Source: Phycisphaerae bacterium
GTDB lineage: Bacteria; Planctomycetota; Phycisphaerae; Tepidisphaerales; Tepidisphaeraceae
Direction: 5' to 3'
DNA: 35,985 nucleotides
NCBI GenBank assembly: GCA_025924315.1
Contig: JAICIO010000053.1
Span: 1-35,985 of the forward strand
Position 1 is the first letter of the stretch, and each line of letters opens with the position of its first letter. The notes under the pieces were generated by a model. The model searched no databases, had not been told where the DNA came from, and saw only the letters and a program-made list of their open reading frames with translations. A program made the translations under genes and the position numbers. Shown piece by piece: positions 1-35,985 of this stretch.

Positions 1-291
1 TTCGAAGCGCCGCAGGCGCTGCTGTGCGCGAAGGCGGGTGCGGCGATGGTCAGCCTCGGCGTGGATTTTGCGAAAGGCGATGGAGCGCTCGCGGTGATTC
101 AAACGATTCGGCGGATGTACGGAAATTACGGCTACGGCACAGAGATCTGCGTCGCGGGGGTTTCAACTGCGCCGCAACTGGTCGAGGTTGCTTCCGCGGG
201 AGCGGATGCGGCGGTCATTCCGATGTCGGTGGTGGATGAAATGTTGAGCGATCCTGTAACTCGCCTTGGCGTGCACAAGATCATACGGTGA
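1..291 (+). CDS. Transaldolase / fructose-6-phosphate aldolase-like protein, 3' end only
   Basis: The frame is open from base 1 to a TGA at 289-291, giving the last 96 residues of a protein that starts left of the window. It begins with FEAPQALLCAKAGAAMVSLG and continues with IRRMYGNYGYGTEICVAGVS and a late AGADAAVIPMSVVDEML segment. This matches the C-terminal third of the small TalC/Fsa-type transaldolases (QAL-AAKAG, VSPFVGR-like strand, then a segment on a vertebrate-transaldolase-like TIM barrel that ends in the PLT.G region). That family moves or cleaves three-carbon units of sugar phosphates in the cytoplasm. The catalytic Schiff-base lysine lies in the missing part, so activity cannot be judged. 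The VSLGVDF stretch deviates from the usual VSPFVGR, so this could be a divergent subfamily. A strong hairpin terminator follows within 5 bp. Confidence 0.72.
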   Translation, partial: FEAPQALLCAKAGAAMVSLGVDFAKGDGALAVIQTIRRMYGNYGYGTEICVAGVSTAPQLVEVASAGADAAVIPMSVVDEMLSDPVTRLGVHKIIR

Positions 292-294
292 ACG

Positions 295-381
295 AACCCG
301 CGGAGCTGCGCTCCGCCCGCTAAATAAGGGAACAGCCTCGTTCCCAATATTTAGCGGCGGAGCGCAGTTCCGCGGGTTTTT
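295..381 (+). terminator. Long hairpin with T-run after the transaldolase-like gene
   Basis: The arms at 295-326 and 348-378 are about 31 bp and pair almost completely, with one bulged base and one G:U-type mismatch. A smaller GGAAC/GTTCC stem (329-343) sits inside the loop. The right arm runs into TTTTT at 377-381. The position just after a stop codon plus the T-run fits an intrinsic terminator, but the stem is much longer than a typical one. Confidence 0.75.
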
Positions 382-401
382 GTTTCCAACCCCGCGCGCG
401 C

Positions 402-448
402 AAAAAAACGAGCGGCGATGCCTTCACCCATGAAGCATCGCCGCTCGT
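402..448 (-). terminator. Intrinsic terminator of the His/Gly/Tyr-rich secreted protein gene
   Basis: The arms CGAGCGGCGATGC (409-421) and GCATCGCCGCTCG (435-447) pair perfectly over 13 bp. On the minus strand the stem is followed directly by a run of seven T (complement of 402-408). It lies about 30 bp beyond the stop codon at 481, the expected place for a terminator of that gene. Confidence 0.85.
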
Positions 449-480
449 GATTTAGGGCAAGTCGGGTTGAATCGCAGCAC

Positions 481-903
481 TTAGCGGTGATACGAGAACC
501 GGACGGACGTGTCGTAGTAGCTCGTCCGCGGGGTGTAGCACGGCGCCGGGCTGTAGTAGTACACGCGCGGAGCAGGCGCCACGACGACCGGCGCCGGGGC
601 GACATACACCGGACCCGGATCGGAATAAACGACCGGTGGAGCGACGTACACAGGAGCCGGTGCGTACACGGGCGCGCTGTAGTAGCTCGGTCCGTAATAC
701 CCGCCGCCGAAGCCAAAGCCGAGTGACAGCGAGAAGTGCGAATGGTCATCGTGGTCGTGACCATGGTAGTAATCGTGTCCGCCATGGCCCCAATCACTGT
801 GGCCCCAGCCACCGTGACCGTACGAATAGTGGCCACCACGGTCTGCCTTGGCGACCGCGGGAACCAGGCACAACATCAAAGCAGCAATTAATACGCGTTT
901 CAT
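481..903 (-). CDS. Small secreted His/Gly/Tyr/Pro-rich protein of unknown function
   Basis: The start is the ATG at 901-903, because AAGGAG sits 7 bases upstream and the protein then opens with a clear signal peptide (MKRVLIAALMLCLVPAVAKA). An upstream TTG would add ten residues that spoil the signal. The mature part of about 120 residues has a His/Gly/Tyr-rich block (GHGGWGHSDWGHGGHDYYHG), then a Gly/Phe block (SLGFGFGGGYYG), then a Tyr/Val/Pro/Ala repeat block (PVYVAPPVVY, VYVAPAPVVV). Similar short exported proteins with a YYGP/APVYVAP pattern are common in planctomycetes. No catalytic motif is visible. The histidines could bind metal and the low-complexity tail could be a surface or matrix component; both are guesses. 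It is monocistronic, with its own terminator at 402-448. Confidence 0.82.
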   Translation of the reverse strand: MKRVLIAALMLCLVPAVAKADRGGHYSYGHGGWGHSDWGHGGHDYYHGHDHDDHSHFSLSLGFGFGGGYYGPSYYSAPVYAPAPVYVAPPVVYSDPGPVYVAPAPVVVAPAPRVYYYSPAPCYTPRTSYYDTSVRFSYHR

Positions 904-1058
904 ATCCAAGCTCCTTTTCGCCACAAACTGCACGTAAGGGAGTTTGCGTCTCCATTATAGAGACACGGATGGGGGCCGGTGGTTAGGAGCTTGAGTCGCG
1001 CGCAGAAGGGGATTGTAAGTGGTTGATTATGCGTGCTTTGTGATGTGGAGCTTATCGG

Positions 1059-1098
1059 CCGCTCGCGGCTTAGTGCGATCACGCTAAGCCGCAAGCGG
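1059..1098. repeat. Inverted repeat downstream of proB
   Basis: The arms at 1059-1075 and 1082-1098 pair over 17 bp with two G:U-type mismatches. The right arm contains the palindromic core CCGCAAGCGG (1089-1098), which recurs at 3963-3972. It lies just past the proB stop and may act as its terminator, but no T-run follows on the minus strand. I see nothing else in 904-1106. Confidence 0.6.
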
Positions 1099-1106
1099 TT
1101 CGGAAT

Positions 1107-2231
1107 TCACCTTTGAAGCTCGACGATGAGATTGTCGCGATGCACCACTTCGTCGTAGGCCTCGATCTGCAGCAACGCGCGGATCTCTTGCGTCTTTTTG
1201 CCGCGAACTTTCTCGACGTCGGGCGATGCGTAGTTGCTCAACCCTCGCGCGATGATTCGCCCGTCGCTGGCGCAGATTGCGACGACGTCGCCGCGATCGA
1301 AATTGCCTTCGACGCGCGTGATGCCTGCCGGGAGAAGGCTGCGATTTTTCTCGACCAGCGCGGTGACGGCGCCGTCGTCGACGAAGATGCTTCCCGCCGG
1401 CCGCGCCGCGCCGATCCATCGGCTGCGGCTCGAGCGCTTGCGGCTCGACGGATTAAAGAGCGTGCCGACTTCGTCGCCGTCGAGCATGCGAACGAGCACG
1501 TTTTCCATGCGACCGTTCGCGACGACCATCAGCTCACCGGCGTCGGTCACCATGCGGGCGGCCTCGAGCTTTGAATTCATCCCGCCTTTGCCAAGTGCCG
1601 ACTTTTCTGATCGCACCAGCGCGCGGGCGGCTTCGACGCTTTCGACGAGCCGCAGCGCTTTGCCGTTTGCATCGAGCAAACCATCCACCACCGTGAGCAG
1701 CACAAGCAGATCGGCGCGCAGCGCGCTTGCGACCAGCGCGGCGAGGATGTCGTTGTCGCCGAACGTGATCTTGATCAGCTCCGATGTGCTGATCGTGTCG
1801 TTTTCATTGATGATCGGCACGGCGCCGAGCTCATGAGCGGCGTTAATCGTGTTGCGCACGTTGAGGAACCGTGTGCGATCGTCGATGTCCTCACGGGTGA
1901 GAAGAAGCTGCGCCACCGGCATTTTGTGCGGCTCGAACGCGGCCGCCCAGACGTCCATGAGTCGTCGTTGTCCGACGGCGGCGACGGCTTGCAGTTTACC
2001 GAGATCGCTCGGGCGCGAGGTCAAACCGAGCTGGCGAAGTCCTGCCCCAATCGCGCCGGAGCTGACGATCGTTACACGCACGCCGCGCTCGCGGAGCGTC
2101 GCGACTTGCCCGGCGATCCCGGCGATGAATTGCGAATCGAGCTTCGCGGTCGGGTCGTTCAGCAGCTGCGTGCCGAGCTTGACGACGACACTGCGAACCG
2201 ACGAAAGCGCTTGTTGCCGTGAATCTGCCAT
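1107..2231 (-). CDS. proB: Glutamate 5-kinase
   Basis: This enzyme phosphorylates L-glutamate to glutamyl-5-phosphate, the first and usually feedback-controlled step of proline synthesis in the cytoplasm. The predicted 374 residues match the long, PUA-containing form. The amino-acid kinase domain shows the N-terminal strand VVVKLGTQLL, the loop VSSGAIGAGL, AVAAVGQ, PIINENDTI, FGDNDILAALVA, DLLVLLTVVDGLL and the nucleotide-binding GKGGMNSKLEAA. From about residue 280 the C-terminal PUA domain follows (GSIFVDDGA..., ending near YDEVVHRDNLIVE). I chose the ATG at 2231. A TTG two codons upstream is possible, and neither has a good Shine-Dalgarno. Only 25 bp separate it from the upstream GYF_2 gene on the same strand, so they are probably co-transcribed. 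No proA is in the window. Confidence 0.95.
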   Translation of the reverse strand: MADSRQQALSSVRSVVVKLGTQLLNDPTAKLDSQFIAGIAGQVATLRERGVRVTIVSSGAIGAGLRQLGLTSRPSDLGKLQAVAAVGQRRLMDVWAAAFEPHKMPVAQLLLTREDIDDRTRFLNVRNTINAAHELGAVPIINENDTISTSELIKITFGDNDILAALVASALRADLLVLLTVVDGLLDANGKALRLVESVEAARALVRSEKSALGKGGMNSKLEAARMVTDAGELMVVANGRMENVLVRMLDGDEVGTLFNPSSRKRSSRSRWIGAARPAGSIFVDDGAVTALVEKNRSLLPAGITRVEGNFDRGDVVAICASDGRIIARGLSNYASPDVEKVRGKKTQEIRALLQIEAYDEVVHRDNLIVELQR

Positions 2232-2256
2232 GGTCAATGCGTAATGCGACGTGAGC

Positions 2257-2868
2257 TTAATGGATGGAGACGGCGATGAACACCAGCGCGATGATCACAA
2301 CCAGGACGACAAGCGCCAGGTAAATCGACCCGCAGATGATGCCGGCGAGAGCCATTCCGCGGCCGCTCATCTCATTGGTGTTGATCTTTGGCTTGGCCAG
2401 CACACCGAACACGATCGCCATGATCGCGCACGGCAGGCCGACGATCGCGCCGACGTGAAACAGGCAGACACTGAGCAGCGAAACGATGCCGAGCACCAGG
2501 CTGGCGATCGCCAAGCCGCTCGCGGGTGGCGCTGCGATGGCGCTCTGGTATTGGATGGCGTAGTTAGGCGCGCTCGCGTAGCCCACGGGCGCCTTGGGAG
2601 CCTGCCAAGCCGGGGCGACTTCGAGCGGCGCAATCTCCGGCGCGGATGCGGGCGTGGGCTCGGCGAGATTTTCCGCGGGTGGCGCCGTTGCGGGGGCGAC
2701 CGATGCGTTTGGGATCAGCGCCATCAGCTCCGGCACCGTGTCCATCCGCTGCCAGTTCGCCATTCCTTCGCGCCAGACGAGCGTGTCGGGGCGCAGGCCA
2801 AACTGGCTCAGTTCTTCGAGCGAGTAAGGCCCCCGCTGCTCCATTCCGTTCGCGAAGTAATACATCAT
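2257..2868 (-). CDS. GYF_2 and DUF4190 membrane protein
   Basis: The 203-residue protein starts at the tandem ATGATG (2868/2865). An N-terminal GYF_2 domain (about residues 3-50) is shown by YYFANGMEQRGPYSLEEL, DTLVWREGMANWQ and VPEL. A Pro/Ala/Glu-rich linker of about 60 residues follows. The C-terminal part fits DUF4190: a first membrane helix in LAIASLVLGIVSLLSVCLF, a small-residue hinge, a short soluble stretch KPKINTNEMSGRG, and a second hydrophobic stretch ending IIALVFIAVSIH. GYF_2 domains are thought to bind peptides, so this is probably a two-helix inner-membrane protein with a cytoplasmic binding module. Its partner is unknown. The frame stays open upstream to 3003, but that extension overlaps the divergent phosphatase gene and has no domain content. 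proB follows 25 bp downstream. Confidence 0.85.
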   Translation of the reverse strand: MMYYFANGMEQRGPYSLEELSQFGLRPDTLVWREGMANWQRMDTVPELMALIPNASVAPATAPPAENLAEPTPASAPEIAPLEVAPAWQAPKAPVGYASAPNYAIQYQSAIAAPPASGLAIASLVLGIVSLLSVCLFHVGAIVGLPCAIMAIVFGVLAKPKINTNEMSGRGMALAGIICGSIYLALVVLVVIIALVFIAVSIH

Positions 2869-2948
2869 GATGCCCGGGCGAAGATTCTCTTGCGATTTAT
2901 CGAATGACGCAACCTTATCGCGGTTTGTTGCATCCAAACGGAACTTCT

Positions 2949-2979
2949 TTGCGTAGATTCGAAGCGAAGCGGATAAGAT
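2949..2979 (+). promoter_or_regulatory. Candidate promoter of the PP2C phosphatase gene
   Basis: TTGCGT at 2949-2954 and TAAGAT at 2974-2979 are spaced by 19 bases. The predicted transcript start would be only about 3-5 bases before the ATG at 2989, and no Shine-Dalgarno precedes that ATG, so translation may be leaderless or nearly so. The spacing is longer than ideal. Confidence 0.35.
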
Positions 2980-2988
2980 TACACGTTT

Positions 2989-3927
2989 ATGCCGGACGAC
3001 CACCCCAAAACGATGACCTGCATGGAAGTCTGGGGCGGCAGCGAGACGACCGACAACGCCGTCTCAATGAACGGCCTCGATGCATGGGTTTATTCCAAGC
3101 CCTATCAAAGCGCCGAGGCGGGCGGAGACGTCTATTACGTCTCATCCTGTGCGACGGGCCGGATCACGCGCCTGCTGGTGGCAGATGTATCCGGCCACGG
3201 CGCAAAGGTGCGCGATACCGCTGCGACATTGCGCGGGTTGATGCGCCGGTATGTGAATCACCTCGACCAGCGTCAGTTCCTCAAATCGATGAACTCGCAC
3301 TTCACCGAGATCAGTGAAGGCGGGATTTTTGCGACTGCCGTGGTCACAACCTTTTTCGGTCCGACGCGATATCTCACGCTCTGCAACGCCGGCCATCCCA
3401 CGCCGCTGATCTATCGCGCGAAACAGCGCGAGTGGAGTTTGCTCGAGCGCCAGCGGACGAGCGGCGACGCGATCGTAAACATCCCGCTCGGCATCGAAGG
3501 GATGACCGAGTACGGGCAAATCGGCTTGCAATTGCATCCGGGCGATCTCGTGCTCTGCTACAGCGACTCGCTCATCGAGGCCTGCGGCGAAGATCGCGTG
3601 ATGCTCGGTGAAAAAGGTTTGCTCGAGCTGGCGCGCACGCTCGATGTGAAGGATCCGACGCAGGTCGTCCCGCAGCTGCTCGCGAAGATCGCCGCGAGAA
3701 GTGGCGGGTCGATCGAGGGCGACGATGTGACGGTTCTGCTGTTCCGTCCCAACGGCGGGCGTGGAAGCGCGAACTTTTTTCTCCGCGCGTTCGCGCCGAT
3801 CCGCGTGCTGGGGGCAACGATCCGCGCCTGTCTCCCGGGCGGACAATCCGCCCCACTTCCCGACTTCAAGCTCGCGAACGTCGGCGGCGCGATGTTCAGC
3901 GGGTTCAACCGATTCTGGCGCGGGTGA
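2989..3927 (+). CDS. PP2C/SpoIIE-type serine/threonine protein phosphatase
   Basis: The 312-residue protein carries the metal-binding signatures of the PPM/SpoIIE phosphatases: AGGDVYYV near residues 44-51, VADVSGHG near 65-72, LCNAGHPTP near 131-139, GDLVLCYSDSLIEA near 185-198, and EGDDVTVLLF near 244-253. Proteins of this type (RsbU, SpoIIE) dephosphorylate Ser/Thr on anti-sigma antagonists or other partners in the cytoplasm, using two Mn/Mg ions. It has no GAF, PAS or HAMP sensor domain: the catalytic domain begins almost at once, so input must come from a partner. About 55 residues follow the catalytic core and lack a recognised motif. The ATG at 2989 lacks a Shine-Dalgarno; later ATGs at codons 9 and 12 are alternatives. 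It is divergent from the GYF_2 gene, and a 22-bp perfect hairpin follows it. Confidence 0.88.
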   Translation: MPDDHPKTMTCMEVWGGSETTDNAVSMNGLDAWVYSKPYQSAEAGGDVYYVSSCATGRITRLLVADVSGHGAKVRDTAATLRGLMRRYVNHLDQRQFLKSMNSHFTEISEGGIFATAVVTTFFGPTRYLTLCNAGHPTPLIYRAKQREWSLLERQRTSGDAIVNIPLGIEGMTEYGQIGLQLHPGDLVLCYSDSLIEACGEDRVMLGEKGLLELARTLDVKDPTQVVPQLLAKIAARSGGSIEGDDVTVLLFRPNGGRGSANFFLRAFAPIRVLGATIRACLPGGQSAPLPDFKLANVGGAMFSGFNRFWRG

Positions 3928-3952
3928 GTTTCTGCGCAAAACACGCGATTTG

Positions 3953-4018
3953 GTCTGCGAAACCGCAAGCGGCCTCAGATGCAGAATGGCAAGCGGGGCC
4001 GCTTGCGGTTTCGCAGAC
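3953..4018. repeat. Perfect 22-bp inverted repeat between the phosphatase and CNNM/CorC genes
   Basis: The arms at 3953-3974 and 3997-4018 are exact complements over 22 bp with a 22-base loop. The arms contain CCGCAAGCGG (3963-3972), also found in the hairpin at 1059-1098, and the loop carries CAAGCGG again. It lies 25 bp after the phosphatase stop, with no T-run. A Rho-type or processing signal, or an intergenic palindromic element, would both fit. Confidence 0.7.
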
Positions 4019-4063
4019 GTTTATGCGATGACTTTACAAACCTCCCTCTCCGACGATCTCGCG

Positions 4064-4091
4064 TTGTGCCTTTACCTGCCTCGTGGATAAT
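4064..4091 (+). promoter_or_regulatory. Candidate promoter giving a leaderless GTG-start mRNA
   Basis: TTGTGC at 4064-4069 and GATAAT at 4086-4091 are spaced by 16 bases. A start seven bases after the -10 box falls exactly on the GTG at 4098. An in-frame TGA at 4092-4094 rules out any earlier start. Confidence 0.45.
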
Positions 4092-4097
4092 TGAGGT

Positions 4098-5531
4098 GTG
4101 GGAATTGTTCTCAAGATCCTCGCCACCCTGACGCTCGTCGCGCTGAACGGATACTTCGTCGCGGCGGAGTTTGCCTCGGTCAGCGCCCGGATGACCCGGC
4201 TGGAAACGCTCGCGGATCAGAGTTTCCTTGCGCGACTCGCGCTCGATGTGAAGAAGCGGCTCGATTTGTATCTGTCGAGCTGCCAACTCGGGATTACGCT
4301 GGCGAGCCTGGCGCTGGGCGCGGTGATTGAGCCGGCCGTCGCGGGGGTGATTGAGCCGCTGTTTGGTGCGTTCCACCTCTCGCCGCACACCCTTTACGTC
4401 ATTTCGTTCACGGTGGGCATGGCGATCAGCACCTCGCTGCATATCGTGATCGGCGAGCAGGCGCCGAAGAACTGGGCGATTCGCTACGCCGACACCGTGC
4501 TGCCGGCGATCGCGTTGCCGCTGGTGATTTTCACCCACATCTTTTACCCCGCCATCTGGGCGTTGAATTGGGCGACCAACAGCGTGCTGCACCTCACAGG
4601 CATGAAGACGGGCGGGGCAAATGTGCATGGCGTGCTGCCGCACACGGAGGAGGAGCTAAAATCGCTGCTCGCGCAGGCCGTCGCCGGCGGAACGATCCCC
4701 AAAGGCCACGAGCGCCTGCTCACGAGCGTCTTTCGCTTTGGTGATCTCAAAGCGCGTCAGATCATGATGCCGCGGACGCAGGTCGCGTTCCTCAAGCTCG
4801 GGCAGCCGATGGGCGAGATGCTGAAGATCGTGCAGCAGAGCCAGTACACGCGTTTCCCGCTGGTCGAAGGCGACATCGATCACGTGATCGGCATGATCCA
4901 CATGAAGGACCTGTTCGTGCACCTCCGGCTCGTGCCGGGAAAGCTGCGCTTTGGCGACGATCGCACGCCCGAAGGCGAGTTGATCGCGATCGCGGATGGC
5001 AAACCGGGGTCAATGGTGCACGTGATCGGTTCCGGCGAGATCAACCTGCTCGACATTAAGCGCGAGGTGATGTTCGTGCCGGAGCTCACGCCGCTGTCAA
5101 AATTGCTGCGGCAGTTTCAGAGCCAGCGCGTGCACATGGCGGTCGTGGTGGACGAATACGGCGCGACGCAGGGCATCGTGACGCTGGAAGACGTGCTGGA
5201 AGAAATCGTCGGCGAAATTGCGGATGAATTCGATCCGCAGGCCAAGAGCGATTTCGTGAAGGAAGGCGAAAGCTTCCGGATCACCGGCGTGTTCCCACTG
5301 CGCGAGCTGCGCGATCGTTTGTCGCTTGATGAGATTGAGCTGGAAGACGTCGATACCGTCGGCGGATATATCATTAAAGAGCTCGGCCGCTTCCCCCGCG
5401 CCGGGGACAAGATTCAAGTTGATGGTTATGTGCTGCGCGTAATGACGGTAAACCAGAAGCGCGTCGGCCAAGTCCTCATCTCACCGACAACACAAGACGT
5501 GATGCGCGCTGACGGTCCCGGTGAAGCGTGA
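4098..5531 (+). CDS. CNNM/CorC (HlyC)-type membrane protein: DUF21, CBS pair, transporter-associated domain
   Basis: The 477-residue protein has the three-part layout of the CNNM/CorC family. An N-terminal DUF21 membrane domain (about residues 1-190) includes LNGYFVAAEFASVSARMTRL, SCQLGITLASLALGA and GEQAPKNWAI. A CBS pair (about 210-375) includes RQIMMPRTQV, QYTRFPLVEGDIDHVIGMIH and AVVVDEYGATQGIVTLEDVL. A C-terminal CorC_HlyC domain (about 390-470) includes FRITGVFPLRELRDRL, VDTVGGYI and GRFPRAGDKI. Characterised relatives are linked to Mg2+ or Co2+ export or resistance, with CBS domains sensing nucleotides. The old hemolysin label is probably not functional. The start is the GTG at 4098, since a stop lies two codons upstream; there is no Shine-Dalgarno, so a leaderless message is likely. 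It appears to be a single-gene unit. Confidence 0.92.
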   Translation: MGIVLKILATLTLVALNGYFVAAEFASVSARMTRLETLADQSFLARLALDVKKRLDLYLSSCQLGITLASLALGAVIEPAVAGVIEPLFGAFHLSPHTLYVISFTVGMAISTSLHIVIGEQAPKNWAIRYADTVLPAIALPLVIFTHIFYPAIWALNWATNSVLHLTGMKTGGANVHGVLPHTEEELKSLLAQAVAGGTIPKGHERLLTSVFRFGDLKARQIMMPRTQVAFLKLGQPMGEMLKIVQQSQYTRFPLVEGDIDHVIGMIHMKDLFVHLRLVPGKLRFGDDRTPEGELIAIADGKPGSMVHVIGSGEINLLDIKREVMFVPELTPLSKLLRQFQSQRVHMAVVVDEYGATQGIVTLEDVLEEIVGEIADEFDPQAKSDFVKEGESFRITGVFPLRELRDRLSLDEIELEDVDTVGGYIIKELGRFPRAGDKIQVDGYVLRVMTVNQKRVGQVLISPTTQDVMRADGPGEA

Positions 5532-5536
5532 GAAGA

Positions 5537-5600
5537 AATGATGAATTATGAATGATGAATTATGAAAACGGAGATCCCCCGCCTTCATAATTCATCATTC
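5537..5600. repeat. Tandem 14-bp repeat plus perfect 17-bp inverted repeat between convergent genes
   Basis: AATGATGAATTATG occurs twice in tandem (5537-5550, 5551-5564). The stretch at 5550-5566 (GAATGATGAATTATGAA) is then repeated exactly in inverted orientation at 5584-5600, giving a 17-bp AT-rich stem with a 17-base loop. It lies between the ends of the CNNM/CorC and FHA genes. It is strikingly AT-rich for this DNA and may be a bidirectional terminator or a palindromic element. Confidence 0.65.
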
Positions 5601-5616
5601 CGAATTCTGAGTTTGC

Positions 5617-8600
5617 TTACACCACCGCGGGTTCGCGTTCGTCTTCGGCGGTGGAGTGTTTACCGTTGCCGTTTTGCGTCGGGGCCGGCTCATCTTGCGG
5701 TTCGTATTCGTCCGCGACGTAGCCGTAGTACATCGCGTCGCGGTTGGCGCTGTGCAGCGTCACGAGAATCCAGATCGTGAAGAGCACCAGGATCGCACCG
5801 CCCGAAGCGAGCGTGAATTTCAGCCGCGGGTCGTCTTTGCCCAGGATGCGGATGTCCGCTTCGCTCGGTTCGAGCGGCTCGACCATGCCCCTGATCTGCC
5901 GAGAGCGCATGTCCAAGTCGCTCTTGTTCTGATCGAGCTGGCGGCTGATCGCATCCTTCTGCTCGATCGCCGTTTCAAGCCGCTCGTTGCTCATGCGGAC
6001 TTCATCGACTGCCGCGAGCGCTCCGCGGTGTTCTTTGTCCTTCGCGTCGAGCGCCGCCCGCGCATCGGCTTCGGCCTTCGTCAGTCCGTCAAGCTCTTTC
6101 TGCTTCGCAGCAACAGCGGCCTTGCGCTGCGCGAGCAGCTGATCGTTCTGCTGCGTGAGCGTCTGTTGATTGGCCGATGCCAGCGCCGCGCGGCGCGTGT
6201 CGATCTGGCCCTGCAGTTCGTTGCGCTCTTTCTGCATGTCCGCCAGTGCCTGTTGCGTCTGAGCGTTGCTGTCGTCGATCGCCTTGGCGTACGTCTTGCG
6301 CGCGTCGTTGATCGCGCCGAGCTTCTTGCCGAGATCTTCGGCAAGCTGTTTCTGCTCGGACGGAAGTTTTTCTACGCTCGGCGTGAGCTGCGTGAAGTTC
6401 TTCTGCTGCTCTTCGAGCATCTCATCGGTCCGTTTGCGATCGGCAGCGATATCTTTCGTCTGCGTATCGACCATCAGATTGAGCTGCTCGATCGCGTCGG
6501 CATACGTCGGATCATTGCCGAGCAGTTCCTGACGCGACTTGATCAGGCTGTTGGTGAGGTCAAGTTCCGCCTTGACGTTCTCGGCTTCCTTCTTGAGATT
6601 GCTCGAGACGGCCGCGTTGTACTGCCGCTGATACATCTCGTACTTCTCGCGCAGGCTCTTGAGCTCCTCGTCGTTCGCCCAGGTCTCGCTGCGCTTGGAA
6701 TCCATCTTTTCATTGAGGCGCTGCCGAAGGTCGGTGAGCGCGGCGATCGACTTCTGCTGACGCTGAATCAAGTCGTCAACGAGCGAGCGCGTGTTTTCCT
6801 GCAGCTTCTGGGCGGCTTCAACATATGCCTTGAGCTGCGGATTGTCCTTCATCGCGTCCTGTGCGGTGGCGATCTGCTTCTGGAAATCGTCCATCGCGCT
6901 GTCGAGGCCCTTGCGCGCTTCGGCGGCCTGGTTCGCTTGCGAATCTTTCGTCGCCGCGATTTTGGCGCTCAGCTCGGCGAGCTTCTTGTTCATCTGGCTG
7001 AGCTGCACATCGGTCGCGGGATCGACCTTGCCGGTGGGCGCGGTCGTCGGCGTGTTCTTGAGTTCTTCCTGCAGCCGATCGAGATCGGTCTGGGCATTCT
7101 TCACCGCAGCGCGGGCGTCGGTCCACGCTTTGTCGAGCTTCGCAAGCTGATCTTTCAGATCCAGCTCGTGCTGCTGCACGTCCCCGGCGGCTTCACCGAA
7201 ATCGCGCTCCTTCTTAATCTTGGCGGTCAGGTCGTCCAGCTGCGTTGTCTTCACGGCGATCGAAGACTTGAGATCGTCGATCTGTTGTCGCGTGCGCACG
7301 ACGTCGCCGAGCAACGTCCGATTGGCATCGAACATCGCGGCAGCGACCGCCTGCATGCGTTTCGCGTCGCCAACCTCGTCATCGCCCAGATAATGAATGA
7401 CAAACACGCCCTTGCGCGATTCGGGCCATTCGGCGCCGCTGTTGTTCTTTAAAAATGCTTGTTGATAAGCGACCAAGTCGGCAAGGAAACCGCCGGACAA
7501 TTTCGGATCGATCTGGTGAAGTTTTTCCAGCGCAGTGAGGCGCGTGCCAGGATCGACGAGATAGCCGCGCTGGATGTCCTGGAAGCGCCGCAACTCGTGC
7601 GTCGTCATGTTGTCGAAGTTTTTGAAGTTGATCGACGCTTCGAGGCGCGTCTTCACCGGCCAGAAGTAGTAGATGCCCCCGCCGGCGGCGCCGATCAGCA
7701 CGAGCATCGCGACGAGCAGAATCGGCACGCGGCGCAGACGTGCGCGGCGGATCGCGTCGGGGCTGATGTCTTCGGCCTGCGATTGATCGGAATATGAAAC
7801 CGACGGTCGACGCGGCGCGAAAGCATCCGGCGAAATTCCGCGACGCTCGCGCGCGGCTTTGGCACGCGCTGTTTCCTGATATTCCTCGGCCGCTGCCGTT
7901 TCTTCTGCGGGCTTCCATTCGTCGGCCGAGCGCGAGATGCCGGTAAGACCGACGGGCGTGATCGGCGGCGCAACTTCCGGCGCCTGCACCATGTCCATGG
8001 GCGTCAGCGCCCGCTTCCCGCGAAGGATTTCTTCTTCGTCGTATTCGGGCGACGGTTGTGAGAAGACGTCGTCTTCACGCACCGGCGCGTTGGCGAGCGC
8101 TTCAAATCCGATCGCCGCGTCACCAGTGGCGCCGGCAAACGGCGGAATCGTCGGCTCAGCCTGCTGCGCGCGACCGAAGTTGCGGATGAGCGCCGGCTTG
8201 CGCGGCTTGGGGCGAATCTCCGGCGCGACAGCTTCGTCGCTCGCTTCGGGCTCGGCGGGCGAAGGCTCGGTGACCGGTTCCGCGACTTCCGCCGCGGGCG
8301 TGAGCGATTCGTTCTCGGTGACGCCCGCTTCGGCGGCGTCGGTCAGAACGTTCTCTTCGATCGTCTCTTCCGGCGCTGCTTCGGCGACACCCGCGCTGGG
8401 GACGACGATGTCGTCGAAGTCGTCGGCCGTGCGCTCGATCGTGTCGAGCGTATCCTCGGGCGGAAGATCGACTTTGCGCAGATCGACGGCAGCGCCACCG
8501 AGGAAATGGTCCTGGTTCGCGCCCCAGAATTCATCCGATGCTTCGGCTTTCGTCTGTGATTCGGCGATTGAAGATTCTGTGCGAGTTTCCAGCTCGATCG

Positions 8601-11136
8601 CGGGCGCTTCCGCGACGGGCTGCGGCTGTTCTTCCTGCTTTTCGTCCTCAAGGACCGGAGCTTCTACGACAGCGGCGGCTTCATCGAGCGGCGGTTCAGG
8701 GGCCTCGGGCGCTTCGGCTGCGAGCGCCGAAAGATCGAGCGAATCAAGTCCCGGCGCGCCGGGATCGGCGGCGATGAGCGGCTTCTCGGGCTCGACGTCG
8801 ATCGGGGGCGCTTCAGCGACTTCCGTGGCTTCTTCTTGGGGTTCGACGATCGGCCCGGTCGCTTCGCCGACGAATTCGTCGACCGCGCGGCCAAAGCTCG
8901 TATCGGTCAGCGAATCCACGGAGACGGTTTCGGTCGTGTCAATCGCGGGCGCTTCGTCCGCGGATTCGAGCGTCAGCGCCGACTCCGGCGTTGGCTCGGT
9001 CTGGTCAAGGACTTCGACGTTTTCATCCGCGACGACAGGCGGGACTGGAATGATTTCCGGAGCGGGCGCTTCAGCGACGGGCTCGATGACCGGCTCTTCG
9101 ACAACCGGAGCAGGCGCTTCCGCGATAATCTCGGGCCCTTCGAGGGCGCCGCCTTTTTTCTTCCCGCGACGGCCTTTCGGCTTCTTCTCTTTCTTGCCCT
9201 TCCTGGTTTCGACGACCGGCGGTTCGATCACTTCGGAAGCCGCTTCAATGATGGGCGCTTCGGCGACGATTGGCGCCGCGGTGATCGGGGTGACTGGCGG
9301 AGCGATTTCGATCGCATCCGCGGCGATCAACGGGCGAATCGGCTCGTCTTTCGCCGTTTCGTTTTCCGGGTGCGGTGCTTCAGGCGCGCTCAGATCGACA
9401 AGCTTGGCTTCGGCTTTCGCCGCTTCCGGTTCGAGCGCCTCTTGGATCTCCGCTTCATCCGCAGGCGCCGGTTTTTCCTGCAGCCGCGAGAAGTCGACCG
9501 TTTCGAGCTCGGAGTATTCCTGCACCGCCGGCGGCTCGTCGCGCCGCACGCTTGGGCGCGCCAAGTCAAGCAAATTGCTCGTCAGGCCAAGATCGGTGAG
9601 GTCCTCTTCCGGAGAGGCGAGATCGGGCGCGCTCGGGGCAGTCGCCTCCGCAGAGGCCGTGGAGCCGAGCGTGTCCTGGTCGAGCGTCGCAACCGACGCG
9701 TCGTCGCCATGCGAAACAGTTTCAGAGGGGTCCGAGAAACGAAACACGGAGTCGTCCGATGCTGTCTGGGCCGGCTGCTCCTTGCCGCTTTCGGGCTTTT
9801 CGCTTTCCGGCGCCGCGGGGATTTCATCCACCGGGACTTCCGGAGCGATCGCCCGCCAGCCGCGACGTTTGGATTCGGTCGGCTTGACCGTTTCGTTCGC
9901 TTCGTCGGCTTCGGCAGTTGGGGCAACCGGCTCGGCCGACTTCACATCGAGCACGTCGTTGAGGACGTCTTCGATCGATTCGGCCGCCGATGCGTCGGAC
10001 GTCGCCGGCGCCTTCGCCGACTCAACTTCGTCCGTCGCTGCGGGCGTTGTGTCGGCCTCGGCTTTCTCGTCCCTTAACTTTTCCAGCTGAAGGCCGCTGT
10101 CGGCCAATAACTCTTCTTCCGCCCCCGCGATTTCAGCACTGGGAGCCGCTTCGGCAGGCTGTTTCGTCGAACTGATTTTTCCGGCGGATTCGGCCGCTTC
10201 AGCCTCGTCCGCTGGCCGAACGACCGGAATCGCGGCCGTGTCATCGTGCGATTCGGCGGGCTTTTCGTGATCGAGATCGAGCTGATCGAGATCCAGTCCT
10301 TCCGCGACGGGAGCCGCCTCTGGGTCGGATTCGATCACCGGCGAGATCAAATCCGCTTCGGACCTCGCGGCCGGCACTTCCGGCTCAATCGCCGGGGTTG
10401 GCGTTTCGTCGGTCAGATCCAGACCGAGGTCGAGCTCATCGGAAGGTGCAATTGCGATCGCGGAATCGGATGCGGGCGCCGCTTCGGCGGGCTGCTCGCT
10501 CGGCAGCGCATACCGCATCGTCGTCTCGCCGATCGTGATCTCGTCGCCCGGCTCCAGTTCCTGCTGGTGGATCTTCTTGCCGTTGACGCGCGTGCCGGTG
10601 CGACTGCCGAGATCGCGAATGAAGCGATCGCCGTTCATCTGGAAGATGACGGCATGCGCGGTCGAAACCGACTCTTCGAGCAGCGCGATGTCGCTGCCCG
10701 GGCGCCGGCCGATCAGCATGACCCGCTCTTCGATCGGGATGGGCATTTCCCCGCCGGTCACGTCGATCACGCCGGGGCCGGGGTCGACCTCCGGCTTCAG
10801 ACGGACCTTGGCGGATTGGTATTTGAATGTGAATTTTCCGATCTTGACCAGATCGCCGTCATTGAGGACGACTTCACGCACCTGGTCGCCGTTGACATAT
10901 AAATGCTCACGGCTCAGGAGATCGCGGATGTAGGTCCCGCTGCGCGTCTGAACCAAAAGCGCGTGCGCCTTGCTGACGGATCGACTGGTGAGATGAATAT
11001 GGGCGTTGGATCGCGAGCCGATCAGCATGACCGGCCGTTTCAGCGGAATCGCGCCGTAGTGCGCGTATTCGCCCATCGGGATCAGGGCGGGTCCGGAGGA
11101 AGCGGAGTTCGTGTTAACGGATGATGATACAGCCAT
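5617..11136 (-). CDS. Giant two-FHA, two-membrane-helix, coiled-coil protein
   Basis: This is one uninterrupted 1839-residue frame from the ATG at 11136. Two FHA domains lie at about residues 35-106 (VMLIGSRSNAHI, SVSKAHALL, LYVNGDQV) and 138-209 (VMLIGRRPGSDI, VSTAHAVIF, RDLGSRTGTRVNG). Both keep the Arg, Ser, His and Asn positions used to bind phosphothreonine. Residues of about 215-1130 are an acidic, Ala/Glu/Pro-rich and probably disordered linker, with one basic island near 640-660 (KGKKEKKPKGRRGKKKGG). A membrane helix follows at about 1133-1156 (VPILLVAMLVLIGAAGG). About 600 residues of mostly helical coiled coil come next, then a second helix at about 1772-1796 (ILVLFTIWILVTL) and a short tail. 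The predicted topology puts the FHA domains and tail in the cytoplasm and the coiled coil outside. It is likely a signalling scaffold; the true role is unknown. Long frames on the opposite strand are shadows of codon bias. Confidence 0.9.
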   Translation of the reverse strand: MAVSSSVNTNSASSGPALIPMGEYAHYGAIPLKRPVMLIGSRSNAHIHLTSRSVSKAHALLVQTRSGTYIRDLLSREHLYVNGDQVREVVLNDGDLVKIGKFTFKYQSAKVRLKPEVDPGPGVIDVTGGEMPIPIEERVMLIGRRPGSDIALLEESVSTAHAVIFQMNGDRFIRDLGSRTGTRVNGKKIHQQELEPGDEITIGETTMRYALPSEQPAEAAPASDSAIAIAPSDELDLGLDLTDETPTPAIEPEVPAARSEADLISPVIESDPEAAPVAEGLDLDQLDLDHEKPAESHDDTAAIPVVRPADEAEAAESAGKISSTKQPAEAAPSAEIAGAEEELLADSGLQLEKLRDEKAEADTTPAATDEVESAKAPATSDASAAESIEDVLNDVLDVKSAEPVAPTAEADEANETVKPTESKRRGWRAIAPEVPVDEIPAAPESEKPESGKEQPAQTASDDSVFRFSDPSETVSHGDDASVATLDQDTLGSTASAEATAPSAPDLASPEEDLTDLGLTSNLLDLARPSVRRDEPPAVQEYSELETVDFSRLQEKPAPADEAEIQEALEPEAAKAEAKLVDLSAPEAPHPENETAKDEPIRPLIAADAIEIAPPVTPITAAPIVAEAPIIEAASEVIEPPVVETRKGKKEKKPKGRRGKKKGGALEGPEIIAEAPAPVVEEPVIEPVAEAPAPEIIPVPPVVADENVEVLDQTEPTPESALTLESADEAPAIDTTETVSVDSLTDTSFGRAVDEFVGEATGPIVEPQEEATEVAEAPPIDVEPEKPLIAADPGAPGLDSLDLSALAAEAPEAPEPPLDEAAAVVEAPVLEDEKQEEQPQPVAEAPAIELETRTESSIAESQTKAEASDEFWGANQDHFLGGAAVDLRKVDLPPEDTLDTIERTADDFDDIVVPSAGVAEAAPEETIEENVLTDAAEAGVTENESLTPAAEVAEPVTEPSPAEPEASDEAVAPEIRPKPRKPALIRNFGRAQQAEPTIPPFAGATGDAAIGFEALANAPVREDDVFSQPSPEYDEEEILRGKRALTPMDMVQAPEVAPPITPVGLTGISRSADEWKPAEETAAAEEYQETARAKAARERRGISPDAFAPRRPSVSYSDQSQAEDISPDAIRRARLRRVPILLVAMLVLIGAAGGGIYYFWPVKTRLEASINFKNFDNMTTHELRRFQDIQRGYLVDPGTRLTALEKLHQIDPKLSGGFLADLVAYQQAFLKNNSGAEWPESRKGVFVIHYLGDDEVGDAKRMQAVAAAMFDANRTLLGDVVRTRQQIDDLKSSIAVKTTQLDDLTAKIKKERDFGEAAGDVQQHELDLKDQLAKLDKAWTDARAAVKNAQTDLDRLQEELKNTPTTAPTGKVDPATDVQLSQMNKKLAELSAKIAATKDSQANQAAEARKGLDSAMDDFQKQIATAQDAMKDNPQLKAYVEAAQKLQENTRSLVDDLIQRQQKSIAALTDLRQRLNEKMDSKRSETWANDEELKSLREKYEMYQRQYNAAVSSNLKKEAENVKAELDLTNSLIKSRQELLGNDPTYADAIEQLNLMVDTQTKDIAADRKRTDEMLEEQQKNFTQLTPSVEKLPSEQKQLAEDLGKKLGAINDARKTYAKAIDDSNAQTQQALADMQKERNELQGQIDTRRAALASANQQTLTQQNDQLLAQRKAAVAAKQKELDGLTKAEADARAALDAKDKEHRGALAAVDEVRMSNERLETAIEQKDAISRQLDQNKSDLDMRSRQIRGMVEPLEPSEADIRILGKDDPRLKFTLASGGAILVLFTIWILVTLHSANRDAMYYGYVADEYEPQDEPAPTQNGNGKHSTAEDEREPAVV

Positions 11137-11648
11137 TCCAAGCCCTGCTGGCGCTCTGTTGCGATCGAGTCAGCCGAAACGACATCCTTGTCAGGGATCA
11201 GCCCTCGACGATCAATAGAACGCATCAACTAACGTGTGAGTTCGTTGCCCTTCTGCGATGTGCGCTGACATCGCCCCCGCCTCTCAGCGGAGCGCCACTC
11301 CAATCAGATCTGCATCATAAGCGGCGAGGAACTCGCATTCTATCAAAAGGATCGGAGCGTCGTGCAAGAAAAAGTGGGGATTTATGGGCGGTTTGAGTTA
11401 CCGGACGTAAGCCACGTCGCGGGCGGGATCGTCATCAGGCATCGCCCGATAATTCCCCTTTCGCCAGCCAAGAAAAGGAATTTGGACTTTCCGTGGCCCT
11501 CGCTTCGCGCGGTGGGCATCCTGTCGATTGCTCGGGCCGGCATTCCGGTGATTTAGCTTGCAGTGGCGAATTCGTGATCGTAGAACGACGTTTCCTCCCT
11601 GCCGGGCACCTGGTCTCATGCGGGTCATTTCGAAGATTTGGAGTGACA
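11137..11648. other. 512-bp intergenic region, no supported gene
   Basis: This separates the divergent FHA and PEP-CTERM-like genes and must hold both promoters. Short open frames exist (for example 11362-11556 with a GTG start), but they lack third-position GC bias and any recognisable motif. I see no tRNA, riboswitch or convincing promoter pair. Confidence 0.5.
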
Positions 11649-12908
11649 ATGAGAGGGTTTGTCATCGGTTTTGTGGGCATTTCGGTGCTCGCGTGTGGTG
11701 CTGCACGCGCGGCGGTCACATTTACAAAGATCGCCGACAGCAGCACCGTCGCAACCGGCGAATCCTCGGCGTTTACACAGTTCCACAACCCCTCACTCAG
11801 TGGAAGCAACCTGGAGTTTCTCGCCTTTTACTCAGGCGGATTCGGTGAATTCTCCGCCACCACGACATCAGGCCCGTTCAAAGTTTTTGACACCGGCGAT
11901 ACAGTGCCCGGCCACGGCGCCGTCGGCGGTTTTGGAAACAACGGCGGAATCAGCGGTGGCACCATCGCCTTCGAAATCGCCTATACCAGCGGCTATGGCC
12001 TTTGGCACGGCACGGTCGGATCCACGAGCATCACCAAAATTCTCGATACGGGCACCACCAACGCCCCCGGGCAAACCACGAAGATCTCCGACCTGGCCGA
12101 TGTCAAAGTGAGCGGGAACAACATTGCCTTCAAAGCCTACTACGACACTGGCAACTCCCAGGGGGTTTACACCGAAACCCTCAGCGGCACCGGGCTCGCC
12201 AAGATCGTCGATTTCAGCAGCACTGCGCCCGGAAGTACGAACTTCAACCAGCTCGGCATGCCAACGATCAGCGGAAACAATCTGACTTTCTGGGGTCAGT
12301 CCGCAAGCACCAGCGGTATCTATTCCGGCACGGTCGGCACGGCTGGCGCGACCAAGATTGCCGATCAAACCGATAGCCCGTTAGGCCACACGCATTTCAC
12401 GGCCTTCGAGGACGATCCATCCATCGGCGGAAACACCGTTGCTTTTCGAGGCATCTATTCCGGAGGTTCGGGCATCTATTCAGCTACGATCGGAACGCCG
12501 GGCTTCACAAAAGTCGCCGAAGTGGGCGATCCAGCGGGGGACACCGGCGGAAATTTCACATCCGTGCAGACGCCGTCGACAAACGGCAGCGGCAGCGGCG
12601 TCGAGTTTTTTGCGGGCTATTCGTCTCCGTCAGGTAACAAGAACGCCATCTTTGTGGAAGCTGACGGCACGATCACCCGGGTCATCGGCGCCGGTGATTC
12701 GTTGTTTGGCGGAGTGATCCAGTTCGTGTCGATCGGTAATTCCGCATATGACGGATATCGTGTGACGTTCGGATACCAACTCACCAACGGCACCGCCGGC
12801 ATCGCGGTGGCCGATCTACCCGAGCCGGCGTTCGCCGGACTGGCGCTCGCGGGCACTCTCGCCTCGCTCTACCGACCCCGCCGCAGACGCATTTCGCGTG
12901 GTGTTTGA
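11649..12908 (+). CDS. Secreted beta-repeat protein with PEP-CTERM-like sorting tail
   Basis: The ATG at 11649 is chosen because GGAG lies about 6 bases upstream and a signal peptide follows at once (MRGFVIGFVGISVLACGAARA). The frame is open further upstream but without protein-like content. The 419-residue product is built of repeated units of about 60 residues with the pattern F.KIAD..T..PG....F....ISGNN..F......G.GIYS (for example KIVDFSSTAPGST and KIADQTDSPLGHT), suggesting a beta-propeller-like fold. It ends with PEP at about 391-393, a hydrophobic segment (AFAGLALAGTLASLY) and an RPRRRR basic cluster. This is the tripartite PEP-CTERM layout recognised by exosortase, which cleaves and releases such proteins at the cell surface. 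No exosortase gene is in the window. The specific function is unknown. Confidence 0.88.
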   Translation: MRGFVIGFVGISVLACGAARAAVTFTKIADSSTVATGESSAFTQFHNPSLSGSNLEFLAFYSGGFGEFSATTTSGPFKVFDTGDTVPGHGAVGGFGNNGGISGGTIAFEIAYTSGYGLWHGTVGSTSITKILDTGTTNAPGQTTKISDLADVKVSGNNIAFKAYYDTGNSQGVYTETLSGTGLAKIVDFSSTAPGSTNFNQLGMPTISGNNLTFWGQSASTSGIYSGTVGTAGATKIADQTDSPLGHTHFTAFEDDPSIGGNTVAFRGIYSGGSGIYSATIGTPGFTKVAEVGDPAGDTGGNFTSVQTPSTNGSGSGVEFFAGYSSPSGNKNAIFVEADGTITRVIGAGDSLFGGVIQFVSIGNSAYDGYRVTFGYQLTNGTAGIAVADLPEPAFAGLALAGTLASLYRPRRRRISRGV

Positions 12909-12939
12909 TAAATCCGAATCGCCGTGCCGGATTTCCCCT

Positions 12940-12969
12940 TTGCCGCCCGCCGAGCAGGTTGTATATATT
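12940..12969 (+). promoter_or_regulatory. Candidate rpoN promoter
   Basis: TTGCCG at 12940-12945 pairs with TATATT at 12964-12969 (18-base spacer) or TATATA at 12962-12967 (16 bases). It lies 55-60 bp ahead of the rpoN ATG, in a gap of 114 bp after the previous gene. Confidence 0.45.
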
Positions 12970-13022
12970 AGTTGCAGCAAACGACGTGCCCGATATGCAC
13001 GATTTGTAAATGGGCTGGAGCT

Positions 13023-14561
13023 ATGCAGTTAACACAATCAGCTTCGATGCGGATGGAGCAGCGGCAGCTCCTCACGCCGCGGATGATCCAGAGCATGGAG
13101 ATCCTCCAGCTGCCGCTTCTGGCGCTGGAAGAACGCATCGAACAGGAGATGCAAAACAATCCCGTCCTTGAGATCCGCGAAGGCGATACGGATGGAGAAA
13201 GCGCATCGGCTGACACCACCGCCGACAATGCCTCTGACGCCACCGAAGCCTCCACACAATTCTCCGAAGAAGAACGTCCCTTGCTCGTAAAGGAAAACTC
13301 CGATCAGGCCGAAGACTTCGACCGCCTCGCCCGCATTAGCGACTACCTCGAGAACGAAGAATTCTCCGCCAACGGTTCCTCGAGCTTCCGCCAAGCTTCC
13401 AGTTTCGACGGCGAGCGCGACAAGAAGCTCGACGCGATGAACAACACCGCCGCCCGCGGTGAGAACCTCAGCGAATATCTCCTCGATCAATGGGCGTTTG
13501 TCGAAACCACGCCCGAGATCAAACGCGCCGGCGAAGTGCTGATCAACTTCGTCGACGCCGAGGGTTACCTCCGCACCGACCTCGAACAGATTCGCGCCGA
13601 AACGAAAAATCCGCCGCTGCTCGAGCATCTCCAGACTGCGTTGAAACTCCTTCAAGGCTTGGAGCCCGCAGGCGTCGCCGCGCGAAACCTCAGCGAGTGT
13701 CTTCTGCTCCAGCTCGACGCCCTCGCCGAAGATCCCGAAGCGTCGGAAGGCCACGACTTCGAACTCGAGCGCGCCCTCGTCACCGATCATCTCAAAGACC
13801 TCGAGATGAATCGCTATCCGCAGATCTCCAAAAAACTCGGCCGCGACATCGAAGACCTCAAGGCTGCGGTGAAGCGCCTCAGCCGGCTTCATCCGCACCC
13901 CGGCAAGCAGATCGGCGCCGACGAAGCTCCGCCGATCACGCCCGACGCTTCGATCTACTTCGACGAAGACAAAGGCACCTACGAAATCGAGATGAAGAAC
14001 GATCCCGCGCCGAACCTATACATCCGCGGGATGTATCGCAAGATGCTCAAGGAGCGCAAGTGCGACAAGAGCACGCGCGAATTCCTCGCCAACAACATTC
14101 GCAACGCGCGCTGGCTAATTGAATCGATCGAACAGCGCCGCAGCACGATCCAGCGCGTCATTCGCGCCGTCGTCGACGCGCAAGTCGATTTCTTCGACAA
14201 AGGCCCCGAGCACCTCAAGCCCCTGCCGATGATCCAGGTGGCCGACCAGCTCGGCATCCACGTCGCCACCGTCTCTCGCGCCGTCAGCGAAAAATGGATT
14301 CAAACCCCGAGAGGCGTCTTCCCCTTGCGCCGCTTCTTCTCCGGCGGAACGACCAACGCCGAAGGCGAAGACATGAGCTGGGACGCGGTGAAGGAAAAGC
14401 TCAAGGTCATCATCAACGAAGAAGACAAAAAGAACCCGCTCAACGACGACGAGATCGTCGTGAAACTCTCCGAACAAGGCCTCACCCTCGCGAGAAGAAC
14501 CGTCGCGAAATACCGCAAAATTCTCAACATCCCGACCGCACGTCAGCGGAAACAGTTTTAG
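13023..14561 (+). CDS. rpoN: RNA polymerase sigma-54 factor
   Basis: The 512-residue protein has the complete RpoN layout. The N-terminal activator-interacting region I is Gln-rich (MRMEQRQLLTPRMIQSMEIL, LALEERIEQEMQNNPVLE), followed by an acidic region II (about residues 45-130). Next comes the core-binding domain (LSEYLLDQW, ALKLLQGLEPAGVAARNLSE), then the helix-turn-helix segment (QVADQLGIHVATVSRAVSEK, TPRGVFPLRRFFS). The C-terminal RpoN box LARRTVAKYRKILNIP recognises the -24 element. Sigma-54 holds polymerase in a closed complex until an AAA+ activator hydrolyses ATP; no such activator is encoded here. The ATG at 13023 has GGAG two bases upstream, which is close. An in-frame TTG at 12972 would add 17 residues not seen in the family. 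Its TAG overlaps the TAA of the convergent PKD gene. Confidence 0.95.
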   Translation: MQLTQSASMRMEQRQLLTPRMIQSMEILQLPLLALEERIEQEMQNNPVLEIREGDTDGESASADTTADNASDATEASTQFSEEERPLLVKENSDQAEDFDRLARISDYLENEEFSANGSSSFRQASSFDGERDKKLDAMNNTAARGENLSEYLLDQWAFVETTPEIKRAGEVLINFVDAEGYLRTDLEQIRAETKNPPLLEHLQTALKLLQGLEPAGVAARNLSECLLLQLDALAEDPEASEGHDFELERALVTDHLKDLEMNRYPQISKKLGRDIEDLKAAVKRLSRLHPHPGKQIGADEAPPITPDASIYFDEDKGTYEIEMKNDPAPNLYIRGMYRKMLKERKCDKSTREFLANNIRNARWLIESIEQRRSTIQRVIRAVVDAQVDFFDKGPEHLKPLPMIQVADQLGIHVATVSRAVSEKWIQTPRGVFPLRRFFSGGTTNAEGEDMSWDAVKEKLKVIINEEDKKNPLNDDEIVVKLSEQGLTLARRTVAKYRKILNIPTARQRKQF

Positions 14562-15832
14562 TTCACAAGTTGATCGTTCGAATCGATCGTACCCCACAGA
14601 CCAATCGGATTGACCGCGAAGGCCCGCGCCATTAGTGCGCTCGTCATCACCGGTTGATAGACACGATGCGGCATCGCGGCCTTGGCCAGATCGTCGTCCA
14701 CGACCGATTTCGCCGGGCGATGCTGCTTCTTCTGCCGATGAACGGTTTCCTGCGAATCGTCAGTGCTGATCACCACGATCGCGGGTCCAGGTGGAACTAC
14801 CGGTCGCGGCGTCACGACGATTTGCTGGCTGTAGGTGAACTTCTCTCCAATGCTCGTGTAACCAGTGAGCTCCATCGTGTACGTGCCTGCTTCTTCGAAC
14901 GTGTCCGGGAACGTCGGGCCGCCTGCCTGTGACGACCCGCGATAGTTGAACCATGAGAACCACGGATCGTCGCTCGGCACTTCGTCGTTCACCACGTGCG
15001 CCGTAACGCTGAACGGCTGTCCCGCCTGAACCGTCGTTGGGGCAACAACGTTCATCACCGACGTATGTTCGATCGCGGTCACATTGATGACAGTGATCGT
15101 GCTGTCGCCGTCATCGTCGGTCACGCGCGCGGCGAATTGAAACTTCCCCGCGTGGTCGAAATTGAAGCGAATGTTGTCCTTCACTACGTCGCTGTCGAAC
15201 GTGACGCCGTCGTAATTCAGATCCCAATCGATGACGCATTGATCTTCCTGCGACGCACGCTCGCGGCGGAAATAGCCGTCGCCGAAATTCGGCGATGTGC
15301 CGACCATCACGTACTTTGGATAGTAGATTGCGAGTTGTGGCTTCGTGTCCCGCACGCGCATGATGTCGGTGACGGTGCTGCTGGCACCGTATTGATCTGT
15401 CACATGAAGCGTCACCGGATAATCGCCGGGCAGATCGCGGTAGCCAAAGTTCGCTTCGATGCCTGTCTGCTCAAACACTCCGTCATTATCCGTATCCCAT
15501 TCGTAGGTCAGCGGCTCGCTGGCGCCATCGGGATCGAACGATTTCCTCGCATCGAGCGTGTCGCCGAAGTTTTCGTCTTCGAAGTGGATTCCCGGCAGCG
15601 CAGAACCGCGCTGCACCAAATCGCCGTGACTTCCGCCAGCGATTCGATCGCGCTCAGGGACGCCGGCCACTGGTCGTGGGGCGCTCCTCGGATGCAGTTC
15701 GAAAAGGTGTTCTGCGATGACGCGAAGGGCTTGTGGTTTAGTCCCGGCGGCGCGGTCGCGATTCGCGTGTGGCTGCCGTAATGCGCGCGACTTCGCGGCG
15801 TGATCGAAACTCGTTAACCTTTCATCGTGCAT
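14558..15832 (-). CDS. PKD-type surface protein, probably truncated at its 5' end
   Basis: The convincing part runs from about 15,600 to the TAA at 14558-14560. It contains tandem PKD-like Ig-fold modules: LDARKSFDPDGASEPLTYEW with DTDNDGVFEQ, then DLPGDYPVTLHVTDQYGASS, then a module with CVIDWDLNYDGVTF and FQFAARVTDDDGDS, and a third with TFEEAGTYTMELTGYTS. Such domains mediate adhesion or spacing in extracellular proteins. The first 70 or so residues encoded from the ATG at 15832 look non-coding: Arg/His-rich, no signal peptide, no third-position GC bias, and a better coding pattern on the opposite strand. A GTG at 15616 would give 352 residues, still without an export signal. I therefore suspect the true 5' end, with its signal peptide, is lost. 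The C-terminal 50 residues have no motif. It converges on rpoN with overlapping stops. Confidence 0.6.
   Translation of the reverse strand: MHDERLTSFDHAAKSRALRQPHANRDRAAGTKPQALRVIAEHLFELHPRSAPRPVAGVPERDRIAGGSHGDLVQRGSALPGIHFEDENFGDTLDARKSFDPDGASEPLTYEWDTDNDGVFEQTGIEANFGYRDLPGDYPVTLHVTDQYGASSTVTDIMRVRDTKPQLAIYYPKYVMVGTSPNFGDGYFRRERASQEDQCVIDWDLNYDGVTFDSDVVKDNIRFNFDHAGKFQFAARVTDDDGDSTITVINVTAIEHTSVMNVVAPTTVQAGQPFSVTAHVVNDEVPSDDPWFSWFNYRGSSQAGGPTFPDTFEEAGTYTMELTGYTSIGEKFTYSQQIVVTPRPVVPPGPAIVVISTDDSQETVHRQKKQHRPAKSVVDDDLAKAAMPHRVYQPVMTSALMARAFAVNPIGLWGTIDSNDQLVN
15607..15781 (+). pseudogene. 3' fragment of an unidentified plus-strand gene
   Basis: This frame ends in TAA at 15779-15781 and encodes about 57 residues that look like a genuine protein end: LRDAGHWSWGAPRMQFEKVF, CDDAKGLWFSPGG, AVAIRVWLP. 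The codons have the strong third-position GC bias of real genes here. Upstream of about 15,600 the same frame becomes plain antisense of the PKD gene, so the rest of this gene is absent. I could not identify the family. The fragment and the truncated PKD gene meet at about the same point, which suggests a deletion or rearrangement joint. Confidence 0.4.
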
Positions 15833-15862
15833 CAAACACCCAAGGGACCGAATCAGCCAGCG

Positions 15863-18301
15863 ATGAGCAGTTCAAGCGACGCGACGCCGTTGCGGTGGAA
15901 TCGGCGCACGCGCATTCTCATTCTGCTGGCGGGGTTGATCCTTCCGCAGTTTGTTCTGATCCGGCCGTCGGTCTTCGGCGGGAAAATTCTGTTGCCCCTG
16001 GATTTTCTGCAGCAGCCGCAGGTGTACTTGCCGATCGATCCGGCGCATCCGCCGCCGACGTTGCACGATCGGCTTACCTCGGACTTGGTTTATCTTTTCG
16101 AGCCGAATCGGCAATTCATTGTTTCGGAAATGCGCGCCGGGCGCGTGCCGCTGTGGAATCCCTATAACTACTGCGGCGTGCCATGCCTCGCGTCCGGTCA
16201 GGGCGCTGTCTTCTCGCCGCTGCGCGTACTCGATTATCTTTGGAATGATCCCGGGGTACTGGCGTGGGACCGCGTGCTGCGCGCGATCGTGATGGGCGTC
16301 GGCGCATATCTGTTCTTTCGCCGCGTGCTCGGCGTTGGCTTCGCGCCAGCGGCAATCGGCGCGTGGTGCTATCCGCTCACCGGATTTATGACGATCTGGG
16401 ACGGCTACACGCTGCCGATGGTGGCACTCTGGCTGCCGTGGATGCTCTTGTCGATTGAAGAAACGATTCGCGCGCCGCGCAGTGGATGGCCGATTGCGCT
16501 CGCGCTCTCGACCGCAGCGATGATCTTGAGCGGGCATCCGGCGATGTCGCTGCACGTGATGGCGGTTTCCGGTTTGTTCGCCGTGTGGCGCGTCGTCGCG
16601 CGTGGCGCCTGGACCGCGCCGATTGCCCTTGGGCTGGCGACGTTCTGCGGCATTCTCCTCGCCTGCCCGCAGATCCTTCCGTCCGCCGAATATCTAAACC
16701 ACAGTTATCGCGTGGCGCAGCGCCGCGCGGGTGTGCAGGAGCCGAATTCCGAAGGCCCGCAGGCGCTGCTGCAGATGGTGCTCCCCTATTACTACGGCTC
16801 AAATCTGGGCGAGTCGTTCTATGTCATTACGAAGAGCAACCGTCTCGAAAGCGGCGCCGCCGGGTACGCGGGGCTCATTGTGGCGCTCGTCCTTGCGCCG
16901 CTCGGATGGTTGAACCGACGCCTGCGCAGTTTCCAGGTTTTCTGGCTGATCCTTGGTTTCCTGGCCGTCGCAGAGATCAGTCGATTTCCCGTCCTCGGGT
17001 CGATGCTCGATCATCCGCCGTTTAGCGTTGCGCGCGGGAACCGCCTCGTGTTTGCGAGTGCGTTTGCAATTCTCGCGAGCGGCGTCGCAGGGCTTGAGGA
17101 ATTATTTTCTGCCCGGTCTCTGCGCCGCCGATGGCTGTGGTGCGTCTGCGCGGCGCTGCTCGTCCTGTGCGGCCTTGCCAGCTATCGCGCGTTTCAGCCC
17201 GAAGCCCAACTGGATCCGGTGCGCGCCGAGGCAAAGGCGAACATGGAGAGAGCAGGCACCTGGGCGGAGCAAAAGGATCATGTTGAGAGTGTGCTCGCGG
17301 CGGCGGTGCCGTCGTTCTGGGCAAACCATATGACCGAAGCGATCGTGTGCGGCGGCGCGCTCATCTTGCTGGGCCTCATTCAAATTGACTTCCTCTCGCC
17401 GCGTTCGCGCGGATCTGTGATCGCTGGCGCTGCAATCCTCGAGCTGATGGTCATGGCGTGGAACCTGAATGCGCAATGCGATTCACGGCTTTACTATCCA
17501 ACGCTTCCGGTTTTCCAGGTCCTGCGGAGTTTTCCACCCGCGCGGGTAATGATGATGGCAGCATTTCCCGCCGACCTGAATCTCACCCAGCGACTTTACG
17601 ACATTCGCGGATTCGACGGCGCCGATCCCGACGATTACGACGAGGTTTTGCAGCACATCATCATCCCCGGGACTTCGCCGGGCTATGCTCCGACGCAATC
17701 AATGGTGCCGTTGAACGGTCCCCTGTTCGATTCGCTCGGTGTGCGGTATGTCGTCTTCCGCGGTAGCCCTTCGATCAAGACAAACCTCATCTGGGTGGGC
17801 AACGATTATTGGATTCTGGAAAATCCCCGCGCCGCCCCGCGCGCGTTTGTCCCGAAGAGCGTGCGAACGCTGAATGATGACAAGTTGCAGCTCGACGAAC
17901 TCCTCCGACCGGATTTCGATCCGTCGCGCGCGTTCGTTGAACAGCCGAAGACGGCCATTCAGATGGACAATTGCGAAGGGTCGGTGCGGATCACGGCAGA
18001 GAATCCCGAGCGAATCGAGTTGTCAGCGAATATGAAGACGGACGGGTTCGTGCTGTTGTCCGACCGGTGGGACGGCGGCTGGCGCGCGACGGTGAATGGC
18101 AAGCCCGAAATCGTGTATCGCGCGAATCGCCTGTTCCGCGCCGTCCAAGTTCCCGCGGGCGCGAGCACAATTGTGTTCACGTATTCGCCGCTGAGCTTCA
18201 CCGTCGGGTGTTGGTGCGCGCTCACGGCACTCGGTGCGATCGTGTGGTGGGGACTACACAATCGGCGCCGCGCCCGAGCGCAAAGTTCGGATTTTGTTTG
18301 A
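15863..18301 (+). CDS. YfhO-like polytopic membrane protein
   Basis: The 812-residue protein has a first helix near residues 16-33 (TRILILLAGLILPQFVL), an extracytoplasmic loop with FEPNRQFIVSEMRAGRVPLWNPYNYCG, and roughly a dozen membrane helices. It ends in a soluble Ig-like domain of about 200 residues and a last helix (VGCWCALTALGAIVWWGL). The WNP.N..G.P...GQGAVF.P loop and the FVLLSDRWDGGWRATVNGK motif in the C-terminal domain are typical of the YfhO family. B. subtilis YfhO is implicated in adding sugars to lipoteichoic acid, using a lipid-linked donor. Here a role in surface-glycan modification is inference. I chose the ATG at 15863; a GTG at 15827 is in frame but its codons look non-coding, and neither has a clear Shine-Dalgarno. 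Confidence 0.82.
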   Translation: MSSSSDATPLRWNRRTRILILLAGLILPQFVLIRPSVFGGKILLPLDFLQQPQVYLPIDPAHPPPTLHDRLTSDLVYLFEPNRQFIVSEMRAGRVPLWNPYNYCGVPCLASGQGAVFSPLRVLDYLWNDPGVLAWDRVLRAIVMGVGAYLFFRRVLGVGFAPAAIGAWCYPLTGFMTIWDGYTLPMVALWLPWMLLSIEETIRAPRSGWPIALALSTAAMILSGHPAMSLHVMAVSGLFAVWRVVARGAWTAPIALGLATFCGILLACPQILPSAEYLNHSYRVAQRRAGVQEPNSEGPQALLQMVLPYYYGSNLGESFYVITKSNRLESGAAGYAGLIVALVLAPLGWLNRRLRSFQVFWLILGFLAVAEISRFPVLGSMLDHPPFSVARGNRLVFASAFAILASGVAGLEELFSARSLRRRWLWCVCAALLVLCGLASYRAFQPEAQLDPVRAEAKANMERAGTWAEQKDHVESVLAAAVPSFWANHMTEAIVCGGALILLGLIQIDFLSPRSRGSVIAGAAILELMVMAWNLNAQCDSRLYYPTLPVFQVLRSFPPARVMMMAAFPADLNLTQRLYDIRGFDGADPDDYDEVLQHIIIPGTSPGYAPTQSMVPLNGPLFDSLGVRYVVFRGSPSIKTNLIWVGNDYWILENPRAAPRAFVPKSVRTLNDDKLQLDELLRPDFDPSRAFVEQPKTAIQMDNCEGSVRITAENPERIELSANMKTDGFVLLSDRWDGGWRATVNGKPEIVYRANRLFRAVQVPAGASTIVFTYSPLSFTVGCWCALTALGAIVWWGLHNRRRARAQSSDFV

Positions 18302-18325
18302 GTCCGGTGCGGCTCGCGATATAAC
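18298..18325 (+). promoter_or_regulatory. Candidate promoter of the split Rad50/Mre11 operon
   Basis: TTGAGT at 18298-18303 and TATAAC at 18320-18325 are spaced by 16 bases. The -35 box overlaps the stop codon of the YfhO-like gene. Transcription would start near 18332, leaving a leader of about 40 bases that includes GGAGGAAGGG (18356-18365) before the GTG at 18374. Confidence 0.5.
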
Positions 18326-18373
18326 GCAGGGAGAAGGAGCGATCTACAACCTCACGGAGGAAGGGCCATCTCG

Positions 18374-19573
18374 GTGATCCGGCGAATCATTCTCGAAAAC
18401 TACATGTCGCACGCCCGCACGGTGATCGAGCCGGCGGCGGGGTTGACGGTGCTGATCGGGCCCAATAACTGCGGAAAATCTGCCGTGGTTTCCGCATTGG
18501 AAACGCTCGCGCGCGACACGCGCGGCGATTTCATGGTGCGCCATGGCGAGAAGCTGTGCAGTGTGACTGTCGAAACCGATGACGGCCACACGATCACCTG
18601 GAAGCGGAAAAAGAACACGGCCAGTTACGAGATCGACGGCCGTGAAGTGCATCGCGTCACACCAAACGATCTTCACCAGCATTTGAAGCTCCCGCTGGTC
18701 ACCTCGGACCGGAACAGCGACGACTTCGAGATCCATTTCGGCGAACAGAAGTCGCCGATCTTTCTGCTGAATGGCCCCGAGAGCCAGACTGCGACGTTTT
18801 TCTCCGCTTCGTCCGATGCGGGCCGGCTGCTCGAAATCCAGGATCGTCATCGCGAGAAAATCCGCGATCGGAAACGCGATCGGGCGGCCTGTTTGAAGGA
18901 GATCGCGCGACTGGAAGATCAGGCATCGCGGCTTGAGAGCCTGGCGGATGCGAACGTCGAGCTCGCGAAACTTGAGACGGAGCACGAGGCACTTCTTCGC
19001 GAGGCGCAGGCATTGGCAACGCTTGAGGCGACGGTTGCGAAGCTTGAAGCGTTCGGCCGGCTCATCGTCGAGCGACGCGACAAGAGCGAAACGTTCCGCG
19101 ATCTTTCGCTTCCACCGGAATTGCACGCGACTGCCGAAATGCAGCGGCTGATCAATGAGATCGAAAGTTGCGCGGGCAAAGCGTCGCGTGCTGGTGAGGA
19201 AATTGCGGCATCGGAAAAGCTCGAACATCCACCCGAATTGATTGATGAGCGCGAGCTGAAAAGTGCGATCGGCAAAATCATGGCGGCGCGCATTGCGCTG
19301 GCGAAGCCGATGCAGACGGCGAAGGCGCTCGTGGTCTTGCACGATCCGCCCGCGATGATCGATCCAGCGGCGCTCGATGCGACCTGCAATGCAATTGCGA
19401 CCGCGCGGGCGGTGCATGAGCGCGCGGTTCGTCATACGAAAGATGCAACGAACGCGCTGCACAAAGCCGAGCAAGAGATCCGGGAGTGGATCGAGGCGAA
19501 TCCGTCGTGCCCCATTTGCGGCGGCGTGGTGACGACCGAAGCACTGCTGGAAGGCAGGCATGCGCATGCGTAA
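18374..19573 (+). CDS. Rad50/SbcC-like ATPase, N-terminal half ending in a zinc hook
   Basis: The 399-residue protein opens like Rad50, SbcC and RecF family ATPases: MIRRIILENYMSH, then a Walker A at residues 29-36 (GPNNCGKS). A lobe-I region follows with FGEQKSPIFLLNGPES near 120-140, the expected place for the Q-loop. From about residue 150 to 375 it is largely charged helix, with heptad-like coiled coil. At 379-384 it has CPICGG, the CxxC zinc-hook motif found at the tip of the Rad50 coiled coil, and it ends only 15 residues later. It has no ABC signature, Walker B or H-loop; these are on the fourth gene of the operon. The start is GTG 18374, with GGAGGAAGGG upstream. Its end overlaps the phosphoesterase start by 14 bp. 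I infer it forms one ATPase together with the product of 20768-21454. Confidence 0.85.
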   Translation: MIRRIILENYMSHARTVIEPAAGLTVLIGPNNCGKSAVVSALETLARDTRGDFMVRHGEKLCSVTVETDDGHTITWKRKKNTASYEIDGREVHRVTPNDLHQHLKLPLVTSDRNSDDFEIHFGEQKSPIFLLNGPESQTATFFSASSDAGRLLEIQDRHREKIRDRKRDRAACLKEIARLEDQASRLESLADANVELAKLETEHEALLREAQALATLEATVAKLEAFGRLIVERRDKSETFRDLSLPPELHATAEMQRLINEIESCAGKASRAGEEIAASEKLEHPPELIDERELKSAIGKIMAARIALAKPMQTAKALVVLHDPPAMIDPAALDATCNAIATARAVHERAVRHTKDATNALHKAEQEIREWIEANPSCPICGGVVTTEALLEGRHAHA

Positions 19574-20504
19574 GGATTACGCGGGAATTCTCTGCGTTGG
19601 CGATCCGCATTTGGCGACGCGTCCGCCGGGATTTCGCAAGGATGACTATGCGAAAGCGATTCTCGCGAAGCTGAAGTTCTGCGCCAACCACGCGCGCGAA
19701 AACCGATTGCTGCTCGTCCTGCTCGGCGATCTGTTTCATCACCCGCGCGACATCTCGAACTGGATGCTTGTCGAGCTGATCTCGCTCTTTGGTGATGAGC
19801 CCGCGTACAGCGTCGCGGGAAATCACGATTGTCATGAGAATTCGCTGACCGATGACGACACGTTATCGGTTCTCGCGGCCGCGGGCGCAGTTCGGCTCCT
19901 CGATCGATCACCGTGGCGCGGTGATATGAATGGTTGCAAGGTTGCCATCGGCGGGACGAGCTGGGGACAAAGCCTGCCGAAGCAATTCGATCGAGACGGC
20001 GCGGGTCGCGTTTTCTGGATCACGCATCATGACGTGCGCTTTCCCGGTTACGAAGATACCGGTCGATTTGGGTGCTATGAGATCGACGGCATCGACGTGG
20101 TCATCAATGGCCACATTCACCGCACGCTGGACGATGTGACGGTCGGGCGGACGACGTGGATGAATCCGGGCAATATCGGCCGCGTGGGCCGTAGCGGGAT
20201 CACGCGCGCGCACAAGCCGGCGGTGTTGCGATTCAATGTTTCGTCGGATGGGCATTCGTGCGAGCGTATCGAAGTGCCGCATCAACCGTTCGATGACGTG
20301 TTCCACGCCGTCGTTGAATCCGAGAACGTTCCCGCGGAGCAGTCCGGGTTCATCCAGAATCTCGCGGCGCTGCTGGCTCAGCGCACGGCGAGCGGCGCGG
20401 GGCTGGAACAGTTTCTCGATCGCAATCTCGGTCAGTTCGATCCGCGCGTCGCAAGTGAAATTCGTCTGCTCACGCAGGAGGTGCTGAGCCATGGTCAGCA
20501 ATGA
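19560..20504 (+). CDS. SbcD/Mre11-like metallophosphoesterase
   Basis: The 314-residue protein shows the five phosphoesterase motifs of Mre11/SbcD: GDPH at 14-17, GDLFHH at 56-61, GNHDCH at 87-92, THHD at 155-158 and NGHIH at 183-187. These ligate two Mn ions and cut DNA ends or hairpins. A C-terminal part of about 90 residues (QPFDDVFHAVVESENVP onward) is where Mre11 proteins usually bind the Rad50 coiled-coil base. It is shorter than E. coli SbcD (about 400 residues) and nearer to phage Mre11-type enzymes. GGAAGG lies 5 bases before the ATG at 19560; ATG 19566 is an alternative. Overlaps of 14 bp with both neighbours indicate translational coupling with the two ATPase parts, which supports a Mre11-Rad50 complex. 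Confidence 0.88.
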   Translation: MRMRKDYAGILCVGDPHLATRPPGFRKDDYAKAILAKLKFCANHARENRLLLVLLGDLFHHPRDISNWMLVELISLFGDEPAYSVAGNHDCHENSLTDDDTLSVLAAAGAVRLLDRSPWRGDMNGCKVAIGGTSWGQSLPKQFDRDGAGRVFWITHHDVRFPGYEDTGRFGCYEIDGIDVVINGHIHRTLDDVTVGRTTWMNPGNIGRVGRSGITRAHKPAVLRFNVSSDGHSCERIEVPHQPFDDVFHAVVESENVPAEQSGFIQNLAALLAQRTASGAGLEQFLDRNLGQFDPRVASEIRLLTQEVLSHGQQ

Positions 20505-20784
20505 AGAGCCGCAGGACATCGAGATGCTCAAGAAGCGTCATCGCGATCTCGACCGGAAGAAAACGACGGCCGAGGCGAATCAGCGCTCGGCGGAGGAGTC
20601 GCTCGCCAAGCTCAAAGCCGAGGCGAAAGACAAGTACGGCACCGACGATCTCGACCAGCTGAAGCATAAGCTCGACGAGATGAGGCAGCAGAATCTGCAG
20701 AAGCGTCGCGAGTATCAGGCCCATCTCGATTCAGTCGACACGAAGCTCGCGGAGATCGAGAAGAAGTATGATGGACAGGGATAG
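20491..20784 (+). CDS. Small coiled-coil protein inside the split Rad50/Mre11 operon
   Basis: The 97-residue product is almost wholly charged helix: LKKRHRDLDRKKTTAEANQ, ESLAKLKAEAKDKYG, LKHKLDEMRQQNLQKRREY, VDTKLAEIEKKYDGQG. No enzyme motif or cysteine is present. The gene is real by context: a near-perfect AGGAGGTG (20476-20483) sits 7 bases before the ATG, and it overlaps the phosphoesterase by 14 bp and the ATPase C-half by 17 bp. It lies between the hook-bearing N-half and the nucleotide-binding C-half. It may therefore supply part of the return strand of the Rad50 coiled coil, or be an accessory clamp. Both are inferences. I know of no named family. Confidence 0.82.
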   Translation: MVSNEEPQDIEMLKKRHRDLDRKKTTAEANQRSAEESLAKLKAEAKDKYGTDDLDQLKHKLDEMRQQNLQKRREYQAHLDSVDTKLAEIEKKYDGQG

Positions 20785-21454
20785 CGCACAACTCGATGTT
20801 CCGTCGCCCGTCGCGCTTCGAAAGCGCTGCGATCGGTTGCTGTGGCACCAGCAGCAGGCTGCGAAATCGCTTGCGAATGAGCGCGCGAAGCTTGCGCAGA
20901 TCGACGAATATCTTGCGATCGCGCCGGCCGTCGATGAAGCGCTCGACAAGCTAAGCGAAGAGATGTTCGGCTCGCTCACGAAGGTGATCGAGCAGCAGCT
21001 CACGGTCGCGCTGCAGGAGGTGCTGGATCAGCCGGATCTGACGCTGAAGGTCGAGCGCGAGTTCAAGCGCGGCGCCGCGACGATGCGGTTTCATATCGAG
21101 CGCAACGGCAATCGCGAAGACATCATGAAAGGCCAGGGTGGGTCGGTCGCGAATGTGCTGTCGGTCGGGTTGCGGCTGTTTGCGCTGACGACGCTCGATC
21201 CACAGAAGCATCGGCGCTTTCTCGTGCTCGACGAGCAGGATTGCTGGCTGAGACCGGACCTCGTGCCGGCGCTGGTGAAAATGGTCCGCGACGCGGGACG
21301 GGCGCTGGGGTTTCAGGTCATCATGATCAGCCATCACGATCTTGGAATCTTTGAGCGATATGCGGATCGCATTTATCGATTCACGCCATCAAGCGAAGGC
21401 GTGAAAGTCGAATGCGCGATGGCCCCACCTCCTGAAGCGGACAGTGCCACTTAA
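20768..21454 (+). CDS. Rad50/SbcC-like ATPase, C-terminal half
   Basis: The 228-residue protein starts at ATG 20768 (ATG 20771 also possible). It begins with about 50 residues of helix suited to a coiled coil, then carries the second lobe of an ABC-type DNA-repair ATPase. A signature-like segment lies at about 122-137 (GQGGSVANVLSVGLRL), in place of the usual LSGGE motif. A Walker B follows at 151-156 (FLVLDEQ), with the catalytic-type Asp-Glu, and an H-loop at 188-191 (SHHD). There is no Walker A, which is supplied by the product of 18374-19573. In Rad50 dimers the signature of one subunit completes the ATP site of the other, so the two genes are expected to make one working ATPase head. GG-x-VANVLS-type signatures occur in some phage-encoded ATPases. 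The stop codon falls in the loop of a hairpin at 21440-21465. Confidence 0.82.
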   Translation: MMDRDSAQLDVPSPVALRKRCDRLLWHQQQAAKSLANERAKLAQIDEYLAIAPAVDEALDKLSEEMFGSLTKVIEQQLTVALQEVLDQPDLTLKVEREFKRGAATMRFHIERNGNREDIMKGQGGSVANVLSVGLRLFALTTLDPQKHRRFLVLDEQDCWLRPDLVPALVKMVRDAGRALGFQVIMISHHDLGIFERYADRIYRFTPSSEGVKVECAMAPPPEADSAT

Positions 21455-21465
21455 GCGGCACTGTC
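21440..21465 (+). terminator. Hairpin spanning the stop codon of the ATPase C-half
   Basis: The arms at 21440-21450 (GACAGTGCCAC) and 21455-21465 (GCGGCACTGTC) pair over 11 bp with one mismatch, and the loop TTAA (21451-21454) contains the stop codon. No T-run follows, so termination is uncertain, but it marks the end of the operon. Confidence 0.5.
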
Positions 21466-21500
21466 GGTCACGAACTCCGCTGGACACGCCGTAACATCGC

Positions 21501-22379
21501 GTGGTGAGGGTCGCGAACGATTGGCCGGAATTTCTGCCGAAGCTGCTGTTTGCGGCGGGGGTGGCGATCTGGATCTTCTGGTTGATCGTTCGGCGCAAAG
21601 GCGGCGCCGGCGATCCATCCTGCGGCGCGTGTGGTTATCTCGTGATCGGGCTGACGACACGGATCTGCCCCGAATGCGGGAACGATCTTTCCGACGTCGG
21701 CATTCGCATGCCCGGCGAGGCGCGCCCGATGCCGCGGGCGCTTCGTGCATTTCTCTTCACGCTCGTTTACTGGGCACTTGCGGCGATCATCTGGCCGGCG
21801 ATCGAGCCAATGCTGCCGCGGTGGTATTCGGGGACGACTTCACTGGAGATGTCATATCCGCGGTCGGACGCGTTTCACAGCGCGATTGCCGTCGCATCGG
21901 GCAGCGGGTGGACCGAAGCGGTGAAGTTCGATCATGTCGATCTGACGGTGGTTCGCAGCAGCACCGAAGCGCGAACGCTCGAGATTGACATTCGGCCGGA
22001 CGACTCGAGGAAACTGGTGGCGTTTTCGGATGAAGACGAGCAATCGATCGTGCTCCGCGACGTTCGCGATTTGACGCCGGATCTGGTGTTCGGTTGGATG
22101 GCGACATTTTTGAAATCGGATTCGTCAGCGCTGCGCGATGAGGCGGCGTCGATCTCCGCCGAGACGATCAAGCTGGTTTCATCGGATATCCAAATCCAGC
22201 ACACGGCCCCGGATCACACGCCCTTCCGTTCGCTGAACTTTCGGCAAGTAGCGGCGATTCCGATGTTGCCGTGGCGGGCCATCGCGCCGGTCGCACTTGT
22301 GGGTTTCATGTTGTGGCTCATCGGCATCGTGGTTATCTACGTTCGGTCTGGCCACATTAGGGAGACCGTTCATGCCTGA
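21501..22379 (+). CDS. Membrane protein with N-terminal zinc ribbon
   Basis: The 292-residue protein has a first membrane helix at about residues 12-31 (LPKLLFAAGVAIWIFWLIV). A short zinc ribbon follows (CGACGYLVIGLTTRICPECG, about 41-60), with two CxxC pairs. The second helix is at about 82-100 (FLFTLVYWALAAIIWPA), a soluble domain covers about 100-250, and a last helix lies near the end (AIAPVALVGFMLWLIGIVVI). The CxxCGY..GL....CPECG ribbon next to membrane helices is a recurrent planctomycete layout. Its function is unknown. Two adjacent GTG codons (21501, 21504) are the only early starts, and there is no Shine-Dalgarno. It overlaps the GNAT gene by 8 bp, so the two are co-transcribed. Confidence 0.75.
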   Translation: MVRVANDWPEFLPKLLFAAGVAIWIFWLIVRRKGGAGDPSCGACGYLVIGLTTRICPECGNDLSDVGIRMPGEARPMPRALRAFLFTLVYWALAAIIWPAIEPMLPRWYSGTTSLEMSYPRSDAFHSAIAVASGSGWTEAVKFDHVDLTVVRSSTEARTLEIDIRPDDSRKLVAFSDEDEQSIVLRDVRDLTPDLVFGWMATFLKSDSSALRDEAASISAETIKLVSSDIQIQHTAPDHTPFRSLNFRQVAAIPMLPWRAIAPVALVGFMLWLIGIVVIYVRSGHIRETVHA

Positions 22380-22860
22380 CATGCTCGTGCAGTTGCTGAA
22401 GCTTCCGCCGATCGAACCGCTCATTTCGGAGATGCGCGAAAACGGCGTGATCATCCGGCGGGCGATGGCGCACGAGATCTCGCGCGTGCGCGAATTCGTT
22501 GAGAAAACCTTCAGCGTCGCTTGGGCGGATGAGATCATGGTCGCCTATTCGAACAAACCGGTATCGCTCTTCATCGCCATTCGCGATGGCGAAGTGATTG
22601 GTTTCGCGGCGTACGAGACGACGCGTCGCGGTTTTTTTGGACCGACGGGCGTTGCTCCAACCGAGCGGGGCAAATACATCGGCAAAGCGCTGCTTCTCGC
22701 AAGTCTGTGGGGTTTGCGCGAAATGGGATACGTGTACGGAATCATCGGCGGCGCGGGACCGATCGATTTTTACGCGAAGCACTGTGGGGCAACGGTGATC
22801 CCAGAGAGCGAGCCTGGGATCTATGCCGATCCGCTCAAGAAACCTACTGCACCGACATAA
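22372..22860 (+). CDS. GNAT-family N-acetyltransferase
   Basis: The 162-residue protein begins at the ATG at 22372, with GGGAG 7 bases upstream; earlier in-frame codons belong to the overlapping upstream gene. It shows the GNAT fold order: an N-terminal strand and helix (GVIIRRAMAHEISRVREFV), the beta4 strand (SLFIAIRDGEVIGFAAYET), the acetyl-CoA-binding loop (GPTGVAPTERGKYIGKALLL, a variant of the Q/RxxGxG/A loop), and a final FYAKHCGATVIPES. Such enzymes move an acetyl group from acetyl-CoA to an amine; the substrate cannot be told here. The last 17 bp overlap the convergent TadG-like gene. Confidence 0.88.
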   Translation: MPDMLVQLLKLPPIEPLISEMRENGVIIRRAMAHEISRVREFVEKTFSVAWADEIMVAYSNKPVSLFIAIRDGEVIGFAAYETTRRGFFGPTGVAPTERGKYIGKALLLASLWGLREMGYVYGIIGGAGPIDFYAKHCGATVIPESEPGIYADPLKKPTAPT

Positions 22861-24043
22861 TCTCGCTGCTGCTCGATCCAAGGCTGCTGAGCGTTTCGTC
22901 GTTAAAAAGCTGGCAATCGTCGTTGAGGGTGATGTTCTTGAAGAGCATCGTGCCGCCGAAATAAAAATCATTGTCTGCGACGAAGCTTGCCGAGGGTCCG
23001 AAGAATTGTGCGCCGATCGAGAAGAAATCGTGAACCGTGAACGTCGTGCCGGACGCCTGATTCCACACTAGATTTCCAGCTTTCAATCCGTACGGAATGA
23101 TGAGGCAGCGATCGTGGGCGGTGAAGTTGCCGTTCATGTTGATCGTCGCGACGCCGGTGAACGTGACGCTGTCATCGTCACCCATCGTGAACGAAGTGAA
23201 GTAATACGTCCCGCCCGGCCAGCTGACATTGCCACTGATCGTCGGGGTCGCGGACACGCCGCCGGGGTTGGACGAGGAGCTCATGGCGGTCTGCGTCGGC
23301 GTTGGGAGATTCGTGCCCAAATTGTGCGCCGTTCCGTGTATCAGGCCATTGCTTGTCACGGTGCAATTCCGTCCTCGATATTCGTCGCCCCAGAGATTTC
23401 CCGACGTACCGAGGTCGATTGAACCGTTGGATCCCAGCTCGCCGTTATTGGAGTGATAGCCGGTGTATTGGCTGGGTATCAGGATTGAGTTGGAGTTGTA
23501 ACTGGCGAGGTACAAACCCGAGTGAGCGACGAACTTCGTGAGCCCGGTTATGGATGGGTCCGGTTGCGGGATATATGCAATCGACGCCGCCTTTACGTCG
23601 CAGGTCGATTGTCCAATTACTCGGCCATACGCAAGCGTGATCGCATTCGACGTGGCATTTGTTCGCCGCGCGGTGACGCGAATAGCATTTGCACTGGCGT
23701 ACGCGCCGCTGCCGAGATTGGTGAACGTCTTGGCGATCGGATCCCAGGTTCCATAGTCGATGTCGGTCGAGGTGCTGATCGACACGGCGGTGCCATCGCA
23801 CTTGTTTGCGGCGGCGATGTTCACCGCGGCGTTCTGGATCGTCGTGAGGTTGCTGCCGTTGGAAAGCTCGGAAGCCGCGGCGCGGGCAGCTGCGTCCGCG
23901 GCGCGCATCAGCTCGGTCTTGGCCAGCTGCACCTTCCCGAGATCCACCGCCAGCGAGACGAATGCGCACAGCGCCACCATCGCGATGACCGCATAGATCA
24001 GCGCGAGACCGCTGTGTCGACGAACATGCCGAGAACGTGGCAT
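22844..24043 (-). CDS. TadG-like surface protein, paralogue A
   Basis: The 399-residue protein has a short basic leader (MPRSRHVRRHSG), then a membrane helix (LALIYAVIAMVALCAFVSLA) and VDLGKVQLAKTELMRAADAA. This is the N-terminal TadE/TadG anchor pattern, which places the rest outside the membrane. A domain shared by all five paralogues follows to about residue 160 (DIDYGTWDPIAKTF, ANAIRVTARRTNA, YGRVIGQSTCDVKAASIAYI). The C-terminal part, about 240 residues and rich in Gly/Asn/Ser/Thr, contains GSIDLGTSGNLWGDE, WPGGTYYFTSFTMGDD, ATINMNGNFTAHDR and FYFGGTMLFKN, a stacked beta-strand pattern. It closely resembles paralogue B next door. There is no Tad ATPase, secretin or prepilin peptidase gene here. 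Its role (pilus-tip, surface layer or adhesin) is inference. Confidence 0.82.
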   Translation of the reverse strand: MPRSRHVRRHSGLALIYAVIAMVALCAFVSLAVDLGKVQLAKTELMRAADAAARAAASELSNGSNLTTIQNAAVNIAAANKCDGTAVSISTSTDIDYGTWDPIAKTFTNLGSGAYASANAIRVTARRTNATSNAITLAYGRVIGQSTCDVKAASIAYIPQPDPSITGLTKFVAHSGLYLASYNSNSILIPSQYTGYHSNNGELGSNGSIDLGTSGNLWGDEYRGRNCTVTSNGLIHGTAHNLGTNLPTPTQTAMSSSSNPGGVSATPTISGNVSWPGGTYYFTSFTMGDDDSVTFTGVATINMNGNFTAHDRCLIIPYGLKAGNLVWNQASGTTFTVHDFFSIGAQFFGPSASFVADNDFYFGGTMLFKNITLNDDCQLFNDETLSSLGSSSSEIMSVQ

Positions 24044-24138
24044 TATGTCTTACATCGACCTGCCACGGCCGGAGCTAAGGAACCTCTCAGCAAAAATTGA
24101 CTGCGATCGGCGTTTATCGGCCCTTGCGCGTGCCACCG

Positions 24139-25329
24139 TCAATGCACTGACTCCACTGAAGTGCTGATGCGGCTGGAATCACTCAACGTCTCGTCCCAAT
24201 ACAGCTGTGCCGCATCGTGCAGTGTGACGTTCTTGAAAACCATCGATCCGCAAAAATACAGACGATCGTTCGCAACCAAATTTGCCCGCGAGCCAACGAA
24301 TTGTCCCGCGAGAATGCAGTCATTGCCGACCGTGATCGTTGTGCTGTCTGCCTGATACCAGGTGAGCGTACTCGGCTTCCAGGCGCCGGTCAGAATCTTT
24401 GAACGGTCGTTCATCGTGACATTGCCGTTCATGTAGATTGTCGCCGTGTCCGTGAACTGAATGATGGCGTCGGCCGCCAGGGTCAGCGACGAAAAGTAGT
24501 AGGTTCCGCCTGGCCAGAGAACCAAGCCGCTGACGATGGGTGTTGTGGAAACGCCACCCGGATTGATCACCGACGTCATCGTCGGCGTGGTGGGCGTTGC
24601 GATGCTGATGGGCATGACGTGCTTGGTGCCGTGAACAATCCCGTGGTTGAGATCAACTGCAGAACGACCGGCCCATTGGTCGCCGTACAGATTGCCGCTG
24701 GTTCCGAGATCGATCGATCCATTTCCCCCGAGCGTCGCGTTGTTGTTGTGATAGAGCATCGTCGGCACTGGCCAGACGTTTGGGTTATAGCTTGCGACAA
24801 ACAAGTTGGAGTACGCCGCGAAATTCGTCAGACCGGTAATGCCGGGCGGCGGGTCAGGAACGTAGGCGATAGCGGATGCCTTCACATCGCAATTCGCCAG
24901 ACCGAGGATTCGCCCGTACGCCAGCGGGATCGGATTCCCGCGCGCGCTCGTGCGGCGCGCGGTGATCTGAATGGCGTTCGCACTCGTGTAGGAAGTGTTC
25001 GCAAGCGCGGTGAAGGAGCCAGTGGAAGAATCCCACGTCCCGAATTGCAGATCGTTTGTGGAATCGAGCGCGATGGAGGTGCTGTCGCACTTGTTGGCGG
25101 CGGCGATGGCGACCGCGGCATTCTGGATGGTGGTAAGATCGCTCCCCTTTTTCATTTCCGCGGCGGCCGCGCGGGCGGATGCGTCGGCGGCGCGCATCAG
25201 TTCGGTCTTGGCAACCTCTACCCGGCCGAAGTCAACCGCGAGCGACACGAATGCACAGAGCGCAACCATCGCGATGACCGCATAGATCATTGCGAGTCCG
25301 CGACGGGATGGACAAATCCCCCGGTACAT
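24139..25329 (-). CDS. TadG-like surface protein, paralogue B
   Basis: The start is the ATG at 25329: GAGG lies 7 bases upstream and the product opens MYRGICPSRRGLAMIYAVIA, in register with paralogue D (MYRSRKRGIAALYMIV). An upstream ATG at 25362 would add 11 residues. The 396-residue protein matches paralogue A along its whole length: the anchor helix with VDFGRVEVAKTELMRAADAS, the shared block (DLQFGTWDSSTGSF, ANAIQITARRTSA, YGRILGLANCDVKASAIAYV), then GSIDLGTSGNLYGDQ, WPGGTYYFSSLTL, ATIYMNGNVTMNDR and YFCGSMVFKNVTL. The similarity suggests a recent tandem duplication. The gap to gene A is 95 bp with no clear terminator, so the pair may be co-transcribed. Confidence 0.82.
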   Translation of the reverse strand: MYRGICPSRRGLAMIYAVIAMVALCAFVSLAVDFGRVEVAKTELMRAADASARAAAAEMKKGSDLTTIQNAAVAIAAANKCDSTSIALDSTNDLQFGTWDSSTGSFTALANTSYTSANAIQITARRTSARGNPIPLAYGRILGLANCDVKASAIAYVPDPPPGITGLTNFAAYSNLFVASYNPNVWPVPTMLYHNNNATLGGNGSIDLGTSGNLYGDQWAGRSAVDLNHGIVHGTKHVMPISIATPTTPTMTSVINPGGVSTTPIVSGLVLWPGGTYYFSSLTLAADAIIQFTDTATIYMNGNVTMNDRSKILTGAWKPSTLTWYQADSTTITVGNDCILAGQFVGSRANLVANDRLYFCGSMVFKNVTLHDAAQLYWDETLSDSSRISTSVESVH

Positions 25330-25402
25330 ACAAACCTCATCGTCGCACGGATACAGCGACATAACTCGATGAGATGCGTATTCATGTCATGTCGGTACGA
25401 AA

Positions 25403-25436
25403 AAGTGCCCACGGTTTGCACGACCGCGGGCACTTA
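25403..25436 (-). terminator. Terminator after paralogue C, with two further hairpins beside it
   Basis: The arms at 25403-25415 and 25423-25435 pair over 13 bp with one mismatch. On the minus strand the stem runs into a T-rich tract (complement of AAAAGT at 25401). Two more hairpins lie between it and the stop at 25530: 25436-25460 (9 bp with one bulge) and 25486-25521 (13 of 14 bp). Confidence 0.7.
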
Positions 25437-25529
25437 TGGGACTCGCACACACGAGCCCATGGGAGGAGATGTTCTGGTGAGTGATGATTGGTGATTGATA
25501 TTCATGGATCAATCACCCATCACGATCGT

Positions 25530-26612
25530 TCATTTGACGATGAGAAGTTTGTCCGGGCGGTTGACGCGGACGTTGCGCTGGCCGGAGTTGTTGTTCCATT
25601 CGAAGAAGTCCCACGTCGCGAGGAACAGGCGCGTCGCACCTGGGGGAACCTGGAACTGCTGCTTCACGCCGTCCTTGGTCAAGCCGTCGCCGATGAAGAA
25701 GAGCTGCTTGAGCTTCGGCTGGTTGATCACATGATTACGCTTCTCGTCGGTTGAATAATCAAGCATGTCCGGATGGTTCGTGAGGTTGGGCTGATTCTCA
25801 TCGAGGAACACACCCACCAGCGCATTGATCGGAGCGCGGAGCTGCGAGATTCCGTTTTCCGCGCCGTTGGTGTTCGTGCCGATGTCGTCGAGCTCGCCGT
25901 CCGGCGCGTAGTCGGCCAGGTTCGGATCGTGACGCGCGTCGCCGCTGATCGAATCGAACGTGAGCAGATCACCGGTGCTCAGCGGCAGGGCCACCTGCAG
26001 CGGCGACTGGAGCGGATTCGTGGCGGTGCCGGCATAGTCCGGGCTGTTGTGCGGGTTGTTCAGGCTGGCGACGCTGCCCGCCGGCATGCCCGACAGATAC
26101 GGATTCGCCGTCGCGGAGATGTTGTCGTCGATGTGCACGCCGGGGATGAACTCGACGATGGTTTCGGCTTGGACGTCGCACGTGTTCTGCCCGAGAACGC
26201 GGGCGAACATCAGCGGAACCGACGTGCCGCGCGCGGTGATTCGCCGGGCGGTGACGTGCACCGCGTTGCAGGTGCTGATGTCGGTGGAGGTCGTCGCTTT
26301 GAACTTCTTGTCGCTTGGGCTCCACGTGCCGAATTCGATGTCCTTGACCTGGTCGAGGACCACCGGCGTGCCGTCGGCCTTGTTGTAGCCGGCATATTCG
26401 ACGGCCTTTGCGATGGCCGCGGACCTGGTCGCGCGGAGCTGGCTGGCCGCAGCGAGAGCGCCGCTGTCGGCGGCGCGGCGCAGCTCCGCTTTCACGAGCT
26501 GCACATGGCCGAAATCGACGGCCAGCGAACACAGGGCGCACAGCCCGATCATGATCACGATGGTGTAAACCATCGCGATGCCGGTTCGATCATTCTGACG
26601 TTTGCGTGACAT
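25530..26612 (-). CDS. TadG-like surface protein, paralogue C, with a different C-terminal domain
   Basis: The start is the ATG at 26612, with GGGGAGA 7 bases upstream. The frame stays open to 27101, but that part only shadows paralogue D. The 360-residue protein has the common anchor (TGIAMVYTIVIMIGLCALCS, VDFGHVQLVKAELRRAAD) and the shared proximal block (DIEFGTWSPSDKKF, CNAVHVTARRITA, FARVLGQNTCDVQAETIVEF). After about residue 180 it diverges: NGISQLRAPINALVGVFLDE, FFIGDGL, QFQVPPGATRLFLATWDFFE and WNNNSGQRNVRVN. This resembles the carbohydrate-binding-like beta-sandwich seen in LecA-type lectins and in some PEP-CTERM proteins (PAGATxLFL...NNxGxxxVxV). A sugar-binding role is inference. 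The gap to upstream gene D is 28 bp, so D and C form an operon. Confidence 0.82.
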   Translation of the reverse strand: MSRKRQNDRTGIAMVYTIVIMIGLCALCSLAVDFGHVQLVKAELRRAADSGALAAASQLRATRSAAIAKAVEYAGYNKADGTPVVLDQVKDIEFGTWSPSDKKFKATTSTDISTCNAVHVTARRITARGTSVPLMFARVLGQNTCDVQAETIVEFIPGVHIDDNISATANPYLSGMPAGSVASLNNPHNSPDYAGTATNPLQSPLQVALPLSTGDLLTFDSISGDARHDPNLADYAPDGELDDIGTNTNGAENGISQLRAPINALVGVFLDENQPNLTNHPDMLDYSTDEKRNHVINQPKLKQLFFIGDGLTKDGVKQQFQVPPGATRLFLATWDFFEWNNNSGQRNVRVNRPDKLLIVK

Positions 26613-26640
26613 ATTCGTCTCCCCGAACTTTCTGGCGGCG

Positions 26641-27840
26641 CTATTGGACAACGATGATCTTCTTGACGAACGGCGCGGACATTTTCTCGTCGTAATGCAC
26701 CGATCCCGAGCCGGTGATGGTGACGGTTTTTCCGACGAGTTGGCCGAAAATGTCCGTCGTGCCCGTGAGCGTGACAGTCGCGAGTGGCGCGTAGAGGTCG
26801 ACGTAGATCGCGGAATTCCCGGAGAATGTCGCGCTCGTGTGCGAATTGAGGAGAATGATCTGAAGGTTCTGCGCGATCCCCTGATATGCATCGGATCCGC
26901 CGGTGAGCGTGAGGTTGCCGGCGACGTAGATTGTGACGGGCCCGCTGACGCTTGCGTTGATCTTCGCACCACCGGAGGCGGTGAAGTCCTGGAAGTAATA
27001 GACCCCCGCCGGGAACTGCACGCTGCTCTGCCCGTTGATTGAGAAGCTGCCGTCTTTAACGTATTGCGAGACCGCGGTGTTGTTGTTGACGAACTGCGCA
27101 AGACCGGCGCTAAGCGGCGGCTTCACGATCGGCTCGCTCAGTGAATCCTTCGAGCCGGTGACATTTCCGCCGATGACGTTGTACCCTTCGCCCGGACTCG
27201 CGTCACCGTCGATGGTGGCGCTGCCACTCAGCATGATGTTGCCGTTGCTCGCGACGTTGCCGTGCGAGAGGTGCGTGGACGATGAGTACGGTCCGTCACT
27301 CGACTTGTAGCTGTCGGTTGACGCAGTCCCACTCATCGAGACGGAGTCGAGGCCGATGATGCCGTATCCACTGCCGCCTTTGGTCAGTAGTGCGATCGAA
27401 GTAGCGCTCACGTCGGTCGATTCGACGCCGAGCACGCGGGCGAACAGAAGTGGCACCGCGTTGGCCCGTGCAAAGCTGCGGCGGGCGATCACCCGAATTG
27501 CATTCGCGGCAGTGAGGCTCGAACCGCTTAGCGGCGTAAACTGCTTGGTGGTTGACGACCAGAGCCCAAAGTCGATGTCGCTGGCGGGATCAAGCACGAC
27601 GGGCGTGCCGTCGGCATTGTTGAGCCCCGCGTATTTGACGGCGAGCGACCTGGCGGTTTCAACGTCAGCGGGCACGGAAGACGCGCCCGCGCGGGCGGCG
27701 GCATCGGCGGCGCGACGCAGCTCGGTTTTGGTGAGCTGCACGCGGCCGTAGTCCACAGCGAGTGACGCCGCACCACACAACAGCGCCATCAAAACGATCA
27801 TGTACAGCGCGGCAATGCCGCGCTTGCGTGAGCGGTACAT
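26641..27840 (-). CDS. TadG-like surface protein, paralogue D
   Basis: The 399-residue protein starts at the ATG at 27840, with GGGAGGA upstream. The anchor reads MYRSRKRGIAALYMIVLMAL then VDYGRVQLTKTELRRAADAA. The shared block has DIDFGLWSSTTKQF, ANAIRVIARRSFA and FARVLGVESTDVSATSIALL. The C-terminal 240 residues follow the pattern GIIGLDSVSMSG, TDSYKSSDGPYS, GNVASNGNIMLSGSATIDGD, QFPAGVYYFQDF, GPVTIYVAGNLTLTGG, IDVDL-like YVDLYAPLATVTLTGTTDIF and GQLVGKTVTITGSGSVHYDE. This resembles the DUF7305-type beta-helical domain found after TadG-like anchors. It pairs most closely with paralogue E. It is first in a likely operon with C. Confidence 0.82.
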   Translation of the reverse strand: MYRSRKRGIAALYMIVLMALLCGAASLAVDYGRVQLTKTELRRAADAAARAGASSVPADVETARSLAVKYAGLNNADGTPVVLDPASDIDFGLWSSTTKQFTPLSGSSLTAANAIRVIARRSFARANAVPLLFARVLGVESTDVSATSIALLTKGGSGYGIIGLDSVSMSGTASTDSYKSSDGPYSSSTHLSHGNVASNGNIMLSGSATIDGDASPGEGYNVIGGNVTGSKDSLSEPIVKPPLSAGLAQFVNNNTAVSQYVKDGSFSINGQSSVQFPAGVYYFQDFTASGGAKINASVSGPVTIYVAGNLTLTGGSDAYQGIAQNLQIILLNSHTSATFSGNSAIYVDLYAPLATVTLTGTTDIFGQLVGKTVTITGSGSVHYDEKMSAPFVKKIIVVQ

Positions 27841-27898
27841 CGGTCCTCCCAGGTTCTAGCAAAGGGTGTCAGAGAAGAGGGTGACCCTGGCCGGGTCG

Positions 27899-28030
27899 CG
27901 CGGGCGTTACGATACGAACGCCCGCGGTGCAAATTCTCTCCGACGAGCAAATATGCACCGCGAAATCAAGCCGACTAAATTGAGAAAATGATTAGCGGAC
28001 GCAAAAGCGAGCGATGACGGTCCGCTTAAT
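27899..28030. repeat. Hairpins between paralogues E and D
   Basis: There is a perfect 10-bp stem at 27899-27926 (CGCGGGCGTT paired with AACGCCCGCG). A second stem pairs 27991-28000 (ATTAGCGGAC) with 28020-28030 (GTCCGCTTAAT, one bulge). On the minus strand the second stem is followed by CATTTTCTC, so it may terminate paralogue E. The rest of the 273-bp gap must hold the promoter of D; I see no other feature. Confidence 0.5.
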
Positions 28031-28113
28031 GGGAATATGCACGAGATGCGGAAGGCGGCGCATCCCAACGGGAGCGCAGAATGCGGGGGCGATCGAAACG
28101 CTGAGCAGAGGAC

Positions 28114-29283
28114 TTAGTGGACGAGTTGGATCGCGCCCCCGCTACCATTGAGCGCTTCGTCGAAGTGCACGCCGCCCTGCCAGCTGCCGCTGAAGTTCAA
28201 GGTTTTGGCGATGATCGAGCCGTAAATATCCGCGGCGCCGCTCTGTGTGACGGTGCTCATGGGCGCATAGATCTTCGCATAAAGATCCGCCTGGCCGCTG
28301 AGGCTCATTGTTGTTCCGTTCGTCAACATGAAGATCTGCAAGTTCGCCGGAATGTTCTGATACGTTTTGATGTAGCCGCCGCTCATCGTCATGTTTCCGC
28401 TGACGTAGAGCCGAACAGGCCCCTGCAGATACATGGTCGCGGAACCGGAGATGTTCACGCTCGTCGCGTAATAATCGCCGGCGGCGACGTAGCTGCTCCC
28501 ACCGGTGACGTTCACCGCGCCGAGCGAGGTGTAGGTCGCGGGGAGCGTAGGCGCGGGATATACCATCGCCGTCGAGAGAACTTTTTGCGACCCGAGGATG
28601 GTGGAACCGGCGCTCTTCGACGCAGTCTTTCCCGATGGCAGGTAAACGTTGCCGTCAACGATGGAATTTCCGCTCAGATTGATGCTGCCGTTGCTCGCGA
28701 TGGAGCCGAGATGCCCGCTCGTCACCGGGGGATAGGTCCCAGTGCTGGAGTTGTAGCTGTCGGTGTTTCCGTTGCCGGAAATGGTCACGGAATTCAGACC
28801 AACCAGCCCGTAGGCTGGGCTGCAATAGGCGATGCCGGAGGTTTCGACATCGAATGTCTGGCATCCCAATACGCGCGCAAACGTGAGTTGGAGCGGGTTG
28901 CCGTTCGCAGTCGTTCGTCGGGCCCAGACGCGAACGGCATTGGCACTCGATTGCGAAGCGCCGGTCAGAACGGTGAACGTCCCACTCGATGTATCCCAAC
29001 TGCCAAAGTCGATATCGCTCGTGCGATTGAGCGTGAGTGTTCCACCATCAACTGAATTCAACGACGCGATACTGATCGCCGCATCCTGTGCCGCGGTCAC
29101 GCCGCTGCCGAGCTTTGCGACCGCCGCCCTCGCCGCTGCGTCGGCATTGCGCCTCAGCTCCGTCTTCGCGAGCTGCACGTGACCGAAATCCACCGCAAGT
29201 GAAACAAACGCGCAAAAGAGAACGAGCGCAATCGCTGCGTAGACGAGAACGGTCCCGGCCTGCCGCTGGGAAAAAGGTCGCAT
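28114..29283 (-). CDS. TadG-like surface protein, paralogue E
   Basis: The 389-residue protein has the anchor QAGTVLVYAAIALVLFCAFV with VDFGHVQLAKTELRRNADAA, and the shared block (DIDFGSWDTSSGTF, ANAVRVWARRTTA, FARVLGCQTFDVETSGIAYC). The C-terminal part closely follows paralogue D: YGLVGLNSVTISGNGNTDSY, GSIASNGSINLSGNSIVDGN, YVAAGDYYATSVNISGS, GPVRLYVSGNMTMSGG, ANLQIFMLTN, DLYAKIYAPMSTVTQSGAA, DIYGSIIAKTLNFSGS and VHFDEAL. This is a repetitive beta-strand layout typical of right-handed helices or polymer-forming surface proteins. It lies 87 bp downstream of the ABC gene on the same strand. The Shine-Dalgarno before ATG 29283 is weak. Confidence 0.82.
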   Translation of the reverse strand: MRPFSQRQAGTVLVYAAIALVLFCAFVSLAVDFGHVQLAKTELRRNADAAARAAVAKLGSGVTAAQDAAISIASLNSVDGGTLTLNRTSDIDFGSWDTSSGTFTVLTGASQSSANAVRVWARRTTANGNPLQLTFARVLGCQTFDVETSGIAYCSPAYGLVGLNSVTISGNGNTDSYNSSTGTYPPVTSGHLGSIASNGSINLSGNSIVDGNVYLPSGKTASKSAGSTILGSQKVLSTAMVYPAPTLPATYTSLGAVNVTGGSSYVAAGDYYATSVNISGSATMYLQGPVRLYVSGNMTMSGGYIKTYQNIPANLQIFMLTNGTTMSLSGQADLYAKIYAPMSTVTQSGAADIYGSIIAKTLNFSGSWQGGVHFDEALNGSGGAIQLVH

Positions 29284-29370
29284 GGCTCTGAGAACATCGA
29301 ATTAAAACGTGCCGAGATGCAACCCGGCCGCGGGATTTATCGTTATCGGACGTACGGATAGCCCCCCGCA

Positions 29371-31251
29371 TCACGCGGCGTGCTGGACGAATTGTTCGTA
29401 GAGGTGCGCATACTTGCCGCCGAGGTCGAGCAGTTCGTGATGTGTTCCGCGTTCGACGATGCGGCCTTTGTCGACCACCAGGATGCAGTCGGCCTTCATG
29501 ATCGTGCTGAGGCGGTGGGCAACAATGAACGTCGTGCGGCCGGCGAGGAGCTTTTCGAGCGATTCCTGCACGAGCATCTCCGTCGCGGTATCGACGGCGC
29601 TGGTCGCCTCGTCGAGCATGAAGATGCGCGGGTCGGCGAGGAATGCTCGCGTGAAGCAGATGAGCTGCCGCTGTCCGAGCGACATGTTCGCACCGCGTTC
29701 GCCGACTTCGGTGTGATAACCATTTTGCAGCTGCATGATCGAGTCGTGCGATCCAATTGCCTTCGCGGCGGAGATGACATCTTCGAGCGTCGCACTCGGC
29801 GTAGCGTAGCGGATGTTCTCGAGCACGGTGCCGGTGAAGAGATAGTTCACTTGCAGCACGAGCCCCATCTGCCGGTGCAGTGATTCGCCGGTGACGAAGC
29901 GAATGTCGTGGCCGTCGACGAGCACGCGGCCCTTTTGCGGTTGATAGAACCGTGCGATGAGCGAGATCGTGCTGCTCTTTCCGCTGCCGGTGGCGCCGAC
30001 GAGGGCGAAGGTTTGTCCGGGCCTGGCGGTGAAGTTCACGTCGTGCAGCACGGGGCGATCGGGGTTGTAGCCGAACGTCACGTTTTCGAATGTCACTTCA
30101 CCGACGATGCGCGGCAGCGGCTTGGCTTCGGGAAGATCCTGCACGTCCGGTTTGGTCTCGAGCAGGTTGAACACGCGCTCGGCACCGGCCATGGCCTGCA
30201 TCAGCTGGTTGTAAAAGTTGCCGAGGTTGAGAATCGGCTGCATGAACCAATCCCAGTACAAGTACGCCGCGACGATCGAGCCCACGCCTTTGCCGACGAG
30301 CTGATCGCTCGCGATGAGGTATCCGCCGTAGAGCAGGATGATCGCCTTGCCGATGAAGCCGATCGTCTGCAGCAGCGGTTGATACAGGCCGTTGATGCGC
30401 GCGATGCGCAGGTTGTTCAGCGTGTTGTCGTATTGCAGGCGATTGAAGACGGCGAGGTTCGGATCCTGGCGATGAAACGCGGTGACGACGCGCATGCCGG
30501 TGATGTTTTCGGCAAGGTTGGTCGAGACGCGCGTCCATCCTTCGCGCGCAACCTGCTGCATCGTTCCGGCGGTTTTGATGTACGTTCGGTTCGCGAAATA
30601 AAGCACGGGGCCGAGCCACACCACCGACAAAAATAGCCGCGGGCTCGTGTACACCAGCATGCTCGCCGCGACGACCATGATCATGCCGTTGGCGATGATC
30701 TGCCAGATCCCCCACACATTCACTTCGCGGAGGCTGTTGATGTCGCTGGTCATTCGGCTGATGATTCGACCGAGCTTCGTCTTGTCGTAATAGCTCATCG
30801 ACAGCTCTTGAAGATGATCGAAGAGCCGTTGCCGAATGCCGAACTGCACGGTTTCGCCCGCGCGCGTCATCACGATGATGCAGATGCGCTGCAGCACCAC
30901 GGAGCATGAAAAGACCAGGGCCCACAGGCCCATGATCCCGGCGAGGTGCACGATCGCCTTGTGTTCGCTTAAGCCCGCGAGGTGCGAGGAATAGCTCGTG
31001 CAGAAATCGATGATCCGCTCGATGAACCGCGGGCCGGACATGTCGCACAACACGTGCACCAGGCCGATGCCGATGCCAAGCATGTATTGCTTCTTATACG
31101 GGCGCAGGATCTGAAGCATCCGGCGGACGAGGCTCCACTCGATCGGCCGATACTTCTGCTCTTCGTCGTTCTCCAGTTCGGGCGGAGCGACTGCGAGTTG
31201 GCCTTGGGCCATGGCTCGCTGAGCGGATCGCATTTTCAATGCGCTGAGCAT
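29371..31251 (-). CDS. ABC exporter half-transporter (membrane plus ATPase), second of pair
   Basis: The 626-residue protein has an N-terminal type-I exporter membrane domain of six helices (about residues 50-340; for example MLGIGIGLVHVLCD, IMGLWALVFSCSVVLQ, GMIMVVAASMLVYTS). The ATPase domain (about 375-620) has Walker A GATGSGKSS, Q-loop LVLQVNYLF, signature MSLGQRQ, Walker B IFMLDEATSAVD, and H-loop IVAHRLS. The signature has Leu in place of the first Gly of LSGGQ, so its paired ATP site may be weak, as in heterodimeric exporters. The product of 31317-33365 is upstream on the same strand at a gap of 65 bp. Together they likely form a heterodimeric lipid, drug or peptide exporter in the inner membrane; the substrate cannot be told. 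Confidence 0.9.
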   Translation of the reverse strand: MLSALKMRSAQRAMAQGQLAVAPPELENDEEQKYRPIEWSLVRRMLQILRPYKKQYMLGIGIGLVHVLCDMSGPRFIERIIDFCTSYSSHLAGLSEHKAIVHLAGIMGLWALVFSCSVVLQRICIIVMTRAGETVQFGIRQRLFDHLQELSMSYYDKTKLGRIISRMTSDINSLREVNVWGIWQIIANGMIMVVAASMLVYTSPRLFLSVVWLGPVLYFANRTYIKTAGTMQQVAREGWTRVSTNLAENITGMRVVTAFHRQDPNLAVFNRLQYDNTLNNLRIARINGLYQPLLQTIGFIGKAIILLYGGYLIASDQLVGKGVGSIVAAYLYWDWFMQPILNLGNFYNQLMQAMAGAERVFNLLETKPDVQDLPEAKPLPRIVGEVTFENVTFGYNPDRPVLHDVNFTARPGQTFALVGATGSGKSSTISLIARFYQPQKGRVLVDGHDIRFVTGESLHRQMGLVLQVNYLFTGTVLENIRYATPSATLEDVISAAKAIGSHDSIMQLQNGYHTEVGERGANMSLGQRQLICFTRAFLADPRIFMLDEATSAVDTATEMLVQESLEKLLAGRTTFIVAHRLSTIMKADCILVVDKGRIVERGTHHELLDLGGKYAHLYEQFVQHAA

Positions 31252-31276
31252 ACGACTTCTCTCTCAACAACCTGTT

Positions 31277-31312
31277 TTCGTAGAACCGGTGCGCTGAAGC
31301 GCACGCTACGAA
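31277..31312. repeat. Hairpin between the two ABC genes, sharing 20 bp with 33989-34008
   Basis: TTCGTAG (31277-31283) pairs with CTACGAA (31306-31312) around an inner GTGCGCTGAAGCGCAC palindrome, with an unequal internal loop. The 20 bases ACCGGTGCGCTGAAGCGCAC (31285-31304) recur exactly at 33989-34008. It may reduce read-through between the two genes. Confidence 0.6.
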
Positions 31313-31316
31313 GTAA

Positions 31317-33365
31317 TCATTTCCCCATGGGTTCGACGGCGACGTGCTGGTGAGCCGTCGCGGCTTCCGCGGCGTGCGATACCACGCCTTTTTCCTGCAC
31401 GCGCTTCATGTGCGACGGGTGCTCGGCTTCCTTTGGGATTTCCTCGTCACCGTAGAGCTGCACCGCCGCGATGTCGCGATAGTGCCCTTCTTCGTTCATC
31501 AGCTCTTCGTGTGTGCCCATCTGAGTGATGCGGCCCTTTTCCACGACAAGCACCAGGTCCGCCTGTTTCACAGTGCTGATGCGGTGCGCGATGACGAACG
31601 TCGTTCGACCATGCATCACGAACTTCATTCCGCGGCGGATGAGGTCTTCCGTTTCGGGATCGACCGACGCGGTCGCGTCGTCGAGGATCAGCACGCGCGG
31701 ATTGGTCGTAATCGCGCGAGCGATCGCGAGGCGCTGGCGTTGTCCGCCGGACAGGCTGGCGCCTTTTTCGCTGAGGATGCTCCCGTACTGTTTCGGCATC
31801 GTCTCGATAAACTCGTGCGCCTGCGCAAGTCGCGCGGCGGCCTCGATGTCACCGGATGTGACGCCCGGCCGACCGTACGCAATGTTCGCCGCAACCGTAT
31901 CGCTAAAGAGGTATGTCTCCTGGAACACGAACGATACCTGCGTGCGAAGGCTTGCCAGCGTCGCGTCGCGGACGTCCACGCCGTCGATCAGGATGCGACC
32001 CTGCTGCGGGTCATAGAATCGCGCCAGCAGGTTCACCAATGTCGTCTTGCCCGATCCGGTCGGCCCGACGATGGCCACGACGCTTCCCCCGCGAACGCGG
32101 AAGCTGATGTCATGCAGCACCGGCTTGTCGGGCTTGTAGCCGAACGTGACGTTCTCGACGACGACTTCGCCGGCGCCCGCCGGCAGTTTCTTCGCGTCCG
32201 GCTTTTCCGGGATCGTCGGCGGGGCCATGATCACTTCGTACAACCGCCGCGCCGAAACGATTGCATTTTGATATTGCTCGTTGATCGTCGCGACGGCCTG
32301 CAGGCGGCCGAGAATGGCGGCCATCGCGCCGCCGAGGATGAGCAGATCGCCGATCTGCATCTTGCCTTTGATGATCATCACGCCCGCCGCCATGAACAGC
32401 GTGAGGTACGACGCTTGCGCGATCGAGCGTATCACCGGATTGAAGTCGGCGAACATGCGGATCTGCTTGAGCTTCCGCGTAAGGAACGTGTCGCAGTTCG
32501 CCTTGTATTTCTCGATCTCCAGCTTTTCCGTCGCGAAGGCTTTCACCACGTGAACGCCTGCGATGTTTTCGGTGATGATCGAAACGTTCTTGTCGTCCGC
32601 CTCCATCACGCTTTTGGCGACCGGCTGAATCTTTTTGCTGTAGCGCAGGATGTAGACCGTCCAGATCGGCAGCGGACAGATCGCCAGCAGCGCAACCCAG
32701 CGGTTGATGGTCAGGATCAGGATGATGTAACCGATGACGACTTCGGAAATTTCGAGCGTGCTGAGGACTGCCGTTTGCACGAACGCGCGAACGTTCTGCA
32801 GATCCGACAGAGCGCGGTTGATCAGCTGCCCCGATGAGATCGCATCGTGAAATCCAAAGCCGACGCGCTGAAGCCGGTCGTACACGGCTTCGCGCAGGTA
32901 GAAGACCATCTCCATCGACATCTTGGTGTTCGCGACTTCGCGCAGATAGCGAGTGAGAGCATAAATGCCGACGAGGCCCGCGAGCACTTCAACGAGGTGT
33001 CGCAATTTGACGGCGTCGGAATCGTAGCCCCCGATCCAGTGCCACATTCCATGCGCGGCCGACACGCTGACTTGGATATTCTTCAGATGATTGACCGTTC
33101 GCCCGGCCTGATTCGCGGCGAGAATTTCGGCGCCCACCCACACGCTGAGCCACAGCGCGGCGAGAAACGCCAGCCCGATCACCGGGCGGATGAACCGGAA
33201 CATCCATTTGAGGAGCTGTCGGTTATTGAGCTTGGCCGCCTGTTCGAGAACAGACGGCTCGGTTGGGTCTTCCGGCGCGGCCGGTTCCTCCACCGTACTC
33301 GCCGCTGGGGGCGAGGGTTGCACGACTTTCTTTTGCACTGGCGATGCGGCTATCTTGGCTATCAC
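31317..33365 (-). CDS. ABC exporter half-transporter (membrane plus ATPase), first of pair
   Basis: The 682-residue protein starts at a GTG (33365). A Pro/Ala/Glu-rich N-terminal extension of about 40 residues comes before the type-I exporter membrane domain (about 60-380; first helix VIGLAFLAALWLSVWVGAEI, later LEISEVVIGYIILIL and LTLFMAAGVMIIKG). The ATPase domain (about 410-640) has Walker A GPTGSGKTT, Q-loop FVFQETYLF, a canonical signature LSGGQRQR, Walker B VLILDDATASVD, and H-loop VIAHRIS. Asp replaces the catalytic Glu after Walker B (LDD not LDE), while the partner keeps LDE but has a changed signature. This split of intact elements is typical of heterodimeric exporters with one strong ATP site. 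A His-containing tail of about 40 residues follows. Confidence 0.9.
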   Translation of the reverse strand: MIAKIAASPVQKKVVQPSPPAASTVEEPAAPEDPTEPSVLEQAAKLNNRQLLKWMFRFIRPVIGLAFLAALWLSVWVGAEILAANQAGRTVNHLKNIQVSVSAAHGMWHWIGGYDSDAVKLRHLVEVLAGLVGIYALTRYLREVANTKMSMEMVFYLREAVYDRLQRVGFGFHDAISSGQLINRALSDLQNVRAFVQTAVLSTLEISEVVIGYIILILTINRWVALLAICPLPIWTVYILRYSKKIQPVAKSVMEADDKNVSIITENIAGVHVVKAFATEKLEIEKYKANCDTFLTRKLKQIRMFADFNPVIRSIAQASYLTLFMAAGVMIIKGKMQIGDLLILGGAMAAILGRLQAVATINEQYQNAIVSARRLYEVIMAPPTIPEKPDAKKLPAGAGEVVVENVTFGYKPDKPVLHDISFRVRGGSVVAIVGPTGSGKTTLVNLLARFYDPQQGRILIDGVDVRDATLASLRTQVSFVFQETYLFSDTVAANIAYGRPGVTSGDIEAAARLAQAHEFIETMPKQYGSILSEKGASLSGGQRQRLAIARAITTNPRVLILDDATASVDPETEDLIRRGMKFVMHGRTTFVIAHRISTVKQADLVLVVEKGRITQMGTHEELMNEEGHYRDIAAVQLYGDEEIPKEAEHPSHMKRVQEKGVVSHAAEAATAHQHVAVEPMGK

Positions 33366-33505
33366 GGGCTCAACCCACTGCAGTAAAAGGGGCTAACGCT
33401 ATCGTCACCGGCCGGACCGTCAACCCACGCACTGAACAACGTTTACACTCGATCCTGCACGACCTTCCGCTAAATATCGGCGATTACAGGACTTTAGGAT
33501 CAAAA

Positions 33506-33931
33506 ATGCGCATGAAGAAATCTTTCGTTTCGTCGCGCTTCAGCCGCAGGCTTTGTGCGTCCGATAACACGTCTATGAGCCTGCTCAGTTGCAGCGTCTG
33601 TAATCCATTTCGCGCCCTCAGTCGCGCGGCCGCCAAGAGCGCCGCGTCACGCCTGCGCAACCTCGGTCTCAAACCCATCGCCGAGAATTGGGCCGCCCGC
33701 GCCACGGTATGCGAACGCTGCCCCCTTCGCGTGATTCACAAAGGCGTGTCGTATTGCGGAAAACCTTTCCTCAAACAGATCGAGCGCGACATCGCAATGG
33801 AAGGATGTGGTTGCCCAACGCGCGAGAAGGCGCAAGCGCCCGAAGAGCACTGCCCCGTCGATCCACGACATCGACCCGCGCTTCACACGGGAACGCATTG
33901 CACCTGCAAGTGGTGCACGCAGGCGAACTAG
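33506..33931 (+). CDS. Small cysteine-rich, probably metal-binding protein
   Basis: The 141-residue protein starts at ATG 33506, with AGGA 7 bases upstream; ATG 33575 (118 residues) is an alternative that would begin nearer the conserved-looking part. It holds about a dozen cysteines in pairs: CSVC, CERC, a lone YCGKP, GCGCP, EHCP and HCTCKWC, with histidines between. The N-terminal third is basic (RFSRRL, RALSRAAAKSAASRLR). The pattern of a CxxC pair, YCG, GCGC and a late CP recalls small uncharacterised zinc- or iron-sulphur-binding proteins, but I do not recognise a named family. It is divergent from the ABC pair and ends 6 bp before a 31-bp inverted repeat. Confidence 0.72.
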   Translation: MRMKKSFVSSRFSRRLCASDNTSMSLLSCSVCNPFRALSRAAAKSAASRLRNLGLKPIAENWAARATVCERCPLRVIHKGVSYCGKPFLKQIERDIAMEGCGCPTREKAQAPEEHCPVDPRHRPALHTGTHCTCKWCTQAN

Positions 33932-33936
33932 AGGTC

Positions 33937-34015
33937 TTGTAGGGTGCGCTTCAGCGCACCGGTTATTTCTTCGCTCGAAAAACGAATAACCGGTGCGCTG
34001 AAGCGCACCCTACAA
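33937..34015. terminator. Perfect 31-bp inverted repeat between convergent genes
   Basis: The arms at 33937-33967 and 33985-34015 are exact complements over 31 bp with a 17-base loop. Each arm also holds the internal palindrome GTGCGCTTCAGCGCAC or its complement. It sits between the cysteine-rich gene and dxs, whose stops lie on either side, so it probably ends transcription from both. No T-run is present. Confidence 0.65.
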
Positions 34016-34028
34016 AGCGATTCAAAAG

Positions 34029-35985
34029 TTAATGTTGGTTTTGACGGATCTCGACCGAACTCGCCCGCCGCGCGCGGATCGCATCGCGAATGCTCTTGAT
34101 GATTCCGACGGAATCGAGGCCCACCTCCGCGAGCTGATCTTTTCGCGTCGCGTGCGCGATCAGCCGATCCGGCATGCCGAGCATTGTGATCGCTCGCGTC
34201 TCAAGCCCGTTCGCAACCGCGTACTCGAGGACCGCGCTGCCGAAGCCGTTCTGCAACGAGTGATCTTCGATCGTCAGCACCGGTGCGCGATCGGATGTGG
34301 CGAATTCGGTTTCCGACATCGCTGACCCGAGCACGTGACGCAGCATCTCGCCATCGACGGGCTTGCAGAAGCGCGCATCGATCACTTCAACGTTGATTCC
34401 TTCTGCTGCGAGCTCGTCCGCGGCGATCATTGTGTTTTCTACCAATGCGCCATAGACGACGAGCGCCGCATCCGATCCCTCGCGAAGCACGCGACTCACG
34501 CCAAGCTTCCATTCCTGTTTAGCGGCGGCCCGCAGGGCCGGGCTGATCACATTCTCAAAATCGCACCCCGGCACATTATCCCGCGGATAGCGAATCGCGC
34601 TCGCGTTGTCGAGCGACAGCCCGAACCGAAGCGCGCGATTGAGTTCCGCCTCGTCGCTCGGCGCCATCAGCACGATGCCCGGCAGCGGCCGCAGAAACGC
34701 CTGGTCCATGAACCCGTGATGCACCGCCCCGTCGTCCCCGACGAAACCAGCCCGATCCATCGCGAAGACAACCGGCACGCCGTTCAGCACCACTTCCTGC
34801 CAGACCTGATCGAACGCGCGCTGGATAAACGTCGAGTAAATCGCCGCAATCGGACGCATCCCCGCCTTCGCCATCCCCGCGGCCATGCCGGTGAGATGCG
34901 ACTCGCAAATACCGGTGTCGTAATAGCGACCGGGAATTTCTTTTTCGAACTTCGAAAGGCCGGTGCCATCCGGCATAGCGGCCGTCAGCGCGACAACGCG
35001 CGGATCGCTTTTCGCGCACGCGATCGCCGCATCCGCGAACGCCGTCGTCCAGCTTTTTCCGGTGCCTTTATTGATCTCGACGCGGCAGCCGTTCATGGTA
35101 AACGCCGCCGGGCTGTGCATCTTCGTCGGCTCGTTCGCGGCCACTTCGTAGCCCTGGCCCTTCACCGTCTTCACGTGCAGCAGCACGGGCGAATCGACGT
35201 GCTTGATCTCGCCGAGCATTTCGATCATGCCCTGCAGATCGTGACCGTCGATCGGCCCGAGATATTTGATGCCGAGCGCTTCAAAAATCTGTCCCGGCCA
35301 GAAGGTGCTCTTGAGTCCTTCCTTGAAGTGATGCCACAGATACTCGATGCGAGTGCTCACGCTCGCGGGCAATTGATGCACGAGCGTTTTGCTGATCTTT
35401 TTGAACTCGTCGTAGGTCGTGCTGACGCGTACGCGCTCGAGGTACTGGCTGAACGCGCCCTGCGGATCAGAGATGCTCATGCCGTTGTCGTTGAGCACGA
35501 TGAGCAACTGCCGCTTGAGCGTGCCGGCATTGTTCAAGCCTTCGAACGACATGCCGTTGACGATCGATGCGTCACCGATCACCGCAACAACGTTGTTGTT
35601 TCGATTGAGATGCTGATCCCCGCGCGCCATTCCGACAGCGGTCGAAATTGCCGTGCCCGCATGCCCCACCGCGAACAGGTCGTACGGCGATTCGAGCGGC
35701 GAGGGAAATCCGCCGACGTGACCCTTCTTGCGAAGCTTGTCGAAATCGCCCGCGCGCCCGGTGACCATCTTGTGCGCGTAACACTGATGCCCGACGTCGA
35801 ATAGCAATCGGTCCGGCCCCTCCGGATAGGGGCCGAAGTCGTAGACGTAATGCAGCGCGAGCGTCAGCTCGACCACGCCGAGGTTTGAGGCGAGATGCCC
35901 GCCGTTTTTGCTGACGGCGTTGAAGATCCGTTCGCGCAATTCACCGGCGAGCTGAATGAGTTGATCGATCGAAAGTTTCCGCAAA
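34029..35985 (-). CDS. dxs: 1-deoxy-D-xylulose-5-phosphate synthase, 5' end cut by the window
   Basis: About 651 residues are visible, beginning LRKLSIDQLIQLAGELRERI; the usual first 10-20 residues lie right of the window. The enzyme joins pyruvate and glyceraldehyde 3-phosphate with thiamine diphosphate (TPP), the first step of the MEP isoprenoid pathway. Visible signatures are GGHLASNLGVVELTLALHYV, FDVGHQCYAHKMVTGR, VGHAGTAISTAVGMA, the TPP/Mg motif GDASIVNGMSFEGLNN, STFIQRAFDQVWQEV, DRAGFVGDDGAVHHG and IRYPRDNVPG. Some positions differ from the E. coli type: GDA for GDG in the TPP loop, AVHHGFMD for QTHQGAFD, and YPRDN for YPRGN. These look like lineage variants rather than damage, because catalytic His and Arg neighbours are kept. 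It converges on the cysteine-rich gene. Confidence 0.93.
   Translation of the reverse strand, partial: LRKLSIDQLIQLAGELRERIFNAVSKNGGHLASNLGVVELTLALHYVYDFGPYPEGPDRLLFDVGHQCYAHKMVTGRAGDFDKLRKKGHVGGFPSPLESPYDLFAVGHAGTAISTAVGMARGDQHLNRNNNVVAVIGDASIVNGMSFEGLNNAGTLKRQLLIVLNDNGMSISDPQGAFSQYLERVRVSTTYDEFKKISKTLVHQLPASVSTRIEYLWHHFKEGLKSTFWPGQIFEALGIKYLGPIDGHDLQGMIEMLGEIKHVDSPVLLHVKTVKGQGYEVAANEPTKMHSPAAFTMNGCRVEINKGTGKSWTTAFADAAIACAKSDPRVVALTAAMPDGTGLSKFEKEIPGRYYDTGICESHLTGMAAGMAKAGMRPIAAIYSTFIQRAFDQVWQEVVLNGVPVVFAMDRAGFVGDDGAVHHGFMDQAFLRPLPGIVLMAPSDEAELNRALRFGLSLDNASAIRYPRDNVPGCDFENVISPALRAAAKQEWKLGVSRVLREGSDAALVVYGALVENTMIAADELAAEGINVEVIDARFCKPVDGEMLRHVLGSAMSETEFATSDRAPVLTIEDHSLQNGFGSAVLEYAVANGLETRAITMLGMPDRLIAHATRKDQLAEVGLDSVGIIKSIRDAIRARRASSVEIRQNQH

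Follow-up and report, generated by a model that had tools for sequence, protein, structure and literature searches.

A four-gene operon at positions 18374-21454 of a 35,985-nucleotide stretch of DNA from a Phycisphaerae bacterium (the window) very probably encodes a four-subunit Mre11-Rad50-type complex that has a naturally split Rad50 and would take the role of SbcCD. Rad50 and SbcC are described as single chains with a long antiparallel coiled coil, at one end of which the chain termini meet as an ATPase head. By sequence and comparison, the Walker A/Q-loop half of the ABC head is on the first protein of the operon, P1, and the signature/Walker B/H-loop half on the fourth, P4. The four ORFs, P1-P2-P3-P4, all on the forward strand, are found where an earlier sequence-only reading of this DNA had placed them, with gene overlaps of 14, 14 and 17 bp. 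That reading's central claim, that the Rad50 head is shared out between two genes, is upheld by conserved operons, co-occurrence of the halves, P4-P1 fusions and fold matches. The good promoter candidate it reported just upstream is unsupported: a scan of the operon region for sigma-70-type promoters found 0, with 0.7 expected. Curated family models give weak or partial matches only to the operon proteins.

P1 (399 aa, 18374-19573; assigned from ORF, translation, Pfam, model and alignment) consists of an ATPase N-lobe, a long helix, PP-punctuated helical repeats and a zinc hook at the C-terminus. It matches Pfam AAA_23 with 45.9 bits, and its predicted model (pLDDT 82.6) resembles the N halves of Smc, RecF and Rad50, including P. 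furiosus Rad50 chain 1f2u_A (Z 10.6, rmsd 3.1, 125 aligned); the relative placement of the stalk in the model is uncertain (pTM 0.39). The Walker A motif that had been noticed in this gene, GPNNCGKS, occupies residues 29-36 (18458-18481), with G29, N31, N32, G34, K35 and S36 invariant in the family alignment of 46 sequences. Q125 in HFGEQKSPIFLL (18746-18748), invariant in the same alignment, is the putative Q-loop glutamine. The stalk (18818-19498), delimited by the model and PP spacing, is built of tandem 38-40-aa units, and its predicted helices span residues 149-242, 254-281, 293-320 and 331-375. Among P1 stalks the PP spacing is 38-40 residues in 88 of ~101 intervals, and the copy number of the unit differs among relatives. 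The zinc-hook motif CPICGG, also noticed earlier, lies at residues 379-384 (19508-19525), and P1 ends 17 residues past its second Cys. C379 and C382 are at least 90% conserved in the 46 sequences. A C-terminal CxxC is present in 45/46 bacterial and 19/20 phage P1 proteins, leaving 15-42 residues after the hook in the bacterial proteins and 4-14 in those of phages.

P2 (314 aa, 19560-20504) is an Mre11/SbcD-like metallophosphoesterase by its match to Pfam Metallophos (42.2 bits) and by motif conservation. All of the Mre11 phosphodiesterase motifs I-V (DxH, GD, GNHD, H and GHxH) are present, as had been read from the sequence, and D15, H17, D57, N88, H89, H156, H185 and H187 are invariant in 40 sequences. 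Residues 262-310 form a conserved C-terminal region that appears to resemble the Rad50-binding region. P3 (97 aa, 20491-20784), which the earlier reading did not describe, is a conserved helical hairpin with a YGTDD-type turn, as judged from the sequence pattern of a 36-row alignment; its gene is usually found before that of P4.

P4 (228 aa, 20768-21454) was assigned from its model and fold matches, its similarity to Pfam families being weak (E 0.16 or worse). The model (pLDDT 90.6) has a helix at residues 14-86 followed by a Rad50 C-lobe, and among solved structures it is matched best by the Rad50 C-half chains 9a9j_B and 1f2u_B (Z 12.8, rmsd 2.9, 143 aligned for the latter). The signature, Walker B and H-loop that had been attributed to this gene are all found, but the signature is non-canonical and lacks the usual Ser. 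It reads GQGGS (residues 122-126, 21131-21145) in 61 of 66 aligned sequences and GxGGS in the remainder, with G122, G124, G125 and S126 invariant. Walker B, FLVLDE (residues 151-156, 21218-21235), has invariant L154, D155 and E156, the pattern hhhhDE being present in 66/66, and S188, H189 and H190 of the H-loop SHH (residues 188-190, 21329-21337) are likewise invariant. The Walker A pattern GxxxxGK[ST] is absent from all 66 aligned P4 proteins. Homologues of this half that carry their own Walker A and work without the N-half would have spoken against the split, according to the earlier reading; no Walker A is present in any aligned homologue.

The arrangement is found in dozens of genomes, far beyond chance. 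A search for conserved gene order, which the earlier reading had proposed, shows P1-P2-P3-P4 in Planctomycetota and Desulfobacterota and in individual MAGs from other phyla, and related sets in phages. P1 and P4 occur in an identical set of 18/294 Planctomycetota genomes. In Desulfovibrionales, both are present in 48 genomes, P1 alone in none and P4 alone in 2, in both of which the locus is cut by a contig end. Both halves are kept even where they are apart: P4 is ~197 kb from P1 in a complete genome (G013), and the two are unlinked and on opposite strands in two others (G449 and G422). The genes flanking the operon are housekeeping genes that differ between groups; the flanks held no fixed neighbour besides the four operon genes, and no recurrent effector, integrase or defence gene.

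The halves are also found re-joined. At 10 proteobacterial megaplasmid loci P4 and P1 are fused in one chain in swapped order, with P3 upstream in 9 (E 9.5e-19 to 4e-5) and P2 downstream in 9. One such fused chain (L179:6004-7971) is 656 aa long, and a P4-P1 gene is present on the megaplasmid of Methylorubrum extorquens AM1. In Bacillota megaplasmids P3 and P4 come after a P2-P1 fusion. In phages, relatives of the split set occupy recombination/replication modules, adjoining genes for UvsX, RuvC, SSB, clamp and primase. A scan of viral contigs yielded 23 relatives with the P1 alignment and none with the P4 alignment; the five phages matched by P1 itself are also matched by P4-type queries. On the SbcC-like phage profile phrog_77, P1 aligns at 298-640 and a phage P4 at 757-951, that is, with non-overlapping N and C parts. 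Phage equivalents of P1, P3 and P4 are phrog_16465, phrog_18563 and phrog_15167 (Bacillus phage vB_BboS-125 type), which are annotated "exonuclease", unknown and "ATPase" rather than as one split Rad50. The window proteins match this set with E 1.8e-14 for P1 and 8.6e-9 for P4, and weakly for P3 (E 0.71). Phages or plasmids may have been the source of the split form, which chromosomes have retained.

In the whole genome of the window, the check for a normal sbcCD that the earlier reading had suggested gave no match to TIGR00618 (SbcC) and none over the cut-off for TIGR00619 (SbcD). The sole SbcD-like match (21.5 bits) lies where the DNA reads as unrelated genes, beside a generic phosphoesterase, and the best other AAA_23 match (1277-1280 aa, on contig C57) reads as a condensin-type SMC, not SbcC. 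In Desulfovibrionales, SbcD is found in 1/50 split-bearing genomes versus 21/100 others (p 0.001, phylogeny not corrected for), the exception being the one genome with both the split set and an SbcCD system (G448). In Planctomycetota the corresponding figures are 0/18 and 27/276 (p 0.39).

Is the operon simply an ordinary Rad50/SbcC that underwent fission past the hook, with P3 and P4 as the full-length returning coiled-coil arm of a nicked Rad50? P1 does stop just past a hook-like motif, so the earlier statement that the chain is cut just after the hook stands for the end of P1, and P4 starts with a helix (14-86). The returning arm does not stand: the P1 stalk is a variable array of helical units, and P3 plus P4 cannot therefore be its full-length counterpart. 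The length of P1 varies with an sd of 51 aa and reaches 756 aa, whereas the sd is 5.6 for P3 and 13 for P4, and neither length is correlated with that of P1 (r 0.03 and 0.02). PP turns break the stalk every 38-40 residues, and P3 has the pattern of a hairpin, not of a single long helix. Plain fission is thus quite unlikely. Far less probable still is the view that P1 and P4 come from two different ATPases that are neighbours by chance, P4 being an inactive or regulatory remnant. The weak Pfam similarity of P4 would fit it, but the motifs of the two proteins are complementary, their co-occurrence matches, natural P4-P1 fusions exist, and Walker B and the H-loop are invariant in 66 P4 sequences. 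A frameshift, an assembly error or a decaying gene comes to mind because the window's genome is a draft of 262 contigs; this has next to no probability, being already refuted by conservation: dozens of independent genomes share the split positions, complete genomes, isolates and phages among them.

The sequence-only reading had found nothing to decide between a repair complex, a phage-derived recombination module and a defence nuclease. The choice is now narrowed. DNA-end processing is favoured because of the near-exclusion with SbcD in Desulfovibrionales, the housekeeping flanks, and the phage relatives within recombination/replication modules. The same three observations weigh against a dedicated anti-phage or anti-plasmid nuclease of the type of Lamassu or Wadjet, which is an unlikely explanation. 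In its favour, the split set is patchily distributed across phyla, PADLOC profiles of ATPases such as LmuB, AriA and mad3 match P1 or P4, and an immunity role for SMC-like complexes is reported (PMC10586767). Yet P2 has no PADLOC match at E up to 1, and the set is carried by many genomes of one genus (g117, family f37), like a stable chromosomal gene. For Lamassu (LmuABC) in particular, LmuB similarity is seen for P1 only, and neither LmuA nor LmuC is among the matches listed for the four proteins. A split or permuted Mre11-Rad50 complex that replaces SbcCD in DNA-end processing is the most likely reading, its function being deduced from these comparisons.

In the proposed mechanism, P1 and P4 would associate to form one composite ABC head. 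Two of these heads would come together with ATP between them; a P2 dimer would sit at the foot of the stalk, which P3 may brace. Zinc would pair the hooks at the C-terminal end of each P1, joining complexes. ATP binding and hydrolysis would gate P2 so that DNA ends are cut and resected, and the complex would therefore do the job of SbcCD.

The likeness to SbcCD/Mre11-Rad50 lies in the five-motif Mre11-type nuclease, the Rad50-type head halves, the CPxC zinc hook and the adjacent nuclease and ATPase genes; P1 and P4 together contain all the ABC-head motifs (Walker A, Q-loop, signature, Walker B and H-loop). The differences are that the head is on two polypeptides, or on a single megaplasmid chain in C-half/N-half order; that the CxxC is at the C-terminus of P1, not between two antiparallel coiled-coil arms; and that there is a PP-punctuated repeat stalk, a third small subunit (P3) and an unusual signature. 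The set stays below the TIGR00618 and TIGR00619 cut-offs. Searches of the open-licence literature turned up no account of a naturally split or permuted Rad50. Because split or re-joined parts co-occur in many bacteria, phages and megaplasmids, the set is taken as a so far overlooked form of a universal repair machine. It is probably a widespread branch of the Mre11-Rad50 superfamily with a split or circularly permuted head, a hairpin subunit and a repeat stalk with a terminal hook, which came from phages or megaplasmids and replaced SbcCD in many Planctomycetota and Desulfobacterota. It would offer a reason for the absence of SbcCD from many Planctomycetota and Desulfovibrionales genomes, and consistent naming for genes that currently go by "exonuclease", "ATPase", "chromosome segregation protein" or hypothetical. 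From a natural two-polypeptide head, a permuted fusion and a stalk without a returning arm one could learn what in the Rad50 architecture is needed, and it would become directly testable whether the coiled coil must run continuously from head to hook for DNA-end processing.

Among phage systems, T4-type gp46 is one chain. The split set resembles T4 gp46/gp47 and phage SbcC/SbcD in that its phage forms lie beside genes of recombination-dependent replication (UvsX, RuvC, SSB and primase), and differs from gp46/gp47 in the divided chain and the added P3. For the Mre11/Rad50 fusions of Bacillus phage 0305phi8-36 and Anaerostipes, Yoshida et al. (2011, PMC3175470) report that one of the P-loop NTPase segments of SbcC is absent; their passages on these fusions do not assign that half to a second gene. 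The fusions have the P2-P1 order in common with the split set, and in related Bacillota plasmids the half that is lacking is the separate P4 gene, a likely explanation of the "missing P-loop segment". In the catalytic domain of P. furiosus Rad50 (PDB 1F2T/1F2U) the N and C halves were solved as two chains, A and B, which sets a precedent for assembly of the halves in trans. That split is man-made, whereas the split in P1/P4 is natural.

The four consecutive ORFs lie on the forward strand of the window and overlap by 14, 14 and 17 bp, as the sequence-only reading had described. P1, the N-terminal half of the split Rad50 (18374-19573, 399 aa), begins at a GTG codon preceded by GGAGGAAGG; it shows AAA_23 similarity (45.9 bits), carries the Walker A motif GPNNCGKS and a CPICGG near its end, and contains a conserved HFGEQ segment that probably represents the Q-loop. 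P2 (19560-20504, 314 aa) is a calcineurin-like phosphoesterase (42.2 bits). The small P3 (20491-20784, 97 aa) is followed by P4, the C-terminal half (20768-21454, 228 aa), which has weak database similarity and the motifs GQGGS, FLVLDE and SHH. The signature claimed for P4 is present, but as GQGGS, with the serine of LSGGE replaced. A good promoter candidate had been placed upstream; the promoter scan of the operon region found no sigma-70-type promoter. The region upstream of the operon contains genes for a sigma-54 factor (12972-14561) and a YfhO-like membrane protein (15827-18301), and the minus strand at 22844-29283 carries a row of four Tad/TadG-like pilus-assembly genes, two with a DUF7305 domain.

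In the P4 model (pLDDT 90.6, 66 rows) a helix (14-86) leads into a Rad50 C-lobe, and the top Foldseek and VIA matches belong to P. furiosus Rad50: its C-half chains 9a9j_B and 1f2u_B (the latter with Z 12.8, rmsd 2.9, 143 aligned). The P1 model (pLDDT 82.6, pTM 0.39) has an N-lobe that matches the N halves of SMC, RecF and Rad50, then a long helix (149-242), three more helices (28, 28 and 45 residues long) and finally the hook; the N-lobe aligns to 1f2u_A with Z 10.6, rmsd 3.1 and 125 aligned. Because the 1F2U crystal itself has each half of the head on its own chain, P1 and P4 correspond to the two chains of one known Rad50 head. In a viral structure library, too, the best P4 and P1 matches come in pairs: Siphoviridae sp. 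ctYh54 is the source of both A0A8S5ME05 and A0A8S5MDN9, and the accessions A0A516LLJ2 and A0A516LLJ5 are neighbors. Short N or C halves resembling Rad50 also stand alone there in Tunisvirus, an ascovirus and Listeria phage LMTA-148; these may be true splits, introns or annotation breaks.

A P4 scan of genome contigs confirmed 105 relatives, 80 of whose loci were fetched. Most belong to Planctomycetota or Desulfobacterota, joined by single MAGs that carry the labels Bacillota, Chlamydiota, Verrucomicrobiota, Poribacteria, Sumerlaeia and others; isolates include Thalassoglobus, Rhodopirellula, Desulfacinum and Solidesulfovibrio. Where flanks are long enough, the order P1-P2-P3-P4 is usual. Catalytic motif residues are invariant in the family alignments of P1, P2 and P4. 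P3, a helical hairpin whose turn is of the YGTDD type, is conserved as well. None of 66 P4 proteins has a Walker A of its own and all 66 have Walker B. P4 occurs in 18 of 294 Planctomycetota genomes and P1 in exactly those 18, in one of them (G225) on a phage-like contig. Of 150 genomes of Desulfovibrionales, both genes are present in 48 and both absent from 100, and P1 never occurs alone; in the two with only P4, P1 is cut by a contig end. The Fisher p-values for co-occurrence fall under 1e-28, though they take no account of phylogeny. P1 and P4 are two halves that belong together. Physical linkage is not needed: ~197 kb separates P4 from P1-P2 in a complete genome (G013), and in two others (G449 and G422) P4 lies some 5-8 kb away on the opposite strand.

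On proteobacterial megaplasmids the halves form a single P4-P1 polypeptide, with the P4 part ahead of Walker A and CxxC at the C-terminus. At ten such loci (L175-L179, L181-L185), among them those of pMPPla107 and the Methylorubrum extorquens AM1 megaplasmid, P3 is directly upstream in nine and P2 directly downstream in nine; P3-[P4-P1]-P2 is the chromosomal order, cyclically shifted. Genes for RecQ or another helicase, topoisomerase, RecJ or ligase lie near several of them. On Bacillota megaplasmids (L186-L189, L180) P2 is either fused to P1 or its neighbor, and P3 and P4 come after them, the P4 of Jeotgalibacillus being ~75 kb distant on the same plasmid; genes of the P2-P1 set there are annotated hypothetical, AAA ATPase or metallophosphoesterase. 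Together, P1/P4 co-occurrence, the P4-P1 fusions and the 1F2U chain matches bear out a Rad50 split between genes as real, conserved and natural.

The P1 stalk is built of one to eight tandem 38-40-aa units per protein (consensus PPELADTAPLARLIEQLEAAEARLARLRARAEALARLQ; 88 of ~101 PP intervals are 38-40). P1 ranges from 382 to 756 aa, and P3 (~105 aa) and P4 (~232 aa) are nearly constant and uncorrelated with it (r 0.03, 0.02); P3 and P4 therefore cannot form the full-length returning arm of ordinary Rad50. On this point the sequence-only reading, with its chain cut just after the hook, needs correction.

Among annotated phage records, every record matched by P1 was matched by P4-type queries as well: vB_BboS-125, Mvi-JY20, Magritte, Tunturi_5 and huge phage LR745208. 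Mvi-JY20 has overlapping P1-P2-P3-P4 in identical order; the Tunturi_5 cluster adjoins SSB, RuvC, UvsX and DnaB, and that on contig G225:C21 (L126) lies within a module of RuvC-like, UvsX-like, HNH, PD-(D/E)XK, clamp and primase genes. In a tree of P1 head, P2 and P4 the bacterial sequences group in a single clade (support 0.98); P4 alone gives a phage, a plasmid and a chromosomal set, each of them monophyletic. Since the trees lack an outgroup and are rooted only at the midpoint, a phage or plasmid origin is inferred. An intein-like insert seems to interrupt one phage P1 ORF of 706 aa (L154:4609-6729, IMGVR_UViG_3300037264_000327) at its Walker A, ending ...EGHLVTHN ahead of TALIRAIF. In Bacillus phage vB_BboS-125 an AP2-domain gene (L160:6407-6979) lies between P1 and P3; this domain is of a type often found in homing endonucleases.

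The choice between repair complex, phage module and defense nuclease, left undecided before, can be narrowed. The window's genome (~97% complete) has no match to SbcC (TIGR00618) and no SbcD over the TIGR00619 cut-off; its best other AAA_23 protein reads as a condensin SMC. An SbcD over the cut-off occurs in none of the 18 split-bearing Planctomycetota genomes vs up to 27 of the 276 others (p 0.39); among Desulfovibrionales it occurs in 1 of 50 genomes with the split vs 21 of 100 others (p 0.001, likewise uncorrected for phylogeny). The flanking genes are housekeeping and conserved between close relatives only. A defense system is less favored, given these flanks and the rarity of SbcD in split-bearing Desulfovibrionales; the SbcC/SbcD absence, SbcD distribution and flanks together favor a housekeeping DNA-end-processing complex that would stand in for SbcCD.

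In PHROGs the phage pieces are spread over different families, labelled exonuclease, unknown and ATPase. Yoshida et al. 2011 (PMC3175470) reported Mre11/Rad50 fusions, two of which, from Bacillus phage 0305phi8-36 and Anaerostipes, are without one P-loop segment; in the plasmid relatives examined that segment is P4. No description of a natural split or permuted Rad50 was found in the open-licence literature, though one may still exist. Rad50 is naturally split here within a four-subunit Mre11-Rad50-like complex, which most likely works like SbcCD. It is set apart from standard Mre11-Rad50 as a variant because two defining features fail: Rad50 is not a single chain, and the hook does not lie between two arms.
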